64,000 nt of DNA from Chloroflexota bacterium (GTDB lineage Bacteria; Chloroflexota; Dehalococcoidia; Tepidiformales; Tepidiformaceae), in assembly GCA_016234445.1 (NCBI GenBank), contig JACRBT010000001.1, positions 1 through 64,000 of the forward strand, in the 5' to 3' direction. Shown here one piece after another: positions 1 to 64,000 of the stretch. The notes beneath the pieces were generated by a model. That model was not told the DNA's origin. It worked only from the letters and a program-made list of their open reading frames with translations, and did not search any database. The number at the start of each line of letters is the position of its first letter. Within the stretch, counting starts at the first letter, position 1. The translations under genes and the position numbers were made by a program.

Positions 1-75
1 CCCCCCGCGGTCCCCCCCGCCCCGCCCTTTCTGTTCCAGTTCGCGCAGTTCGCGCCCGGCGCCCGGGAACTCCTG
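1..75. other. Short non-coding edge segment
   Basis: C-rich sequence downstream of the bactofilin stop codon. It holds two adjacent copies of CAGTTCGCG near positions 36-53 and no ORF or terminator with a T tract. Nothing functional can be assigned. Confidence 0.5.
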
Positions 76-726
76 CTAACCGCGGTCGGCGGCGGGGCGG
101 TCGTCGGAGGCGACGAGGGCGAACGACGGGAGGTCACGCGAGCGGCTGTTCCAGCGCTGCGTGGCCGGGGTCGCGGCGGCTTCGGTGGCGGCGCTGATGG
201 CCTCGGAGACGGCGCGGGGCTCGGATGCCCGGAGCGGTGCCGGCCGTTCGGCGGCGCCAGCAGCGATGGTCTCCACGGTCCCCATGATGCTGGCGCCTTC
301 TTCAACGACGAGGACAGCGGTCTTGATCGTGCCGTTGACGACGGCGCTGGCGGCGAGGACGAGCTTGCCGCTGCAGACGATGTCACCTTCGACCTGGCCC
401 TTGACCCACGCGTCACGCGCCTGGATACGGGCGCGGGCGGTGGCTTCGCGTTCGATGGTGAGGCGGCCGCGGCAGATGACTTCGCCGCTCACGGAGCCCT
501 CAACACGAAGGTCCTTGTCGGTTTCGAAGCGTCCGTCGAAGGACGAGTGGGCGTCGATCGTGCTTTCCGGGCGGGCGGCAGGAGCTTCCGCGGCTGGCTC
601 GCGGCGGCGTGGCTGGGCGTCGGCGGCGGGACGGTCGAGGAGACCGGCTTCGGGGGCGTCGAGGGGCTGGTACTCCTCCTCGGCGGCGTTGAATTGGCCC
701 TCGCGGGGGGACTTCTTGATCTGCAT
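76..726 (-). CDS. Bactofilin family cytoskeletal protein
   Basis: 216-aa protein. The central part, about residues 65-165, is a right-handed beta-helix of the bactofilin (DUF583) type: short repeats with small residues and regularly spaced Val/Gly, such as LRVEGSVSGEVICRGRL and VKGQVEGDIVCSGKLVL. Bactofilins self-assemble into non-polar filaments at the inner face of the membrane without nucleotide and organise cell shape or envelope enzymes. Flanks are low-complexity and Ala/Pro-rich, as usual. The start (MQIKKSPREG) is chosen because GGAGG lies 7 nt upstream of the ATG at 726; an in-frame upstream extension is possible but has no such signal. Monocistronic, 150 nt downstream of leuS on the same strand. 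Confidence 0.88.
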   Translation of the reverse strand: MQIKKSPREGQFNAAEEEYQPLDAPEAGLLDRPAADAQPRRREPAAEAPAARPESTIDAHSSFDGRFETDKDLRVEGSVSGEVICRGRLTIEREATARARIQARDAWVKGQVEGDIVCSGKLVLAASAVVNGTIKTAVLVVEEGASIMGTVETIAAGAAERPAPLRASEPRAVSEAISAATEAAATPATQRWNSRSRDLPSFALVASDDRPAADRG

Positions 727-876
727 TCGGATCCTCCATGCGTTGGTTGCCTGGGGGCGTGGGGCCGGCGAAAAGCGGCCCTCCCCGGCACCATAGATGC
801 GAGGAAGGCTCGTGTCCACCCCTCGTTAACCTTTGTTTCCTTCCTGCGTTTGCCTAACTTAAGCAAGAAAGAACCT

Positions 877-3330
877 TTATGACACCACCAGGTTGAGCAG
901 CTTCCCGGGGACGTAAATGAACCGCCGGATCTCCTTGCCCTGGAGCCATTCCTGGACCCGGGGCGAGGCGAGCGCAGCCTCGCGGGCGTCAGCCTCGGTC
1001 GCTTCCGCGGGGAGCAGGAGGCGGTCCCGGACCTTGCCGTTGACCTGGAGCACCACTTCAACCTGCTCGTCGCGGGCGAGGGCGGGGTCGAAGCTCGGCC
1101 AGGGGGCGACGTGGACGCTGTAGCGATTCCCGGCGCGGGCCCAGAGCTCCTCCGCGATGTGCGGCGCGAGGGGCGCCATCATCAGGATGGTTGCGTCGAG
1201 CGCCTCCTTCCAGGCCCCGCGGTCGACCGCGCCGGCGTCGCGCGCCCGCTGCATGAGCGAGCTGTGCTCCATGAGCCGGGAGATGAGCGTGTTGAAGCGG
1301 AACTGCTCGGCGTCTTCGCTCACTTCGCGGATGGTCTTGTGGGTCGCGCGGCGAAGGTCGCGGGCGCCCTCGGAGTCGGGTGCCGTCACGAAGGAGACGT
1401 GGTCGGTCACGAGCGACCATGCCCGGTGGAGCCAGCGGACGATGCCGGCCATGCCCGTGGGGTTGTAGGGGCCGCCCTGGTCCCAGGGGCCGACGAACAT
1501 CAACTGGCAGCGAAAGGCGTCGGCGCCGTGCTTCGCGACTTCGCCATCGGGCGCGACGACGTTGCCGCGGCTCTTGGACATCTTCTGGCCGTCGGGGCCA
1601 AGGAGGGTGCCCTGGTTGAAGAGCCGGAGCATCGGTTCGTCGCCTTCGACCAGGCCCATGTCGCGCGCGGCCTTCCAGAAGAAGCGGGTGTATAGCAGGT
1701 GCATGACTGCGTGGTCCGCGCCGCCGCTGTACTGGTCGACCGGGAGCCACTTGTGGGCAAGAGCCTGGGAGAACGGCCGTTCCGGGTTGTGGGGGTCGAC
1801 GTAGCGCATCTGGTACCAGCTCGAGCACATGAAGGTGTCGAGGGTGTCGGTTTCGCGGCGCGCGGGCCCGCCGTCGATCGGGCATGGGACGTTCACCCAC
1901 TCGTCGATGAGCGTGAGCGGTGACTGGCCCGTCGGTTCGAAAGTGACGTTTTCCGGCAGGCGGACAGGGAGGTCTGATTCTGGCACGGGGACAATCGCGT
2001 GTTCGGGGCAGTGGATCATCGGGATTGGGGCGCCCCAGTAGCGCTGGCGGGAGATGAGCCAGTCGCGGACGCGGTAGTTGACGGTGCCTTCGCCGATGCC
2101 GTTCGCCTCCGCGTGAGCAGTGACGCGCGCTTTCGCCTCGGCCGCGGGGGTGCCGTCGAAAGGTCCGGAGTTGACCATCGCCAGGCCGTCGCTGAAGGCC
2201 GCGGCGAGGGGCCGGGTGATGTCGACGTCCGGGTGGGTGAAGACCGGGATCGCGTCGAGGGCGTACTTCGTCGCGAACTCGAAGTCACGCTGGTCGTGGG
2301 CGGGGACGGCCATGATGGCGCCGGTTCCGTAGGTCACGAGCACGTAGTCCGCGATCCAGATGGGCACACGGGCGCCGTTGAAGGGGTTGGTCGCATAGCC
2401 GCCGGTGAAGACGCCCGTCTTCTCCTTCTCCGTGGACATGCGCTCGATCTCGGTCTGGCGGCTGGCCGCTTCGCGATAGGCGTCGACGGCGTCGCGCTGG
2501 CCGGGAGTGGTGATGCGGTCGACGAGCGCGTGTTCTGGCGCGATGACCATGAAGGTCGCGCCGTAGACCGTGTCGGGACGGGTCGTGAACACGGCGAGTT
2601 GCTCGACCGCCCCGTCGACTTCGACCGGGAACCGGAGGAGCGCGCCTTCGGAGCGGCCGATCCAGTTCGTCTGCATCGCGCGGATGCGTTCCGGCCACTC
2701 GATGCCCTTGAACTCGAGGAGCTCGTCGGCATAGGCGGTGAGCCGGAAGAACCACTGCGTGAGGAATCGGCGCTCGACGACGTCATCGGAGCGTTCGCAG
2801 CGGCCGCCCACGACCTGTTCGTTGGCGAGGACGGTCTGGCAGCCGGGGCACCAGTTGGCCGCGGCGGCGGCGCGGTAGGCGAGGCCCCTGTTGTAGAGCT
2901 GGAGGAACCACCACTGGGTCCACTTGTAGTAGTCGGGGTCGGAGGTCACGACTTCGCGGTCCCAGTCGAAGCTGGAGCCCATCATCTTGAACTGGCGGCG
3001 GAAGTTCTCGATGTTCGTCTTCGTCCAGGCGGCCGGGTCGGCGCCGTGCTTGATGGCGGCGTTTTCAGCTGGGAGCCCGAAGGCGTCGAAGCCCATGGGG
3101 TAGAGGACGTTGTAGCCCTGCATCCGCATGTAGCGGGCGTGGGCGTCGGCGCCCGAGTAGTGGTACCAGTGGCCGGTGTGGAGGTCGCCAGAGGGGTAGG
3201 GGAACATGGCGAGCTCGTACCACTTCGGGCGAGGGTCGTCGTCGGGCGCGCGGTAGAGCTTGTCGGCCTCCCAACGGGCTTGCCACTTGGGTTCGATGGC
3301 GTGGGGGTCGTAGCGATCGGCCACGATCAT
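877..3330 (-). CDS. leuS: Leucyl-tRNA synthetase
   Basis: 817-aa class Ia synthetase that charges tRNA-Leu. The HIGH-type motif is HTGH at residues 51-54 (context YPSGDLHTGHWYHY) and the KMSKS loop is at 583-587. Between them lies the CP1 editing domain (for example the TTRPDTVYGATF stretch near 230-245), followed by the anticodon-binding helical domain and a C-terminal domain ending in a beta-rich tail. Length matches bacterial LeuRS. The ATG at 3330 is preceded by GAGGTGA. About 70 nt upstream ends a small leucine-rich ORF with its own -10 element, so expression may be controlled by a leader peptide (described separately). Confidence 0.98.
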   Translation of the reverse strand: MIVADRYDPHAIEPKWQARWEADKLYRAPDDDPRPKWYELAMFPYPSGDLHTGHWYHYSGADAHARYMRMQGYNVLYPMGFDAFGLPAENAAIKHGADPAAWTKTNIENFRRQFKMMGSSFDWDREVVTSDPDYYKWTQWWFLQLYNRGLAYRAAAAANWCPGCQTVLANEQVVGGRCERSDDVVERRFLTQWFFRLTAYADELLEFKGIEWPERIRAMQTNWIGRSEGALLRFPVEVDGAVEQLAVFTTRPDTVYGATFMVIAPEHALVDRITTPGQRDAVDAYREAASRQTEIERMSTEKEKTGVFTGGYATNPFNGARVPIWIADYVLVTYGTGAIMAVPAHDQRDFEFATKYALDAIPVFTHPDVDITRPLAAAFSDGLAMVNSGPFDGTPAAEAKARVTAHAEANGIGEGTVNYRVRDWLISRQRYWGAPIPMIHCPEHAIVPVPESDLPVRLPENVTFEPTGQSPLTLIDEWVNVPCPIDGGPARRETDTLDTFMCSSWYQMRYVDPHNPERPFSQALAHKWLPVDQYSGGADHAVMHLLYTRFFWKAARDMGLVEGDEPMLRLFNQGTLLGPDGQKMSKSRGNVVAPDGEVAKHGADAFRCQLMFVGPWDQGGPYNPTGMAGIVRWLHRAWSLVTDHVSFVTAPDSEGARDLRRATHKTIREVSEDAEQFRFNTLISRLMEHSSLMQRARDAGAVDRGAWKEALDATILMMAPLAPHIAEELWARAGNRYSVHVAPWPSFDPALARDEQVEVVLQVNGKVRDRLLLPAEATEADAREAALASPRVQEWLQGKEIRRFIYVPGKLLNLVVS

Positions 3331-3402
3331 TCACCTCATGATCTGGAAAGTGTGGAGAGACAGCCCCGTGGGTGGGGGCGTGCGACCGGGGCGCCCCGCC
3401 GG

Positions 3403-3513
3403 CTACGCGCCGCGGGGCGGCATAAGGGCGAGCAACTGGTCCGGCGGCAGCGCGCGACAACAGCGCCCGCTGGGGCCAGCTACGGGCAACAACGGCAGGC
3501 GCTCGACGTGCAT
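3403..3513 (-). CDS. Putative 36-aa leucine-rich leader peptide of leuS
   Basis: Small ORF immediately upstream of leuS. It begins MHVERLPLLPV and ends LLALMPPRGA. Seven of 36 codons are Leu, and they include three TTG and one CTT, which are uncommon in this GC-rich genome. A -10-like TACTAT (3520-3525) lies 6 nt before the ATG, the same leaderless geometry seen at many genes here. The 3' end and the stop codon fall in an RNA that can fold: CGCCCCGC and GCGGGGCG can pair around the stop, and an alternative palindrome CGGGGCGCCCCG overlaps the right arm. The arrangement fits an attenuation leader sensing Leu-tRNA, but this is inference; chance cannot be excluded for a short GC-rich ORF. Confidence 0.4.
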   Translation of the reverse strand: MHVERLPLLPVAGPSGRCCRALPPDQLLALMPPRGA

Positions 3514-3519
3514 GGGACG

Positions 3520-3525
3520 ATAGTA
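3520..3525 (-). promoter_or_regulatory. -10 element upstream of leuS leader
   Basis: TACTAT on the minus strand, 6 nt before the ATG of the leader ORF. It predicts a transcript start at or near that ATG and a roughly 180-nt leader before leuS. Confidence 0.45.
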
Positions 3526-3544
3526 GTGGCTGACCGCGCGGGCG

Positions 3545-4027
3545 TCACCCCGGATCGTCGGCGGGATCCCCTGCCTCATCGCCACGAATTCCGGTCTCCC
3601 TCGCCCCACCCCGGGAACCGCTGCCCAGGCGAAACAGCCAGTCGGAGACCGGCTCGAGTTCGAGAAGGGCGACCGCCGTGGCGGCGGCGAGGACGGCGGT
3701 GAGCCAGAGGTCGTTCGCCACCAGGAGACCCAGGCCTGCCACGAACCACATCGTGGCGGCCGTGGTGGCCCCGATGACGTTGCCGCCGCGCTGCATCATC
3801 ACGCCGGCCCCCAGAAATCCGATGCCCTGGACGACGCCGGCAGCGATGCGCGAGTCGCCCGCGACTTGGCTCACTTCGCCAAAGAGGGCGGCCCCCACGC
3901 AGACGAGCGCGCTCGTGCGGAAGCCCGCGTCGTGGGCGCGGTATTCGCGCTCGGCGCCGACGAGCCCGCCAAGGGCCAGGGCAAGGAGCAGGCGGAGGTA
4001 GATGTCGACCTGGTCGGCGTTACTCAT
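3545..4027 (-). CDS. MgtC/SapB family membrane protein
   Basis: 160-aa protein with the MgtC N-terminal membrane domain: four or five hydrophobic segments and the hallmark stretch ALGGLVGAEREYR near the N-terminus, followed by GIGFLGAGVMMQRGG and GATTAATMWFVAGLG. MgtC proteins are linked to survival at low magnesium and can modulate ATP synthase; the short form without the cytosolic C-terminal domain is common and its exact role is unclear. The ATG at 4027 overlaps the upstream gene's stop by 8 nt (ATGAGTAA), so the two are translationally coupled. Confidence 0.9.
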   Translation of the reverse strand: MSNADQVDIYLRLLLALALGGLVGAEREYRAHDAGFRTSALVCVGAALFGEVSQVAGDSRIAAGVVQGIGFLGAGVMMQRGGNVIGATTAATMWFVAGLGLLVANDLWLTAVLAAATAVALLELEPVSDWLFRLGSGSRGGARETGIRGDEAGDPADDPG

Positions 4028-4625
4028 TGCTGTGCTCGTAGTGCGCCACAAAGAGCGTTTCGAAGTCGCGGTCAGCGGAGCACACGCGGCAGGTGAGGTA
4101 CCAGATCCAGAGATGGTCTGGGGGCCGGCCGTACTTTTCGCGGGCGGCGTCGCGGGTCTCATCGAGCCGGGCCTGCATCTTGCCCCAGGGGGCTGAGAGG
4201 AGCCGCGTGTAGACGATGCCGCCGGGGCGTTCGACGCCCTTTGCGCCGGCGGGCGCGCCTTCGACTTCCAGCATCAGGGTGCGGCGGAAGCGGCCGGGCC
4301 CGAGAAGCAGCATCGCGTCCTCGGGGACGGTGGCGCCGAGCCTGGCCGCCGCCCCGGCAAGCTCGGCGCGAGTGGAGCCGAACCCCATGGGTACGCCGAG
4401 GACCGCGGTCGTGGAGGTCTTGAGGAAGGCGATGTCGCTCCAGTCGCTTTCGACGCCATCCCAGTCGGCGGGGTCGAGCACGGGGCAGTCGCAGGCGGCG
4501 CCGTCCGCGGGCGCATCGGGCGCCACTTCGGCCGCCTCACGGGAGGCCGGGAGTGAGTCGGGCACGGCCCGGCGGCGCGGCCCCCCTTCCTGCGGCGAAA
4601 CGGGCACTCGTTTTCGTTCAGTCAT
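4020..4625 (-). CDS. Conserved hypothetical protein
   Basis: 201 aa. No family recognised with confidence. The first 55 residues are Arg/Pro/Ala-rich and look disordered. The rest is a compact domain with two cysteine pairs (CDCPV near residue 63 and CRVC near 182), a Trp/Asp-rich segment DWDGVESDWSDIAFLKTS and a WIWYLTCRVC segment near the C-terminus; the four Cys could bind metal. The ATG at 4625 follows TATCCT by 7 nt, so it probably starts a leaderless mRNA. It overlaps mgtC by 8 nt, and GH13 ends 30 nt upstream. Confidence 0.7.
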   Translation of the reverse strand: MTERKRVPVSPQEGGPRRRAVPDSLPASREAAEVAPDAPADGAACDCPVLDPADWDGVESDWSDIAFLKTSTTAVLGVPMGFGSTRAELAGAAARLGATVPEDAMLLLGPGRFRRTLMLEVEGAPAGAKGVERPGGIVYTRLLSAPWGKMQARLDETRDAAREKYGRPPDHLWIWYLTCRVCSADRDFETLFVAHYEHSNE

Positions 4626-4654
4626 TGGCGGAAGGATACCAGAATGGCCACCGG

Positions 4655-6286
4655 CTACCCTTCGAGGGCGAACCAGGCGGCGCCCAGCGGCGGCAGCGTG
4701 GCCTCCCCTGCCAGCGGCGGGGCGATCGCGGGGTGCGACGACTCCAGGACCCGCCACTGGCCCGGGGGCAGGGGAAGAGCCGCCGGCGCAAGCCCGGTGT
4801 TGACCGCGACCACCACCGGGCGGGCGCCCTGGGCTTCGCGGACGAAGGCGAAGACATCGTTTGTGGCAGCGAGTTCGTGGTAGGCGCCGGAGTGGAGGGA
4901 TTGTTCGCCCCTTCGGAGCCGGAGCGCGCGGCGGTAAAGCGAGAGCAGGCTGCCGGGATCCGCGGATTGGGCGGCGACGTTGATCTCGGCCTGGCCGAAG
5001 GGTAGCCACGGTTCACCGGAGGAAAACCCGCGACCCGGGGAAGCGTCCCACTGCATCGGCGTGCGGGCGGGATCTCTCCCGAAGGAGTAGAAGCGGGCCG
5101 GGTCCTGGAGGCGATCCTCGGGGACGTCTACGTCGAGCATCCCGAGTTCCTCGCCGTAGTAGACGAAGGGGGTGCCGCGAAGGCCAAGCAGAAGGAGAGC
5201 TGCGGCGCGGGCGCGGGCGGGGCCGTTGCCGTCACCGTTGTGGCGGCTGGCGAAGCGCGGGCGGTCGTGGTTGCTGAAGGCGTAGCAGGGCTGGGCGCCG
5301 GGCGGCATAGCCTCTTCGGCGTGGCGCGCGATGAGCGCCAGGATCGGCGCTTCCCAGGGGGTGACAACCGGTTCCCGCTGGTTGATGTAGTGGAAGTTGA
5401 AGGCCAGGTGGAGGCCGTCCAGCCGCTCGTTTCCGTAGTAGGCGGCGATGTGGACGGAGTTGCCCATGACTTCGCCGACGGCCATGCGGCCCGGGTATTC
5501 GTCCAGGACCTTGCGGATGCCCTTCACGGCCCCGTAGACGTCGGGGTAGTTGACGTTGTTCACCCAGCGCTGGCGCCAGAGTTCCGGGTCGCCAGGTTTC
5601 CAGTCAGGGTTGTCCGGGTTGTCGAGCAGTTCCGGGTGCTTGAGGACCATGTGCATGACGTCGATCCGGAAGCCGTCGACGCCGCGGTCCATCCAGTAGC
5701 GGAGGACGTTGTGCATCGCCTCGACGACCTCGGGATTCCGCCAGTTCAGGTCCGGCTGTTCGACGAGAAAGGAGTGGAGGTAGTACTGGCCGCTGGCCTG
5801 GTCGAGCTCCCAGGCGGAGCCGCCGAAGACGCCGCGCCAGTTGTTCGGGGGCGAGCCGTCTGGTTTCGGGTCGCGCCAGACGTACCAGTCGCGCTTCGGG
5901 GACTGCCGGGAGCTTCTCGACTCCACGAACCATGGGTGCTGGTCGGAGCTGTGGTTGGGGACGAAGTCCAGGAGGACGCGGATGTCGCGGCGGTGGCACT
6001 CCTCGACGAGGCGATCCATGGTCGCCAGCGTCCCGAAGTCAGGGTGGACGTCGCGGTAGTCGGAGACGTCGTAGCCGAAGTCCTTCATCGGCGAGGGGAA
6101 CGTGGGCGAGAGCCAGATCGCGTCGATGCCGAGCGAAGCCGGCGTCCCGTCGTTGAGGTAGTCGAGGCGATCGATGATCCCCTGGAGATCGCCGATGCCG
6201 TCGCCGTTCGAGTCCTGGAAGCTGCGTGGGTAGACCTGGTAGATGACGGCGCGCCGCCACCAGTCGCCGTCGCCGGGGCTTGCCAT
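4655..6286 (-). CDS. GH13 alpha-glucosidase / oligo-1,6-glucosidase-type hydrolase
   Basis: 543-aa cytosolic glycoside hydrolase family 13 enzyme, predicted to release glucose from alpha-linked oligosaccharides. The (beta/alpha)8 barrel starts at WWRRAVIYQVYPRSFQDSNG. Catalytic residues are visible: nucleophile Asp209 in GFRIDVMH, acid/base Glu272 in VGEVMGN, and transition-state Asp341 in SNHDRPR. A short C-terminal beta domain follows. No signal peptide. The starting ATG lies only 3 nt after the stop of the 117-aa upstream gene, which in turn overlaps argG, so it may be co-transcribed with argG. Trehalose synthase-like or alpha-glucosidase specificity cannot be told apart by eye. Confidence 0.92.
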   Translation of the reverse strand: MASPGDGDWWRRAVIYQVYPRSFQDSNGDGIGDLQGIIDRLDYLNDGTPASLGIDAIWLSPTFPSPMKDFGYDVSDYRDVHPDFGTLATMDRLVEECHRRDIRVLLDFVPNHSSDQHPWFVESRSSRQSPKRDWYVWRDPKPDGSPPNNWRGVFGGSAWELDQASGQYYLHSFLVEQPDLNWRNPEVVEAMHNVLRYWMDRGVDGFRIDVMHMVLKHPELLDNPDNPDWKPGDPELWRQRWVNNVNYPDVYGAVKGIRKVLDEYPGRMAVGEVMGNSVHIAAYYGNERLDGLHLAFNFHYINQREPVVTPWEAPILALIARHAEEAMPPGAQPCYAFSNHDRPRFASRHNGDGNGPARARAAALLLLGLRGTPFVYYGEELGMLDVDVPEDRLQDPARFYSFGRDPARTPMQWDASPGRGFSSGEPWLPFGQAEINVAAQSADPGSLLSLYRRALRLRRGEQSLHSGAYHELAATNDVFAFVREAQGARPVVVAVNTGLAPAALPLPPGQWRVLESSHPAIAPPLAGEATLPPLGAAWFALEG

Positions 6287-6289
6287 CGG

Positions 6290-6643
6290 CTACTGCTGGA
6301 CGGCGCGGTCGACTTCGGCGAGGAGGCCGGGCTGCTCGTCGAAGGTCGCGCGGGAGATGACGAGGACGGGGGTGCTGATCCGGCCGTGCTCGGCGTGGAG
6401 GGCTTCGATCCAGAGGCGGCCGACGACACGAGCGAGGTTCTTGCGGAACTCCGGGGTGTCGTCCTGGCCGTAGCGGGAGGCGAGGAAGGCGGCGGCCGCG
6501 TCGTTGACCATCACGGCGACCTCGCGGGAGGCGTCGTTCGGGACGTGGACGAGGAAGTTTGCCTGGGTCATGCCCCAGAGTTCGGTGCCGACGCCGCCGC
6601 CCTCGTATTGGACCTGGAGGGCTGGTTCAGACGAGGTGGTCAT
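6290..6643 (-). CDS. Conserved hypothetical protein downstream of argG
   Basis: 117 aa, no family recognised. N-terminus MTTSSEPALQVQYEGGG, then a mixed alpha/beta pattern (FLVHVPNDASREVAVMVND, AHLLAS-like helix, LWIEALHAEHGRISTPVLVISR). No membrane segment or metal motif. The start is chosen because the ATG overlaps the argG stop by 4 nt (ATGA) and GGAGGA lies just upstream inside argG. It sits between argG and the GH13 gene with essentially no spacing, implying an operon. Confidence 0.7.
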   Translation of the reverse strand: MTTSSEPALQVQYEGGGVGTELWGMTQANFLVHVPNDASREVAVMVNDAAAAFLASRYGQDDTPEFRKNLARVVGRLWIEALHAEHGRISTPVLVISRATFDEQPGLLAEVDRAVQQ

Positions 6644-7911
6644 GACTGTTCCTCCTGCGGCATGGCGATCTTGAGGGTCTCGGCGAGGGTGCCGAGGAGT
6701 TGCTTGCGGGCCTGGACGCGGGTCTGAAGGCCCCAGATGTTGATAAACCCGACGGCGGCCGTCTGGTCGTAGGTGTCGCCGCGATCGTAGGTCGCGAGGG
6801 AGCGGTCGTAGAGCGACTCTTCGGCCTTGCGCCCGACGACGGTGGCCTGGCCGCGGTGGAGCCGGACGCGGATGGTGCCGGAAACGTGGCGCTGGGTGCT
6901 GGCGATGTAGGCGGCGATGTCCTGGTGGTGGGCGCTGAACCAGAGGCCGTTGTAGATGAGCTCCGCGTACTCGGTGGCGACAGTCTTCTTGAGCTTGATT
7001 TGCTGCTTCGAAAGGGTCATCCCCTCGAGGGCGCGGTGGGCGGTGTGGAGGATGATCGCGGCGGGGGCTTCGTAGATCTCGCGGCTCTTGATCCCGACCA
7101 GGCGGTCCTCGATGTGGTCGAGGCGGCCGACGCCGTGGGTGCCGCCGAGGTCGTTGAGGTATTCGACCAGGGGCACGGGGCCAATCTCCTCGCCGTTGAG
7201 GGTGACGGGCATGCCGTGCTCGTAGCCGATTTCGACGTAGGCCGGGGTGCCGGGGGCGTCTTCGGCCGAGCGGGTCCACTCGTAGGCTTCGGGCGGGGGT
7301 TCCTGCCAGGGGTCTTCGAGGACGCCGGCCTCGGCGCTGCGGCCCCAGAGGTTCTCGTCGATGCTGAACGGCCCCTTCGCGCCCCAGGGGATGTCGATCC
7401 CGTGCTTGTTGAGGTACTCGATCTGGGTTTCGCGGGCCATCGCGTTCTCGCGAGTGGGCGCGACGATCTTGAGGGTGGGGTCGAGGGTCATGACCCCGAT
7501 GTCGAAGCGGACCTGGTCGTTGCCCTTGCCGGTGCAGCCGTGGGCGACGGCGCTGGCGCCTTGCTCGTGGGCGACGTCGACCAGGAGCTTGGCCATGAGC
7601 GGGCGGGCCAGGGCGGTCGCGAGCGGGTACGCGTCCTGGTAGACGGCGCCGGCGGCAAGCGCGGGGAAGGCAAAGTAGCGGATGAAGTCCTCTTTGGCGT
7701 CGATGACGCGGACCTTGAGAGCGCCGGCGGCCATCCCGCGGGATTCGACGACGGGCTGCTCACGGCTCTTGCCGACGTCGATGTTCAGGGCGATGACGTC
7801 GTAGCCCTGTTCAACGTTGAGCCATTTGATGGCGGTGGTGGTATCGAGGCCACCGGAGTAGGCGAGGACGAGCTTGGGCACGAAGCGTTTCCTGGCGCGG
7901 GATTGGTACAT
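6640..7911 (-). CDS. argG: Argininosuccinate synthase
   Basis: 423 aa; condenses citrulline and aspartate with ATP to argininosuccinate, the penultimate step of arginine synthesis. The PP-loop is near the N-terminus (LVLAYSGGLDTTTAIKW, residues 14-30), with later family segments AHGCTGKGNDQVRF and GRLDHIEDRLVGIKSREIYE. Start uncertain: the ATG at 7911 has -10-like elements only 2-4 nt upstream, and the internal GTG at residue 11 (VPKLVLAYSGG) is the other candidate. argH and argF are not in this window. Confidence 0.97.
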   Translation of the reverse strand: MYQSRARKRFVPKLVLAYSGGLDTTTAIKWLNVEQGYDVIALNIDVGKSREQPVVESRGMAAGALKVRVIDAKEDFIRYFAFPALAAGAVYQDAYPLATALARPLMAKLLVDVAHEQGASAVAHGCTGKGNDQVRFDIGVMTLDPTLKIVAPTRENAMARETQIEYLNKHGIDIPWGAKGPFSIDENLWGRSAEAGVLEDPWQEPPPEAYEWTRSAEDAPGTPAYVEIGYEHGMPVTLNGEEIGPVPLVEYLNDLGGTHGVGRLDHIEDRLVGIKSREIYEAPAAIILHTAHRALEGMTLSKQQIKLKKTVATEYAELIYNGLWFSAHHQDIAAYIASTQRHVSGTIRVRLHRGQATVVGRKAEESLYDRSLATYDRGDTYDQTAAVGFINIWGLQTRVQARKQLLGTLAETLKIAMPQEEQS

Positions 7912-7944
7912 GGAGAGTATCGCCCCCGCGCGCAGGAGGGAATT

Positions 7945-7986
7945 CCGAGTACCGAGGACCGAGGACCGAGTACCGGGTCCCGAGTG
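7945..7986. repeat. Tandem heptamer repeat CCGAGKA x6
   Basis: Six consecutive 7-bp units: CCGAGTA, CCGAGGA, CCGAGGA, CCGAGTA, CCGGGTC, CCGAGTG. They sit in the gap between the SdpI-like gene and argG. Function unknown; it could be replication-slippage DNA or a protein-binding array. Confidence 0.75.
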
Positions 7987-7995
7987 GCGAGAGAG

Positions 7996-8349
7996 CTAGA
8001 TGCCCTGCGATTTGGCGCGGTTGGTGCCGTAGAGCCAGGCCGCGATGGCGGACAGGCCCAGGAGCACCGCCATGGCGATGACGATCGATGCTGTGAGGGC
8101 GTCATCGAGCTTCCCGGCGAGGGCGAAGGGGAGGAAGGCGAGCCCAGCGGCGAGGGCGGCGATGGAGCCGAGGAGCATGACCGCCCCGCCGGCGCGGTGG
8201 GTGGCGTCCCAGCGTTCGTCGGAGGACATCGTGTACGGCGTCCGGATGCCGGCCCAGCCGTTGCGCGGGAGCTTGCCGACGAGTCCGAGCCAGCCGACGA
8301 GGGTCACGGCGGCGGCGCCCAGGGTCACAACGAGGAGGGCCCACTCCAT
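7996..8349 (-). CDS. SdpI-family integral membrane protein
   Basis: 117 aa with three to four transmembrane helices. The loop after the first helix, LPRNGWAGIRTPYTMSS followed by DERWDATHR, is the SdpI family hallmark. In Bacillus, SdpI gives immunity to the SdpC toxin, but most homologues are of unknown function. The ATG at 8349 overlaps the nitrilase stop by one base (TGATG), so it is translated with that gene. No toxin-like partner is visible. Confidence 0.88.
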   Translation of the reverse strand: MEWALLVVTLGAAAVTLVGWLGLVGKLPRNGWAGIRTPYTMSSDERWDATHRAGGAVMLLGSIAALAAGLAFLPFALAGKLDDALTASIVIAMAVLLGLSAIAAWLYGTNRAKSQGI

Positions 8350-9434
8350 CAGCGGGCCACGGGCGGCAGGCCGGCGGTGGGGTCGGCGAAGGCGCCCCGG
8401 AGGCTGTGTTCGTCGCGGATGGCGCCGTCGGCGAGCCCCTGGCGGAGGAGTTCGTGGGCGCGGACCACGGCGGGGTCGTCGCGGCCCTCGAACGAGGCGA
8501 CCTCCTTCGGGCGGGCGTTGACGCGGAAGTCGAAGACGTCGGGGCGGGTGTAGTGGCCGGCGTGGTCGGCGATCATCTTCTGGAACATGACGGTCCCGAG
8601 GTTGGCCGTGGCGGTGAGGATGACCTCTTCGTTGAGCACGGGGCCGGCGAGATAGTCCCCGTTGGGGCCGATGATCCCGGAGCAGCCGTCGCAGGGGAGG
8701 ATGATGTTGCGGCTGTGGCCGTCGATCTCGAGGGCGAGTTCGCGGAGGTCGGGCGGCAGGTCCTCCATGCGGAGGAGGCCGCCGGTCATGACGACGTAGG
8801 CGGCGCTCTGCATGGCAAAGGCGCGGGAGAGGACCTCCTGGCGGGTGAAGGTGCCGCCCGGCCAGGCCCCGGCGTGGACCTGGAGTCCCTGGGAGATGAG
8901 CGAGTAGCCCGGGAGGACCATCTGGTGCTCCCAGCAGTTGAGGCCGCCCAGGCGCCCGTAGGGGCGGTCGTAGAGCCGTAGCGAGCTGCCGTCGCCTTCG
9001 CCCCAGACGGTGCGTTCGTACATGGTCGGCTTGAGTTTGCGGTGCTTGCCGAGGAGGACGCCTTCACGGCCGATGAAGAGCAGGGTGCAGTAGATGGAGC
9101 CGCCGGTGGTGCTGTCGCGCTCGGCCACGCCGATGACGACATCGGTGCCGGCCCGCTTCGCGGCGGCGCAGAGGGCGTCCGTTGCGGGCGAGGGGACTTC
9201 CACGCCGTTGAGGACGAAGCGCCGGAGGAGGTCGCCGAAGGCGGGGTGATTCGGCCAGGCGGCGAAGGAGGCATAGCCCGAGACCCAGGTCTCCCCGAAG
9301 ACGGCAAGGTCGGACCCCCTGGCGGCGGCGTCGTCGATCAGGCGGCAGGCCTTCTCGATGCTCGCGTCGCGGTCGAGGTAGACGGGTGCGGCCTGCACGG
9401 CCGCGAGGGTGAAGTCGCGGAATTCGTCGCCCAT
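8349..9434 (-). CDS. Nitrilase / carbon-nitrogen hydrolase
   Basis: 361-aa enzyme of the nitrilase superfamily, predicted to hydrolyse a nitrile or amide to acid and ammonia in the cytosol. The catalytic triad is readable: Glu48 (VFGETWVSGY), Lys133 (GKHRKLKPT) and Cys167 (GGLNCWEH). The CWEH context and HRKLKPTMYER are typical of branch-1 nitrilases that form spirals. The start (MGDEFRDFTL) is chosen because GGAGGG lies about 8 nt upstream of the ATG at 9434. Located between argD and an SdpI-like gene, so the substrate might be an arginine-related or detoxified nitrile; this is speculation. Confidence 0.92.
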   Translation of the reverse strand: MGDEFRDFTLAAVQAAPVYLDRDASIEKACRLIDDAAARGSDLAVFGETWVSGYASFAAWPNHPAFGDLLRRFVLNGVEVPSPATDALCAAAKRAGTDVVIGVAERDSTTGGSIYCTLLFIGREGVLLGKHRKLKPTMYERTVWGEGDGSSLRLYDRPYGRLGGLNCWEHQMVLPGYSLISQGLQVHAGAWPGGTFTRQEVLSRAFAMQSAAYVVMTGGLLRMEDLPPDLRELALEIDGHSRNIILPCDGCSGIIGPNGDYLAGPVLNEEVILTATANLGTVMFQKMIADHAGHYTRPDVFDFRVNARPKEVASFEGRDDPAVVRAHELLRQGLADGAIRDEHSLRGAFADPTAGLPPVAR

Positions 9435-9495
9435 GGCGGACCCTCCGGGGGTGAGTGGGGACATCGTACTACCGGCGGCAAGCCGCGGCGGCGCC

Positions 9496-10695
9496 TTACG
9501 AGCCGTGTTTCGTCACGGCCATGATCGCCTCTTCGAGGATGTCGCAGGCGCGGTCGATTTCACCGTCGGCGACGATGAGGGGAGGCATCAGGCGGACCGC
9601 GTTCGGGCGCACGTTGTTCGCGAGGAGGCCACGCTCGCGGCAGGCGGCGACCACGTCGGCCGAGATGTCGCGCGAAAGGCCCACCGCGATCAGGAGGCCG
9701 CGGCCGCGGACCTCGGTGACGACGGGGAGGCGGTCTTCCATCGAGCGGAGGCGGGTCATCAGCCGATCGGAAGCGCGGGCGGCGGCTTCGGCGAGCTCGT
9801 TGTCGATGATGTAGCGCATGGTGGCGAGACCGACGGCGGTCGCCAGGGGGTTGGCGCCGAACGTGGTGCCGTGGTCCCCGGGGACGAGGTGGGCGGCGAT
9901 GGCTTCGCGGGCGAGGACGGCGCCGATGGGGACGCCGCCGGCGAGGCCCTTTGCCAGCGCCATGATGTCGGGTTCGACGCCCTCCTGTTCGTACGCCCAG
10001 AGGCTGCCGGTGCGGCCGACGCCGGTCTGGATCTCGTCGAAGATGAGGAGGAGGTGGCGCTCGTCGCACCACTCGCGGAGGCCCTGGAGATAGCCGGGCG
10101 CGGGCATGTTGACGCCGCCCTCTCCCTGGATCGGTTCGACGAGGATCGCGACGGTGAGGGGCGTGGTCGCGTCCTTGACCGCCTGGAGGTCGTTCCAGGG
10201 GACGTGCAAGAAGCCGGGAGCGAGCGGCGCGAAGGGCTCGCGGTAGCGGGCGGTGCCGGTGGCGGCGAGGGCGCCGGTGCTGCGGCCGTGGAATCCGTCC
10301 TGCATCGCGATGATCTCGTAGGCGCCGCCGCGGGTGTCGTGGCCCCAGCGGCGGGCGAGTTTGATCGCGCCCTCAATCGCCTCGGTGCCGGAGTTGCAGA
10401 AGAAGACGCGGTCCAGGCAGGAGTGCTCCACGAGGAGCTTCGCGAGCTCAATCATCGGCTTCGTGTAGAAGAGGTTCGAGGTGTGGATGAGCTGCTGCGA
10501 CTGGGCAGCGAGCGCCTCGGCGACCACCGGGTGGGCGTGGCCAAGGGCGTTGACCGCTAGCCCGCCGACGAAGTCGAGGTATTCCTTGCCATCGACGTCC
10601 CAAACGCGGGTGCCGGAGCCGTGATCGAGGACGACCGGCTGGCGGCCGTAGTTCTGGAACAGGTACTTATGTTCTTCAGCGATCCAGTCGGTCAT
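9496..10695 (-). CDS. argD: Acetylornithine aminotransferase
   Basis: 399-aa class III PLP aminotransferase converting N-acetylglutamate semialdehyde to N-acetylornithine. PLP-binding Lys249 is in ALAKGLAGG, with FDEIQTGVGRTG (about 219-230) just before it and the FCNSGTEAIEGAIKLAR segment near 99-115. The ATG at 10695 has GGAGGGTGAC directly upstream. Paralogues such as 4-aminobutyrate transaminase look similar, but the setting among argC, argJ, argB and argG supports argD. Confidence 0.93.
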   Translation of the reverse strand: MTDWIAEEHKYLFQNYGRQPVVLDHGSGTRVWDVDGKEYLDFVGGLAVNALGHAHPVVAEALAAQSQQLIHTSNLFYTKPMIELAKLLVEHSCLDRVFFCNSGTEAIEGAIKLARRWGHDTRGGAYEIIAMQDGFHGRSTGALAATGTARYREPFAPLAPGFLHVPWNDLQAVKDATTPLTVAILVEPIQGEGGVNMPAPGYLQGLREWCDERHLLLIFDEIQTGVGRTGSLWAYEQEGVEPDIMALAKGLAGGVPIGAVLAREAIAAHLVPGDHGTTFGANPLATAVGLATMRYIIDNELAEAAARASDRLMTRLRSMEDRLPVVTEVRGRGLLIAVGLSRDISADVVAACRERGLLANNVRPNAVRLMPPLIVADGEIDRACDILEEAIMAVTKHGS

Positions 10696-10777
10696 GTCAC
10701 CCTCCATCCAGCCCTTGCGTCCCGGGGAAAGAAGCATGGTAGGGCAGAACTCGTGTCCGCGGTATCGCGAAGGGCGC

Positions 10778-12907
10778 TCAGCTGAAGGGCGCCGCCGCGA
10801 GGAGTTGCTCGTGGGGGCCGGGATCGGCTGCGGCCGGATCGCGCGACCAGGTGGCGTCGTCGAGGCGCCAGGCCTGGCGGCGATCCGCGAGGAGCATCTC
10901 AAGGAGCTCGGACAACTGGCGCTGGAGGTCTGGCTGGCGGACCGGCGCAAGGACCTCGATGCGTTCGTCGAGGTTGCGTTTCATCACGTCGGCGCTGCCG
11001 ATGAAGTACTCCGGGGCGCCGCCGTTTTCGAAGTAGTAGACCCGCGAGTGTTCGAGGAAGCGGCCGATGACGCTCACGACCCGGGCGGTCTGGCTGAGTC
11101 CGGGGAGGCCCGGGCGAAGGCGGCAGATGCCCCGGATGATGAGGTCGACCTTCACGCCGGCCTGGCAGGCTTCGTAGAGGAGGCGGGTGAACTCACGGTC
11201 CTCGAGGGCGTTCATCTTGAAGATGATCCTTGCGGGACGGCCTGCGTTCGCGTTGGCGATTTCGCGGCGGACGCGGCGCTCCAGTTCCGGCCGGAGGTTC
11301 GTGGGCGCGACCAGCAGTTCCTTCGTTTCGAGGACCTCCGAGTAGCCGGTGAGGTAGTTGAAGACGCGGAGCAGGTCGGCGCAGATCGCCGGGTCGGCGG
11401 TGAAGAGGCCGAGGTCCGTGTAAAGCCGGGCGGTGCGGGAGTTGTAGTTTCCGGTGCCGACGTGGGCGTACATGGTCACGCCGGTCACTTCCTCCCGGAC
11501 GACCAGGCAGATCTTGCTGTGGATCTTGAGGTTGGGCTGGCCGTAGGCGACGTGGACCCCGGCGCTTTCCAGTTTGCGGGCCCATTCGATGTTGTTGGCT
11601 TCGTCGAAGCGGGCGGTGAGCTCGACCAGGACGGCCGCCTGCTTGCCCCGGCTGGCCGCGTCGATCAGGGCGGCGAGGATGGGCGAGTCGGGCGAGGTGC
11701 GATACATCGTCTGCTTGATGGCAAGGACTGCGGGGTCATCGGCGGCTTCGTCGACGAACCGGGCAACGGTTGCGTCGAACGACTCGTAGGGGTGATGGAC
11801 GAGGATGTCGCGTTCGCGGATGGCGGTGAAGAACGAAGCGTCGTCGGTGACGTTGACGAACGCAGAAGGCACGGCGGGGATGAAGGGCGGGTCGGCGAGG
11901 TCGCGGAGGGGGAGCGACGCGACCTGGAAGAGGTCGGCGAGCCCGAGGGGGCCGTCGGAGAAGAAGATGTCGCCTTCCTGGAGTTCGAGCTCTTCGAGGA
12001 GCAGCTCGATCCGCGCCGGCGGGAGCGTGCCGGAGATCTCGAGGGAGACGGCCTCGGCGAGGCGGCGGCGGCGGAGTTCGCTTTCGATGAGTTCGAGGAG
12101 GTCGCTGGCTTCTTCGCCCGAGCTCCCGGTCTCGGCGCTGCGGATGACGCGCAGGGTGTGCCAGTCGGTCACTTCCATCCCCGGAAAGAGCATGTGGACG
12201 TGGGCGGCGATGACGTCTTCGATGGGGACGAAGCGAAGGTCGCCGGCCTCGATGAAGCGCGGCCGGTTCTGGGGGACCTTGATCCGGGCGAAGCGATCCT
12301 GCCCTGTCCCGGGATGCCGGACGTTGAGGGCGACCGAGAGGCTGCCGCTGGAGATGAAAGGGAAGGGGTGGGCCGGGTCGACGACGAGGGGGGTGAGCAC
12401 CGGGAAGATCGCCTGTTCGAAGTAGGCCGTGATCCGGGCGCGGGTGGGCTCGTCGAGTCCGGTGAAGGGGACGATGGAGATGCCGTGGGCGGCGAGCGCG
12501 GGGCGGAGTTCGTCGCGCCAGCGGGCACCGGCGGCCCGCCGCTGGGCCCCGCAGCGGGCGACGACGAGGTCGAGTTGCTCGGCGACCGTGCGGCCGTCGA
12601 CGGTGCGCATGCGGGGGTCGGCGCGATGGACGCGCTTGAGCCAGCCGACGCGCTTGCCATAGAACTCGTCGAGGTTGCTCGCGGTGATCGCGAGGAACTT
12701 CACCCGTTCGAGGAGGCGGTTGCGGGGGTCGCTGGCTTCGGCAAGCACGCGTTCGTTGAATTCGAGCCAGCTGAGTTCACGGTTGAGGTAGAGCGCGGGG
12801 TCGTCGAGGTCCCATGCGGGCGCGGTTGGCAGGCGCGGAGAGGGCGCGGCCGCTCCTTCGGAAGCAACCGGTCCGGTCTCGGCAACGGCGGGCGTCGCTT
12901 CGTCCAT
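10778..12907 (-). CDS. ppk1: Polyphosphate kinase 1
   Basis: 709-aa PPK1 that makes polyphosphate from ATP. The order is N-terminal helical domain (NRELSWLEFNERVLAEA near 35), head domain, then the two phospholipase-D-like C domains. The phosphorylated His is about residue 463 in NLKIHSK, followed by GTGNYNSRTARLYTDLG; the second domain has IGSADVMKRNLDERIEV. Start: the ATG at 12907 lies 7 nt after TATGCT, consistent with leaderless initiation; an ATG 12 nt upstream (MLSV) is the alternative. It has its own promoter inside the arg cluster, 77 nt after the GNAT gene. Confidence 0.96.
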   Translation of the reverse strand: MDEATPAVAETGPVASEGAAAPSPRLPTAPAWDLDDPALYLNRELSWLEFNERVLAEASDPRNRLLERVKFLAITASNLDEFYGKRVGWLKRVHRADPRMRTVDGRTVAEQLDLVVARCGAQRRAAGARWRDELRPALAAHGISIVPFTGLDEPTRARITAYFEQAIFPVLTPLVVDPAHPFPFISSGSLSVALNVRHPGTGQDRFARIKVPQNRPRFIEAGDLRFVPIEDVIAAHVHMLFPGMEVTDWHTLRVIRSAETGSSGEEASDLLELIESELRRRRLAEAVSLEISGTLPPARIELLLEELELQEGDIFFSDGPLGLADLFQVASLPLRDLADPPFIPAVPSAFVNVTDDASFFTAIRERDILVHHPYESFDATVARFVDEAADDPAVLAIKQTMYRTSPDSPILAALIDAASRGKQAAVLVELTARFDEANNIEWARKLESAGVHVAYGQPNLKIHSKICLVVREEVTGVTMYAHVGTGNYNSRTARLYTDLGLFTADPAICADLLRVFNYLTGYSEVLETKELLVAPTNLRPELERRVRREIANANAGRPARIIFKMNALEDREFTRLLYEACQAGVKVDLIIRGICRLRPGLPGLSQTARVVSVIGRFLEHSRVYYFENGGAPEYFIGSADVMKRNLDERIEVLAPVRQPDLQRQLSELLEMLLADRRQAWRLDDATWSRDPAAADPGPHEQLLAAAPFS

Positions 12908-12984
12908 CACCGACAGCATACGCGGCCGGGGCAAGGGTTTGGCATGAGGTGGTTCACGGATTCCAGGCCCGGGCGCGCGCCTTT

Positions 12985-13722
12985 TCAGGCGATGGAGAGA
13001 CTCGACCCGATGAAGCGCAGCCCAAGCCTCTCGGTCACGCGCCGGGAGGACACGTTGGCCCGGGAATGGCTGTAGAACAGGGTGCGCCCCCGGAGCGCCG
13101 GGAGGGAGGCCCAGCCTGCGGTCGCCGCTGCTGCGAACCCGCGGCCCCGAAACGCCGAAACCGTCGCCACGCCCGTCTCGGCGGCGAGCGGGCCGAGCCG
13201 GGCGGCGAAGGCGATGGATGCAACCTCGCCGCCGTCGAGAGCGACGCACCAGGGCGGCCAGAACTCGCCGGCGTCCGCGAAGCCCATCTCCACCAGAGCC
13301 GGCGGCATCCCCTCGTCGTTGAGACGCGTGAGCAGCCGCTCGCCCTCCGGCGTACCGGAAGCGACAAGCGGCGCGGGGTGTTCGAAGTCGAGCCGGGCGG
13401 GGAAGTTCCAGATCAGCCCCGGCTCCACCCGCTCCACCGGCGCTTCGGCCGCGAGGAGACGCTGGTAGTCGCTGAGATGGACGGGTGTGGCGTCCGGGCC
13501 GTGGAAGGCGGGTTCGGCGGCCGCGAGTTCCTCGATCGCCCTCGCCGTCAGGTCACCAACGTCGCTTCGCAGGCGGAGGACGTTCCCCGAGGCGCTCCCC
13601 GCCATGTAGAGCCGAGGCCCCGGCGACCGTTCCGGGGAGTTGACCCGCGCGATCCGCCCGGATTCGGTCAGCACGAAGCAGGTGGCAACGTCGACTTCGA
13701 GGAGGTCGCGGTCGTCCGTCAC
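12985..13722 (-). CDS. GNAT-family N-acetyltransferase coupled to argB
   Basis: 245 aa. The C-terminal half is a GNAT fold: acetyl-CoA-binding loop ATVSAFRGRGFAAAATAGW near residue 190 and the final strand ERLGLRFIGSSLSIA. The N-terminal half (about 110 aa) is a poorly recognised region. It starts with GTG overlapping the argB stop by 4 nt (GTGA), so it is translated with argCJB. ArgJ already supplies acetylglutamate, so this may be an accessory acetyltransferase or unrelated; acceptor unknown. Confidence 0.82.
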   Translation of the reverse strand: MTDDRDLLEVDVATCFVLTESGRIARVNSPERSPGPRLYMAGSASGNVLRLRSDVGDLTARAIEELAAAEPAFHGPDATPVHLSDYQRLLAAEAPVERVEPGLIWNFPARLDFEHPAPLVASGTPEGERLLTRLNDEGMPPALVEMGFADAGEFWPPWCVALDGGEVASIAFAARLGPLAAETGVATVSAFRGRGFAAAATAGWASLPALRGRTLFYSHSRANVSSRRVTERLGLRFIGSSLSIA

Positions 13723-14486
13723 TCGGGGAGGAAGCTGGTGCCTTCATTGGCGGCGCGGGCGAGACTGCCGGCGGAGCGGCCGTCGATGATCTGGGCGGGG
13801 ACGCCGAGGGCCACCGCCGCGAGGCAGGCCTCGACCTTCGGGACCATCCCGCCGCTGATGACGCCACTTGCGATGAGGGCACGGGCGCCCGCCGGGGTGA
13901 GGCTGGGGATGACCTTGCCACCCTCACCCCGGACGCCTTCGACGTCGGTAAGGAAGACGAGACGGCGGGCCCCGACGGCGGCGGCGACCTCGCCCGCGAT
14001 GGTGTCGGCGTTGACGTTGACGAGCTGGTCGGCGGGGTCGCCGGGGACGCAGCCGATGGAGCTGATGACGGGAATGAGGCCGGCCTCGCGGAGGGCGACG
14101 ACGGGCGCGGCGTTCACGCGGACGGGCTCGCCGACGAAGCCGAGGTCAGGGCCCGAAAGGCGGCATTCGAGGAGGCGGGCATCGGCGCCGCTCAGGCCCA
14201 CGGCGGGCGCGCCGGCGGCGTTGATCGCGGCGACGATCCGCTTGTTCACGAGGCCCGCAAAGACGGCGACGACCACCGGCAGCACCTTCTCGTCGGTGAC
14301 GCGGAGGCCGCGCTCGAAGCGGGAGGGGATGCCCATCGCTTCGAGCCAGCGGCTGGCCTCGGCGCCGCCGCCGTGGACGACGACGGGGATGTCGCCGGCA
14401 CGGGCCATGGCGGCGACGTCGGCGAAGGTGGTGTCGGTGGAACCGAGTGTGCTCCCGCCGATCTTGATGACGAGCGGGGCGTTCAC
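13719..14486 (-). CDS. argB: Acetylglutamate kinase
   Basis: 255-aa amino-acid kinase family enzyme phosphorylating N-acetylglutamate, usually the feedback-controlled step. Visible motifs: N-terminal LVIKIGGSTLG (residues 5-15), VVVHGGGAEASRWLE near 35-50, and the nucleotide segment VFLTDVEGVRGEGGKV near 178-193. GTG start overlapping the argJ stop by 4 nt (GTGA). The short N-terminus lacks the extra helix of hexameric arginine-sensitive forms, so feedback inhibition may be weak; this is inference. Confidence 0.95.
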   Translation of the reverse strand: MNAPLVIKIGGSTLGSTDTTFADVAAMARAGDIPVVVHGGGAEASRWLEAMGIPSRFERGLRVTDEKVLPVVVAVFAGLVNKRIVAAINAAGAPAVGLSGADARLLECRLSGPDLGFVGEPVRVNAAPVVALREAGLIPVISSIGCVPGDPADQLVNVNADTIAGEVAAAVGARRLVFLTDVEGVRGEGGKVIPSLTPAGARALIASGVISGGMVPKVEACLAAVALGVPAQIIDGRSAGSLARAANEGTSFLPE

Positions 14487-15685
14487 GTCGTGTAGTCCGC
14501 GTTCAGGTGGACGTACTCCGGGGTGAGGTCGCAGCCCCAGGCGGTGGCCGTGCCCGGGCCGTTCCCCAGCGAAACAGCGATGGGGACGAGTTCGGCCCTC
14601 ATCGCGGCGGAGACGGCGGCGGGGTCGAAATCGGTGGGCCGGGAGCGCTCGAAGACGCGGGCGCCGCAGAGGTCAATGGTCACGTCTGCCTCGTCGAAGG
14701 CGGCGCCGGAGCGGCCGATGACGGCGCTGATTCGCCCCCAGTTGGGGTCGGCGCCGTGGACCGCGCTCTTGAGCAGGTAGGAGGTCGTGAGGAGACGGGC
14801 GAGGTTGCGTGCTTCGGCCTCACTGGCGGCCCCCGTGACCGTCGCTTCCATCATGCGGGTGGAGCCTTCGCCGTCCCGGGCGATCTCGCGGGCGAGGTGG
14901 GTGCACATCGCCTGGAGGGCAGCGCGAAACTCAGCGGCCAGGGGCGACTTCGCGTCGAGGGCGCCGGGCTGGCCGGCGGGGTCGCGGGCGAAGAGGAGGA
15001 CGGTGTCGCTGGGGCTGGTGTCGGTGTCGATCGCCACCATGTTGAAGGAGCGGTCCACGGCGGCGCGCAGTTCGGCCCGGAGGAAGCCCGGTTCGACGGG
15101 CGCGTCGGTGGTGAGGTAGGCGAGCATCGTCGCCATGTTCGGGTGGATCATGGCGGCGCCCTTGCAGCAGCCGCCGAGGGTGTAGGGGCCGAAGCGGACG
15201 GCGCCGTGCTTGGGGCGCGTGTCCGTCGTCATGATGGCTCGGCTGAAGACGGAGCCGCCGTCGTGGGCGAGGCTGATCGCGCTGACCCCGGCAGCGATCT
15301 TGTCCATCGGGAGGTACTGGCCGATGACGCCGGTGCTCCCGACAAGGACCTCGGTCGAGGCGATGCCAAGCTTTGCGGCGACGAGGGCGGCCATCTCGCG
15401 GGCGTCGGCCATGCCTCGCTCACCGGTGCTGGAGTTGGCGCAGCCGGAATTGACGACGACGGCGCGCGCGCGGGCATCGGCGAGGTGCTCGACGTTGACC
15501 TCGACGGCGGCGGAGCGGAAGCGGTTCTGGGTGAAGGTGGCGGCGACGACGCAGGGGAAGTCGGCGGCGAGGATGCCGAGGTCGAGCTTGCCTTCGCCGG
15601 CGGTCTTGATCCCGGCGAAGGTGCCGCCCGCACGGAAGCCGGGGGCGGTGGTGACGTTGCCGGCGGGGTCGAGCTTCGGGGTCAC
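14483..15685 (-). CDS. argJ: Bifunctional ornithine acetyltransferase / N-acetylglutamate synthase
   Basis: 400 aa; moves acetyl from N-acetylornithine to glutamate, and often also uses acetyl-CoA. The self-cleavage site is visible at Ala185-Thr186 in HPNMATMLAYL; Thr186 becomes the nucleophile. The C-terminal VHGADPNWGRI and the ending PEYVHLNADYTT are family hallmarks. GTG start overlapping the argC stop by 4 nt. Presence of argJ means the acetyl-cycling version of the pathway. Confidence 0.97.
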   Translation of the reverse strand: MTPKLDPAGNVTTAPGFRAGGTFAGIKTAGEGKLDLGILAADFPCVVAATFTQNRFRSAAVEVNVEHLADARARAVVVNSGCANSSTGERGMADAREMAALVAAKLGIASTEVLVGSTGVIGQYLPMDKIAAGVSAISLAHDGGSVFSRAIMTTDTRPKHGAVRFGPYTLGGCCKGAAMIHPNMATMLAYLTTDAPVEPGFLRAELRAAVDRSFNMVAIDTDTSPSDTVLLFARDPAGQPGALDAKSPLAAEFRAALQAMCTHLAREIARDGEGSTRMMEATVTGAASEAEARNLARLLTTSYLLKSAVHGADPNWGRISAVIGRSGAAFDEADVTIDLCGARVFERSRPTDFDPAAVSAAMRAELVPIAVSLGNGPGTATAWGCDLTPEYVHLNADYTT

Positions 15686-16707
15686 GGGTAGACCGCCGGG
15701 AGATCGAGGCCGGCGGTCTGGTCGAGGCCGAGCATCAGGTTCATGTTCTCGATGGCCTGGCCGGCGGCGCCTTTCACCAGGTTGTCGAGGACGCCGATGG
15801 CCACGAGCATGCCGTTGCGGCGGTCGACTTCCGGGGAGACGAGGCACATGTTGTTGCCGAGGGTGTGCTTCGTGTGGGGCGGCGTGACCGAAACCGCCGT
15901 GAAGGGGGCGTCGTTGTAGAACTCGCGGTAGATCGCGATGACCTCCTCGCGGCTGACGTCGCGCTTGAGGGGGGCGTAGCAGGTGGCGTGGATCCCGCGC
16001 GTCATCGGGACGAGGTGGGGGACGAAGGTGACGCGGGGGGCCGGGGCTTCGCTGAGGGCGGCGAGTTCCTGGGCGATCTCCGGCTGGTGGTTGTGGTTCG
16101 CGACCTTGTAGGCGGAGACGTCTTCGTTGACTTCGCTGTAGCCGTAGCTGCCGCGGCTGCCGCGGCCCGCTCCGGAGATGCCCGACTTCGCGTCGACCAC
16201 GATGGCGGGGCCGGTAAGACCCGCGGCGACCGCGGGGGCAAGCGCGAGGATGGAGGCCGCGGGGTAGCAGCCCGGGTTCGCGACCAGTTTCGCGGAACGG
16301 ATGCGGTCGCGGTTCAGTTCGGGGAGCCCGTAGACGGCCGCAGCGAGGAGGTCGGGCGCCGGGTGAGGCTGGCCAAACCACTCCTGGAAGGCAGCGGGGT
16401 CACGCAAACGGAAGTCAGCGGCGATGTCGACAACAGGGATGCCCCTGCGGACGAAAGGCTCGCAGGCGGCGGCGCTGGCGGCGGTGGGAAGCGCCGAGAA
16501 GACGACGTCGACGTCGCTCTCGATCTCCTCCGTGATGAGGAGGTCGTGATAGCAGGCGAGGTGGGGGAAGGCCTCCCCAAGTTTCTGGCCGGCAAGAGAG
16601 CGGCCGGTGATCGCGGTCAGCTTCGCGGCGGGATGATTCCAGAGCAGCCTCGCGGCTTCCATGCCGGCAAAGCCGGTGACGTTGATGACACCTACGCGTA
16701 CGGTCAT
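15682..16707 (-). CDS. argC: N-acetyl-gamma-glutamyl-phosphate reductase
   Basis: 341 aa; NADPH-dependent reduction of acetylglutamyl phosphate. NAD(P)-binding N-terminus RVGVINVTGFAGMEAARLL and catalytic Cys147 in ANPGCYPAA. The ATG at 16707 follows a GACAAT -10-like element by 6 nt. It is the promoter-proximal gene of argC-argJ-argB-GNAT, all joined by 4-nt overlaps. A palindrome ACTGTG-N8-CACAGT lies about 66 nt upstream of the predicted start and could bind a regulator. Confidence 0.97.
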   Translation of the reverse strand: MTVRVGVINVTGFAGMEAARLLWNHPAAKLTAITGRSLAGQKLGEAFPHLACYHDLLITEEIESDVDVVFSALPTAASAAACEPFVRRGIPVVDIAADFRLRDPAAFQEWFGQPHPAPDLLAAAVYGLPELNRDRIRSAKLVANPGCYPAASILALAPAVAAGLTGPAIVVDAKSGISGAGRGSRGSYGYSEVNEDVSAYKVANHNHQPEIAQELAALSEAPAPRVTFVPHLVPMTRGIHATCYAPLKRDVSREEVIAIYREFYNDAPFTAVSVTPPHTKHTLGNNMCLVSPEVDRRNGMLVAIGVLDNLVKGAAGQAIENMNLMLGLDQTAGLDLPAVYP

Positions 16708-16763
16708 TCGGGCATTGTCGCGCGGGAGGGGGTAGCAATCCAACGCGATCCGCGGGTTTGGCC

Positions 16764-16783
16764 ACTGTGAGATGGAGCACAGT
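16764..16783. promoter_or_regulatory. CRP/FNR-like palindrome between argC and MBL gene
   Basis: ACTGTG-N8-CACAGT, a perfect 6+6 inverted repeat containing TGTGA-N6-GCACA. It is centred about 66 nt upstream of the inferred argC start point, a typical class I activator position, and lies in a 192-bp divergent intergenic region. Confidence 0.5.
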
Positions 16784-16899
16784 CCCTGATTTCGCCAGCG
16801 CCGGGGCTCGCGTAGGATGGATCTCAATGCTTCGCCGCGACGCCGCTGCCGCCCCCCGCAAAGTGCGCGTTCGCCGCACCCACCCGGGATAAAACGCTC

Positions 16900-17631
16900 A
16901 TGCCAGCACTCGACCTCGCATTCATCGGTAGCGGAAACGCCTTCATGCCCGGCGGCCTCTGCTGCAACGGCTTCGTCGTCAACGAACGCTACCTGTTCGA
17001 AGCCCCTCCCCAGGCGCTGATGTCCCTCGCCAAGCTGAAGATCGACCCGAACGAGCTCGACGCGGTCGTCCTCAGCCACCACCACGGGGACCACTTCCTC
17101 GGCCTGCCGTTCCTGCTGCTCCACTGGCGGTGGAAGGGCCGGACCCGCCCGGTCACGATCGTGGGTCCGAAGAACACCCGGGAACTCGCGAGCCGGATCG
17201 CGGAGGACGTCTTCCCCGGCGTCTTCGGCGAAGGCTTTGCGATCAACTGGGTGGAGGCGACGCCGGGCAAGTGCGTCAGGGTCGGCGACCTCACAGTCGA
17301 AGGGGTGCTGGTGCAACACGACGACCTGCTGGCCGAGACGCTGGGCTACAAGTCCTGGATCAACGGCCGGAACTTCGGCTACACGGGAGACACAATCCTC
17401 TGCGACGCGGTCATGGACCTTGCCCGCACTTCCGAACTCCTCATCAGCGAGTGCGCCTCGCGGGACCTCAAGGTGCCGGTGCACATGAACCTGGTGGACG
17501 ACATCCCCATCGTCCGCGAGGCGATGGCCCCGGATTCTCAGTTGCTTCTCACCCACATCTCCCCGGACGTGACCGCGAACGGCCTCCCGAACACCTTCGT
17601 GGCCGAGGATTTCAAGCGCTACCGGCTGTAG
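16900..17631 (+). CDS. MBL-fold metallohydrolase (RNase Z-like family)
   Basis: 243 aa. Metallo-beta-lactamase fold with the metal motif H60-x-H62-x-D64-H65 in LSHHHGDHF and later YTGDTILCD and LLLTHISPD segments supplying further ligands. N-terminus LAFIGSGNAF resembles RNase Z/lactonase-type enzymes. Substrate unknown. A GATAAA element ends 6 nt before the ATG, suggesting leaderless expression. It is a paralogue of the gene at 37953-38714 (shared D-P-N-E, LSH-x-HGDHF, GLPFL). Confidence 0.87.
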   Translation: MPALDLAFIGSGNAFMPGGLCCNGFVVNERYLFEAPPQALMSLAKLKIDPNELDAVVLSHHHGDHFLGLPFLLLHWRWKGRTRPVTIVGPKNTRELASRIAEDVFPGVFGEGFAINWVEATPGKCVRVGDLTVEGVLVQHDDLLAETLGYKSWINGRNFGYTGDTILCDAVMDLARTSELLISECASRDLKVPVHMNLVDDIPIVREAMAPDSQLLLTHISPDVTANGLPNTFVAEDFKRYRL

Positions 17632-17693
17632 GGTTGGCGCGTTTTCGCTCCTGAGTGTGCGCCGGTAGAATCGGGCACATCGAAGGAGTTTCC

Positions 17694-18884
17694 ATGGCAC
17701 ACGCTCTCCGCAACGCAGGGGCCATCAGCGGCCTCGGGATCACGCCCATGGGGCGCATTTACGGGAAGTCGGCGACCGAGTTCGCGGCCGATGCCGTCCG
17801 GGCGGCGATCGCCGACTCCGGGCTGAAGCACGACGACATCGACGGGCTGCTCATCAACGCCGGGATCACCGGCAACATCGGCGGCGGGATAACGCTGGGG
17901 CTGCAGAACTACCTGGGCCTGAAGAACCTGCGGCTGCTCAACCACATGAACGCGGCCGGTTCGACGGCGGCCCAGATGGTCCAGTACGCGACCATGGCTA
18001 TCGCCAACGGGATGGCCCGGCACGTGGTCTGCGTCTTCTCCGACGCGCCGCTGACCGAGGGATCGAAGACGGGCGCGGCGTACGGCGGCGCCGGCAGGAT
18101 CGCGCCGCGGCCGCGGGGCATGGCCGGCCTCTATGCGGCGGCCGGATACTTCGGGGCAAACACCGGTTACGCGCTCGCGGCCCAGCGCCACATGGCCATG
18201 TATGGGACGACGCAGGACCACTTCGGCATCATCGCCGTGGGCCAGCGGCAGTGGGCGACCATGAACCCGATGGCCCAGATGCGCGAGCCCATCACGATGG
18301 AGGACTACCACGCCTCACGCTGGGTCATCGAACCGCTCCACCTGCTCGACTGCTGTTTGGTTTCGAACGGCGCGGTCGCGGTCATCGTGAGCAGCGCGGA
18401 CGAGGCGAAGTCGATGGCCCAGCCGCCGGTGTACATCCGCGGGATGGGGCAGGGACACCCGGGCGACACTGGCCGCGCCGGGAATGACGCAGAGACGGAG
18501 ACGGGCGCGAAGATCGCCGCGAGAACGGCCTTCGGGATGGCGGGGGTCGGCCCGGAAGATGTCACCCAGTGCCAGCTCTACGACTGCTACACCTACACCG
18601 TGCTGGTGACGCTGGAGGACTACGGATTCTGCAAGAAGGGCGAGGGCGGGCCGTTCGTGGAGGACGGCAAGCTCGGTCCCGGGGGGTCGCTGCCGACCAA
18701 CACGGGCGGCGGCGAACTCTCGGCCTACTACATGTGGGGGATGACCCCGCTGAGCGAAGCGGTCATCCAGGGCCGGGGCCAGGGCGGCGACCGCCAGGCG
18801 AAGAACGACGTGATCCTGTGCACAGGCAACGGCGGCACCCTCGCCTACCACGGGGCGCTGATCCTCAGCCCCCACGCGAACTGA
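17694..18884 (+). CDS. Thiolase-fold (SCP2/Ltp2-like) protein, first copy
   Basis: 396-aa thiolase-superfamily enzyme. The position that normally carries the nucleophilic Cys reads NAAGST (86-91), with Ala/Gly instead, and the usual GHPxG-type His loop reads NTGGGELSAYYMWG from residue 336. YDCYTYTVLVTLED is conserved. This pattern matches Ltp2-type retro-aldolases that cleave acyl-CoA side chains with a DUF35 partner rather than true thiolases; inference. AAGGAG lies 6 nt before the ATG at 17694 and TAGAAT at 17666-17671 is a likely -10. The DUF35 gene follows after 8 nt. Confidence 0.88.
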   Translation: MAHALRNAGAISGLGITPMGRIYGKSATEFAADAVRAAIADSGLKHDDIDGLLINAGITGNIGGGITLGLQNYLGLKNLRLLNHMNAAGSTAAQMVQYATMAIANGMARHVVCVFSDAPLTEGSKTGAAYGGAGRIAPRPRGMAGLYAAAGYFGANTGYALAAQRHMAMYGTTQDHFGIIAVGQRQWATMNPMAQMREPITMEDYHASRWVIEPLHLLDCCLVSNGAVAVIVSSADEAKSMAQPPVYIRGMGQGHPGDTGRAGNDAETETGAKIAARTAFGMAGVGPEDVTQCQLYDCYTYTVLVTLEDYGFCKKGEGGPFVEDGKLGPGGSLPTNTGGGELSAYYMWGMTPLSEAVIQGRGQGGDRQAKNDVILCTGNGGTLAYHGALILSPHAN

Positions 18885-18892
18885 GGCCAACG

Positions 18893-19300
18893 ATGACCCA
18901 ACCTGCACAGGTAACGAAACCCCTGCCGGAAGCGGATGACGCGTCGAAGCCGTTCTGGGACGGCGCCATGGAGGGCCGCCTGGTGATCCTGCGGTGCGCG
19001 GACTGCAAGGCCTGGCGGATGCCCTGGCGGCACCACTGCGACCAGTGCCTTTCCGACCGTTCCACATGGGAGCAGGCAAGCGGACGGGGGGTGGTGCGGA
19101 CCTTCGGGATCATGCACCAGAAGTACCACCCGGCCTTCGAAGTGCCCTACAACGTCACGATCGTCGAACTCGCGGAGGGCCCGAGAATCACCACGAACCT
19201 CGTCGGGGTCAGCAACGCCGACATCCGGGTTGGGATGCCGGTGGTGGTTGACTGGGAGCGCCACAGCGACATCACGCTGCCCAAGTTCCGCCCCGCCTGA
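18893..19300 (+). CDS. Zn-ribbon/OB-fold (DUF35) partner protein, first copy
   Basis: 135 aa. N-terminal helix (PFWDGAMEGRL), zinc ribbon with CADC and CDQC, then an OB-fold ending VDWERHSDITLPKFRP. Such proteins bind thiolase-fold enzymes and help bind or channel CoA substrates. It directly follows the thiolase-fold gene, so the pair should form one complex. A second pair lies at 54532-56155. Confidence 0.92.
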   Translation: MTQPAQVTKPLPEADDASKPFWDGAMEGRLVILRCADCKAWRMPWRHHCDQCLSDRSTWEQASGRGVVRTFGIMHQKYHPAFEVPYNVTIVELAEGPRITTNLVGVSNADIRVGMPVVVDWERHSDITLPKFRPA

Positions 19301-19302
19301 CT

Positions 19303-19323
19303 CCGCGACAGGGTTTGTCGCGG
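19303..19323 (+). terminator. Hairpin after thiolase/DUF35 pair
   Basis: CCGCGACA-GGGTT-TGTCGCGG, a perfect 8-bp stem, starting 2 nt after the DUF35 stop codon. No T-run follows, so it may be a weak terminator or an mRNA-end stabiliser. Confidence 0.5.
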
Positions 19324-19406
19324 CCAGGGAGACGTTATGACGAGCTTTCGTCCTTAACACTTGACCGGTGGTTATACTGCGGTCGGCGGGTGAGGGTGTG
19401 CACGGC

Positions 19407-19799
19407 ATGGACGGCGACGACGCCTTCGGGCTGGTGCTTTGGACCACGGACATCCCGGCGCTGGCCGGTTTCCTCCAGCAGGCCGGGGGGATGACGCTGC
19501 TGGAACAGCACCCTGGCTACGCTTCGCTCCGGGCCGGGGCGACGACCATCGCCCTCCACGCGGACGAAAGCTATCGCGGCCACCCCTGGTACGACGCGCT
19601 CCGCCGGGAAGGGGCGGCGCGAGGCATCGGCGCCGAACTCCGGGTGCGTGTGGCTGACGTCGCGACGGCCTACGCGACGGCGCTTCGGCTGGGCGGCCAG
19701 GCCGTCCAACCACCCTACGACGACGCCGGGATCCGGGAGTGCCAGGTGATGGGGCCGGACGGCTACCTGGTTTCGCTGTGGGCCGAAGCGGGCGGGTAG
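19407..19799 (+). CDS. VOC/glyoxalase-superfamily protein
   Basis: 130 aa. A single vicinal-oxygen-chelate domain: two beta-alpha-beta-beta-beta units, with FGLVLWTTDIPALAGFLQQ at the front and DDAGIRECQVMGPDGYLVSLW at the end. Members include dioxygenases, glyoxalases and resistance proteins; metal ligands are not clear here, so function is unassigned. Start at ATG 19407; an in-frame GTG at 19398 is possible. TATACT at 19373-19378 is a likely -10. Monocistronic. Confidence 0.78.
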   Translation: MDGDDAFGLVLWTTDIPALAGFLQQAGGMTLLEQHPGYASLRAGATTIALHADESYRGHPWYDALRREGAARGIGAELRVRVADVATAYATALRLGGQAVQPPYDDAGIRECQVMGPDGYLVSLWAEAGG

Positions 19800-19858
19800 C
19801 TTCGTTACCTGGCATTGACAAGATGTATTCAAAGGGGCGCGCGAGTGTGATACGGTGG

Positions 19859-19876
19859 TTGTGAAAGTTCGCACAA
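19859..19876. promoter_or_regulatory. Rex- or CRP-like operator upstream of 64-aa gene
   Basis: TTGTGAA-AGTT-CGCACAA. It matches the Rex consensus TTGTGAA-N4-TTCACAA at 12 of 14 fixed positions and a CRP-type TGTGA-N6-(T/G)CACA. It lies just downstream of a possible TTCAAA-N17-TACGGT promoter (19828-19856), a position suited to repression. Confidence 0.45.
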
Positions 19877-19894
19877 TCAAGGGAGGCACCGCGA

Positions 19895-20089
19895 ATGTAT
19901 CACGACTATTCACCCATCTCGACGCTCATGACGCCGGGGGAACCCTCGGACCTGGCGAAGGCCCGGGAACTCCTCGCCCGGGAATCGCGCAAGCCCCGGA
20001 AGCATCGGCCGGAGCGTCAGCGCGCCGCCGTCGAACAGATCGCGACGGGCTTCGACCCGCGCTCGACCGCATTCCTCTACCTCGCCTGA
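19895..20089 (+). CDS. Small hypothetical protein (64 aa)
   Basis: 64 aa, basic in the middle (RESRKPRKHRPERQR). No recognised family. GGGAGG sits 10 nt upstream of the ATG, a palindromic operator at 19859-19876 precedes it and a strong UUCG hairpin terminator follows, so this looks like an independent regulated unit. The basic middle could bind nucleic acid or a membrane; unproven. Confidence 0.65.
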   Translation: MYHDYSPISTLMTPGEPSDLAKARELLARESRKPRKHRPERQRAAVEQIATGFDPRSTAFLYLA

Positions 20090-20115
20090 GCCCAGTTCAG
20101 CCCACGACCAACCTG

Positions 20116-20140
20116 GCGGCCCTCTTCGGAGGGCCGTCTT
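20116..20140 (+). terminator. UUCG hairpin terminator
   Basis: CGGCCCTC-TTCG-GAGGGCCG (8-bp perfect stem, 20117-20136) followed by TCTT. It sits between the 64-aa gene and the convergent SDR gene. Confidence 0.8.
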
Positions 20141-20153
20141 GCGTTTGCGGCAG

Positions 20154-20936
20154 CTACCAGGCCGTCCAGCCACCGTCGACGACGAGGGTGTGGCCGGTGA
20201 CGTAGCTGGAGGCGGCGCTGGCAAGGAAGATGACGGCGCCAGCGAGTTCGTGGGGCTGGCCCCAGCGGCCCATCGGCGTCCGCCCGGTGATGAAGTCGTG
20301 ACGCTCAGGGTCTTCGAACAGCGGCCGGGTGAGTTCGGTCTCGAAGTAGGTGGGGGCGATGGCGTTCACCTGGACCCCGTGGGGCGCCCATTCGAGGGCG
20401 AGGACCTTCGTCAGCTGCTCGATAGCGCCCTTCGAGCTGGCATAGGCAGCCTGGCTGGCCAGGGCGACCCGGCCCATGATGCTCGAGATGTTGATGACCT
20501 TGCCCGAGCCCTGGGTGACCATCTCGCGGCCGGCCGCCCGCGCGCAGAGGAAGTAGCCCTCGAGGTTCGTGCGGAGGACCTGCTGGTATTCGTCGAGCGA
20601 GAGGTCGAGGACGGGCTTCCGGACGTTCATCCCGGCGTTGTTCACGAGGATGTCGAGGCCGCCAAGGCCCGCGATGGCTCGCTCGACCAGTTGTTCGCAC
20701 TCACCTTCGAACGTGATGTCGGCCGGGATGGACTCCGCGCGACGGCCGAGGGCGCGGATCTCGTCGCGGACGGCGTCGAGCTCGGCCGCGGTGCGGCTGC
20801 TGACCACGACGTCCGCACCGGCGGCGGCGAGCGCCAGGGCCATGACGCGCCCGAGGCCCCGGCCGGCGCCCGTGACGACCGCCACCTTGCCGGTGAGGTC
20901 GAACAGGCGGGTGCCGAGGAGTTCAGGACGGTCCAC
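20154..20936 (-). CDS. Short-chain dehydrogenase/reductase
   Basis: 260-aa classical SDR. Cofactor motif TGAGRGLG (residues 22-29), NNAG at 99-102, and the catalytic Ser152-Tyr165-Lys169 ([14 protein letters not shown]). Closest by eye to gluconate 5-dehydrogenase or 3-oxoacyl reductase-like members; the substrate is not assignable. GTG start at 20936, 6 nt after TAGACT, hence probably leaderless. Confidence 0.92.
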
Positions 20937-20983
20937 AGCCGCAGTCTACCGGGTGGTTCCGGCCCGGGCAGCCGCCGGGCAAG

Positions 20984-23900
20984 CTATTCGTAGCGCAGGG
21001 CCTCGGCGACGGGAACGCGGGATGCGCTCCGGGCGGGCAGGAACGTCATCAGCATCGACGAGGCGAACGCGATCGTGGAGATGACGAAGAGCTCGGCCCA
21101 GGGCACGGCGAACCCGAACGACTTCGACTCCTCGCCGAGCGCGCCGCTGGTGAAGAGCACCCAGGCGAGCGAGAGCCCAAGGCTCAGCCCGAGGAGGATG
21201 CCGGAGACGGCGATGAATCCGGACTCGAAGAGGAAACTGAGGGCGACCATGCTTCGCTGGTAACCGATGGCCCGGAGCATGCCGATCTGCTGGCGGCGTT
21301 CGACGACCGCGCGCGAGGCGACGACCGCGAGGGCCGCGATGCCGACGATGAGGCCGAGCCCCATGAAACCCTGGAAGACGAGCATGAAGGCGTTCTGGGT
21401 CGCCTGCTGGTCGTCGAGGAGCTTCCGGAGCGACTCCCCGGAAGCCTGGACAAGGCCACTTTCCAGCTGCTTGGCGAAGGCCTCGGCATCGGCGCCAGGC
21501 TTGAGGGTGAAGTAGAACGTTTGGCCGCGGGACGCCGGGAAGGCAGCCAGGAGGGTGTCCTTCGAGACGAAGATCCCGGGCCAGAAGGTTTCTCCCGCCT
21601 CCTTTGCCTGGCCAATGACGGTGATCGTGGTCTCGCGGCCTGTGCCCGGATCGCGAAGCTTGAGCGTGAAGGGCTCGAACCCGGCTTCGAGCGGGTCCAG
21701 GTAGAGAAGGCCGGCCTCCACAGGCGGGCCGAAGGCCTGGGGCGCGACCGTTGCCCCGGCGTTGAGGATGGCGAACCCGGAACCGCCGGCAAGGGCGTCC
21801 CAGACAGCGCGGTCCGTGGCGTACCCGGCCGCCCGGAACTTCAAGGGAAGCCGAACGGCAGCGATGAAGGCATCGTCGGCGCCGATAAAGGTGTAGCGGC
21901 TGAAGTCCTTAACCTCGCGTTCGTCGTTCTTCTTCCGGTCGCGGTTCTCGACCTCGGCCTCGAAGGGGTAGGCGAACCGGTTTTCGCCTGTTGCGACGAC
22001 CTGGGCCGGGTCGGCTGCGGTCGAAGCGACCGCAGCGGTGATGTCGTCGATCGGGTTGTTCGGGTTCACTTCGAGCTGGGTGTCGAAGCCGCCGAGGGTG
22101 TCGTCGTTGAGGAAGATCGCGGCGAAGTTGCTGTTGAGCGTGGCGTTGACGACGAGGGCGAACATGATCAGGCCGATCATGGCCATCGTCATGCCCGTCC
22201 GGAACCGCGAGGTGAGGGGGTAGGCGACGCCGGTCTTGAGGGCCGGGACGATCCTGCCGAACCGGGAACCAAGGGCAGCGACGAGCGGCAGGACGATGTC
22301 GGCGTTGTAGACAACGATGAAGGTGCCGCAGGCGACCATCACGAGGCCGCTGAGGAAGAACATCTCGATGTCGCCGTTGAGTTCGCCGGTGAGCCATTCG
22401 AGCTTGCCGGAGGGGGCGAGGTACCAGAAGGCGAGGAGGGCGACGCTGGTGAGGGTGAAGGACATCCGCGCGTTGACGCGGTAGTAGTAGAGAGACACCG
22501 CCACCCAGAAGACGACAAGCGAGATGCCGAAGGCGAAGAAGAACTGGCCGTTGTGCTGGAGCCCGCCGTAGACGAGGGCAACGCCCGTCAGGCCGAGAGC
22601 AGCCCCGGTGCCGGCCGGCCAGTTGACCCGGGCGCGCGCGTCCTGGAGGAGCGTGAGCGCGAAACCCAGCGGGGGGATGACGATCCCCGCGACCGGGAGC
22701 CAACCCGGGACCCGGCGTGGCTTGCGGTCCCGCGTGAGCCAGACCAGGAAGAGGGCGATGAAGTACCAGGGGAGGATGAGCGCCGAGCCGATGACGGGCA
22801 CCGCGAGGCCGGTGATCCACGGCCAACGCGGCGGACCTTCGCCGGTGCGGTGGTCGCGGGGCCCCGCGAAGTTGGAGCCACGGAGTACGTAGAACCAGGG
22901 GCTGATCAGCCCGATCAGGACCAGGGGAACCCCGGCCAGGAAGCCGACCGGGCCGAAGAAGAAGAGCGACGCCCCGAGGGGGACGCCCATTACCATGACG
23001 CCGTTGAGGGTGGCGCGGATGTAGCCCGTGAGGGTGGCGTCCTCCGGGTTTGGCGGGTGGCTTTCGGGGAGGTCGCGGATCGCGGAGACGATGTTGAGGC
23101 GGCTCGCGCGCCAGGACGAGATGAAGATGACGATGAAGGTGGCGATGACCCCCAGGCTAAAGGCGGTGATCAGGCTCCGGGGCGTGAAGGCGACGTTGAG
23201 ATTGAGGCCGAGGTCCTGGCCGGCGCTGGCATCGAGGATGCGCATCATCGCCCAGGTGACGCCCATACCGGCGAAGAGCCCGACCACGGCGGCGCCAAGG
23301 TCGTACCCCATGCCTTCGGCAAGGAACGACTCCACAAGCTGGCTGCGCTTTGCACCGACGGCCCGGGCCATGCCCATCTCGGGTTTCCGCTCTGCCGCCA
23401 GCATCACGAAGATCAGGAAGATGAGCAGCACGCCGGCCGCGATGGAGAAGAGGCCGAAAACGATGAAGACCGTGGTGAAGATGGAACCGAACATCTCGGC
23501 CATCTGGATGCCGTCCTGCTTGAACGGCTCGATCTTGTAGGCGGTGGGATCGAGGACGGGTTCGAGCTTCGCGACGGCGGCGTCGGAACGCTTCATGCCG
23601 CTCTTGACGCCGCCGCGGTTGGTCACGAAGACGCCGTCGGCGTTGTTGCCCTTCCCTGTGAGGTCGCTGAGGAAGGCGAAGGAGACGACCCCACCCTGGC
23701 GCTGGGAAGTCTCGAAGGTGCCGCTGAGGACGTTGTTCGGGACGATCGCCTTCACTCTGAGCTCGACGGGGTTGCCTTCGAACAGGACGACCAGGGTGTG
23801 CCCGACCTCGGCGTCTATCTCGGAGGCGAGTTCCTTGTTGACCGCGATCTCGTTCGCGGAGAGCTCGACCGGGCGGCCCTTGAGGTCCTTGATGCCCCCC

Positions 23901-24400
23901 AGGGCGGCGGCGTCCTCGGGCCGGTAGGCGACGATGCGGGCGGAGAATTCGTTCAGGCGGGTGTCGACGTCCTGGACGGAGAAGCGTTCGCTGATGAACG
24001 GCGCGAAGGCTTCAATGTCGGGATCGCCGGCGAATTCGCGCCGCCAGGACTCCACTTCGGGCATGGGGATGAGTTGCTGATCGACGGCAGCGGCCCGCTT
24101 TTCGGTGTCCCACTGGATGATCTCGTCGGCCTCGCCGAGGGTGTTGTAGACCTCGGAGGTGATGCTCTTCGTGAGGGTGTCGCCGGTACCGAAGGCGGCG
24201 GAGGTGATGAGCGTCGAGAGCATCAGCCCAATGACGATGAGGCTGGTCTGGGCGGGCCGTCGGGGGATGTTGCGGAGGCCTGTCTTGAACATCACCGGGT
24301 TCCGAATGGCGATCAGGGCCACGAAGCCGAGAATCGCGGTCGTGGCGGCGAGGCAGCCCGCGGCGATGTAGGTCATCGAGAGGCCGAAGAGTTCGTTCAT
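20984..24400 (-). CDS. Giant FtsX/MacB-type ABC transporter permease
   Basis: 1138 aa. Two FtsX-like permease halves: an N-terminal helix plus MacB-like periplasmic domain (about 60-280) and three helices (about 310-430), then a long stretch with roughly eight extra hydrophobic segments (about 465-720), then a second periplasmic region and three C-terminal helices ending in PARSASRVPVAEALRYE. The extra central membrane segment is unusual. The partner ATPase gene lies 4 nt upstream. Such systems export lipoproteins, peptides or lipids, or transmit force to the periplasm. No membrane-fusion protein is nearby. Confidence 0.9.
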   Translation of the reverse strand: MNELFGLSMTYIAAGCLAATTAILGFVALIAIRNPVMFKTGLRNIPRRPAQTSLIVIGLMLSTLITSAAFGTGDTLTKSITSEVYNTLGEADEIIQWDTEKRAAAVDQQLIPMPEVESWRREFAGDPDIEAFAPFISERFSVQDVDTRLNEFSARIVAYRPEDAAALGGIKDLKGRPVELSANEIAVNKELASEIDAEVGHTLVVLFEGNPVELRVKAIVPNNVLSGTFETSQRQGGVVSFAFLSDLTGKGNNADGVFVTNRGGVKSGMKRSDAAVAKLEPVLDPTAYKIEPFKQDGIQMAEMFGSIFTTVFIVFGLFSIAAGVLLIFLIFVMLAAERKPEMGMARAVGAKRSQLVESFLAEGMGYDLGAAVVGLFAGMGVTWAMMRILDASAGQDLGLNLNVAFTPRSLITAFSLGVIATFIVIFISSWRASRLNIVSAIRDLPESHPPNPEDATLTGYIRATLNGVMVMGVPLGASLFFFGPVGFLAGVPLVLIGLISPWFYVLRGSNFAGPRDHRTGEGPPRWPWITGLAVPVIGSALILPWYFIALFLVWLTRDRKPRRVPGWLPVAGIVIPPLGFALTLLQDARARVNWPAGTGAALGLTGVALVYGGLQHNGQFFFAFGISLVVFWVAVSLYYYRVNARMSFTLTSVALLAFWYLAPSGKLEWLTGELNGDIEMFFLSGLVMVACGTFIVVYNADIVLPLVAALGSRFGRIVPALKTGVAYPLTSRFRTGMTMAMIGLIMFALVVNATLNSNFAAIFLNDDTLGGFDTQLEVNPNNPIDDITAAVASTAADPAQVVATGENRFAYPFEAEVENRDRKKNDEREVKDFSRYTFIGADDAFIAAVRLPLKFRAAGYATDRAVWDALAGGSGFAILNAGATVAPQAFGPPVEAGLLYLDPLEAGFEPFTLKLRDPGTGRETTITVIGQAKEAGETFWPGIFVSKDTLLAAFPASRGQTFYFTLKPGADAEAFAKQLESGLVQASGESLRKLLDDQQATQNAFMLVFQGFMGLGLIVGIAALAVVASRAVVERRQQIGMLRAIGYQRSMVALSFLFESGFIAVSGILLGLSLGLSLAWVLFTSGALGEESKSFGFAVPWAELFVISTIAFASSMLMTFLPARSASRVPVAEALRYE

Positions 24401-24404
24401 GTCG

Positions 24405-25148
24405 TCAGCTGCCGCTGGCCGCGGCGGCCATCTCGGCCTGGCTGTCTTCGCGGAGGATGAGGCCGTCTGCCATCTGGATGGTGCGGTGGCAGCGGGCGGC
24501 GACCTTGGGGTCGTGGGTGACGAGGACGGTCGTCTGGTTGGCCGTGCTGTTCAACTCGACGATGAGGTCCATGATCTCCTTCGCCGTGGCGGAGTCGAGG
24601 GCGCCGGTGGGCTCGTCGGCCCACATGATCGAGGGGGTGTTCACGAGGGCGCGGGCGATGGTGACCCGCTGGCGTTGGCCGCCGGAAAGCTGCGAGGGGC
24701 GCTGGTTCGCCCAGTCGCGAAGGCCGACGCGGGAGAGGGAATCGAGGGCCATCTGGCGGGCGACCCTGGGGCGGGTCCCGGAGACGATCAGCGGGAGCTC
24801 GACGTTTTCAACCGCGCTCAGGACGGGGAGGAGGTTGTAGGTCTGGAAGATGAAGCCCATGTCGCGGGCGCGGAACTCGGTCTTCTTGTTGTCGGCCATC
24901 TTGGAGATGTCGGTGCCGTTGATGAAGACGGTCCCGGCGTCGATCTCGTCGAGGCCGGATAGGCTGTTGAGGAGCGTGGTCTTGCCGCATCCGGAGGGAC
25001 CCATGATCGCCACCATCTCGCCGCGGCGGACCTGGAGAGAGACTCCACGGAGGGCGTGGACCTGGATGTTGCCGGTGTCGTAGGTCTTCTCAACGTCGCG
25101 CGCGTCGATGACGACGTCGGCGCCGGGGGTGTGGGTGAGGAAGGTCAT
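24405..25148 (-). CDS. ABC transporter ATPase (LolD/MacB type)
   Basis: 247 aa. Walker A GPSGCGKT (50-57), Q-loop FQTYNLLP, signature LSGGQ (154-158), Walker B IMWADE (174-179) and the H-loop VTHD. It powers the permease encoded 4 nt downstream. GGGAGC lies before the ATG. The upstream region holds a TACACT -10, a hairpin at 25168-25190 and a near-perfect CRP/Rex-like palindrome at 25224-25241. Confidence 0.95.
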   Translation of the reverse strand: MTFLTHTPGADVVIDARDVEKTYDTGNIQVHALRGVSLQVRRGEMVAIMGPSGCGKTTLLNSLSGLDEIDAGTVFINGTDISKMADNKKTEFRARDMGFIFQTYNLLPVLSAVENVELPLIVSGTRPRVARQMALDSLSRVGLRDWANQRPSQLSGGQRQRVTIARALVNTPSIMWADEPTGALDSATAKEIMDLIVELNSTANQTTVLVTHDPKVAARCHRTIQMADGLILREDSQAEMAAAASGS

Positions 25149-25167
25149 GCAGCGCTCCCGAACGGAA

Positions 25168-25190
25168 CCCGGCCCGGAGAGGGGGCCGGG
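25168..25190 (-). other. 5' leader hairpin of ABC exporter mRNA
   Basis: CCCGGCCC-N7-GGGCCGGG, a perfect 8-bp stem right at the inferred transcript start (TACACT at 25197-25202) and about 20 nt before the ATPase gene. It could stabilise the 5' end of the mRNA. Confidence 0.5.
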
Positions 25191-25223
25191 ACTCTCAGTG
25201 TAGACCGATGGCAGTCAAGGGAA

Positions 25224-25241
25224 TTGTGAAGGAGTTCACAG
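25224..25241. promoter_or_regulatory. CRP/Rex-like operator upstream of ABC exporter
   Basis: TTGTGAA-GGAG-TTCACAG. It contains a perfect TGTGA-N6-TCACA and matches Rex at 13 of 14 fixed positions. The centre is about 42 nt upstream of the inferred start of the ATPase mRNA, the classic class II activator spacing. Confidence 0.6.
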
Positions 25242-25249
25242 AGCGCTGC

Positions 25250-25768
25250 TCACTCCAGGACGTCGATCGTCATCGCGATGGCGGATCCGGCGGCGTCGAA
25301 GCCCCATGCGCTCCAGCGCCGCGCTTCGGCGCCGAGGCGGGCGGCGGCGCAGGCTAATGCGGGCACGAGGGCCATGTCGAAGCCGTCCAGACGGCCGGGG
25401 CCAAGGGCGATGACGGCGGCGTGGGCAGCTTCGGCCTCGCGGCAGATGTGGTCGACGTCGAAGCCCATGGCGCCTTCGGCCCGGTAGGGGGCAAGGTAGG
25501 CGACGCTCGTCTGGAGGAGACGGTTGGCGCCGATGAAGTTGCCGCGGGTGACGTGGACGAACGCCGCCGCGAGCTGGATCAGCCCCTTGTAGAGGTCGCG
25601 GACGTCGCCCTGTTCCTCCTGCCAAATCTCCTCAAGGGTTTCGTGGCATTCGAAGAAGCGGACCGAGTTGAACTCGTCGCAGGCGCGCTGGAGCGCGGCC
25701 GGGACGGTGATCTGCCTCGAAACCCACTGGCGGGGCCGACGCGGAGACGTGGACGACGGAGTTGCCAT
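25250..25768 (-). CDS. DUF309 domain protein
   Basis: 172 aa. The segment FNSVRFFECHETLEEIWQEE followed by DLYKGLIQLAAAFVHV and NFIGANRLL is the DUF309 signature, an all-helical family of unknown biochemical role. The start is placed at the ATG of MATPSSTS because TACGCT ends 7 nt before it; the ATG two codons upstream lies only one base after that element. Confidence 0.87.
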   Translation of the reverse strand: MATPSSTSPRRPRQWVSRQITVPAALQRACDEFNSVRFFECHETLEEIWQEEQGDVRDLYKGLIQLAAAFVHVTRGNFIGANRLLQTSVAYLAPYRAEGAMGFDVDHICREAEAAHAAVIALGPGRLDGFDMALVPALACAAARLGAEARRWSAWGFDAAGSAIAMTIDVLE

Positions 25769-25851
25769 CGCCATCAGCGTAGCAGCCGGGTGCGCGAAAT
25801 GGCGTGGCGGTCAAGAATAGGCCGGTAGCCCCACTCCACCGAGGAACACCG

Positions 25852-26007
25852 ATGGCCGACCCGCACGCCCAGGACCCAAACGCCGCTCCGATGCACCACG
25901 AGATCAAGGAGCGCTTCACGAACGCGCAGGCCGCGGTCTCGGGGATCCTCGGGGCGGTGGCGATCATTGCCGGGATCGTGCTGGGGATCGTCCTCGCCAA
26001 CGACTGA
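25852..26007 (+). CDS. Small single-pass membrane protein (51 aa)
   Basis: 51 aa. A soluble, polar N-terminal part (MADPHAQDPNAAPMHHEIKE) followed by one strong hydrophobic helix (residues about 28-48: VSGILGAVAIIAGIVLGIVLA). GAGG lies 7 nt before the ATG. No family recognised. Monocistronic. Confidence 0.65.
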   Translation: MADPHAQDPNAAPMHHEIKERFTNAQAAVSGILGAVAIIAGIVLGIVLAND

Positions 26008-26084
26008 GCGCCGGGCGAAAGAAATCCTCTCAACTTCACGTAAGGACCGCCCGTTCCGGGGAAAGCGGCCTGTATGATCGTCCT

Positions 26085-26591
26085 ATGAGTTCCCCGAGCG
26101 CGCCGGTCGCAACCCCGGGCAGCCGGATCCTCCTGCGCGCGACGAAGTTCGACGGGGCGGCGCACTGGATCCAGCCGTTCACTGTCGTTTCCGACGACGG
26201 CCAGTTGCTGGTGACCCAGTACAAGGCTCGGACGCCGATCTATTCGAGCCGGGGCGAGTTTCGTTCGCCCTACGACAGCCTCGTCTACTTCTGGCGCGAC
26301 CGCTGGTACAACGTCTTCCGGCTTTCGCGGCCTGGCTGCGAACTCGCGCTCTGGTACTGCAACGTCACCACGCCGCCCACCTTCGACGGCTGCCAGCTGA
26401 GCTACGTGGACCTTGACCTGGACGTGGCGGTGCGGCCGAACGGCTGTGTCGACCTCCTGGACGCGGACGAATTCGCGGTCCACCAGCAGAAGTACGGGTA
26501 CCCCCAGAGCGTCATTGCACGAGCGGAAGAGGCGGCCGAAGAGGTGAGCGCCCTGGCCCGGGCGAACGGCTTCCCCTTCAACAAGGGGTAG
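26085..26591 (+). CDS. DUF402 domain protein (Ntdp/FomD fold)
   Basis: 168 aa. The conserved DUF402 core is present: YNVFRL, then LALWYCNVTTPP, YVDLDLDVAVRPNG and VDLLDADEF. Known members hydrolyse nucleoside diphosphates or CMP-phosphonates in a metal-dependent way; the cellular role here is unknown. TATGAT lies 6 nt before the ATG (leaderless). argS follows in the same direction with its own -10. Confidence 0.88.
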   Translation: MSSPSAPVATPGSRILLRATKFDGAAHWIQPFTVVSDDGQLLVTQYKARTPIYSSRGEFRSPYDSLVYFWRDRWYNVFRLSRPGCELALWYCNVTTPPTFDGCQLSYVDLDLDVAVRPNGCVDLLDADEFAVHQQKYGYPQSVIARAEEAAEEVSALARANGFPFNKG

Positions 26592-26655
26592 GGCCAGCAG
26601 TCGGCCGGGCCGCGCGCTTCAACCATCCGGCGATTGCGACTACGCTGTACGTCCT

Positions 26656-28356
26656 ATGCCGGACGTCCGCGACATTCGCCAGCACCTCGAGTCCCTCCTC
26701 GCCAGCGCCGTGAGCGCGGCCATCGCCGCCGGGGACCTGCCCGACGTGGCCATCCCGGGGACGGCCCTGGAGCGACCCAAGGACATCGCCAACGGCGATT
26801 ACGCGAGCACGCTGCCCCTGCGCCTCGCGCGCTCCGCGATGAAGCCGCCGCTGGAGATCGCGAAGGCGATCGCCCGCCACTTCCCGGCGGACCCCGTGGT
26901 TGAGCCGCCTGCGGTCGCGCCTCCGGGGTTCATCAACTTCCGGCTCTCGCAAGGGTTCGTCCAGTCCCAGGTGGAACACATCGTCCGCTTCGGCCCCGCC
27001 TACGCCGACCTGGCACTTGGGAGCGGGAAGAAGGCGCAGGTCGAGTTCGTTTCGGCGAACCCGACGGGGCCCCTGCACGTGGGCAACGGGCGGGGAGCGG
27101 CGATCGGCAGCGCAATGGCGGCCGTTCTCGCGGCGGCCGGGTACGAGGTCGAGCGCGAGTATTACGTCAACGACGCCGGCACCCAGACCGACACGTTCGG
27201 CGAGACGTTGTACGCGCGGTATCAGCAGCAGTTCGGGCGCGACGTGCCCATCCCCGCCGAGGGCTACCCCGGCGAATACATGGCAGAGCTTGCCCGCGAG
27301 ATCAAGGCTCAGGCGGGCGACCGCTTCCTGCGGCCGCCGGGAGAGGCCGGCCCCGCGGACCTCACCGGCCTCGGGATCGAACTGATGGTGCGGTCCATCC
27401 GCCAGACGCTGGTCCGCTTCGGGGTGGAGTACGACCGCTGGTTCAGCGAAAAGTCGCTCTACGACCCGGAAGGCCCGTACGAAGAGGCCATGGGCATCCT
27501 CCGGGCGAACGGCCAGCTGGTCGAGCGCGAGGGCGCCCTCTGGTTCACCTCCAGCGAACTCGGGGAAGAGAAAGACAACGTTGTCGTGCGGTCCGACGGG
27601 CGCCCGACCTACTACGCGAGCGACATCGCCTACCACTACGACAAGTTCGTGCGCCGGGGCTTTTCGCTGGTCATCGACGTCTGGGGCGCGGACCACCACG
27701 GGCATGTGTCGCGCCTGAAGACGGCGACGGCGGCCGTGGGAGGCAACGCCGAGGGCCTCCAGATCCTCCTCTACCAGCTGGTGTTCCTGAAGCGCAGCGG
27801 CGAGGCGGTGAAGCTTTCCAAGCGCGCCGGGGAGCTGGTGACGCTGGACGAACTGATCGATGACGTCGGCAGCGACGCGGCGAAGTTCTTCTTCCTGCTC
27901 CGTTCGCCCGGGGCGCAGATGGACTTCGACCTCGACCTCGCGAAGACCCAGTCGAGCGAGAACCCCGTGTTTTATGTGCAGTACGCCCACGCCCGGCTGG
28001 CGAGCATGCTCGAACGGGCGGCGGAGCAGGGGATCACCCCCGAGGGCGGCGACGTGGGGCTCCTCGTGCAGCCCCAGGAACTCGGTCTCATCCGGGAGAT
28101 GATGCGGTTGACCGAAGTCATCGAGGTGGCGGCGACCACCTTCGAGGCCCAGCACCTGCCCCACTACGCCATGGAGCTGGCGACCGCGTTCCATTCCTTC
28201 AACGACGCCTTCAAGCAGCAGGGAGACTCGTCGCTGAAGGTGCTCACCGAGGACGTGGCGATGACGAAGGCGCGGCTGCGGCTGGTGCTGGCGGCGAAGG
28301 TCGCGCTCGCGCGGGTGCTCGGGCTCATGGGGATGACCGCGCCGGAGCGCATGTAG
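26656..28356 (+). CDS. argS: Arginyl-tRNA synthetase
   Basis: 566 aa. The class I HIGH-type motif is in NPTGPLHVGN (135-144); the KMSKS-like loop is KLSKR (386-390), not the classical form but found in many ArgRS. The N-terminal Add-1 domain and C-terminal DALR anticodon-binding domain are present. TACGCT lies 9 nt before the ATG. The 3' end overlaps the convergent DUF429 gene by 32 nt. Confidence 0.98.
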   Translation: MPDVRDIRQHLESLLASAVSAAIAAGDLPDVAIPGTALERPKDIANGDYASTLPLRLARSAMKPPLEIAKAIARHFPADPVVEPPAVAPPGFINFRLSQGFVQSQVEHIVRFGPAYADLALGSGKKAQVEFVSANPTGPLHVGNGRGAAIGSAMAAVLAAAGYEVEREYYVNDAGTQTDTFGETLYARYQQQFGRDVPIPAEGYPGEYMAELAREIKAQAGDRFLRPPGEAGPADLTGLGIELMVRSIRQTLVRFGVEYDRWFSEKSLYDPEGPYEEAMGILRANGQLVEREGALWFTSSELGEEKDNVVVRSDGRPTYYASDIAYHYDKFVRRGFSLVIDVWGADHHGHVSRLKTATAAVGGNAEGLQILLYQLVFLKRSGEAVKLSKRAGELVTLDELIDDVGSDAAKFFFLLRSPGAQMDFDLDLAKTQSSENPVFYVQYAHARLASMLERAAEQGITPEGGDVGLLVQPQELGLIREMMRLTEVIEVAATTFEAQHLPHYAMELATAFHSFNDAFKQQGDSSLKVLTEDVAMTKARLRLVLAAKVALARVLGLMGMTAPERM

Positions 28357-29110
28357 CCGGCCTCGACGGGAGCGGCCGCGGGACGACGATGTGCCCGCAT
28401 TCGGCGCAGCCGAACATCTCGAACCCGGCAGTTCCTTCCTTCCAGCAGTGGTGGGCGACGAGGGCACACGTGAGCGCGTCGAGGGTGTCCTCAACCGCCT
28501 TGAGTTCGCGGCCGCCGGCGCCATCGAGACTGGCCGGCATCAGCAAGTCCAGCGCCGCAGAACCGAGGACGCCGGGGGTGCGCGCTTCCAGGTATGTCCG
28601 AAGGCGGCGGCGGTACTCGTCCACGCCCTGCCGGCGCCGGGCGATGGCGCCCTTCTTGTAGCGAATGATGTGGTCGAGCCCGAAGAAGACGATATGGGCG
28701 GGATGGGGAAAGACCTCCATTGCGAAGCGGCCGGCAGCCCCCGGCGTGAGCGTGCCCGGGTCGAGGGAGAAGCCACGGTCGATGAGCGCGGCGGCGAGAT
28801 CAGTCCCGGCCATGCCGCCCATGCGCTCGAGGAAGGGACGGTTGGCGGAGTAGGCGCCAGCGTGGAAGCGGCCGAAAACGCGGCCGAGTTCGGCCTCAGC
28901 GCGGCGGCCCGGTTCGACCACGAGCGGGGCGTCGATGGCGGCGACCAAGTCGGGCCCGTAACCCGCGACGAGGGCCGCGAATTCGCCGGGGGCCAGTGTC
29001 GCGGTATCCAGCCGGGCGACGGTCACGCCGGAGGCATCGCCTTCGAGGACACAGACGCCGGATGGGCGGCCCTGCGTCCAGGCGAGGTCGAGGCCAACGA
29101 AGACAGTCAC
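28325..29110 (-). CDS. DUF429 protein with C-terminal CxxC tail
   Basis: 261 aa. N-terminal VFVGLDLAWTQGRPSGVCV and later AIDAPLVV are DUF429 features, a predicted RNase H-like nuclease fold. The C-terminus adds FGCAECGHIVVPRP, a half zinc ribbon. GTG start at 29110, 6 nt after CATACT. The last 32 nt overlap the 3' end of argS on the other strand. Confidence 0.82.
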   Translation of the reverse strand: MTVFVGLDLAWTQGRPSGVCVLEGDASGVTVARLDTATLAPGEFAALVAGYGPDLVAAIDAPLVVEPGRRAEAELGRVFGRFHAGAYSANRPFLERMGGMAGTDLAAALIDRGFSLDPGTLTPGAAGRFAMEVFPHPAHIVFFGLDHIIRYKKGAIARRRQGVDEYRRRLRTYLEARTPGVLGSAALDLLMPASLDGAGGRELKAVEDTLDALTCALVAHHCWKEGTAGFEMFGCAECGHIVVPRPLPSRPATCAPARSSP

Positions 29111-29168
29111 GCGCAGAGTATGCCTGAGCCGCGCCCGTAGCCGTGGCGGGCGGTAGTCTGCGGCGAAG

Positions 29169-29984
29169 ATGACCGACATGGCGCCACCACTGTCGACGAC
29201 GGGCAAGACCGCCCTGGGGGTTGCGCGCCTCTGCGCCGCCGCCGCACGGGAGATCATGCGCGAGGCGTTCGGGCGCGCGGGGGTCACGGCCGTCAAGGGC
29301 CGCGGCAACGTCCTCACCGAGACGGACATGGCGGTCGAGCGGGTGACGCACGAGATCCTCGGGCGCGAATACCCCTCCCACGCGATCCTCAGCGAAGAGA
29401 CCGCCGCCGAGGTCCGCAGCGATGGCTGGATGTGGGTTGTCGACCCCGTCGACGGGACGAAGAACTTCTCCCGCGGGATCCCCCACTTCTGCTACAACAT
29501 CGCCCTCTGCCACGAGTCGGAACCGGTAACGGCGCTGACGTTGCAGCCCTTACTGGACGAGGAGTTCGCCGCCGAGGCCGGCCGTGGCTGCACCCTGAAC
29601 GGCACCCCCGTGACCGTGTCGGGGGTTGAGACGGTCCGCGACTCGGTCTTCGCGATGGACATGGGCTACGACGACCGCCGCGGACGGCGCCAGCTGGAAA
29701 CCGCGCTCAGCCTCTGGCCGGGGATGCAGTCGTTGCGGGTGCCGGGGTCGGCGGCGCTGGGGATGGCCTACGTTGCCGCGGGCCGCTGGGACATCTTCGT
29801 CCACGCGAACATGCAGCCGTGGGACGTCGCCGCGGGCCTGCTCCTCGTCCGGGAAGCAGGCGGCGTCGTGACCGGGCGCGAGGGCGAACGGGCGACGATC
29901 TACTCCGAGGGCGTGGTCGCGGCGACGCCGGGGGTGCACGCGGACTTCCTGTCGCTGGCGGGCCATCGCCCCTGGCGGGCATAG
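29169..29984 (+). CDS. Inositol monophosphatase-family phosphatase
   Basis: 271 aa. Metal-site motifs LSEETA (Glu76/77) and VDPVDGTKNF (Asp92, Asp95) plus PWDVAAG near 218-224. The family includes inositol-1-phosphatase, 3'-phosphoadenosine phosphatase (CysQ), histidinol-phosphatase and fructose-1,6-bisphosphatase; which is unclear. A CysQ role would suit the sulfate genes elsewhere in the window, but they are 18 kb away. TAGTCT lies 9 nt before the ATG. Confidence 0.92.
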   Translation: MTDMAPPLSTTGKTALGVARLCAAAAREIMREAFGRAGVTAVKGRGNVLTETDMAVERVTHEILGREYPSHAILSEETAAEVRSDGWMWVVDPVDGTKNFSRGIPHFCYNIALCHESEPVTALTLQPLLDEEFAAEAGRGCTLNGTPVTVSGVETVRDSVFAMDMGYDDRRGRRQLETALSLWPGMQSLRVPGSAALGMAYVAAGRWDIFVHANMQPWDVAAGLLLVREAGGVVTGREGERATIYSEGVVAATPGVHADFLSLAGHRPWRA

Positions 29985-30012
29985 CGGCCGGCGAGAGCAG
30001 GCCGGGCAGGAT

Positions 30013-30915
30013 TCAAGCGGCAGAGACGAAGAGCAACGCGAGCACGGCGCTGCCGGCGGCCAGCACCCCGAACAATCCGTCGCGACCGAGCCTCGGAGCG
30101 ACGGTTCGGCTGGCGATACCCACCGCGGCGGCAAGAACGGCTGCTGCGATGGCGCGGCCGGGCGATTCGAACCAGAGGACGGCGACCGCGGCGACGGCCG
30201 CCCCGCCGAAGAGGCCGACGCTCAACACCCGCGCCGCGGGTTCTCCCGCGCGACCCGCCAGGCCGGCGTGGAGGCCAGCGGCATCCGGGGCCTGGTTCGC
30301 CAGGTGGAGCGCGAGCCCGAGGATGCCGCCAAGCGGGAACTCCCACCACAGCAGCGGATCCCATTCGCCAGCGGCAAGGAACACCCATGCGGGGATGAGC
30401 GGCAGGGCGAGAGCAAACGGTAGCCAGCTCAAGGGGGTCCGCTTGAAGTAGGCGTCGTACGCCAGCCCGCAGGTGAGCCCGGCCACGCCCGTCAGCCAGG
30501 CGGCCGGCCCGAACCACGCCGTGGCTGCCAGGCCGGCGCCAGCGAACGCACCGGCGAGAACCATCGCCTTGCGCCAGGAGATGAGGCCACTGGGGATGGC
30601 CTTCCACGGCTTCTCGACCTCATCGGCGTCGCGGTCAAAGACGTCGTTTGCGAGGCCGATCGAGAATTGGAAGCAGAGCATGCCGCCACCAAGGCTTGCG
30701 TAGAGCCAGGGGCTGGGATCGCCGCCGGCGAAGGGGACGAGGGCCACGGTGAGCCCGGCGACGAGAAACGATGGGAACGGATGCACGACGCGGAGGCGCG
30801 AGAGCCAGGCCGAGGCGTGCGCCGGGCGTCCCCCGGCGGTCGCGCGGGCGGCCACCCTCGCCGATCGCGGGGAGTGAGGGTTCCCGGCTCGGCGCCGGCT
30901 CGTTCGGCGTGGCAT
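30013..30915 (-). CDS. UbiA-family prenyltransferase
   Basis: 300 aa with about eight or nine transmembrane helices. The first Asp-rich motif is NDVFDRDAD (residues 90-98), which binds the prenyl diphosphate; the second is degenerate (GLAYDAYFKRTPLS). Members prenylate quinone precursors, haem or glycerol phosphate; the acceptor is unknown. The start (MPRRTS) is chosen because TAGACT lies 7 nt upstream of the ATG at 30915. Divergent from cinA. Confidence 0.86.
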   Translation of the reverse strand: MPRRTSRRRAGNPHSPRSARVAARATAGGRPAHASAWLSRLRVVHPFPSFLVAGLTVALVPFAGGDPSPWLYASLGGGMLCFQFSIGLANDVFDRDADEVEKPWKAIPSGLISWRKAMVLAGAFAGAGLAATAWFGPAAWLTGVAGLTCGLAYDAYFKRTPLSWLPFALALPLIPAWVFLAAGEWDPLLWWEFPLGGILGLALHLANQAPDAAGLHAGLAGRAGEPAARVLSVGLFGGAAVAAVAVLWFESPGRAIAAAVLAAAVGIASRTVAPRLGRDGLFGVLAAGSAVLALLFVSAA

Positions 30916-30982
30916 ACGGAGGAGTCTACAGGCTTGCGGAAGGGGAACTCGACTGAGGCGCGGGTGCTGTAGACTTGCCCGC

Positions 30983-32221
30983 GTGAAAGCGGAAATCATC
31001 GCCATCGGCACCGAGATCCTGCTCGGGGAGATCATCGACACCAACAGCGCCCACATCGCCCAGCAACTCCCGGAACTGGGCATCGACCTCAACTACAAGA
31101 CGGTCGTGGGCGACAACATGGGCCGCATTTCGGAGACGTTCCGGCGCGCCTGGGACCGCTCCGACCTGATCATCATGACCGGCGGACTGGGGCCGACCGA
31201 AGACGACATGACCCGCGAGGGGATCTGCGCGCTCCTCGGCGAAGAGCCGGTGGTCGACCCCATGCTCGAAAAGCGGCTGCGGGCGTTCTTCGAAGGCCGC
31301 GGCTACGTGATGCCGCCCTCGAACATCAAGCAGGCCTGGCTCATCCCGAGCGGTCGGGCGCTGGACAACCCCCGGGGCACCGCCCCCGGCTGGTGGGTCG
31401 AACGCGACGGCCGGATCATTGTCGCGATGCCCGGGGTCCCGCCCGAGATGGAACGGATGTGGGCGAACGAGGTGCGGCCCGAACTCGAACGCCGCTCCGA
31501 CGGCGAGGTCCTCGTCACCCGGACGGTGAAGACGGTCGGGATCGGCGAGGGCTCAGTCGACGAGATGGCCAAGCACCTCTACGGGACGCCGGGGATCGGC
31601 ATCGGCACCTACGCGCGGGCGGACGGCGTCCACCTCCGCATCGGGGCGAAGGGCCGCAGCCGGGAGGAGGCGTGGGAACGCATCCGGCCGGTCGAAGAGG
31701 AACTGCGGAGCATCTTTGGCAGCGCGATCTGGGGCTACGACGACGAGACCTTCGAGGGCTACATCGCCGACCAGATGCACGAGCGCGGCCAGACGCTGGC
31801 GGTGATGGAGTCATGCACCGGCGGCCTGCTTTCGAGCACGCTGACGGACGTGCCGGGGTCGACGCAGTACTTTACGGCGGGCCTTGTGACCTACCACGCC
31901 CAGCAGAAGATCGACGCCGGGGTGCCGGTCGAGGTCATCGAAGAGTTCGGCGTGATCTCGCAGGAGACGGCGAAGGCGATGGCCCAGGCCGTCCGCGAGC
32001 GCTACCGCACGGACTACGGTATCGGCGTCACCGGCGTGGCCGGCCCCGATCCGGCCGACGGCGTGGCCCCGGGCACGGTCCACGTCGCCGTGGCGACCCC
32101 CGAAGGCGGGGTGCACGCGCTTTCGATGACCATGAACACCGGCCGGGCAGCCGTGAAGCGCCGGGCGGTGACGACGAGCCTGTTGCTGCTGCGAAGGGCG
32201 CTGCTCGGCGAGGCTCGCTGA
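30983..32221 (+). CDS. cinA: CinA family protein (nicotinamide-nucleotide amidase type)
   Basis: 412 aa. N-terminal molybdopterin-binding-like (COG1058) domain with EIIAIGTEILLGEIIDTNS and MTGGLGPTEDD, and a C-terminal amidase (PncC) domain with VMESCTGGLLSSTLTDVPGS and GVTGVAGPDP. Full-length CinA hydrolyses ADP-ribose and deamidates NMN in NAD recycling. GTG start, 7 nt after TAGACT (30970-30975). Confidence 0.96.
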   Translation: MKAEIIAIGTEILLGEIIDTNSAHIAQQLPELGIDLNYKTVVGDNMGRISETFRRAWDRSDLIIMTGGLGPTEDDMTREGICALLGEEPVVDPMLEKRLRAFFEGRGYVMPPSNIKQAWLIPSGRALDNPRGTAPGWWVERDGRIIVAMPGVPPEMERMWANEVRPELERRSDGEVLVTRTVKTVGIGEGSVDEMAKHLYGTPGIGIGTYARADGVHLRIGAKGRSREEAWERIRPVEEELRSIFGSAIWGYDDETFEGYIADQMHERGQTLAVMESCTGGLLSSTLTDVPGSTQYFTAGLVTYHAQQKIDAGVPVEVIEEFGVISQETAKAMAQAVRERYRTDYGIGVTGVAGPDPADGVAPGTVHVAVATPEGGVHALSMTMNTGRAAVKRRAVTTSLLLLRRALLGEAR

Positions 32222-32224
32222 GCC

Positions 32225-33379
32225 CTAGCGGGGAAGCCCGAGGCCCCGGGTGGCGATGATGTTGCGCTGGATTTCGCTGGTGCCGCCGGCGATGGTGCGG
32301 GGGACCGTCGTCAGGTAGGTGAGGGCGAACTGGGCCTGGAGCTTCGCGTGGGGAGACCCGGGCATGAGGGCGCCTGCCATCCCGAGGGCGTGGAGGCCGG
32401 AGTTGGCGATCCGCTGGTCGAGTTCGCTGAGAAAGAGCTTGAGCAGGCTCGCTTCCTGGTTGGGGACGCCCCCCGATGCGAGGATGCTCGCCACCCGGTA
32501 ACTCAGCATGCTCGCCACGCGGACGCTAACCGCGAGGTCGGCCACGCGGGTGCGATGCACTTCGGCAGCCGTCCCGGTGTCGCGGAGGAAGGCGCAGAGG
32601 TCGTCGATGGCTCTCCGCGGGGCGCCGGTGTTGGCGATGTTCGAGCGTTCGAGGTCGAGCGTGGTGGTGGCGAGGTACCAGCCGCGGTTCACCTCGCCGA
32701 GGAGCGATTCCGCCGGCATCCGGACGCCGTCGAAGAAGAATTGGCCGAAGCCCTTGCGCCCGGCGATGTTGAGCAACGGCTGGAAGCTCACGCCCGGCGA
32801 CTTGAGGTCAAGCAAGAAGTAGCTGATCCCCTTGTGCTTGGGCACTTCCGGGTCGGTGCGGGCGAGGAGGTACATCCAGTCGGCGTAGTGGCCGTGGCTG
32901 GTCCAGATCTTGGTGCCGTTGAGTACCCAGTCGTCACCGTCGCGGACGGCGGTCGTCTGGAGGCTGGCGAGGTCGGAGCCGGAGCCGGGTTCGCTGAAGC
33001 CCTGGCACCAGACCGCGTCCCAGTTGGTGATGCCGGGGAGGTGGCGGCGTTTCTGTTCGGGGGTGCCGTACATCATGATCGTCGGGCCGGCATAGCCGAC
33101 GGCCGGACCGCGGCCGCCGCTCGGGGCGCGGGCATAGGCCATCTCTTCGCCGAAGACCAGTTGCTCGACTGAGCCAAGAGCCATGCCGCCGTACTCGGCC
33201 GGCCACGACGGTGCGATCCAGCCCTTCGCCGCCATCCGCTTGTTGAAGGCGCGAAGCTTCTCCGGCTCCTCCTCCTCGGCGTAGAAGAAGCCCTCGATGT
33301 CGGGCGTGACGTTGTCGCGAAGCCAGTCGCGGACTTCGACCCGGAGGGCTTCCTGGGCGGGAGAGAGGCGGAACTCCAT
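32225..33379 (-). CDS. Acyl-CoA dehydrogenase
   Basis: 384-aa flavoenzyme. It has the N-terminal helical domain, a middle domain with QGFSEPGSGSDLASL and WVLNGTKIWTS (FAD/substrate loops), and a C-terminal helical domain with RTIAGGTSEIQRNIIATRGLGLPR. Predicted to oxidise an acyl-CoA at C2-C3 in a beta-oxidation-like route; the closest style is the large actinobacterial/Chloroflexi family used on branched or cyclic acyl-CoAs. ATG 8 nt after TATACT, leaderless. Ends 4 nt from the cinA stop. Confidence 0.95.
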   Translation of the reverse strand: MEFRLSPAQEALRVEVRDWLRDNVTPDIEGFFYAEEEEPEKLRAFNKRMAAKGWIAPSWPAEYGGMALGSVEQLVFGEEMAYARAPSGGRGPAVGYAGPTIMMYGTPEQKRRHLPGITNWDAVWCQGFSEPGSGSDLASLQTTAVRDGDDWVLNGTKIWTSHGHYADWMYLLARTDPEVPKHKGISYFLLDLKSPGVSFQPLLNIAGRKGFGQFFFDGVRMPAESLLGEVNRGWYLATTTLDLERSNIANTGAPRRAIDDLCAFLRDTGTAAEVHRTRVADLAVSVRVASMLSYRVASILASGGVPNQEASLLKLFLSELDQRIANSGLHALGMAGALMPGSPHAKLQAQFALTYLTTVPRTIAGGTSEIQRNIIATRGLGLPR

Positions 33380-33399
33380 GGCGCGCCAGTATACGGCGG

Positions 33400-33957
33400 T
33401 CAGCCCGTGGAGGGATGGGCCTGCCGGAGGCGTTCGAGTTCAGGGGCAGCCTCGGCCAGGCGGGCGACCCGGTGGAGGTGGTCGCCGTCGAGCCAGCGGT
33501 TGCGGGGCCAGTCGACGAGGAAGACCGCGGGCAGCAGTTCGGCGAGCCAGCGGGCGGTGTGGGGGTCGTCCTCGAAGTGGGCCACGGCGCCGAGCTCGAC
33601 CACCCGGCGGGCCTTGAACTGGGCTGACTTTTCCCGCCAGTGGGGGCGCATGTGGAGCGGCGGGACTGTGCCGAAGTGGCGTTCGAACCAGTGTTCGGTG
33701 AGGCCGCGCGCGACTTCGGCCCGGGCCGTGACGACGTGGCATTCGAACGTCCCGGCGATTTGACGGAAGCCCTCGACCGCCCCCGGCATCGGCTTGCGGC
33801 CGAGGTAGCGCCAGCGTTCGGTCATCCAGAGAAGGTTGCGGTGGCCTTCGCCGTCGCGGCGCTTGTGCTGGCCCTTGCCGGGGTTGATCCCGAAGGGCGG
33901 GCGACAAAGGACGCCGTCGAGGTCGAAGGTCACCACGGGACGCGAGGGGGCAGTCAC
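33400..33957 (-). CDS. HAD-like hydrolase / nucleotidase-like protein
   Basis: 185 aa. HAD motif I is TFDLDGVLC (Asp12, Asp14), motif II is likely VVTARAE near residue 76 and a terminal acidic motif FEDDPHTA is near 130. No cap domain of note. Similar to uncharacterised 5'-nucleotidase-like small HADs. GTG start 6 nt after TAGCAT. Substrate unknown. Confidence 0.83.
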   Translation of the reverse strand: MTAPSRPVVTFDLDGVLCRPPFGINPGKGQHKRRDGEGHRNLLWMTERWRYLGRKPMPGAVEGFRQIAGTFECHVVTARAEVARGLTEHWFERHFGTVPPLHMRPHWREKSAQFKARRVVELGAVAHFEDDPHTARWLAELLPAVFLVDWPRNRWLDGDHLHRVARLAEAAPELERLRQAHPSTG

Positions 33958-34012
33958 CGTGCCATGCTAGCGGGTGGCGCGTAGCCGTTCGAACCGTAAG
34001 TGTTTCCCGGCG

Positions 34013-34774
34013 ATGGACATGCTCGAAGTGGCGGGGCTGGCGGCGGCGGCGTTCGCGGCGGGGGCGATCAACGCGGTCGCGGGGGGAGGGTCGCTGATCA
34101 GCTTCCCGGCGCTGCTCGCGGCTGGCTACCCGTCGAAGGCGGCGAACGTCACAAACTCGGTGGCGCTGTGGCCGGGCTACGCGGGCGGCTCGCTGGGCTA
34201 CCGGGACGAACTCGGGCGGCAGCGGCGGAGGGTGGCCCTGCTGACGCTGCCGAGCATCCTCGGGGCGCTGGCCGGTTCGGCGATCCTGCTTTCGACGCCG
34301 GAGTCCGCCTTCGACCGGATCGTGCCCTTCCTCATCCTCTTTGCCTGCGGGCTGATGGCGTTCCAGGACGGCCTCGGGCGGTTCGCGGCGCGGCATCAGC
34401 TCCGGGCGCGGGACGAAGCGCACGTGCCGCTCTTCTTGCACGGCGGGATCTTCCTCCTGGCTATCTACGGGGCCTACTTCGGGGCCGGGCTGGGGATCCT
34501 GACGCTGGCGGTCCTGGGCATCCTCCTCCCGGACGAAATCCAGCATTCGAACGCCCTCAAGGGCATGCTCTCGCTGCTGATCAACGCGGCGGCGGTGGTC
34601 TACTTCGCGTTCTTCGGGCCGGTGGAATGGGCCGCGGCGGGTGTGATGGCGGTTGGCGCGCTGGCCGGGGGCTACCTCGGCGTGGGCGTGGCCCGGCGGC
34701 TGGGCCGGCGGTGGCTCCGGGTCTCGGTCATCGCCTACGGGCTCGTGGTGGCGGCAGTCCTTCTCGTCCGCTAA
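34013..34774 (+). CDS. TSUP/TauE-SafE family membrane exporter
   Basis: 253 aa with seven to eight hydrophobic segments. The signature GAINAVAGGGSLISFPALLAAGY near the N-terminus and the second-half GAYFGAGLGILTLAVLG show the TauE/SafE (sulfite/organosulfonate exporter) family. Substrate unknown. Start at ATG 34013; an in-frame ATG follows two codons later. Confidence 0.92.
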   Translation: MDMLEVAGLAAAAFAAGAINAVAGGGSLISFPALLAAGYPSKAANVTNSVALWPGYAGGSLGYRDELGRQRRRVALLTLPSILGALAGSAILLSTPESAFDRIVPFLILFACGLMAFQDGLGRFAARHQLRARDEAHVPLFLHGGIFLLAIYGAYFGAGLGILTLAVLGILLPDEIQHSNALKGMLSLLINAAAVVYFAFFGPVEWAAAGVMAVGALAGGYLGVGVARRLGRRWLRVSVIAYGLVVAAVLLVR

Positions 34775-34815
34775 GGCCGCGCCCGGCGACGTTCGTGCCG
34801 AAGGGAGCGCCGCCC

Positions 34816-34821
34816 TATAAT
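34816..34821 (+). promoter_or_regulatory. Perfect TATAAT -10 element
   Basis: Consensus -10 hexamer 29 nt before the ATG of the 95-aa gene. GGGGAG at about 34838 acts as ribosome binding site, so this unit has a conventional leader, unlike many neighbours. Confidence 0.75.
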
Positions 34822-34850
34822 CACGGGCATTGCCCCCGGGGAGATTGCCC

Positions 34851-35138
34851 ATGGCCCTCTTTGCTGTGCGCCTCGTGTCGCGCCAACCCACCGAAATCCC
34901 CGCCGACCAGTGGCAGGCGATCGTCGCCGACCAGTTGCGGGCGGTCCGCGCGAACTACGACCAGGGAAAGCTCCGGGCGATCTACCGGGAAGCCGGGACG
35001 GGCGTGCTCGCGATCTACGACGTGAGCGACGCGCGCGAATTGGACACCGTCCTCGCCCAGCTGCCCATGTGGCGGTACTTCCACGAAGTCGAAGTGCGGG
35101 CACTCTGGGACATGGTCCCGGCACTGCCGAGCGCCTAG
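34851..35138 (+). CDS. Muconolactone isomerase-like small protein
   Basis: 95 aa, a ferredoxin-like alpha/beta barrel domain. The pattern MALFAVRLVSRQPTEIP, GKLRAIYREAGTGVLAIYDV and ELDTVLAQLPMWRYF fits the muconolactone delta-isomerase-like family. No strict catalytic residues can be confirmed. First gene of a unit with a flavin reductase-like gene (9 nt after) and an ABM monooxygenase. Confidence 0.7.
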   Translation: MALFAVRLVSRQPTEIPADQWQAIVADQLRAVRANYDQGKLRAIYREAGTGVLAIYDVSDARELDTVLAQLPMWRYFHEVEVRALWDMVPALPSA

Positions 35139-35147
35139 GAGCCGACG

Positions 35148-35639
35148 ATGAGCGAGGTCCATCCCGACGACTTCAAGGGCGCCCTCGGATCCTGGGCGTC
35201 GGGCGTGACCGTGGTGACGACCCGGCACGAGGGGATGGTCTACGGGATCACGGTTTCGAGCTTCTCATCGCTCTCGATGGACCCGACGCTGGTGCTCGTC
35301 TGCCTCCAGAACTCGAACAAGCTGGCACAGATGGTGCAGGCTTCGCAGAAGTTCGCGATCAGCATCCTCGCCGACGGCCAGGAAGACATTTCCAACTGGT
35401 TTTCGAAGTCGGGGCGAGACGCGGTACCGTCGTTCGAAGACTTCGGGACGATCGAGTGGCACACGGGGAGCCCGATCATCGCGGGGGCGATCGCCCACCT
35501 CGACTGCGAACTGCACGAGGCGATCGTCGGCGGCGACCACACGATCGCGGTCGGGAAGGTCGTGGGCGCTGCCTTCGACCCGGCGCTGAAGCCGCTGGTC
35601 TACTTCCGCCGGGGATACCGGGCCGTGGTGATGGACTAG
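35148..35639 (+). CDS. Flavin reductase-like domain protein
   Basis: 163 aa. The split-barrel FMN-binding fold is recognisable from ALGSWASGVTVVTT, GITVSSFSSLSMDPTLVLVCL and KFAISILADGQE. These proteins reduce flavin with NAD(P)H to supply a partner monooxygenase (HpaC type) or act directly. ATG at 35148; the stop is 4 nt before the next gene. Confidence 0.9.
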   Translation: MSEVHPDDFKGALGSWASGVTVVTTRHEGMVYGITVSSFSSLSMDPTLVLVCLQNSNKLAQMVQASQKFAISILADGQEDISNWFSKSGRDAVPSFEDFGTIEWHTGSPIIAGAIAHLDCELHEAIVGGDHTIAVGKVVGAAFDPALKPLVYFRRGYRAVVMD

Positions 35640-35643
35640 TGCG

Positions 35644-35955
35644 ATGGCCGTGAAAGTGCTGATCGAGCGGCGGGTGCTGCCGGGGCAGGAGAAGCGGGCG
35701 CTGGAGCTGCTCCGGGCGATCCGCGCACGCTGCCTGGAAGAATCCGGCTACATCAGCGGCGAGACCCTCCGGGACAGCGAAGACGCGCACAACATCGTCG
35801 TCATCAGCACCTGGTTCGGGCTCATGGACTGGCGGCGCTGGCACAGTTCCGAGGACCGCAAGCGGATGGAATCGCAGCTGCGGCCGCTCCTGACGGGGCC
35901 AGAGCGCGTCCGGGTGCTGCTCGAGGGGCTCTCGGAGAGCCATTCCGGGGCCTGA
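35644..35955 (+). CDS. Antibiotic biosynthesis monooxygenase (ABM) domain protein
   Basis: 103 aa. Dimeric alpha/beta barrel: VKVLIERRVLPGQEKRALELL, ISGETLRDSED and VVISTWFGLMDWRRW fit ABM proteins, small cofactor-free quinone-forming monooxygenases or haem/quinone-binding relatives. Third gene of the 34851 unit; acts on an unknown substrate. Confidence 0.87.
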   Translation: MAVKVLIERRVLPGQEKRALELLRAIRARCLEESGYISGETLRDSEDAHNIVVISTWFGLMDWRRWHSSEDRKRMESQLRPLLTGPERVRVLLEGLSESHSGA

Positions 35956-35984
35956 GCGGGAGGCCGGTCCGGGACCCGCTGACT

Positions 35985-36002
35985 TTGCGCAATTCCGCAC
36001 AA
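35985..36002. promoter_or_regulatory. Weak CRP/FNR-like palindrome before Rieske gene
   Basis: TTGCGCAATTCCGCACAA. It matches the 19859 site at 14 of 18 bases and is an imperfect palindrome. It lies just upstream of TAGTAT (36009-36014), overlapping the -35 position. Confidence 0.3.
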
Positions 36003-36032
36003 GCGGGGTAGTATCCGCTCGGAGGTTCGCCC

Positions 36033-36704
36033 GTGTCACCAGCCCTTGCATTCCTCGGTTTGTCCATTCTTGGCACGTGGGGCCTCGCGTCGATCGGCCT
36101 CATCGTGGGCGGGGTCATCCTCATCTTCTTCCCCGGCAACGCCGACACGAATTCGGACCCGATGGTGGGCGGCATCGTCCTCCTCGTCGCGGGGTTGGCG
36201 TCCGGCGGCCTGATGCAGCTGGTGTTGGGCCCGCTCCTCGGGATCGACCCGCCGCTGCCCGTCAAGGCGAAGTCGATCATCCCCCAGGCGAAGCTCGACA
36301 AGTGGGCGAGCGCCGGCTTCCTCCGCGACCTGCCCGACGGCAAGCCGAAGGAAATCCGGATGCACAGCCTCCGCGTGGCGGTCGTCCGGATGGGCGACCG
36401 GGCCTACGCGATGAGCGGGCTCTGTCCGCACGCGCGGCTGCCGATCGCCGGCTTCCCCGGGAGCCCGATCAAAGCCGAGCCGGTGCAGGATGATTGCGTG
36501 ATGTGCCCCCTCCACGGCGCCCGCTTCGAAGTGGCGACGGGGAAGGTGGTCCGCCAGCCGTTCAGCAGCCAGTTCAACAACGACCACCCGTTCCTCGGGC
36601 GGCTGCAGGCGAAGCTCCTCTTCTTCAACCGCAAGGCCGAGGACATCCAGACCTACCCGGTCCGGATCGAAAACGGCGAAGTCCTGGTCGGCCTCCCGAA
36701 GTAG
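36033..36704 (+). CDS. Membrane-anchored Rieske 2Fe-2S protein
   Basis: 223 aa. Two N-terminal transmembrane helices (about residues 12-34 and 44-68), then a Rieske domain with Cys131-x-His133 (CPHARLP) and Cys158-x2-His161 (CPLHGARFE) ligating the 2Fe-2S cluster; the C-terminal tail has conserved QTYPVRIENGEVLV. It could carry electrons for a quinol oxidase or an oxygenase. GTG start at 36033 with GGAGG 8 nt upstream. Own promoter TAGTAT, terminator immediately downstream. Confidence 0.92.
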   Translation: MSPALAFLGLSILGTWGLASIGLIVGGVILIFFPGNADTNSDPMVGGIVLLVAGLASGGLMQLVLGPLLGIDPPLPVKAKSIIPQAKLDKWASAGFLRDLPDGKPKEIRMHSLRVAVVRMGDRAYAMSGLCPHARLPIAGFPGSPIKAEPVQDDCVMCPLHGARFEVATGKVVRQPFSSQFNNDHPFLGRLQAKLLFFNRKAEDIQTYPVRIENGEVLVGLPK

Positions 36705-36727
36705 GCCCCGGCAACAACACGTCACCG

Positions 36728-36759
36728 GGCCCGGACGACACCGTCCGGGCCTTCTCTTT
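36728..36759 (+). terminator. Intrinsic terminator after Rieske gene
   Basis: GGCCCGGAC-GACACC-GTCCGGGCC, a perfect 9-bp stem, followed by TTCTCTTT, 23 nt after the stop codon. Confidence 0.9.
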
Positions 36760-36798
36760 GCCTGTCGCCGGGCGGCACAAGCCTGTACGCTTCCCGCC

Positions 36799-37956
36799 AT
36801 GGATGACCCGCTGCTCGCCTGGCGCCCGAAGTTCCCGATCCTCGCCAGCAAGACCTACCTGATCAACAACTCGCTCGGGGCGATGCCCGCCAGCGTCCGC
36901 GACGCCCTGGCCGAATACACGGACCTCTGGGCGACCGAGGGGGTCGTCGCCTGGGACACGTGGCTGCCGGAGGTCGCGAACGTCGCCGCCGTGCTCGAAG
37001 ACATCATCCACGCGCCGCGGGGCTCGATGACGATGTCCCAGAACACAACGAACTCGCTCGCGGCGATCCTCTCCTGCATCGAATACGAGACGCCGCGGAA
37101 CCAGATCGTCCACTGCGCCGGCGAATTCCCGACGGTCGAATACCTGCTCGACGGCCAGAAGCGGCTCGGCGCCGAGGTCGTGCGCGTGGGCGACGACCCC
37201 CTGGTGTTCCCGGCCGGGGAACTGCTGGAGGCGATCGACGAGCGGGTGGCGCTCGTGGTCATCTCCCACGTGCTCTTCCGGACGGCGGAACTGGTCGACG
37301 TGCAGCCGTTCGTCGACCGCGCCCACCGGCATGGGGCGCTGGTGGTGCTCGACGCCTACCAGTCGATGGGGGCCGTCCCGTTCGACGTGACGGAGCTCGG
37401 CGTCGACTTCCTCATTGGCGGGTCGGTGAAGTGGCTCTGCGGAGGCCCCGGGGCGGGGTACATCTACGCCGACCCGCGGATCGTCGAGCGCCTGGAGCCG
37501 CGGTTGGCGGGGTGGTTTTCGCACGAGCGGCCGTTCGGGTTCGAGCCGCCGCCAATCGACTACGCCACAGGCATTGCCCGCTTCACCGGGGGCACCCCGA
37601 ACATGCCCGGCTACTACCAGGCGCGGGAAGGCTACCGGGCCATCCGCGAGGTCGGCGTCGAGGTCATCCGGGAGAAGGCGCGGCGCCAGACGGCCATCCT
37701 CTACGACGGCGCCCGGGCGCGGGGCCTGACCGTCAACAGCCCCGAGCGCTTCGAATCGCGCGGCAACCACGTGACGGTCGATTTTCCCGGCGCCGAGGCG
37801 GTGAAGCAGGAACTCATCCGGCGCGGCTTCGTCGTCGACTACCGGCCGGGCGCGGGCATCCGGATCGCGCCCCACTTCTTCAACAGCGACGACGAGTGCC
37901 GGGCCGTCCTCGACGAGATCGACGCCATCCGCCGCGTGACGAGCGCGGGCCGGTGA
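36799..37956 (+). CDS. Class V aminotransferase (kynureninase-like)
   Basis: 385-aa PLP enzyme. The PLP lysine is Lys211 in GGSVKWLCGGPGAG, with Asp185 and Gln188 (DAYQSMG) for cofactor binding. The overall pattern (W-L-C-GGPG-x-G) is closest to kynureninase and NifS-like hydrolases. No tryptophan-pathway genes are near, so kynureninase activity is only a possibility. TACGCT lies 7 nt before the ATG. Overlaps the next gene by 4 nt. Confidence 0.85.
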   Translation: MDDPLLAWRPKFPILASKTYLINNSLGAMPASVRDALAEYTDLWATEGVVAWDTWLPEVANVAAVLEDIIHAPRGSMTMSQNTTNSLAAILSCIEYETPRNQIVHCAGEFPTVEYLLDGQKRLGAEVVRVGDDPLVFPAGELLEAIDERVALVVISHVLFRTAELVDVQPFVDRAHRHGALVVLDAYQSMGAVPFDVTELGVDFLIGGSVKWLCGGPGAGYIYADPRIVERLEPRLAGWFSHERPFGFEPPPIDYATGIARFTGGTPNMPGYYQAREGYRAIREVGVEVIREKARRQTAILYDGARARGLTVNSPERFESRGNHVTVDFPGAEAVKQELIRRGFVVDYRPGAGIRIAPHFFNSDDECRAVLDEIDAIRRVTSAGR

Positions 37957-38714
37957 GCACGGTCGAAGTCCACTTCCTTGGTTCTGGCGACGCCTTTGGC
38001 AGCGGCGGGCGGCTGCAGGCGTGCATCCTCCTCCGGGGTCCCGGCGAGCCGCTCCTGCTCGACTGCGGGGCGACCTCGCTGGTGGCGATGAAGCGCGCCG
38101 GCGTGGACCCGAACGAAATCGGGTTCGTGGCCCTGAGCCACCTCCATGGCGACCACTTCGGCGGGCTGCCGTTCCTGGTGCTCGACGGCCAATTCAACCG
38201 GCGGACCAAGCCGCTCGTGGTGGCTGGTCCGCCGGGGGTGCAGGCACGCGTCCACGCCGCGATGGAGGCGCTCTACCCGGGGTCGAGCGCGGTGGAGCGG
38301 AAGTTCGCGGTCGAGTTCGTCGAGCTGGGCGAACGCGAGACACTCCAACTGGCGGGCTGGGCGGTCACGCCGTTCGGGGTCGTCCATGGCAGCGGCGCGC
38401 CGCCGTTCGCGCTGCGGGCCGAGACGGGAAGGGTCGCGATCGCCTACTCCGGCGACACGGAATGGACCGATGCGCTCATCGACGCCGCCGCCGGGGCTGA
38501 CCTCTTCATCTGCGAGTCGTACGGCGCCGCGAAGAAGATGCGGTTCCACATCGACTTCGAGACGCTGCGGGCGAACCGGGACCGCATCGGCTGCCCGCGG
38601 ATCGTCCTCACGCACATGGGGCCGGAGACGCTGGCCACCGAGACCCCGGGCTTCGAACGCGCCGAGGACGGCCTGGTGCTGCGCGTCAGTGCGCGGCCCG
38701 GACCGCGGGCATAA
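37953..38714 (+). CDS. MBL-fold metallohydrolase, paralogue of 16900 gene
   Basis: 253 aa. Metal motif H63-x-H65-x-D67-H68 in LSHLHGDHF and IAYSGDTEWTD plus RIVLTHMGPETL supply the other ligands. GTG start overlapping the aminotransferase stop (GTGA). RNase Z/cyclic nucleotide phosphodiesterase-like fold; substrate unknown. The last 29 nt overlap the convergent LLM gene. Confidence 0.88.
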   Translation: MSTVEVHFLGSGDAFGSGGRLQACILLRGPGEPLLLDCGATSLVAMKRAGVDPNEIGFVALSHLHGDHFGGLPFLVLDGQFNRRTKPLVVAGPPGVQARVHAAMEALYPGSSAVERKFAVEFVELGERETLQLAGWAVTPFGVVHGSGAPPFALRAETGRVAIAYSGDTEWTDALIDAAAGADLFICESYGAAKKMRFHIDFETLRANRDRIGCPRIVLTHMGPETLATETPGFERAEDGLVLRVSARPGPRA

Positions 38715-39747
38715 CCTCCTCGGCGAACCGCCGGGCGGCAGCCTCGGCTTCGGTGCGGTCCGCGCCCATCGACGCGCCGACGATCACGAACCGTTCGATC
38801 CCTAAAGCGGCGAGCTCCTGGATGCGGGCGACGCAGTGGGCGGTGTCCCCGAGGATGGCGAAGCGCGAAGCGAAGTCGTCGCCGATGACGCTCGCCTGGG
38901 CGCTCCCGGCTTGGGCGTGGTGGGTCATGTCGTAGGCGTCGTGGACCCCTTTGAGCACCGCCCGGTCCGATTCGGTCGCGGGCCCGACGACGGTACCGTG
39001 CATGGCCGAGAAGCGGGCGAAGAGCGAGACGCCGCCCTCTCCGAGCCTGCGAGCCACGGAGATGTCCGGGTGGACGACGACGGTGACGTAGGCGCCGAAC
39101 GGAATCGCGAGCGGGTCGAGGCCGGCCGCGGCACGCGCCTCTCGGGCGGTTTCGATGCCCCACCGGAGGCGGGCGGGGTCGGCGCCGACGGCGAAGGTGA
39201 CACTGTCGGCAACCACGGCTGCCATGCGGATGACCTTCGGGCCGGTGGCAGCGACATCGACCGGAACCTTGAGCTGCCCCGGGCGCAGCCAGGCGATGCG
39301 GCTGGAGGTGGGCCGGTCGGCGAGGCCAAGCGCGTCCACGTTCCCCGCTTCGTCGAAGGGGACCTCTTCGCCGCGGAGGTAGCCCTGGAGGCGGCGAAGG
39401 TAGCGTTCGAAGACCGGCACGGAGGCGGGTGCGAATCCGAGGTGGGCGAGGGCCGAGTCGCCGCGGCCGATGCCAAGGACGGCGCGCCCGGCGGACTCGG
39501 CCTGGACGGTCGCGATCGCGGAAGCAGTGACCGCCGGGTGCCGGGTGAAGGGATTGGTGACCCCGGTGCCGACCTTCAGCCGTTCAGTGGCCTGGGCGGC
39601 GTTGGAGCAGGCGATGTAGCAGTCGCCGGAGAGGTTCTGGGAGTCGACGAAGACGATGCCGTCGAAGCCCGCGGCCTCGGCGCGCTGTGCCTGGCGTGCG
39701 ACAGTCCTGGGGACGCCGGCCCCCGTAGTCCAGAATTCGAGTGCCAT
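38686..39747 (-). CDS. LLM-class F420-type oxidoreductase
   Basis: 353 aa, luciferase-like TIM-barrel. LEFWTTGAGV at the front, LGIGRGDSALAHLG and KVPVDVAATGPK segments fit the F420-dependent (methylene-H4MPT reductase-like) branch; flavin use cannot be excluded. GGAGGGG precedes the ATG at 39747, and a perfect TATAAT sits 42-47 nt upstream, embedded in the stop codon of the upstream gene. Substrate unknown. Confidence 0.87.
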   Translation of the reverse strand: MALEFWTTGAGVPRTVARQAQRAEAAGFDGIVFVDSQNLSGDCYIACSNAAQATERLKVGTGVTNPFTRHPAVTASAIATVQAESAGRAVLGIGRGDSALAHLGFAPASVPVFERYLRRLQGYLRGEEVPFDEAGNVDALGLADRPTSSRIAWLRPGQLKVPVDVAATGPKVIRMAAVVADSVTFAVGADPARLRWGIETAREARAAAGLDPLAIPFGAYVTVVVHPDISVARRLGEGGVSLFARFSAMHGTVVGPATESDRAVLKGVHDAYDMTHHAQAGSAQASVIGDDFASRFAILGDTAHCVARIQELAALGIERFVIVGASMGADRTEAEAAARRFAEEVMPAVRAAH

Positions 39748-39762
39748 GATGCCCCTCCGCGG

Positions 39763-39778
39763 CCCGCCGTGACCGGCG
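39763..39778 (-). other. Hairpin in LLM gene leader
   Basis: Near-perfect CCGCCG-N4-CGGCGG stem between the -10 element and the ribosome binding site of the LLM oxidoreductase gene. It may affect translation. Confidence 0.35.
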
Positions 39779-39788
39779 GTCCCGGGCG

Positions 39789-39794
39789 ATTATA
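39789..39794 (-). promoter_or_regulatory. TATAAT -10 element of LLM gene
   Basis: Perfect consensus hexamer on the minus strand, overlapping the TAA stop codon of the 137-aa gene upstream. It starts a leader of about 35 nt. Confidence 0.65.
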
Positions 39795-40203
39795 GGGGGC
39801 TGACGTCCACCTTCATCTCGACAATGGGGCCGCAGTCGAGCACGCGGGAGAGCAGCGCGAGGGTCTGGAGGGCGAGCTCGCGGAGGGCGTCTTCCTCCCA
39901 CGAGTCGCCTTCCTCAAGCTCCCATTCCTGGAGGAAGCCGGGTTCGCTGCCCTCTTCGTCCTTCTCGAAGCCGAGGCCGTAGATGATCGCCAGCTGGAAG
40001 TCGTCCAGCGGCGGGCCGTCGCGTCCTTCGCCACGGGAGAGGACGGCAGTGAGCCAGCTTGCCTCGCCGGCGATCTCCGCCGACCAGGCTCCCCGGGTGT
40101 AGACGTAGACGGCGTCGCAGGTGGGCTCTTCGCCCGTCATGTCCACCAGGCGGGCGGTCAGTTCTTCGAGGATGGGGTCGGCGAGCTCGACGCGGGCGCT
40201 CAT
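39790..40203 (-). CDS. Acidic hypothetical protein (137 aa)
   Basis: 137 aa, strongly acidic in the middle (KDEEGSEPGFLQEWELEEGD). N-terminus MSARVELADPILEELTARL. No family recognised. The ATG at 40203 overlaps the stop of the 3-hydroxyacyl-CoA dehydrogenase gene by 4 nt (ATGA), so the two are made together. Confidence 0.7.
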   Translation of the reverse strand: MSARVELADPILEELTARLVDMTGEEPTCDAVYVYTRGAWSAEIAGEASWLTAVLSRGEGRDGPPLDDFQLAIIYGLGFEKDEEGSEPGFLQEWELEEGDSWEEDALRELALQTLALLSRVLDCGPIVEMKVDVSPL

Positions 40204-41060
40204 TCGTACTTGAAGAACCCGCGGCCGGTCTTGCGCCCCAGGTGCCCGAGCGAGACGAGCCGCCGGAGCAGCGTCGGCGCCTTGAAGCGCGGCTCGCCGT
40301 ACTCCTCGAACATGCTCTCGGCGATGAGCTTGAGCGTGTCGAGGCCAATGAGGTCGGCGGTGGCGAGCGGGCCCATGGTGTGGTTCAGCCCGACCTTGCA
40401 GGCATTGTCGATGTCCGCGGCCGTGGCCACGCCGCTGTCGAGGAGGTCGATCGCGTCGAAGATGAACGGCACGAGGAGGCGGTTGGCGATGAACCCCGGG
40501 GTGTCCTTCACCTGGACGGGGACGCGGTCGAGCTTCTCGCAGATCGCCATGGCGTCGGCGAGGGTTTCGTCGGTGGTGCTCGCGGTGGTGACGATTTCGA
40601 CCAGCTTCAGGGCCCAGGGCGGGTTGAAGAAGTGGAGGCCGATGACCCGCTCGGGGCGGCCGCTGGCAGCGGCGAGGTCGCTGAGGGGCAGGGAACTGGT
40701 GTTGCTGGCGAGGAGGGCATCCGGGCGGCAGACCTGGCCGAGCTTCCGGAAGATCCCGGACTTGATGCCAAGGTCCTCGACGACGGCTTCGATGACGGCG
40801 TCGGCCTTTTCGAGGGAGGAGAAGCGGTCCATGTCGGCGACGCCGAAGAGACGGGCGAGGGCGTTGTCGCACTGGTCCTTCGTCATCCGGCCGCGGTCGA
40901 CTTCGCGTTCGAGGCGGCGGCGGATCCCGGCGATGGCGGTGTCGATGCGGGGCTGGTCGAGGTCGATGATCGTGACTTCGCAGCCGCTGACGGCCGCGAC
41001 CTGCGCGATGCCGGCGCCCATGAGCCCGGAACCGACGACACCGAGGGTTCGCACGTCCAT
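40200..41060 (-). CDS. 3-hydroxybutyryl/3-hydroxyacyl-CoA dehydrogenase
   Basis: 286 aa, single-domain NAD-dependent enzyme of beta-oxidation or butyrate/fermentation routes. Rossmann motif GSGLMGAG (10-17); catalytic His143 in IGLHFFNPPWALKLVEIV and Ser near 119 (SNTSS). GAAGGAG lies 7 nt before the ATG at 41060. A palindrome and direct repeats in the divergent region upstream may hold an operator. Confidence 0.95.
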   Translation of the reverse strand: MDVRTLGVVGSGLMGAGIAQVAAVSGCEVTIIDLDQPRIDTAIAGIRRRLEREVDRGRMTKDQCDNALARLFGVADMDRFSSLEKADAVIEAVVEDLGIKSGIFRKLGQVCRPDALLASNTSSLPLSDLAAASGRPERVIGLHFFNPPWALKLVEIVTTASTTDETLADAMAICEKLDRVPVQVKDTPGFIANRLLVPFIFDAIDLLDSGVATAADIDNACKVGLNHTMGPLATADLIGLDTLKLIAESMFEEYGEPRFKAPTLLRRLVSLGHLGRKTGRGFFKYE

Positions 41061-41076
41061 TGCTTCTCCTTCGTGG

Positions 41077-41112
41077 CTATGGATCCATAGTCCCGGTGCA
41101 TGATAGTCCCGG
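41077..41112. promoter_or_regulatory. Divergent operator region: 14-bp palindrome and direct repeat
   Basis: Perfect palindrome CTATGGATCCATAG (41077-41090) and a 10-bp direct repeat ATAGTCCCGG at 41087-41096 and 41103-41112 (16-bp period). It lies between the dehydrogenase gene (minus) and the hot-dog pair (plus). A TATAGT -10 at about 41137 serves the plus-strand side. Confidence 0.55.
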
Positions 41113-41164
41113 CCGGGCGACTGGGGAAACGGGATGGTATAGTTCGGAATCCGGAGAAGTTGCC

Positions 41165-41626
41165 TTGTCAGACGAAGCCCCACAGAGCCTGATCACCGAC
41201 GAACACCGCGCCATGATTGGCGTGAAAAGCGACCCCATGACCATCACCGTCAAGGAAGCAGACGCCCGCCGGATGCGGGACATCCTTGGCGACACCGACC
41301 CCCGCTACGCCGACGGCACGGGCGTCGCGCCCCTCTACGTCATCGCCGGGTTGGGTGGCGGCCGCCCCCGGAACATGCCCGGGATCCTGCCCGGCGGGCT
41401 ACTCACCCAGCAGGAGTGGAAGTTCAGCCGGCCGGTGCGGATCGGCGAAACGCTGACCGCCTACAGCCAGATCATCGACATCCGCGAGCGAATGGGCGGC
41501 CGCTACGGTCACAGCGTCCTCATCACGAGCGGGACCGACTACTACGACGCCGACGGCAACCACGTCGCCGCCAACATGATGACGATCACCCAGTTCGACC
41601 CCAAGGGCGCGAGGAGCCGCGAATGA
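41165..41626 (+). CDS. FAS1-like N-terminal hot-dog dehydratase subunit
   Basis: 153 aa. MaoC/FAS1-like hot-dog fold: GDTDPRYADGTGVAPLYVIA and the later PVRIGETLTAYSQIIDIRER. The GDTDPRY segment corresponds to the hydratase motif but has Arg-Tyr where the catalytic His would be. Starts at TTG 41165 (GGAGA 8 nt upstream; -10 TATAGT); the next ATG would remove conserved N-terminal sequence. Overlaps the MaoC-half gene by 4 nt. Confidence 0.82.
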   Translation: MSDEAPQSLITDEHRAMIGVKSDPMTITVKEADARRMRDILGDTDPRYADGTGVAPLYVIAGLGGGRPRNMPGILPGGLLTQQEWKFSRPVRIGETLTAYSQIIDIRERMGGRYGHSVLITSGTDYYDADGNHVAANMMTITQFDPKGARSRE

Positions 41627-42048
41627 GCCAGCGCTACTACGAAGACGTGAAGATCGACGACGACATCCCGCCGGTCGAGAAGATGCCGACGGAGGACCTC
41701 GCCGTCGACTTCTTCGGTCGGGACAACCCGACGAACCCCGCATTCGCGGACGCCGAGGCGGGCCGCCGGATGGGCGTGGGCGGGGCGCTGGTCCCGGGAC
41801 TGCTGAAGCTTTCGTGGATCACCCAGTTCGTCGGCGACTGGGCGGGGCCGCAGGGACACGTCGCGAACGTGCGGGCTGCCTACCGCCGGCCGGACATCGC
41901 GAACCGGGCGCTCACGCTCGCGGGGCGGGTCGTGGACAAGCGCCAGGAGAACGGCAAGAACATCGTCGAACTCGAAGTGGTGACGCTGGCCGAGGGCGAA
42001 CCGAGCGTGCGCAGCAACGTCCAGGTGGAACTCCCGAGCCGGGGCTAG
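41623..42048 (+). CDS. MaoC-type hot-dog subunit, partner of preceding gene
   Basis: 141 aa. Hot-dog fold with FFGRDNPTNPAFADAEAG, the MaoC hydratase motif region; the His usual after the NP pair reads Phe/Ala here. The central segment LVPGLLKLSWITQFVGDW and the end LEVVTLAEGEPSVRSNVQVEL fit MaoC. With the preceding gene it should form a heterodimer like ChsH1/ChsH2 or two-half hydratases. ATGA overlap with the preceding gene. Confidence 0.8.
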   Translation: MSQRYYEDVKIDDDIPPVEKMPTEDLAVDFFGRDNPTNPAFADAEAGRRMGVGGALVPGLLKLSWITQFVGDWAGPQGHVANVRAAYRRPDIANRALTLAGRVVDKRQENGKNIVELEVVTLAEGEPSVRSNVQVELPSRG

Positions 42049-42086
42049 TTCGCCGCGCCGGGCGGCCGTCCCGTAGAATCGGCGGC

Positions 42087-43268
42087 ATGTCCCAATCTCT
42101 CGCCGGCCTCCGTGTCCTCGAAATCGGGACCTTCGTCTCTGCGCCCTACTGCGGGAAGCTGTTCGCGGGCTACGGGGCCGAGGTCATCAAGATCGAGCCT
42201 CCCGGCGGCGACATCGCCCGCACCCACGGGCCCTTCAAGGACGGCGTCCCCAACCCCGAGACGAGCGCCCTCTTCCTCTACCTGAACACGGGCAAGAAGT
42301 CGGTGGAACTGGACCTCGGCACGCCGGCGGGGCGCGACGCGTTCATGCGCCTGGCGGCAACCGCCGACGTGGTCATCGAGAACTACCGCCCGGCCGACCT
42401 TCGAGCGCTGGGGATCACGTATGAGGCGCTGCGGGCGGTGAACCCGCGGCTCGTGCTGGTCTCGATAACGGCGTTCGGGCAAGAGGGCCCGTACGCGGAT
42501 TTCCACGCGAACAATCTCGTCGCCTTCGCCATGGGCGGGCACATGTTCATCACCGGCACCCCGGAGGGCGGGCCGCTAAAGAACGGCGGCTACCAGGCGG
42601 ACTACCAGGGCGGCCTGAACGGCTTCTCCGCCGGGATGCTGGCGGTGCTGGCGGCCGAACGCGACGGCCTCGGCCAGCATGTGGACATCAGCATCCAGCA
42701 CTGCATGGCGCCGATCGTCGAGGCCGGGATCCCCTACTACTCCTACATGGGCCGCTGGAGCGGGGTGCGGCGCGGGAACCACATGGCGAGCTTCATCGGC
42801 ATCTATCCCTGCCAGGACGGCCACCTCGGCATCCACATCATGCCCCGCAACTGGAAGCCGTTCACCGACGCCATCGGCCGCCCGGACCTCTTCGACGACC
42901 CAAGGTTCGTCACCCAGGCGGCGCGCACGGTGAACAACGACGACCTGATGGCCGAGTTCTATGCCTGGGCCGCGGGCGAAACGAAGCGCGAAGTGTACGA
43001 GCGAGCCGGGCGGATGCGCGCGCCGATCGCGTTCGTCCACACGATGAAGGACCTGATGGAAAGCCCGCAGTTGAACGCCCGGGCCTTCCTCACGCGTATC
43101 GACCACCCCGTCGCGGGAGAAGCGACCTATCCTGGGCCGCCGTGGTGGATGGGGCCTGACGGCTGGCAGGCGGGGCGGGCGCCGCTCCTCGGCGAACACA
43201 CGGAGGAAGTCCTCGCAGGCGTCGCCACCGCCGCATTCCCTGCGACGGCCGCGGGGGGTGGCGAATGA
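42087..43268 (+). CDS. Family III CoA-transferase (CaiB/BaiF), first copy
   Basis: 393 aa. Family motif LAGLRVLEIGTFVSAPYCGK at the N-terminus and NTGKKSVELDL near residue 70. CoA-transfer proceeds through an enzyme-bound Asp, likely in the GGLNGFSAG/YQADYQ region; it moves CoA to an unknown carboxylic acid. TAGAAT lies 7 nt before the ATG. The stop overlaps the next gene by 4 nt. Confidence 0.92.
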   Translation: MSQSLAGLRVLEIGTFVSAPYCGKLFAGYGAEVIKIEPPGGDIARTHGPFKDGVPNPETSALFLYLNTGKKSVELDLGTPAGRDAFMRLAATADVVIENYRPADLRALGITYEALRAVNPRLVLVSITAFGQEGPYADFHANNLVAFAMGGHMFITGTPEGGPLKNGGYQADYQGGLNGFSAGMLAVLAAERDGLGQHVDISIQHCMAPIVEAGIPYYSYMGRWSGVRRGNHMASFIGIYPCQDGHLGIHIMPRNWKPFTDAIGRPDLFDDPRFVTQAARTVNNDDLMAEFYAWAAGETKREVYERAGRMRAPIAFVHTMKDLMESPQLNARAFLTRIDHPVAGEATYPGPPWWMGPDGWQAGRAPLLGEHTEEVLAGVATAAFPATAAGGGE

Positions 43269-43741
43269 CCACCCGGAACGAGGTCGCGGCTGCGCTGGCC
43301 TACTTCGAAGAGAGCGACGACATCGCCCTCCTCCACCAGCTGGTCGAGGAGATCGCGCCCCGGGCGAAGCGTGCGGTCGGGAAGCTGCTCCAGCAGGGGG
43401 GCGAGGACGCGATCCCGCCGCCGGCCGAGCTCCGGGCGGCGAAGGTGCCCGCGCCTCGCGACAAGGCCGTCGCGGCCGTCCGGGCCACCGACGACTTCGC
43501 CCTGCTCCAGGTGCTGGCCCGGGCGATCGGGCGGCGAATCGAAGCGATCGAGATCGTCGCCTCGGCGGAGTTCCCGGAGGGAGTCCGCGTCAGCGTGCCG
43601 GCAAGGCCCGTCTTCCCGCCGCCGCCTCAGCGCCTGACCGGGATCGTGGAGGCGACCGGCACGAGCCTGCAGGTGCTCCTCGACAACGGGGAGACGTGGG
43701 AAGGGCCGCCGAGCCTCGCCCGCCGGGTGGTGGAGCGATGA
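43265..43741 (+). CDS. Hypothetical protein between two CoA-transferases
   Basis: 158 aa, no family recognised. N-terminal helical half (EVAAALAYFEESDDIALLHQ) with a DFALLQVLAR repeat-like echo at about residue 78, and a C-terminal beta-rich part ending in RRVVER. Overlaps both flanking CoA-transferase genes by 4 nt (ATGA on each side), so expression is tightly coupled; it may be an accessory or scaffold subunit. Confidence 0.72.
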   Translation: MTTRNEVAAALAYFEESDDIALLHQLVEEIAPRAKRAVGKLLQQGGEDAIPPPAELRAAKVPAPRDKAVAAVRATDDFALLQVLARAIGRRIEAIEIVASAEFPEGVRVSVPARPVFPPPPQRLTGIVEATGTSLQVLLDNGETWEGPPSLARRVVER

Positions 43742-44979
43742 GCGCGCCACTGGCGGGCCTCCGGGTCATCGACCTGACGATGGTCTGGGCCGGGCCGTTC
43801 GGGGCGCGGATGCTCGGCGACTACGGCGCGGAGGTCATCAAGGTGGAGTCTCCGCGGCAGTGGGACCTCCTCCGGGGGCTCGGGCTCATCCCGCGCACGA
43901 CGCCGCGCTGGTACAACATGTCGGCCTACTTCAACCACAACAACCGCGACAAGTACGGGCTCGCGCTCGACCTCTCCCAGCCCGAGGGCCGGGAAGTGCT
44001 CCTCAAGCTCTGCGCGGTGAGCGACGTCATCATCGAGAACTTCCGAGCCGACGTGATGGATAACCTGCGGCTGACGTACGAAGATGTGCGGGCGGTGAAC
44101 CCGGAGATCATCTACGTCTCCATGCCGGGACATGGGAAGACGGGGCCGGAGAAGGACTTCGTCGCCTACGGTTCCAACGTGGAACAGCTGGCGGGGCTGG
44201 TTTCGGTTTCCGGATACGAAGGCGGCGAACCGATGAAGACGGGCCTGAGCTATGGCGACCCGATGGCGGGGACGGCCCTCGTCGGGGCGGTCGCGGCGGC
44301 CGTCCGGCACCGCAACCGGACCGGCGAGGGCATGTACGTCGAGGTCGCCCAGCGGGAGAACCTGACGGCGTTCGTCGGCGAATACCTGGTCGACTACAGC
44401 ATGAACCACGAGCTGCGGCCGCCCATCGGGAACCGCCACCCGCACATGGCGCCCCACAATCGCTACCTCAGCGCCGGGGACGACCGTCACGTCGTCATCG
44501 CCTGCGAAGACGACGGCCAGTTCGCCGCCCTCTGCCGGGCGATGGATCGCCCGGACCTGCCCCAGGACGAACGATTCGCGACCAACGCGGCGCGGAAGGC
44601 GAACGAAGACGCGCTCGACGAGATCGTCGCGGCGTGGACGGCCCAGCGGGGGCACTATGAGGCCATGTACATCCTCCAGCGCTTCGGGGTCCCGGCAGGG
44701 GCGGTGTTGACCATCCCCGAGGAGATGGCCGACCCCCAGCTGCGCCACCGGGGGGCGTGGGTCGAGCACACCCACCCTGACGCCGGGACCTGGGAGATGG
44801 AGTCACCGCCCTGGCTGCTTTCGCGGACCCCGGGGCACATCCGCCTGCCGGCGCCCGGGTTCGGGCAACACAACAGCTATGTCCTGCGCGATCTGCTGAA
44901 GCTGGACGAGACGGCCGTCGCGCGACTGTACGAACTGGGAGTGACGGCGGACGTGCCAGACGAGACGCTCCATGCCTGA
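43738..44979 (+). CDS. Family III CoA-transferase (CaiB/BaiF), second copy
   Basis: 413 aa. LAGLRVIDLTMVWAGPFGAR and NRDKYGLALDLSQPEG motifs. Catalytic Asp probably in SYGDPMAG near residue 178. Divergent in sequence from the first copy. ATG overlaps the 158-aa gene by 4 nt, and its last 8 nt overlap the start of the secreted protein gene. Confidence 0.93.
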   Translation: MSAPLAGLRVIDLTMVWAGPFGARMLGDYGAEVIKVESPRQWDLLRGLGLIPRTTPRWYNMSAYFNHNNRDKYGLALDLSQPEGREVLLKLCAVSDVIIENFRADVMDNLRLTYEDVRAVNPEIIYVSMPGHGKTGPEKDFVAYGSNVEQLAGLVSVSGYEGGEPMKTGLSYGDPMAGTALVGAVAAAVRHRNRTGEGMYVEVAQRENLTAFVGEYLVDYSMNHELRPPIGNRHPHMAPHNRYLSAGDDRHVVIACEDDGQFAALCRAMDRPDLPQDERFATNAARKANEDALDEIVAAWTAQRGHYEAMYILQRFGVPAGAVLTIPEEMADPQLRHRGAWVEHTHPDAGTWEMESPPWLLSRTPGHIRLPAPGFGQHNSYVLRDLLKLDETAVARLYELGVTADVPDETLHA

Positions 44980-47164
44980 GAAGAGACTCCGGAGGGCGAG
45001 CGGGATCCTGCTGCTGGCCGGGATTTCGCTGATGCTCCTCCGTGGCGCCCCGGGCGGCGTTTCGGCGGCAGCGGCGACCATCGTCGTGAACGACACCGGC
45101 GACAACCTTCACGACCCCGGCTGCGCGACCACGGGGACGGGCACCTGCACCCTCCGCGACGCCATCACCTTCGCCAACGCGAACACGGGACACGACACGA
45201 TCAGCTTCAACCTCCCCGGCAGCGGGGTGCGCACGATCTCGCCGGCCACGGCGCTCCCCACCCTCTCCGGGGCCGACGGCGTGACGATCGACGGCTACAC
45301 CCAGCCCGGGGCGACGGCGAACTCGGCGGCGACGGGCTCGAACGCGGTGCTGCTGGTGGCGCTCGAAGGGTCGGGGGCGGCCGGGGTCGACGGGCTTGTA
45401 CTCGCGTCGTCCGGCAACACGGTCAGGGGGCTCGTCATCGGCGGCTTCGGGCCGGGCGCGAGCGGGATCGCGGTGGCCGCGGGGAGCGGCAACGTCATCG
45501 CCGGCAACCTCATCGGGACGACACCAGGCGGTTCCACGGCGGACGCCAACGCCACCGGGGTCGCTCTCGGGACGGGAACAAGCGGGACGACCGTCGGCGG
45601 GAGCGGGCTCGCGGCCCGGAACGTCATTTCGGGGAACGGCCCGGGGCACGGCGTCCTCATCGAGGGCACGTCCAACGGCAACACGGTTTCGAACAACGTC
45701 ATCGGGCTGGGCGCGAACGGGGCCACGGCGCTGGGGAACAGCGGCTGGGGCATCCTCGTGGCCGGGTCGGCCTCGGGGAACACGCTTGGCCCGGGGAACG
45801 TCCTGACGGACAACGTCCTAGGCGGCGTGGGGATCACCGGCACGGGCACCGGCAACACGGTCCAGGGCAACACCGTCTACGGGAACGGGGGCCCGGGCAT
45901 CGACCTCGGCGGCGACGGTGTGACCGCGAACGACACGAACGACGCGGACAGCGGGCCGAACGGGCTCCAGAACGCCCCGGTTCTGCAGATGGCGTTGCGA
46001 TCACCCACCACGGGCCAGCTTGTGCTCCGGGTGGCGCAGGATTCGCGACTGGCGGCCGGCACGAACCACATCAACGTCTACCTTGCGGAGACGGCGACGG
46101 CGGTCCGGGGGCCGGGAAAGACGCCGATCCTCGTCTTCGACGTTGCCGCCGGGGCGTCCACGACGACGACCATACCGCTGACGCCGGGCACCGCCCTTGG
46201 CGCCACGGACTGGGTGACCGCGACGGCGACGACCGCGGACGGCACCTCCGAATTCGCCCAGAACACGCCCGTCGCCGCCAACCTGCTCCCCATCGCCAGC
46301 GCCGGCCCGGACCAGACCGTGGCGGTGAACGCCATCGTCACCCTCGACGGCTCGGCGTCGAACGACCCCGACGGCCTGCCCTCGGGGAGCGGCATCGCGG
46401 ACGGCGCCTTCACCTGGACGCAGACCGCCGGCATCGCGGTGGACCTGGAGAACCCACAGGGCGCCAACCCGTCCTTCGAAGCGGTGTTCGGCGGGGTCTA
46501 CGAATTCAGCCTGGCGGTCTCGGACGGGCTCGACACTTCGGTCAACGTGGCGACGGTGACCATCACAGTAACCGACACGACCACCCCGGTTGCGCACGAC
46601 CAGACGCTGAACATCCGATCGAACCAGGCGAAGGGAGTCCACCCCACGGCGACCGATCCCGACAACACGAAGTTCATCTGGGCGATTGCGTCGCAGCCCG
46701 CCCACGGGCGCCTCAACGGGTTCAATGATCGGACAGGCGGCGTCATCTACATCCCGGACTACGGCTACGAGGGCGAGGACAGCTTCACGATGACGGCCTC
46801 CGACGGGGTGAACGTCTCGCTGCCGGCGACGATCACGTTCCACATCACGGGCTTCGTGACGATCGTGTCGCCGCCGGCACTGCCGAAGGCCGCGAAGGGC
46901 ACGCCGTATGCGGTGACGCTGCTGGCACAGAGCGGCGTGCCGCCATACACGTGGGCGATCTCCGCCGGGTTGCCGCCGGGGCTCGCCCTCAACACCCTGA
47001 CGGGCGCGATCACGGGGACGCCGTCGACAGCGGGGGTCTACACGTTCACGGCGAAAGTGACGGATGGGCTGACTGAGACCGACTCGGAGACCTTCACGAT
47101 CGAGGTGACGGCGCCACCGGCGCGGCCGTTCAAGCTGCGGGTGGCCGGGGTCGCGAAGGACTGA
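44972..47164 (+). CDS. Secreted beta-helix/PKD/Ig-like surface protein
   Basis: 730 aa. N-terminal signal peptide (RRASGILLLAGISLMLLRG), then a CSLREA-like segment (TCTLRDAITFAN, near 59-70), a right-handed parallel beta-helix with SGNTV/GNVI-type repeats (about 135-320), a PKD-like domain (ASAGPDQTVAVNA, about 440-545), a cadherin/VCBS-like module (about 550-630) and a He-PIG-like domain (GVPPYTWAISAGLPPGL) to the end. No sortase or PEP-CTERM signal; probably released or cell-surface bound. The ATG overlaps the CoA-transferase stop by 8 nt, an odd pairing for a secreted protein. Confidence 0.88.
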   Translation: MPEKRLRRASGILLLAGISLMLLRGAPGGVSAAAATIVVNDTGDNLHDPGCATTGTGTCTLRDAITFANANTGHDTISFNLPGSGVRTISPATALPTLSGADGVTIDGYTQPGATANSAATGSNAVLLVALEGSGAAGVDGLVLASSGNTVRGLVIGGFGPGASGIAVAAGSGNVIAGNLIGTTPGGSTADANATGVALGTGTSGTTVGGSGLAARNVISGNGPGHGVLIEGTSNGNTVSNNVIGLGANGATALGNSGWGILVAGSASGNTLGPGNVLTDNVLGGVGITGTGTGNTVQGNTVYGNGGPGIDLGGDGVTANDTNDADSGPNGLQNAPVLQMALRSPTTGQLVLRVAQDSRLAAGTNHINVYLAETATAVRGPGKTPILVFDVAAGASTTTTIPLTPGTALGATDWVTATATTADGTSEFAQNTPVAANLLPIASAGPDQTVAVNAIVTLDGSASNDPDGLPSGSGIADGAFTWTQTAGIAVDLENPQGANPSFEAVFGGVYEFSLAVSDGLDTSVNVATVTITVTDTTTPVAHDQTLNIRSNQAKGVHPTATDPDNTKFIWAIASQPAHGRLNGFNDRTGGVIYIPDYGYEGEDSFTMTASDGVNVSLPATITFHITGFVTIVSPPALPKAAKGTPYAVTLLAQSGVPPYTWAISAGLPPGLALNTLTGAITGTPSTAGVYTFTAKVTDGLTETDSETFTIEVTAPPARPFKLRVAGVAKD

Positions 47165-47257
47165 GCGGGGTGGCGGCTGTGTGGCGATCGTCCGGCATCG
47201 GCGGGCAGGCGGGAAAACCGCTCGTTGACACTCGCGGCACGGCTACCTGGCCGGCCG

Positions 47258-48376
47258 CTACAGGCTCAGGAGGAAGAGGGGTACGGCGACAATGGCGGCG
47301 AGGAAGATTGCCAGGTGGCGGGGCCGTGCCGTGGCCCACGACGCTCCCCAAAGAATCCCCGCTGAATAGGGCCGGTAGAGCACGGTGAGGAGCACGGCCG
47401 AGACGGCGGCTACCGAGAACATCTCGGTAAGGACCACGACGAAGGCTGTGTGGCCGCCAAGCAGGACGGACGCGAACAGGGTGTCGACAAAGGTCGTGAT
47501 GTTCGCGCCCATGACGTAGGGAATGATGTGTTCGCGCTTGAGGTAGCCCTTCAGGGACAGCGGCACGAGCACGGTGATCGAAATCGCGACGCTCAGCGTC
47601 GTGAAGGTGACAGCGCAGCCGAGGAGGAACATCAGCGGGCGGCGGTTGAGGAAGTGGAACACGCGGGTGATGCCTTCGGCTTCGCCTTCGAGTTGAGGCA
47701 GGGCACGGTCGAAGATCGCGAAGCTGGAGAGCAGGATGCCTACCCCGGCGACGAACACGAGGGCGCGCGGGAGGAGGTCGTTCAGGAGGTCGACCCAGCG
47801 GCCGTAGACGGTGTCGCTGAGGCTGAGGAGGCCCTGGGGCGTGTGGAAGGAGATGCCGTCGAGCCAGCCGTAGTGCAGGGAGACGAGGCCAAGCAGGAGG
47901 GCCGGGCCCTGGGTGGTGAAGGTCGTGAGAAGGGCGACGACGCCGATGTAGAGCCCATCCGCGTTGCGGCGGCGGGTGACGAAGTAGACGAAGCCGACCG
48001 CGAGGACGATGAACGACGCACCGAGCCGCGAACCGGCGACCATCGCGAAGGCCTCGCTCTCGGTGAAGACGCCGCCGGCGAGGAGGCTCACGCCGATCGC
48101 GGCGACGGGCGAGCCGCTCAGGACCACGTAGGCGAAGAGCCAGCCAAACCCGACCGCGTTGGCCGGGCCGGAGACGCTGAGGTTGTCGAGGACCGGGACG
48201 AGCCCCTTCGCGCCGGACTTGAGCACTTCGAGCGCGAAGATGAAGACGAAGATGCCGGCCAGCGCCGCCAGCGGACGCACGATCGATGCCCCCGGCGAGA
48301 ACGGCTTCGTCGCGAGAGCGGGAAGCGGTTCGTGCGGGGCGTCGGTCGCGAGCGGCCGTACTTCGGTGTCAGCCAC
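47258..48376 (-). CDS. Na/Pi-cotransporter-like membrane protein of cys operon
   Basis: 372 aa with about nine hydrophobic segments. GSPVAAIGVSLLAGG and GANITTFVDTLFASVLLGG are echoes of the inverted QSS/GANIGTT repeats in Na+/phosphate cotransporters (NptA/SLC34). It is the last gene of cysH-cysC-cysD-cysN and there is no CysTWA or SulP gene nearby, so sulfate or another sulfur anion is a plausible substrate; inference. The GTG at 48376 (8-nt overlap with the cysN stop) is taken as start; an ATG at 48409 is the alternative. Confidence 0.78.
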   Translation of the reverse strand: MADTEVRPLATDAPHEPLPALATKPFSPGASIVRPLAALAGIFVFIFALEVLKSGAKGLVPVLDNLSVSGPANAVGFGWLFAYVVLSGSPVAAIGVSLLAGGVFTESEAFAMVAGSRLGASFIVLAVGFVYFVTRRRNADGLYIGVVALLTTFTTQGPALLLGLVSLHYGWLDGISFHTPQGLLSLSDTVYGRWVDLLNDLLPRALVFVAGVGILLSSFAIFDRALPQLEGEAEGITRVFHFLNRRPLMFLLGCAVTFTTLSVAISITVLVPLSLKGYLKREHIIPYVMGANITTFVDTLFASVLLGGHTAFVVVLTEMFSVAAVSAVLLTVLYRPYSAGILWGASWATARPRHLAIFLAAIVAVPLFLLSL

Positions 48377-49652
48377 CGCGGGCGCTGGGCGTGGGTTCGG
48401 TAACGACATCGCGGACCATGCCGGCGGCAACGGTGCGGCGCGTCGCCGGGTCGATGAGGATGAAGCTGCCGGTATCGCGGCTCGTCGCGTAGGAGTCGAC
48501 GAAGAGCGGTTCGAGGGTGCGGACGGTGACCCGGCCGATGTCGTTCAGGCTCAGCGTCTCGGGGTCGCGGAGCCGTTCGAAGTTGGCGACGTCGAGGCGG
48601 TCGTCCAGCGATTCGACAAGGCAGCGGACGCGGCGCGTGGTGTGCTTGATCCAGAACTGCTGGCGGGGGCCGAGCGCGGCCGCATCATCCATCCAGCAGA
48701 GGTCGGCGGTGAAGCGGGTGGCGACGGGCGCGGGGTCCTCGGCGGCGACGATCATGTGGCCGCGGCCGACGTCGATTTCGTCCGCGAGGCGGATGGCCAC
48801 GGCCTCGCCGCTAGCGGCGCACGGGAGCGACTCTTCGTAGCGGTCGATGGCGGCGATCCGCGTGCGGGCGCCGAGGGGGAGGACCGTCACTTCGTCGCCG
48901 ACGCGGGCGACCCCGGCCGCGAGCGTCCCCGCGTAGCCGCGATAGTCGTGGAAGGCAGTCGTCTGCGGGCGGAGGACGTATTGCACGGGGAAGCGCAGGG
49001 CGGCGTGGCGCGCGGGGTCCGGGACTTCGACCGTTTCGAGGAATTCGAGGAGCGTCGGGCCGTCGTACCAGGGCATGCTGGAGCCGCGGTCGACGATGTT
49101 TTCGCCGGAGACCGCGGCCACCGGGAGGACGGTGACGCGCTCCACGCCGAGACGCCGGGCAAGGGCCCGGAAGTCGTCTTCGACTTCCAGCAGCCGCTCC
49201 TGCGACCAGTCGACGAGGTCCATCTTGTTGACGCAGAGGACGAGGTGGCGAATCCCGAGGAGGGCGGTGAGAGCCGAGTGGCGCCGGGTCTGTTCGACCA
49301 CCCCCTTGCGCGCATCGACGAGGATGAGCGCGAGCTGGGCGGTGGAGGCGCCGGTGACCATGTTACGGGTGTACTGAATATGCCCGGGCGAGTCGGCGAT
49401 GATGAACTTCCGGCGCGGGGTGGCGAAGTAGCGGTAGGCGACGTCGATCGTGATCCCCTGCTCGCGTTCGGCGCGGAGGCCGTCGGTGAGGAGGGCGAGG
49501 TTGACCTCGTCGAGCCCCTGGGCCTCGCTTGCCCGCTGGAGGCTCACCATCGTGTCTTCGAACACCTGCTTGGAGTCGTAGAGGAGGCGGCCGATGAGCG
49601 TGCTCTTGCCGTCGTCGACCGAGCCGGCGGTGACGAAGCGGAGGAGGTCCAT
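48369..49652 (-). CDS. cysN: Sulfate adenylyltransferase, GTPase subunit
   Basis: 427 aa. EF-Tu-like GTPase coupling GTP hydrolysis to APS synthesis. G1 loop AGSVDDGKST (9-18), the DSPGHIQYTRNMVTGAS G3 region and NKMD G4 motif are present; beta-barrel domains follow. No fused APS kinase. The ATG overlaps the cysD stop by one base (TGATG). Partner of CysD. Confidence 0.97.
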   Translation of the reverse strand: MDLLRFVTAGSVDDGKSTLIGRLLYDSKQVFEDTMVSLQRASEAQGLDEVNLALLTDGLRAEREQGITIDVAYRYFATPRRKFIIADSPGHIQYTRNMVTGASTAQLALILVDARKGVVEQTRRHSALTALLGIRHLVLCVNKMDLVDWSQERLLEVEDDFRALARRLGVERVTVLPVAAVSGENIVDRGSSMPWYDGPTLLEFLETVEVPDPARHAALRFPVQYVLRPQTTAFHDYRGYAGTLAAGVARVGDEVTVLPLGARTRIAAIDRYEESLPCAASGEAVAIRLADEIDVGRGHMIVAAEDPAPVATRFTADLCWMDDAAALGPRQQFWIKHTTRRVRCLVESLDDRLDVANFERLRDPETLSLNDIGRVTVRTLEPLFVDSYATSRDTGSFILIDPATRRTVAAGMVRDVVTEPTPSARGG

Positions 49653-50590
49653 CAGAAGTACCCCTCGCGCTTGCGGTCTTCCATTGCGGCTTCGGAGAAC
49701 TGGTCGTCGGCCCGGCTGGCGCCGCGCTCGGTGATGCGCGCGACAGAGACCTCGGCGATGACCGAGTCGAGATCGGCGGCTTCCGAACGCAAGGCGGCGG
49801 TGCAGGTCATGTCGCCGACGGTGCGGTAGCGGACCGCGGCCCGGAAGGGACGTTCGCCGGGAAGCAGCGGAAGGAACGGGCTGACGGCCATGAGCATGCC
49901 GTCGCGCTGAAAGACATCGCGTTCGTGGGTGAAGTAGATCGACGGGACTTCGAGGTTCTCCCGCTGGATGTAGCGCCAGATGTCGAGCTCGGTCCAGTTC
50001 GAAAGCGGGAAGACGCGCATGTGCTCACCGCGGACGTGCATGCCGTTGAAGAGGTGCCAGAGTTCGGGACGCTGGTTGCGGGGGTCCCACTGGCCGAACT
50101 CGTCGCGGAACGAGAAGACGCGCTCCTTCGCGCGCGCCTTCTCTTCGTCGCGGCGGGCCCCGCCAATCGCGGCGTCGAGCTGGTGTTCGGCGATGGCGGC
50201 GAGGAGGACCGGGGTCTGGAGGCGATTGCGGGAGGCCCGGGGGCCACGCTCTTCGACAACTTCGCGACGGTCGATGGCGTCCTGGACCGAGGCGACGATC
50301 AGGCGGGCGCCGAGTTCGGCGACGCGGCGGTCGCGGAATTCGAGCACCTCGGGGAAGTTGTGGCCGGTGTCGACGTGCATGACGGGGAAGGGGATCTTCG
50401 CCGGCCAGAAGGCCTTTTCGGCCACGCGGAGGAGGACGATGGAATCCTTGCCGCCGGAGAAGAGGAGGGCCGGCCGTTCAAACTCGGCCGCGACCTCGCG
50501 CATGATGAAGATCGCCTCGGCTTCGAGCATTTCGAGGCCGGTGTCGAGGGCGTTGTGGACGGGCGAGGGCAACGCCTCCTGCGTCGTCAT
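49652..50590 (-). CDS. cysD: Sulfate adenylyltransferase, catalytic subunit
   Basis: 312 aa, PP-loop ATP pyrophosphatase: LLFSGGKDSIVLLRVAEKAF near residue 43-62, KARAKERVFSFRDEFGQWDP, and the C-terminal RITERGASRADD tail. Makes APS from sulfate and ATP with CysN. Overlaps the cysC stop by 4 nt. Confidence 0.97.
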   Translation of the reverse strand: MTTQEALPSPVHNALDTGLEMLEAEAIFIMREVAAEFERPALLFSGGKDSIVLLRVAEKAFWPAKIPFPVMHVDTGHNFPEVLEFRDRRVAELGARLIVASVQDAIDRREVVEERGPRASRNRLQTPVLLAAIAEHQLDAAIGGARRDEEKARAKERVFSFRDEFGQWDPRNQRPELWHLFNGMHVRGEHMRVFPLSNWTELDIWRYIQRENLEVPSIYFTHERDVFQRDGMLMAVSPFLPLLPGERPFRAAVRYRTVGDMTCTAALRSEAADLDSVIAEVSVARITERGASRADDQFSEAAMEDRKREGYF

Positions 50591-51162
50591 CGTTGCACCG
50601 CCGCGTACTCAGGCCGAGGAGAGACGAGGCCCTCTGCTTCGAGGTAGGCAAGGATGCGCTGGACCGACGCCTCGATGGGCTCCCGGCCGCTGGGCACGCT
50701 GATCTCCGGGTGCTCCGGGGCCTCGTAGGGGTCGTCGACGCCGGTGAAGCCGCTGCGCTTCCCGGCGCGGACTTCGGCGTAGAGGCCCTTCACGTCGCGG
50801 GCTTCGCATTCTTCGACGGTTGCGGCGAGGTAGACCTCGATGAACCGGGAGCCGTCGCCTTCGACCAGGCGGCGGTTGGCGTCGCGGGTGGCGCGGTAGG
50901 GCGAGATGGCAGCAGTGATCACGGCGACGCCGTTGCGGGCGAGCAGGTTCGCGACGAACCCGATGCGGAGGATGTTCGTGTCGCGGTCTTCCCTGCTGAA
51001 GCCCAGGCCGTTCGAGAGGTTGGTACGGACGGTGTCGCCGTCGAGGACTTCCACCCTGCGGCCGCGGGCTCGAAGCACCGGGGCGAGCGCCTCACTCAGG
51101 GTCGACTTGCCCGCGCCGGAGAGGCCGGTGAACCAGAGAACGAACCCCTGCTGGTCTGTCAT
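50587..51162 (-). CDS. cysC: APS kinase
   Basis: 191 aa. P-loop GLSGAGKS (13-20), DGD (VLDGDTVRTNLSNGLGFS) and the KGLYAEVRAG segment bind ATP and APS; makes PAPS. The start at 51162 (MTDQQGF) gives normal length; a GTG at 51234 would overlap cysH by 17 nt and add a low-complexity extension. The cysD and cysN genes follow with overlaps. Confidence 0.95.
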   Translation of the reverse strand: MTDQQGFVLWFTGLSGAGKSTLSEALAPVLRARGRRVEVLDGDTVRTNLSNGLGFSREDRDTNILRIGFVANLLARNGVAVITAAISPYRATRDANRRLVEGDGSRFIEVYLAATVEECEARDVKGLYAEVRAGKRSGFTGVDDPYEAPEHPEISVPSGREPIEASVQRILAYLEAEGLVSPRPEYAAVQR

Positions 51163-51217
51163 GGTCTGCGGGTGGTGTCCTTTCGTATCGATGGTCGGTG
51201 CGGAAGCGCCGGACGGA

Positions 51218-51922
51218 TCAGGTGTGGAGGCCACATTCGTCCTTTTCGAAGCCGGACCAGCGGCCCGCGCGCCCCTGGACGCCGGGGACGGTGCAGTTGT
51301 AGCAACCGATGCTGGTGTAGCCCTGGTCGAGGAGGGGGTTGTAGGGGATCTTGTTCTCGAGGATGTAGGCCCAGGTTTCCTTCTCGGTCCAGTTGGCGAG
51401 CGGGTTGATCTTCACGACGCCGAACTTCTGGTTCCACGAGACGATGGGGGTGTCGGCACGGCCTTCGGACTGGTCGCGGCGGAGCCCGCTGACCCAGGCT
51501 GTCTTGCCCTCGAGGGCGCGGCGGTTGGGCTCCACCTTGCGTAGTTCGCAGCAGAGGTCGGGGTCGCGCATCCAGAGCGCGGAGCCGTGGCGGGCGGCCT
51601 GCTCTTCGTGGCTGAGGAGGGGCTTGTAGACCTGGAGGTTCGCCAGGTGGAGCGCCTCGCGGCTCCGGCGCATGGTCTCGTGGGTCTCTTCGAACAGGTA
51701 GTCCGTATCGAGGACGAAGACGTGCACGTTCGGCTTGAGCGCGGCAACCATGTGGAGGATGGCCATGCCGCTGGCGCCGCCGAAGCTGGCCCCGACGGAG
51801 AGGCCGTCGCCGAAGGTCTCGACGGCCCAGGCGACGATCTCGGGCGGGCTGGCGGACTCGAAGCGCGCGTCGAGGGCGGCGATGGCTTCCGGGCTGAGGG
51901 CTGGCGCGGCGGGCGTGGCCAT
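51218..51922 (-). CDS. cysH: Adenylyl-sulfate/PAPS reductase
   Basis: 234 aa. Reduces APS or PAPS to sulfite. Cys124-Cys125 and Cys207-x2-Cys210 (LCCELR, SIGCYNC) are the [4Fe-4S] ligands typical of APS-type reductases, and catalytic Cys230 is in the ECGLH tail. This suggests APS can be used directly; co-occurring APS kinase leaves the substrate ambiguous. GGAG lies 7 nt before the ATG. First gene of the cysHCDN-transporter operon. Confidence 0.96.
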   Translation of the reverse strand: MATPAAPALSPEAIAALDARFESASPPEIVAWAVETFGDGLSVGASFGGASGMAILHMVAALKPNVHVFVLDTDYLFEETHETMRRSREALHLANLQVYKPLLSHEEQAARHGSALWMRDPDLCCELRKVEPNRRALEGKTAWVSGLRRDQSEGRADTPIVSWNQKFGVVKINPLANWTEKETWAYILENKIPYNPLLDQGYTSIGCYNCTVPGVQGRAGRWSGFEKDECGLHT

Positions 51923-51948
51923 GCTCGCTCCAAAGAAGAGTAGGTCAC

Positions 51949-51999
51949 TCAACAATATCGACAATTTTCGTTGCATGCAACCGGGATTGTTGATAGATT
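51949..51999. promoter_or_regulatory. Divergent cysH / sulfite reductase promoter-operator
   Basis: Palindrome GTTGCATGCAAC (51970-51981). On the plus strand TTGCAT (51971-51976) is 17 nt from TAGATT (51994-51999). On the minus strand TTGCAT (51975-51980 reversed) is 17 nt from TATTGT. So both -35 boxes lie in one palindrome. A further inverted repeat TCAACAAT (51949-51956) / ATTGTTGA (51986-51993) flanks it. A regulator binding here could control both directions at once. Confidence 0.6.
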
Positions 52000-52049
52000 T
52001 TATCGAGTTTCCACCGAACCCACCCATACCCAGCCTTGGAGACGGAGCC

Positions 52050-53822
52050 ATGCCAGCAACCGAGACGGTCATCCACACGAACGCACCGGGCCAGGTGTTG
52101 CCTGTGCTCGAAAAGGAACTTGAGGACTTCGAAACCGAAGCCACCCGCTACCTCAGGGGCGAGTGGGAGGAGACGAAGTTCATCGGCTTCCGCCTGAAGC
52201 AGGGAGTCTACGGCCAGCGCCAGCCGGGAGTGCAGATGATCCGGGTGAAGCTGCCCTTCGGCGGGGTGACCCCGGAACAGATGGAGGCGCTGGGCGAAGT
52301 GGCCGAGCGCTGCGCGCCCCTGCGGAAGGGCCACATCACCACCCGGCAGAACTTCCAGTTCCACCACATCCCCCTGAAGAAGGCAGCGGACGGGCTGAAG
52401 ATCCTTGGGAGGACGGGGCTTTCGACGCGGGAGGCCTGCGGAAACACGGTCCGCAACGTCACCGGTGACCCGTGGGCCGGGGTCAGCAACGACGAGCCCT
52501 TCGACCCGACGCCATGGGTCGGGGCCTTCGCGCGGTACTGGCTGCGGAACCCGCTTTCTCAGTTGCTGCCGCGAAAGTTCAAGGTCGCCTTCAGCGCGAG
52601 CGACGCCGACCGCGCGATCACGGGGCTCCACGATCTGGGGTTCATCCCCCGCGTCCAGGACGGTGTGAAGGGCTTCCAGATGGTCGTGGGCGGCGGTCTC
52701 AGCATCATGCCGCGGAACGCGATGGTGCTCCGCGAATTCGCCTCGATGGACGAATACCTGAAGGTTTCGGAGGCAGTCATCCGCGTCTTCGAAAAGGCGG
52801 ACGAACTGCGGAAGAACCGGGCCAAGGCGCGGATCAAGTTCCTCATCGACCGCGTCGGGATCCAAGAGTTCGGGCGGATGGTCGACCGCGAACTCGAAGG
52901 CGAGTGGGCTTCGGGGAACTTCAGCCCGGAGCGGCTGCTCTACATCGACAACGAAGAGGCCAATGCGCCGGCGAAGCGAGCGAACTACGCCCGGCCGGGG
53001 GCGGACATGGCCGCATTCACCGCCTTCGTGACCGGGAACGTCCAGGCGCAGCGCCAGCAGGGGTTCAGCACCGTCGAGGTGAAGGTGACGCGCGGGGACC
53101 TGAAGCCGGAGCAGTTCCAGGGGCTGGCGGCGATCATGCGGGAGTACTGCGGCGGCTACGCCCGGACGACGGTGCAGCAGAACATCGTCCTCCGCTGGGT
53201 CCGCGACGAGGCCCTCTACGAAGTCTGGCAGCGGCTGCTTGCGCTGGACCTGGGCGAGGCCGGCGCCCACGGTGTCACCGACGTGGTAAGTTGCCCCGGC
53301 ACGGACAGCTGCAAGCTGGGGATCACGAGTTCCATGGGGCTGAACCGGGCGATCCAGGAGAGGGTGACGGCGATGGGGATCAGCGACGCCCTCACGCAGA
53401 AGATCCACATCAAGATGAGCGGCTGCCCGAACAGCTGCGGCCAACACCACATCGCGACGATCGGGTTCCACGGGGCCGCGATGAAGTTCGGTTCGAACCA
53501 GATGCCGGCCTACCACGTCTTCGTCGCCGGCGGTTATGACAAGGGGACGATGCGGCTCGCGACCCAGCTGAAGGTGCGTCTGCCTGCCAAGCGCGGGCCT
53601 GACGCCGCCGCCCGGCTGATCAGCCTCTACGAGCGGGAACGCCAGCCCGGCGAGGAGTTCAACGCCTACTTCGACCGTGTTGGGGCGGCGCCGCTGGAAC
53701 GCGAAATCGCGGACCTCTGCCTGGCGGGCGAACTGGACGAAGAGAACCAGACGCTCTTCATCGACTGGGGCAAGAGCGAGCTCTACCAGCTTCAGCGCGG
53801 CGAAGGGGAGTGCGCCGTCTAG
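52050..53822 (+). CDS. Siroheme sulfite (or nitrite) reductase
   Basis: 590 aa, ferredoxin-type sulfite/nitrite reductase with two internal repeats. The [4Fe-4S]-siroheme ligands are Cys415 and Cys421 (CPGTDSC) and Cys459 and Cys463 (SGCPNSCGQ); siroheme-binding residues TRQNFQFHHI near residue 98. Location opposite cysH makes assimilatory sulfite reduction likely; nitrite cannot be excluded. GGAGACGGAG precedes the ATG at 52050; the shared promoter TTGCAT-N17-TAGATT drives it. Confidence 0.94.
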   Translation: MPATETVIHTNAPGQVLPVLEKELEDFETEATRYLRGEWEETKFIGFRLKQGVYGQRQPGVQMIRVKLPFGGVTPEQMEALGEVAERCAPLRKGHITTRQNFQFHHIPLKKAADGLKILGRTGLSTREACGNTVRNVTGDPWAGVSNDEPFDPTPWVGAFARYWLRNPLSQLLPRKFKVAFSASDADRAITGLHDLGFIPRVQDGVKGFQMVVGGGLSIMPRNAMVLREFASMDEYLKVSEAVIRVFEKADELRKNRAKARIKFLIDRVGIQEFGRMVDRELEGEWASGNFSPERLLYIDNEEANAPAKRANYARPGADMAAFTAFVTGNVQAQRQQGFSTVEVKVTRGDLKPEQFQGLAAIMREYCGGYARTTVQQNIVLRWVRDEALYEVWQRLLALDLGEAGAHGVTDVVSCPGTDSCKLGITSSMGLNRAIQERVTAMGISDALTQKIHIKMSGCPNSCGQHHIATIGFHGAAMKFGSNQMPAYHVFVAGGYDKGTMRLATQLKVRLPAKRGPDAAARLISLYERERQPGEEFNAYFDRVGAAPLEREIADLCLAGELDEENQTLFIDWGKSELYQLQRGEGECAV

Positions 53823-53887
53823 TCCGGCGGCCGGGCAGCAGCCGGCCAGTCCCCGCGGCTTCGCCCACGACCGGGTCCATCGGGGAC

Positions 53888-54478
53888 ATGCGGTTCGGGA
53901 CGCTCGGCGGGGGTGGGCTCAGAGAAGCGGCAGGCGTGCTCTCCCGGGCGATGCGGGACAACCCGCTCCACGTTGCCGCCTTCGGGGATGACCCCGCCCG
54001 GCGGGTGGCGTCGCTGGAGGCGCTCTTTCGCGGCCTCCTCCCACAGGTGCAGGCCCGGCCACTGGCGGCCCGGCGGGGCGGCTTCACGGTGGCGGTGTTG
54101 GGGCTGGAACCACCGGGGGCCTGCGAGATCACGCCCGTCCACATCCTGAGGATGGCGCCGCGCCTCTTGCGGCTGGGACCGTCCGCCTGGGGGCGGCTGG
54201 CGGAGTGGCAGGCAGCCTGGGCAGCCCACGACCCGGACACACCCCACTGGCACCTCGGCCCGTTCGGCGTGGAGCCGGCGCTGCAGGGGATGGGCGTGGG
54301 CTCACAGGTGCTGGAGCGGGCCTGCGCGCTGCTGGACCGGGAGCGGGCCGGCGGGTACCTGGAGACGGACAGGGAAGAGAATGTCCGGCTCTACGAGCGG
54401 TTCGGGTTCGCCGTGACCGGCGAGGAGCGCGTGCTCGGGGTTCGGTGCTGGTACATGCTCAGGCAGCCGCGCGGCTGA
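53888..54478 (+). CDS. GNAT-family N-acetyltransferase
   Basis: 196 aa. Acetyl-CoA loop LQGMGVGSQVLERACALLD near residue 138 and the C-terminal YLETDREENVRLYERFGFAV. Substrate unknown. Starts 65 nt after the sulfite reductase stop; no strong ribosome binding site. Confidence 0.87.
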   Translation: MRFGTLGGGGLREAAGVLSRAMRDNPLHVAAFGDDPARRVASLEALFRGLLPQVQARPLAARRGGFTVAVLGLEPPGACEITPVHILRMAPRLLRLGPSAWGRLAEWQAAWAAHDPDTPHWHLGPFGVEPALQGMGVGSQVLERACALLDRERAGGYLETDREENVRLYERFGFAVTGEERVLGVRCWYMLRQPRG

Positions 54479-54531
54479 GCCCGAAGGTTTCCGGTAGGAT
54501 TCGGGCACATCTTCCACTCCGAGGTCTCCAC

Positions 54532-55728
54532 ATGGCAGGACTCCGGGGCGACGCCGCGATTGTCGGCGTGGCCGAATTCGCACCCGAACGGAAGCCCTCG
54601 CGGCTCTACATGGGGCTCGAGTCGTACGCGGAACTCGCGCGGCAGGCGCTGGACGACGCCGGCATCCCGCTCTCCGAGGTCGACGGGCTGGTGACGGGTT
54701 CGAACCTGATGGAGGCGCGGAACCTGATCCCCTCGGCGATCACGGAGTACCTGGGCGTGCCCTCCAACTTCTTCGACATCGTCGACCTGGGAGGGGCGAC
54801 GGGGGCGGCGCAGGTGGTCCGGGCGGCGATGGCGATCGAGGCGGGGATGGCCGAGACCCTGGTCTGCATCGTCCACACGCTGATGCCCCACAGCGACCCA
54901 ACGGTGGCCCCGCAGGAGCGGCGGCGGGACTGGGGTGGCGGCAACTGGGGGTCTCCCCAGGCCGAGTTTGAGATCCCGTTCGGGGCGGTCCAGGGCACCT
55001 ACGGCTACGCGATGATCGCGAACCGCTACCGCCACGAATACGGGCTGACGGAGCGGCAACTGGCGAAAATCGCCGTCGACCAGCGGACGAACGCGCTGCA
55101 GAACCCGAAGGCGGTCTTCGCGAACCAGCCGATCACCATCGACGACGTCCTCAATTCGCCGATGATCTGCGACCCCTTGAAGCTGCTGGAGATCGTCATG
55201 CCCTGTTTCGGCGGTGCGGCGGTGGTCGTGACCTCGAAGGAGCGGGCGAGGCGCGCCAAGAACCGCCCGGCCTACGTCATCGGCGCGGGCGAACACACCA
55301 CCCACCGTTCGGTGACTTACGAGCGCGACTTCACGCATTCGCCGATCAAGCCGGCCGCCGACCGCGCCTTCGCGATGGCGGGGATCAAGCACAGCGAGGT
55401 CGACCTCGCCTCGCTCTACGACTGCTACACGATCACGGTGCTGCTCACGATCGAGGACGCGGGGTTCTGCGGGAAGGGCGAGGGCGGGAGGTTCGTGGAG
55501 GCGCACGACCTGACCTATCGCGGCGACTTCCCGATGAACACGCACGGGGGCCAGCTGAGCTTCGGGCAGTCTGGAATGGCGGGAGGGATGTCGCACGTCA
55601 CCGAGGCGTACCTGCAGCTGACAGGCCGGGCCGGCGGGCGCCAGCTCAAGAAGTGCGACACCGTCTACATCAACGGCAACGGCGGGATCATGAGCGAGCA
55701 GGTCTCGCTGATCCTGCGCGGCGAATAG
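54532..55728 (+). CDS. Thiolase-fold (SCP2/Ltp2-like) protein, second copy
   Basis: 398 aa. The thiolase Cys position reads GGATGAA (87-93), and the His loop reads NTHGGQLSFGQSGMAGG; YDCYTITVLLTIED is kept. It therefore resembles Ltp2-type acyl-CoA retro-aldolases or non-catalytic lipid-transfer proteins rather than true thiolases. GAGG lies before the ATG, with TAGGATTC-type -10 at about 54494. The DUF35 partner follows 10 nt downstream. Confidence 0.87.
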   Translation: MAGLRGDAAIVGVAEFAPERKPSRLYMGLESYAELARQALDDAGIPLSEVDGLVTGSNLMEARNLIPSAITEYLGVPSNFFDIVDLGGATGAAQVVRAAMAIEAGMAETLVCIVHTLMPHSDPTVAPQERRRDWGGGNWGSPQAEFEIPFGAVQGTYGYAMIANRYRHEYGLTERQLAKIAVDQRTNALQNPKAVFANQPITIDDVLNSPMICDPLKLLEIVMPCFGGAAVVVTSKERARRAKNRPAYVIGAGEHTTHRSVTYERDFTHSPIKPAADRAFAMAGIKHSEVDLASLYDCYTITVLLTIEDAGFCGKGEGGRFVEAHDLTYRGDFPMNTHGGQLSFGQSGMAGGMSHVTEAYLQLTGRAGGRQLKKCDTVYINGNGGIMSEQVSLILRGE

Positions 55729-55738
55729 GGGGCGCGGC

Positions 55739-56155
55739 ATGTCGAAGTATCGCAAGAATCCGAACCCGATCCCGGTGCCGACGCCGGTCACGAAGCCGTT
55801 CTGGGATGCGACCCGGGAACACCGGCTGCTGCTCCAGCGCTGCGGCAAGGGCCACGTCTTCTACTACCCGCGGACGCATTGCCCGGAGTGCCTCTCGGTG
55901 GAGTGGGAGTGGTTCGAAGCGAGCGGGCGGGGACGGCTCTACAGCTACACGGTGGCGCGCCGGGCGCAGGGGCCGGAGTTCGCGGAGGACGTGCCGTACA
56001 TCATCGCCGCGATCACACTGGAGGAGGGTCCGAGGATGACCAGCCTCCTGGTGGAGGCAGACCCGGACAACGTGGCCATCGACGGCGCGGTGGAGGTGGC
56101 GTGGGACGACGTCTCGCCCGACATCTCGATGCCATACTTCCGGCCGCTAGGATAG
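55739..56155 (+). CDS. Zn-ribbon/OB-fold (DUF35) partner protein, second copy
   Basis: 138 aa. N-terminal helix PFWDATREHRLLLQRC, zinc ribbon with Cys-Gly-Lys-Gly-His and CPEC, then the OB-fold ending AWDDVSPDISMPYFRPL. Cys/His spacing is slightly different from copy one (C-x2-GH in place of the first CxxC). Partner of the preceding thiolase-fold protein. Confidence 0.9.
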   Translation: MSKYRKNPNPIPVPTPVTKPFWDATREHRLLLQRCGKGHVFYYPRTHCPECLSVEWEWFEASGRGRLYSYTVARRAQGPEFAEDVPYIIAAITLEEGPRMTSLLVEADPDNVAIDGAVEVAWDDVSPDISMPYFRPLG

Positions 56156-56161
56156 GCGCGG

Positions 56162-56848
56162 TCAGATTTCGCGGAGGAGCGCCCAGGACGAGTCGAAGGG
56201 CAGCCCGCCAGCCCGGGCGGCCGCCTTCAAGGTGCGCACCTGGTGTTCCGGCGGGAGCCCGGCGAGGAAGCGCGAAGGGTTGCTGCTGACCTCGGTCGCA
56301 ACCGCCGGGTGCCTGCCGACGACCGCGAGGAAGGATTCGAAGACGTCGTCGTGGTCGAGGTAGTTTTCGAAGACGAAAAGGCAGATGTCCTCAAAGGTTT
56401 CGCTGTCTCCAGCCGCGAGGACGTCGTCGCAGGTGAGTTCGAGCCAGCCGGAGACGTCGGTCCAGGCGGCGGCTGCCTCCTTGCACTTGCGGGCCTCCAT
56501 GGCGTCGAGCGAGGAGAAGAGCATGACGAGGAACGTGGGCAGGCGGCGGCGTTCGTAACCCAGGCGGGCAACGTCGACCCAGCGGAGGTCTTCGTCGCAG
56601 GGGACGTGCTGGCGCTGGGCCGGGATGGCGCCTGCGAGCTCGTTCGCTTCCGTGTCGGGGAGGGTGCGGACCCAGTCTTCGAGGGTCTCCTGGGGGACTT
56701 CAACGAGGTCGATGACGGAGAGTGCGGCCAGGCGGCGATCGGGCGGGCCGTCCTGGACTTCGAGGATGAGTTCAGGCGTAGTCAGCCGGCGAAAGGCCGG
56801 TTCGTGGCCAAGCCAGCCGTCGTATTCGGGGGGCAGCCTCCGTTGCAC
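56162..56848 (-). CDS. Conserved hypothetical protein (228 aa)
   Basis: Mostly alpha-helical, acidic; no family recognised. Segments such as DRRLAALSVIDLVEVPQETLEDW and a long DDVFESFLAVVGRHPAVATEV pattern resemble HEAT-like helices. GTG start at 56848 chosen because TATCCT lies 6 nt upstream; a GTG two codons earlier is possible. Convergent with the DUF35 gene, divergent from hemB. Confidence 0.65.
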   Translation of the reverse strand: MQRRLPPEYDGWLGHEPAFRRLTTPELILEVQDGPPDRRLAALSVIDLVEVPQETLEDWVRTLPDTEANELAGAIPAQRQHVPCDEDLRWVDVARLGYERRRLPTFLVMLFSSLDAMEARKCKEAAAAWTDVSGWLELTCDDVLAAGDSETFEDICLFVFENYLDHDDVFESFLAVVGRHPAVATEVSSNPSRFLAGLPPEHQVRTLKAAARAGGLPFDSSWALLREI

Positions 56849-56907
56849 ATGCACAGGATAGCGGACGGCGAGAACCGGGCACGCAGGGAGAGTGCTAGGA
56901 TCGGGGG

Positions 56908-57882
56908 ATGGAGTCACCACTATTCAAACGTCACCGGCGGCTGCGCGGTTCGGCCGCGATCAGGGGCCTGGTCCGCGAAAACGAGCTGACGCCGTCTCAC
57001 CTCATCTATCCGCTCTTCGTTGACGCGGGGCTCAGCGGGCGAAGGCCCATCGAAGCGATGCCGGGACAGGATCAGCTGGGCCTCGACGCGCTCGCCGCGG
57101 AGGCCCGTGAGCTGGCCGGGCTGGATATCCCAGCGGTCTTGCTCTTCGGCCTGCCGTCGTACAAGGACGAGCGGGGGAGTTCGGCCTGGGCACGCGACGG
57201 CGTCGTCCAGCAGGCGATCGGGAGGCTGAAGGAAGCGAACCCGGAGGTGCTGGTCGTCGGCGACGTCTGCCTCTGCGAATACACCAGCCACGGGCACTGC
57301 GGCCTCGTGCGGGCGGACGGGAGCGTGGACAACGACGCGAGCCTGCCGCTCCTGGCGGAGATGTCCGTGAGCCTGGCCGAGGCCGGCTGCGACGTCATCG
57401 CCCCGAGCGACATGATGGACGGTCGCGTGGGCGCCATCCGGCTCGCGCTCGACAGCGCCGGGTTCTCCGAGACGCCGATCCTTTCCTACGCGGCGAAGTT
57501 CGCCTCCGCGTTCTACGGGCCGTTCCGCGAAGCGGCGGGCAGCGCGCCCGCGTTTGGCGACCGGCGGGGCTACCAGATGGACCCGGCCAACGCCCGGATG
57601 GCCGTGGACGAAGTGCTGACGGACGTCGCCGAGGGGGCGGACATGGTGATGGTGAAGCCGGCCCTCCCGTATCTCGACGTGCTCCGGTCGGTGAGGGACA
57701 GCGTGGACGTGCCGGTGGCCGCCTACAACGTCAGCGGCGAGTACAGCATGTTGATGGCGGCGGCGGAACGCGGCTGGCTGGATGGCCCCCGGGCGATCGA
57801 CGAGACGCTCACGGCCATCCGCCGGGCGGGCGCGGATATGATCATCACCTACCACGCGAAGGACTGGGCGCGGAGGCGCTAA
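56908..57882 (+). CDS. hemB: Porphobilinogen synthase (5-aminolevulinate dehydratase)
   Basis: 324 aa; condenses two 5-aminolevulinate molecules in haem synthesis. Schiff-base lysines Lys197 (SYAAKFASAFYGP) and Lys250 (MVMVKPALPYLD). The cysteine cluster Cys121-Cys123-Cys131 (VCLCEYTSHGHCG) marks the zinc-dependent type. TAGGAT lies 6 nt before the ATG; leaderless. No other haem genes are in the window. Confidence 0.97.
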   Translation: MESPLFKRHRRLRGSAAIRGLVRENELTPSHLIYPLFVDAGLSGRRPIEAMPGQDQLGLDALAAEARELAGLDIPAVLLFGLPSYKDERGSSAWARDGVVQQAIGRLKEANPEVLVVGDVCLCEYTSHGHCGLVRADGSVDNDASLPLLAEMSVSLAEAGCDVIAPSDMMDGRVGAIRLALDSAGFSETPILSYAAKFASAFYGPFREAAGSAPAFGDRRGYQMDPANARMAVDEVLTDVAEGADMVMVKPALPYLDVLRSVRDSVDVPVAAYNVSGEYSMLMAAAERGWLDGPRAIDETLTAIRRAGADMIITYHAKDWARRR

Positions 57883-57888
57883 CGGCGG

Positions 57889-58299
57889 TCAGGCGCGGCG
57901 GGCAGCGAGGGCCGGCATCGGCCGCTGGGCGACGGTGCGGCGGATCGGCGACGAGGGCTCCTGGCAGGCGCGCATGAGGCTCGCATCGACGACATCCTGG
58001 ATGCCCCGGATGCGCGCCTCGGCGCGGACATGGGCCACCGTCGCCGAGAGGATGGATTCGAAGCCGGGCCAGTCTTCGCAGCGGATGACGCGGAGATGGC
58101 GGGTCGACTCGTTCCATTCGACGACGAGGCGGGGGTGGGCGGCGGGGCCGGCGCAGATCCGCGTGTAGCCGCCGAGGTATTCGTTGGTGAGGTGGAGGCC
58201 TCGAGTTGTGGGGTTGATCGTGGCCCGGTGGAGGCCCTCCCAGAGGTCGCCAAGAGCCAGGAGCAATCGAAAGGCAACGTCAGACGTATCGGCTCGCAC
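57889..58299 (-). CDS. Hypothetical protein (136 aa)
   Basis: 136 aa, alpha/beta; no family recognised. Contains ATINPTTRGLHLTNEYLGGY and a segment VIRCEDWPGFESILSATVAHV. GTG start with GGGGTGA 4 nt upstream. It ends 6 nt from the convergent hemB stop. Confidence 0.55.
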   Translation of the reverse strand: MRADTSDVAFRLLLALGDLWEGLHRATINPTTRGLHLTNEYLGGYTRICAGPAAHPRLVVEWNESTRHLRVIRCEDWPGFESILSATVAHVRAEARIRGIQDVVDASLMRACQEPSSPIRRTVAQRPMPALAARRA

Positions 58300-58517
58300 A
58301 GATCACCCCGCCAAAGGTGCGTAACTCGCTTCGACGGCAGGAAGCCCCGGCCGCAAGGGCGGATTCTACGCTACTCCCGGGGGAAACGCGCAACCGGGTT
58401 TATGGGCGTCATAGACCGGGCGAATGCAAACGCCCCGGGTCGATCTCTTCACGCTTGCGCGATCATTATTCCCCCGGCCGGTGCTAGGGTACGCGGGTCC
58501 CCAGGGAGGAGCCCGCG

Positions 58518-58766
58518 TTGAAGCAACCCTGTGCCATCTGCCACCACGAAGGGGCAGATCCGCCTGAGTCCGGCCACTTGCTCTGCCTCTCGACCACCCT
58601 TGACCACCTGGTCAGCCAGGCTGCGGGGCGAGAGGGGGACGGGATCCTCCTGCCTGTGTGCCCCACACATGCGGTGGACATCTACCGCGGGCGCCTGCCG
58701 GGCGTCACCATGGCATGGCAGTTCGCCGGCACGCTCCCGGGGATGGCCGTGCCCGCCGCGCGTTGA
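58518..58766 (+). CDS. Small Cys/His protein upstream of Fur-family gene
   Basis: 82 aa. CAICHHEG near residue 5, CLSTT and CPTHAVDIY supply two CxxC/CxxH-type pairs, so it may bind zinc or iron. TTG start with GGGAGGAG 7 nt upstream and TAGGGT as -10. Next gene (Fur family) starts 32 nt downstream, with its promoter overlapping this gene's stop. No family recognised. Confidence 0.6.
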   Translation: MKQPCAICHHEGADPPESGHLLCLSTTLDHLVSQAAGREGDGILLPVCPTHAVDIYRGRLPGVTMAWQFAGTLPGMAVPAAR

Positions 58767-58792
58767 CACCGTTTCCAGCCCGTTCCCATGAT
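58763..58792 (+). promoter_or_regulatory. Promoter of Fur-family gene
   Basis: TTGACA (58763-58768)-N18-CATGAT (58787-58792), 5 nt before the GTG at 58798. The -35 overlaps the stop codon of the small Cys/His gene. Confidence 0.55.
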
Positions 58793-58797
58793 GGGGC

Positions 58798-59256
58798 GTG
58801 GAATCGACGCAACAGGCGACGATGCGCCTTGCCGACGTTGGCCATCGCCTGACCGGGCCGAGGAAGGCCGTGCTCGACGCGATCGGTGCGGAGGCCGCGC
58901 CGTTCACGGTTGAGGAGCTCTGCGCCGCCGTCCCCGGTGTGGGGCGGGCGACGGTCTTCCGGACGGTACGGCTCCTGCAAGAGCTGGACGTGGTCTGCCG
59001 GTTGCCCCTGGAAGACGGGAGCGTCCGCTACCAGCTTTCGGCCGGGGACCACCACCACCACCTGATCTGCAGCAACTGCGGCCGGGTTTCCGAATTCAAC
59101 GACCCCGCGCTGGACCGGCTGATCCAGGAGAACGCCCACGACGCCGGGTTCCGGCTCGACGGCCACAGCCTGGAGCTGTACGGCCGCTGCGCGGACTGCG
59201 CCCCTCACCCACAGGCTCCCTCTCCGCCTGCGGCGGAGAGAGGGAGGCGGGCGTAG
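58798..59256 (+). CDS. Fur-family metal-responsive regulator
   Basis: 152 aa. N-terminal winged helix (RLADVGHRLTGPRKAVLDA, GRATVFRTVRLL), dimerisation/metal domain with DHHHHLICSNCGRVSEF (His85-88, Cys91, Cys94) and second Cys pair Cys131-Cys134 (CADC), a typical structural zinc site. Iron, zinc or peroxide sensing cannot be decided. GTG start, leaderless promoter. The last 15 residues are encoded by a REP-like hairpin and are likely non-functional. Confidence 0.92.
   Translation: MESTQQATMRLADVGHRLTGPRKAVLDAIGAEAAPFTVEELCAAVPGVGRATVFRTVRLLQELDVVCRLPLEDGSVRYQLSAGDHHHHLICSNCGRVSEFNDPALDRLIQENAHDAGFRLDGHSLELYGRCADCAPHPQAPSPPAAERGRRA
59217..59246. repeat. REP-like palindrome at Fur gene 3' end
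   Basis: TCCCTCTCCGCC-TGC-GGCGGAGAGAGGGA, an almost perfect 12-bp stem with 2 extra bases, lying within the last codons of the Fur gene. Such palindromes recur in many genomes; a single copy is seen in this window. Confidence 0.5.
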
Positions 59257-59277
59257 CCCTTTCGCGGCAAGAAGCCG

Positions 59278-60171
59278 TTAACGGTCGCCGGCGAAGTCGC
59301 GGAGGAGCGTCTTCATCCCGGGTTTGAAGACCACCTTTCCTTCGATCACCACGATCTCGTTGTTGAGGAAGAGTTGGGCCGCCCGGCTGAGGACGTTGCC
59401 TTCGAGGGCGCGGCCCTTCGCCCTGACGTCGTCGACTGAGTCAACGCCAACGTCGATCTGGAAGACGTCCTGGAGGATGATCGGGCCGGCGTCGAGCTCC
59501 TCCGTGACGAAGTGGGCGGTGCAGCCGCTGACGCGGACGCCGTCCTCCCAGGCACGGCGATAGGGATTGGCCCCGGGGAAGTACGGCAGGAGCGAGGGGT
59601 GGATGTTGATGATCCGCCCTCGGTAGGGGGCCACAACGGTCTCGGTGAGGACCTGCATGTAGCGGGCAAGGATCACGACGTCGGGGCTGTAGCGCTCAAG
59701 TTCGGACAGGAGGAAGGCTTCGTGGGCGGGCTTGTCGAGGCTCGGCGCCCAGGAGAAGGGGATGCCCGCCTCCTCGGCGATGCGACGGAGCGAGTCGTGA
59801 TTCGAAAGTACAGCGACGAGCTCGCCGTTGAGAACGTTCGCGCGCCAGTCGGCGATGAGCTGTTCGAGGCAGTGGGGTTCGCGACTGACGAGGACGGCGA
59901 CACGGCGGCGTTCGCGGCGGTTGTGGAGGGTGACGCGGATCTCCATGCCGATTTCGGAGCCGATCTCGAGGAGGCCCGTGACAAGTTCGTCCAGGCTGGC
60001 GGAGGCGTCGGTGATGTCGACGAGCATGTCCATCAGGAACTGCCCGCGAAGGACGCGTTGTTCGATGTCTTCGATGTTGATGTCGCGACTGGCGAGGAAG
60101 GTGCTGAGCCTGGCGACGACGCCCTTCTGGTCGCGCCCAAGCACGCTGACGATGGCAAGAACGCGGGCCAT
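59278..60171 (-). CDS. purU: Formyltetrahydrofolate deformylase
   Basis: 297 aa. N-terminal ACT domain (VSVLGRDQKGVVARLSTFL) for regulation, and a formyltransferase domain with the catalytic Asn-His-Asp: IINIHPSLLPYFPGANPY and GCTAHFVTEELDAGPII. Releases formate from 10-formyl-THF to balance one-carbon units. GGAGGT lies 5 nt before the ATG. Faces away from the peptide ABC operon. Confidence 0.95.
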   Translation of the reverse strand: MARVLAIVSVLGRDQKGVVARLSTFLASRDINIEDIEQRVLRGQFLMDMLVDITDASASLDELVTGLLEIGSEIGMEIRVTLHNRRERRRVAVLVSREPHCLEQLIADWRANVLNGELVAVLSNHDSLRRIAEEAGIPFSWAPSLDKPAHEAFLLSELERYSPDVVILARYMQVLTETVVAPYRGRIINIHPSLLPYFPGANPYRRAWEDGVRVSGCTAHFVTEELDAGPIILQDVFQIDVGVDSVDDVRAKGRALEGNVLSRAAQLFLNNEIVVIEGKVVFKPGMKTLLRDFAGDR

Positions 60172-60599
60172 GGCTACCTCCGAAAGGCTCTTGCCAGCGT
60201 AGGGGAGCGGCTGGTGAGGGTCGACAAGCCGGGGCTTGCCCCTTTGACGAGAAATCCACAGGCTATGCATCGGACGTATGGATAGATGGAAAAGGGGAGC
60301 GTGGAGCCCGCGTGTTAGCCCGTCCGTTGTCGTTGACGAGGCGCCCTGGGGGCAATGCCGGCCGGTGGAGCGGGCAGCCCCATGAAAGACGGTCCCCGGG
60401 GGCGGAGCCGGGAGGCATTGGCGCCGTCAATAGCTCAGGCGTCTGCCCTGCGACGATTCCAATCACTGTGTGCATAAGCAGGAGGTGGAACGCGAAATTG
60501 CCCTGACAACGCGGCCGCAGAGGTCAAGAGATATTGACTTTAGCGGATCTGACGCGCACCTTACCGTCCGGTTAATCGATGAGGAGGGAACCAATTACG
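60172..60599. other. 428-bp non-coding region between purU and peptide ABC operon
   Basis: Longest gap in the window. It carries a structured segment at 60333-60430, a TTGACT (60534-60539) as possible -35, and GAGGAGGG (60581-60588) as ribosome binding site for the next gene. A 31-codon ORF (60382-60477) is present but lacks a ribosome binding site and I do not count it as a gene. No tRNA or riboswitch class is recognised. Confidence 0.6.
60333..60430. ncRNA. Candidate structured RNA element
   Basis: A long interrupted stem: TTGAC (60333-60337) with GTCAA (60426-60430), GGCGCC (60340-60345) with GGCGCC (60420-60425), AATGCC (60354-60359) with GGCATT (60414-60419), with a 2-nt bulge and an 8-nt internal bulge. 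The enclosed 54 nt can fold into further helices (GCCCC with GGGGC). It could act in the leader of either purU (minus) or the ABC operon (plus). It matches no riboswitch I recognise. Confidence 0.35.
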
Positions 60600-62315
60600 A
60601 TGACCAAACCTATCTGGAGGATGCTCCTGGGCATCCTCGCCGTCTTCGGCGTCATGGCGATCGCTGTTGCCTGTGGCGACGACGATGATGACGACACAGG
60701 CGCCGCTACCAACACCGCGGCCCCCGGGGCCTCGCCCACCGCTGACGCGAAGCCGTCGGGCACCATCACCATCCGCACCATCCAGTTCGAAACCTGGGAT
60801 CCGCACTTCTCGGACTTCAACCAGGACATCGAACACTTCTTCATGGTCTGGCGGGGGCTTTACAACCTCGACGCCGCCAACCTGCCTCAGCCGGCGATGG
60901 CCGACGGCAAGCCCACGGTTTCCGCCGACGGCAAGACCTACACCGTCAAGGTGCAGGCAGGCCTGAAGTGGTCTGATGGGCAGCCCCTGGACGCCAACGA
61001 CTTCGTGCTGGGCGTGCAGCGCACCTGCAACCCGGACAACGCCGGGCACTACCAGTACATCCTGACGGCCATCGTGGGCTGCGACGCCTACTACGCCGCG
61101 GGCAAGGAAACTCCTGCCAAGAAGGATGAGCTCCTGAAGGCAGTCGGCGTCCGCGCCGTGGACGCCACCACGATCGAGTTCAAGCTGACCGACCCTCAGC
61201 CGACCTTCCCGATCCTCCTCGCCCTCTGGCCCACCTTCCCGGCCCCCAAGCACCTTCTCAAGACGGTCGACGCCGCCTGGCCCGGCCCGCTGCAGAACGT
61301 GTACAACGGCCCCTTCAAGCCTTCTGAGTACACGGAGAAGGACCACATGACGATGGTCCCGAACCCGAACTACACCCAGAAGGAAAAGGCGAAGATCGAG
61401 AAGCTTGTCCTTCGCTACATCGACGACGCGGCCGTGGCCCTGAACGCCTACCGCGCCGGCGAAATCGACGCGACCCTCGTTCCTTCGACCCAGCTTGACG
61501 CCGTGAAGAAGGACGCGGTCCTCAGCAAGGAACTCGTTTCCTATGCGGCGGTCCGGACCACCGGCCTCGAGCCGAACCTGAAGGACCCGCTGATGGCCAA
61601 GCTCGAAGTGCGCCTTGCACTCTCCCAGGCCACCGACCGCAAGACGCTGAACGACGTCGTCCTCAAGGGCGCCAACATCCCGTCGACCACCTGGATGCCG
61701 CCGGCTCGTTCTGGCACGAACCCCACGGCGTTTGACGCGGCGATCGGGTTCGACGTGGCCAAGGCGAAGGAGAACATGAAGAAGGCCGGTTACGAGAACG
61801 GCGCCGGCTTCCCCAAGCTCGTCCTTCTCCAGACCGACACCGCGACCAACAAGGCGATCGGGGAGTTCCTCCAGGCGGAATGGAAGAAGCACCTGGGGAT
61901 CACCATCGAGCTCGAGTACACCGACTCGAAGACGCGGTCCAGCCGCTTCAACAGCGGGCAGTTCCAGCTGGTCCTCGGTGGTTGGGGCGAAGACTACCCC
62001 GACCCTGAGAACTGGATCCTCGGCCTCTACGAGACCGGCGGCTCCATCAACAAGCAGAGCTGCTCGATGAAGGCCATCGACGACCTCATCGCCAAGGCGA
62101 AGTACAACACCAACGACGAGCAGCGCCGCCAGCAGTACCGCGACGTCGAAAAGCTCGTCGTGGAGAACATCTGCGGCCAGGGCCCCATGTGGCAGGTCGG
62201 CTTCCACGCAGTCGTGAAGCCCCACATCAAGGGGATGATCGAAAACAAGAAGCCCGACGACAAGCAGATCCCGGGCGACCTGTACGTCGAGCTCTGGACC
62301 ACGAGCAAGAAGTAG
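60600..62315 (+). CDS. Peptide/oligopeptide ABC importer binding lipoprotein
   Basis: 571 aa, SBP family 5 (DppA/OppA type). Lipobox IAVAC with Cys25 for lipid attachment, then an acidic linker (six Asp) and the large two-lobed binding domain (GTITIRTIQFETWDPHF near the start). Binds peptides or similar ligand outside the membrane. GAGGAGGG 11 nt before the ATG at 60600. Two strong hairpins follow its stop codon before the permease genes, which should give it higher expression than the permeases. Confidence 0.93.
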   Translation: MTKPIWRMLLGILAVFGVMAIAVACGDDDDDDTGAATNTAAPGASPTADAKPSGTITIRTIQFETWDPHFSDFNQDIEHFFMVWRGLYNLDAANLPQPAMADGKPTVSADGKTYTVKVQAGLKWSDGQPLDANDFVLGVQRTCNPDNAGHYQYILTAIVGCDAYYAAGKETPAKKDELLKAVGVRAVDATTIEFKLTDPQPTFPILLALWPTFPAPKHLLKTVDAAWPGPLQNVYNGPFKPSEYTEKDHMTMVPNPNYTQKEKAKIEKLVLRYIDDAAVALNAYRAGEIDATLVPSTQLDAVKKDAVLSKELVSYAAVRTTGLEPNLKDPLMAKLEVRLALSQATDRKTLNDVVLKGANIPSTTWMPPARSGTNPTAFDAAIGFDVAKAKENMKKAGYENGAGFPKLVLLQTDTATNKAIGEFLQAEWKKHLGITIELEYTDSKTRSSRFNSGQFQLVLGGWGEDYPDPENWILGLYETGGSINKQSCSMKAIDDLIAKAKYNTNDEQRRQQYRDVEKLVVENICGQGPMWQVGFHAVVKPHIKGMIENKKPDDKQIPGDLYVELWTTSKK

Positions 62316-62321
62316 TTTCAA

Positions 62322-62355
62322 GGCTGGCCGGGGGCACCTGTGCCCTCGGCCGGCC
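62322..62355 (+). other. Strong intercistronic hairpin 1
   Basis: GGCTGGCCGGGGGCAC paired with GTGCCCTCGGCCGGCC (16 pairs, two G-U), directly after the lipoprotein stop codon. No T-run follows, so more likely an mRNA-stabilising element than a terminator. Confidence 0.7.
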
Positions 62356-62377
62356 CGCCACTTCAACGACGACTAGC

Positions 62378-62418
62378 GCGGACCGGAGCCTTGCCTCAAC
62401 GACGAGGCTCCGGTCCGC
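62378..62418 (+). other. Strong intercistronic hairpin 2
   Basis: GCGGACCGGAGCC paired with GGCTCCGGTCCGC (13 perfect pairs) around a 15-nt loop, 20 nt before the permease ATG. Confidence 0.7.
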
Positions 62419-62438
62419 ATCCTCACAGGACGGCCGCC

Positions 62439-63356
62439 ATGCTCGCCTATGCCATTCGACGTGTCCTGCTCATCATCCCGCTGATCTGGGCGGTCGCGAC
62501 CATCACCTTTTTCCTCATGCACGGCATCGAAGGTGGACCCTTCGACTCGGACAAGCCGCTTTCGGAGACCGCCCGGGCGAGGCTTAACGAGCGGTACGAT
62601 CTCGACGGCTCGCTACCGAGCCAGTACGGGAACTACCTCTGGAACCTGGCCCATGGGGACCTCGGGATTTCTGTTTCCAACGACCGCGATATCACCGACA
62701 TCATCCGAGAGCGGCTGCCGATCTCGGCGCAACTCGGCATCTGCGCTTTCCTGTTTGCCTGCACCTTCGGTCTGACCCTCGGCGCAGTGGCCGCGATCAA
62801 CCAGAACGGGGTGGGCGACTACATCGGGGTGTTCCTCGCGACAGCAGGAGCGGCCTTACCGAGTTTTGTGTTGGCGCCGCTGCTCGTGATTACCTTCGCG
62901 CTCAAGCTGAACTGGTTCGACGTACTTGGCTGGGAGCTGTGGAACTACCACAAGATGGTGCTCCCAACGATCTCGCTGGGGCTCCTGCCGGCGGCCTTCA
63001 TCGCCCGTATTTCACGGGCTTCGATGCTGGACATCCTCCGCCAGGACTACATCCGCACCGCCCGGTCGAAGGGGCTTACGGAAGTTGGGGTGGTGGTTCG
63101 GCACGCGGTCAAGAACGCGCTGATCCCCGTGCTTACGGTCCTGGGCCCGATCTTCGCCGGACTGGTCACGGGGTCGTTCATCGTGGAGCGTGCTTTCGCA
63201 ATCCCCGGCCTTGGAACCACGTTCGTCAACTCCGTGCTTATCCGCGACTATGGGCTGATCATGGGCGTCACGCTCTTCTTCGCCATCCTCATCGCCGTCA
63301 TGAATCTCATCGTGGACCTGCTTTACGCCGTGGCCGATCCGCGAATCCGCCTCTAG
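62439..63356 (+). CDS. Peptide ABC importer permease, DppB/OppB type
   Basis: 305 aa with about six transmembrane helices. N-terminal RRVLLIIPLIWAVATITFFLMH and the EAA-like coupling loop RQDYIRTARSKGLTEVGVV near residue 200 that contacts the ATPase. Follows the lipoprotein gene after two hairpins and precedes the second permease by 10 nt. Confidence 0.95.
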   Translation: MLAYAIRRVLLIIPLIWAVATITFFLMHGIEGGPFDSDKPLSETARARLNERYDLDGSLPSQYGNYLWNLAHGDLGISVSNDRDITDIIRERLPISAQLGICAFLFACTFGLTLGAVAAINQNGVGDYIGVFLATAGAALPSFVLAPLLVITFALKLNWFDVLGWELWNYHKMVLPTISLGLLPAAFIARISRASMLDILRQDYIRTARSKGLTEVGVVVRHAVKNALIPVLTVLGPIFAGLVTGSFIVERAFAIPGLGTTFVNSVLIRDYGLIMGVTLFFAILIAVMNLIVDLLYAVADPRIRL

Positions 63357-63366
63357 GGGAACAAGA

Positions 63367-64000
63367 ATGGCCTCCGAAAGCACGATCCGTCAGCCTTTCG
63401 ACTTCGCGGCGGAGCAGCTGTCCACCGAGCAGCGAGGGCTTTGGGAACAGGCCTTCCGGCGGCTGATCCGCAACCGGCTGGCGTTCGCCGCCGGTCTGCT
63501 GCTGGGCGTCCTTGTGATCCTCTCGCTCGGAGCTGAGTTCCTGCCGGCGATCCAGCGCCACGACCCGATCATCCAGGACTACGGGATCACCAACCAGGGC
63601 CCGAGCATGACTCACTGGCTCGGAACGGACATCCTGGGGCGGGACATGTGGGCGCGGCTCCTCCAGGGGACGCTCTTTTCGCTCAAGATCGGGCTCGGGA
63701 CGCAGGTGATCATCCTGCTCATCGGGATCTCGGTTGGGATGTCGGCGGCGCTGGCTGGGCACAAGAGCGACAGCATCCTCATGTGGCTCACCGATCTCGC
63801 CTACGCCTTTCCGGACCTGCTGGCCATCATCATGATGCGGCAGATGTTGTTTGGCCGGGACTGGCCGATCATCGGCAAGGGTGACCCGCAGATCCCGGGG
63901 CTCCCGTCGGCGCTGTTAGCAACGATCCTGGCCATTTCGTTCGTGAGCTGGGTGACCGTCGCCCGGCTCGTCCGCGGCCAAATGTTGTCGATCAAGGAAC
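63367..64000 (+). CDS. Peptide ABC importer permease, DppC/OppC type (partial)
   Basis: Reads open from ATG 63367 to the window edge (211 codons visible). N-terminal cytoplasmic segment (EQAFRRLIRNRLAFAAG), first helix LLLGVLVILSLG, family motif HWLGTDILGRDMWARLLQGT and further helices. The EAA loop begins at the cut (SWVTVARLVRGQMLSIKE). Remaining operon genes, probably DppD/DppF ATPases, lie beyond the window. Confidence 0.93.
   Translation, partial: MASESTIRQPFDFAAEQLSTEQRGLWEQAFRRLIRNRLAFAAGLLLGVLVILSLGAEFLPAIQRHDPIIQDYGITNQGPSMTHWLGTDILGRDMWARLLQGTLFSLKIGLGTQVIILLIGISVGMSAALAGHKSDSILMWLTDLAYAFPDLLAIIMMRQMLFGRDWPIIGKGDPQIPGLPSALLATILAISFVSWVTVARLVRGQMLSIKE

Follow-up and report, generated by a model that had tools for sequence, protein, structure and literature searches.

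Leaderless genes have mostly been discussed for the Actinobacteria, the Deinococcus-Thermus group and the archaea. A genome survey defined TA-led genes by a TANNNT hexamer whose first T lies ~12 bp upstream of the start codon; such genes were found in 4 of 12 Chloroflexi genomes, where they make up 4.0–5.7% of genes (average 4.7%) and have signals of the form TAtaaT (Zheng et al., 2011; PMC3160421). Experiments in D. radiodurans have shown that its TANNNT motif serves as the -10 region in leaderless genes (PMC12340547, 2025). For translation in mycobacteria it is enough that the mRNA has an RTG at its 5' end, and position -1 is preferentially cytosine (Shell et al., 2015; PMC4633059). Literature searches that combined leaderless genes with Chloroflexi or Chloroflexota turned up no transcript-level study of the lineage.

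The DNA described here (the window) is a stretch of 64 kb that forms the first part of a 410 kb contig. It comes from an uncultured member of the Dehalococcoidia (Chloroflexota) with a genome of 3.54 Mb and 68% GC. Among named matches, those nearest to its LeuS protein belong to Dehalococcoidia metagenome-assembled genomes and share 67–74% identity with it. The original prediction proposed that many of its genes carry a TANNNT hexamer 5–9 nt before the start codon, leaving no room for a leader, and that other genes keep a ribosome binding site. The 15 hexamer–spacer–start triplets that it named are all present, with the positions, strands and spacings that it gave (Table 1). A scan of all called genes in the window yields one extra candidate, TATAAT-8-TTG (34830), in which the TTG is unlikely to be a start codon.

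Genome sample and controls

The genome was sampled as the window plus 40 stretches of up to 20 kb, giving 840 kb and 725–727 genes, ~24% of the genome. Starts were called blindly by a home-made codon-usage gene finder that took no upstream signal as input. Shuffle controls were dinucleotide-preserving. The frame control compares any in-frame ATG or GTG near the predicted start with those in the other two frames. An orthologue was counted as sharing the geometry when TANNNT stood 5–10 nt upstream of an in-frame start. The orthologous loci come from up to 29 non-independent genomes of ~15 genera in a single family; a few genomes are counted twice at overlapping loci.

A TANNNT hexamer at fixed distance from the start codon

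With blind starts, TANNNT is found at spacing 6–9 in 9 of the 64 window genes, compared with 1.0 ± 1.0 in the shuffles (maximum 5 in 300 shuffles). It precedes 50 of 322 genes in 20 stretches from elsewhere in the genome (shuffles 4.1 ± 1.8, maximum 10) and 28 of 168 genes in the relative G012 (shuffles 2.1 ± 1.4). The pooled histogram of the window and the 40 stretches reads 1, 2, 0, 3, 1, 3, 55, 27, 7, 6, 2 and 2 genes for spacings 0 to 11. It peaks at spacing 6 (55 genes), which places the first T at -12, and the next 27 genes have spacing 7. Counted from in-frame ATG or GTG codons, TANNNT at 6–8 occurs in 112 of 725 genes (15.4%) versus 3 and 3 in the wrong frames. The frequency of the close hexamer lies between ~11% (blind starts) and ~15% (best in-frame start).

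Taken together, the shuffle, histogram and frame counts show that the close hexamer is a genome-wide feature with a peak at 6–7, not one spread evenly over 5–9. Enrichment over dinucleotide shuffles, the outcome on which the original prediction had staked itself, was thus found both inside and outside the window. The range of 5–9 nt given there needs narrowing: the enrichment holds at 6–8 and is strongest at 6–7, spacing 5 is not enriched, and spacing 9 is so only slightly (6 genes).

Properties of the close-hexamer genes

The 89 genes with TANNNT at 6–8 differ from the 638 others in several respects. A Shine-Dalgarno (SD) match of at least 5 bases is present in 2 of them (2%) versus 189 of the others (30%; p=3e-10). 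Five are operon-internal versus 177 (p=7e-7), and none starts with TTG versus 51 (p=0.0015). Within the hexamer, positions 4 and 5, on which no selection was made, are enriched in A (z 7.8 and 6.3; compare TATAAT), and G is enriched directly before it (-1 relative to the hexamer, z 5.7). The commonest form is TACACT (14/89). Of a possible -35 element there is no more than a hint, T at -23 (z 2.9). Position -1 relative to the start codon holds a pyrimidine in 64 of 82 close-hexamer genes versus 350 of 643 others (p=4e-5), which matches what transcription starting on the start codon predicts.

In first genes that lack the close hexamer, TANNNT forms another, broader hump 27–32 nt upstream, where promoters giving leaders of ~20–25 nt would place it. 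An example in the window is the gene at 17694-18884, where TAGAAT is followed by a 22-nt gap containing AAGGAG and then by ATG. The hump and this example indicate that the two modes of expression coexist; that SD-led genes stand beside the close-hexamer genes had also been part of the original prediction, and it holds.

The hexamer occupies the place of the SD site and excludes it, which is what would be seen if it were a signal in the mRNA that recruits ribosomes by another route, and not a promoter. Such a signal should persist inside operons, where the hexamer is instead depleted (5/89 vs 177/638). The Pribnow-like composition and the TANNNT at 27–32 nt in leadered first genes also argue against this role, as do two g13 genomes in which the orthologue of the 56848 gene retains TATCCT at a distance of 16 and 25 nt and has a purine-rich leader. 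A recruitment signal is therefore very improbable, and the hexamer is better read as a -10 element.

Conservation among orthologues

At 11 of the 15 sites the geometry is conserved across genera (Table 1); conservation is slight at 29154 and lacking at the other three. Eight of the conserved sites each show the geometry in 10–26 loci while the flanks diverge. Spacing is exactly 6 in all DUF402 orthologues despite start shifts of 0–3 codons between genera. The CoA-transferase III orthologues that share the geometry have TAGAAT or TAAGAT at 6–8, and the five g12-type genomes have lost it. Among the hemB orthologues without the hexamer, 6 of 7 have an SD match of at least 4 bases. The remaining orthologues of the 29154 site are SD-led or unclear. 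In hemB loci L225-L227 and L230 (g12), L215 and L236, SD-like GGAGG or AGGAG sites stand in place of the close hexamer that other genera have.

Table 1. Hexamer–spacer–start triplets of the window and the presence of the geometry in orthologues (spacing in nt).
Triplet	Position	Strand	Gene	Gene coordinates	Orthologues with the geometry
TATCCT-7-ATG	4623..4638	-	hydrolase family	4020-4625	2/3 loci
TATGCT-7-ATG	12905..12920	-	polyphosphate kinase		no convincing match, ~17 close orthologues
TAGACT-6-GTG	20934..20948	-	short-chain dehydrogenase (SDR)	20154-20936	1/1 locus
TACGCT-7-ATG	25766..25781	-	DUF309	25250-25768	10/11 loci, spacing 6-7
TATGAT-6-ATG	26073..26087	+	DUF402	26085-26591	19/19 loci
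TACGCT-9-ATG	26641..26658	+	argS	26656-28356	26/26 loci
TAGTCT-9-ATG	29154..29171	+	inositol-monophosphatase family		2/10 loci; weakly supported
TAGACT-7-ATG	30913..30928	-	UbiA family		0/3 diverged loci
TAGACT-7-GTG	30970..30985	+	cinA	30983-32221	23/25 loci
TATACT-8-ATG	33377..33393	-	acyl-CoA dehydrogenase	32225-33379	3/3 loci
TAGCAT-6-GTG	33955..33969	-		33400-33957	11/11 loci, spacing 6-7
TACGCT-7-ATG	36786..36801	+	kynureninase-like	36799-37956	0/13 orthologues
TAGAAT-7-ATG	42074..42089	+	CoA-transferase III (CaiB-like)	42087-43268	15/20 orthologues
TATCCT-6-GTG	56846..56860	-	divergent from hemB	56162-56848	18/20 loci
TAGGAT-6-ATG	56896..56910	+	hemB	56908-57882	19/26 loci

Start calling is error-prone in GC-rich genomes, and at several window genes the start of the blind model differs from the one linked to the hexamer. 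The hexamer could then be an ordinary promoter, with translation beginning at a downstream in-frame codon that has an SD site. The protein alignments speak against misassignment, with conserved N-termini starting at the codon linked to the hexamer: the CinA N-terminus aligns at model position 1, and the orthologues of hemB, argS and acyl-CoA dehydrogenase align from residue 1. As starts in the wrong frames show no enrichment either, wrongly placed starts are a most unlikely explanation.

The argS orthologues keep spacing 9 in 17 of 26 loci, and spacing 6 is found in g12-type genomes. For argS itself a leader of 1–5 nt is probably likelier than none at all. Such a minimal leader could be present on most transcripts, the hexamers being real -10 elements; spacings of 8–9 do exist, and in any bacterium the choice of transcription start shifts by a base or two. 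The mode at 6 (55/89), followed by 7 (27), agrees better with transcription that begins precisely at the codon, as do the pyrimidine at -1 and the purine at +1. Short leaders as the general rule thus appear unlikely, though less so than the other alternatives, and transcription starting on the start codon, or one or two bases from it, remains the preferred reading.

Conservation was absent for the kynureninase-like, UbiA-family and polyphosphate kinase genes. Since the same orthologue search returns nothing at these sites, they serve as internal negative controls; non-conservation alone does not make a site non-functional. In 11 of the 13 kynureninase-like orthologues (L084 and L086-L095; G017:C1:120333-120356) an inverted repeat of 9–13 bp (ATCGGGCATGC..GCATGCCCGAT) is present, with the ATG start inside its right arm. 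It has a constant 24-bp core and occurs once per genome, and one copy carries a compensatory change (ATCAGGCATGC/GCATGCCTGAT). The window gene is without it. The repeat could be an operator or a hairpin that sequesters the start codon.

The gene divergent from hemB varies in another way. In the orthologues L228, L231, L221, L224, L229 and L233, all of one genus, TATCCT is kept at distances of 9, 10, 16 and 25 nt. Purine-rich, SD-like leaders are seen in those with the longer spacing. This range of distances may possibly represent a series of leader gain.

Distribution in the phylum

A gene-anchored test was positive for G012 (12%), for G011 (8%; the codon table for gene calling was seeded from the genome of the window) and for G135, from another family of the class (11%). 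It was negative for the Dehalococcoides-like G049, for G305 (from a different family of the phylum, 65% GC) and for E. coli K-12. The result for G305 shows that high GC alone does not create the geometry.

Chance matches in a composition-biased genome might be suspected, as only three bases are fixed in TANNNT and 3 of the 15 sites are without orthologue support. For the set of sites as a whole, chance is refuted by the dinucleotide shuffles, the wrong-frame starts and the negative G305, G049 and E. coli genomes, and we consider it virtually impossible; single sites are a separate matter. As a set, the hexamers are accordingly treated as a real signal.

Pattern counts in 148 genomes of the class and 161 of the phylum suggest several further positive families and give a provisional map. 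The reversed-pattern control of these whole-genome counts is not composition-neutral (TTG pattern, 51 vs 207), so that the family-level ratios are a hint only and the gene-anchored tests were relied upon. G282 (f88) gives 146 vs 53 by pattern count yet has no gene-anchored peak in a small sample of 33 genes. In families f93, f103, f78 and f80 TANNNTN6ATG is rarer than the reversed control (ratio 0.58–0.89), which is probably due to codon bias of the control and not to avoidance.

Proposed mechanism

Directly observed are the presence of the hexamer at a fixed spacing, its conservation and the exclusion of SD sites. The hexamers are very probably -10 elements of the sigma-70 type, bound by the housekeeping (sigma-70/SigA-type) RNA polymerase. 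Transcription would begin at the first base of the start codon (A or G) or no more than one or two bases away from it. About 15% of genes, mostly the first in their transcription units, would in this way give leaderless mRNAs, on which ribosomes would engage the 5'-terminal AUG or GUG without SD pairing. The mRNAs of the remaining genes would carry a leader of the usual kind with an SD site. We infer that polymerase binds the hexamer, where exactly transcription starts and that ribosomes initiate at the 5' terminus. At the sequence level, what the original prediction of leaderless transcripts entails was borne out by the enrichment over shuffles, SD exclusion, depletion inside operons, restriction to RTG starts, the A-rich hexamer, the pyrimidine/purine step at the start codon and the conservation at 11 of 15 sites.

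One gene shows -10-to-start spacings of 6, 7, 9, 10, 16 and 25 among relatives. A wider proposal, which we regard as evenly poised between right and wrong, is that in this Dehalococcoidia family the position of the start codon follows the -10 element and not the protein, and that selection keeps the leaderless form at 15% of genes or more. Lineages would differ sharply irrespective of GC, and the leadered mode would arise by the start codon moving away from an unmoved -10, so that relatives would offer a natural series for the birth or loss of leaders.

The geometry is conserved at ~15% of genes here and absent in Dehalococcoides-like relatives, which means that the trait varies within one class. 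Pairs of close relatives allow the leaderless form of a gene to be compared with its leadered form. The -10 geometry could also be used to improve the annotation of start codons in these genomes.

Comparison with known leaderless systems

The genes described here resemble the TA-led genes of Zheng et al. (PMC3160421) in having TANNNT with its first T ~12 bp upstream and in excess over dinucleotide shuffles. As in the high-GC genomes of that survey, the middle bases of the hexamer carry little information. They differ from the Chloroflexi reported there in frequency (~11–15% vs 4.0–5.7%) and in the GC-rich form of TANNNT, in contrast to TAtaaT. The -10-motif genes of Deinococcus-Thermus are similar in that TANNNT lies mostly 6–7 bp from the ORF with TACACT the commonest form, T1, A2 and T6 are conserved in orthologues and RBS-led genes coexist (PMC12340547). 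In that phylum they make up ~30% of ORFs and are experimentally proven (PMC12340547), whereas the ~15% in this genome of another phylum is predicted from the DNA. Leaderless mRNAs of Mycobacterium have ATG or GTG at the 5' end, a preference for C at -1 and no SD (PMC4633059); here the starts are RTG only, with C or T favoured at -1. Transcripts and ribosome footprints have been mapped in Mycobacterium (PMC4633059), while the present genes are described from genome sequence. The arrangement is thus already known from Deinococcus and Mycobacterium; what is new is the lineage and the abundance, which is unusually high for the phylum.
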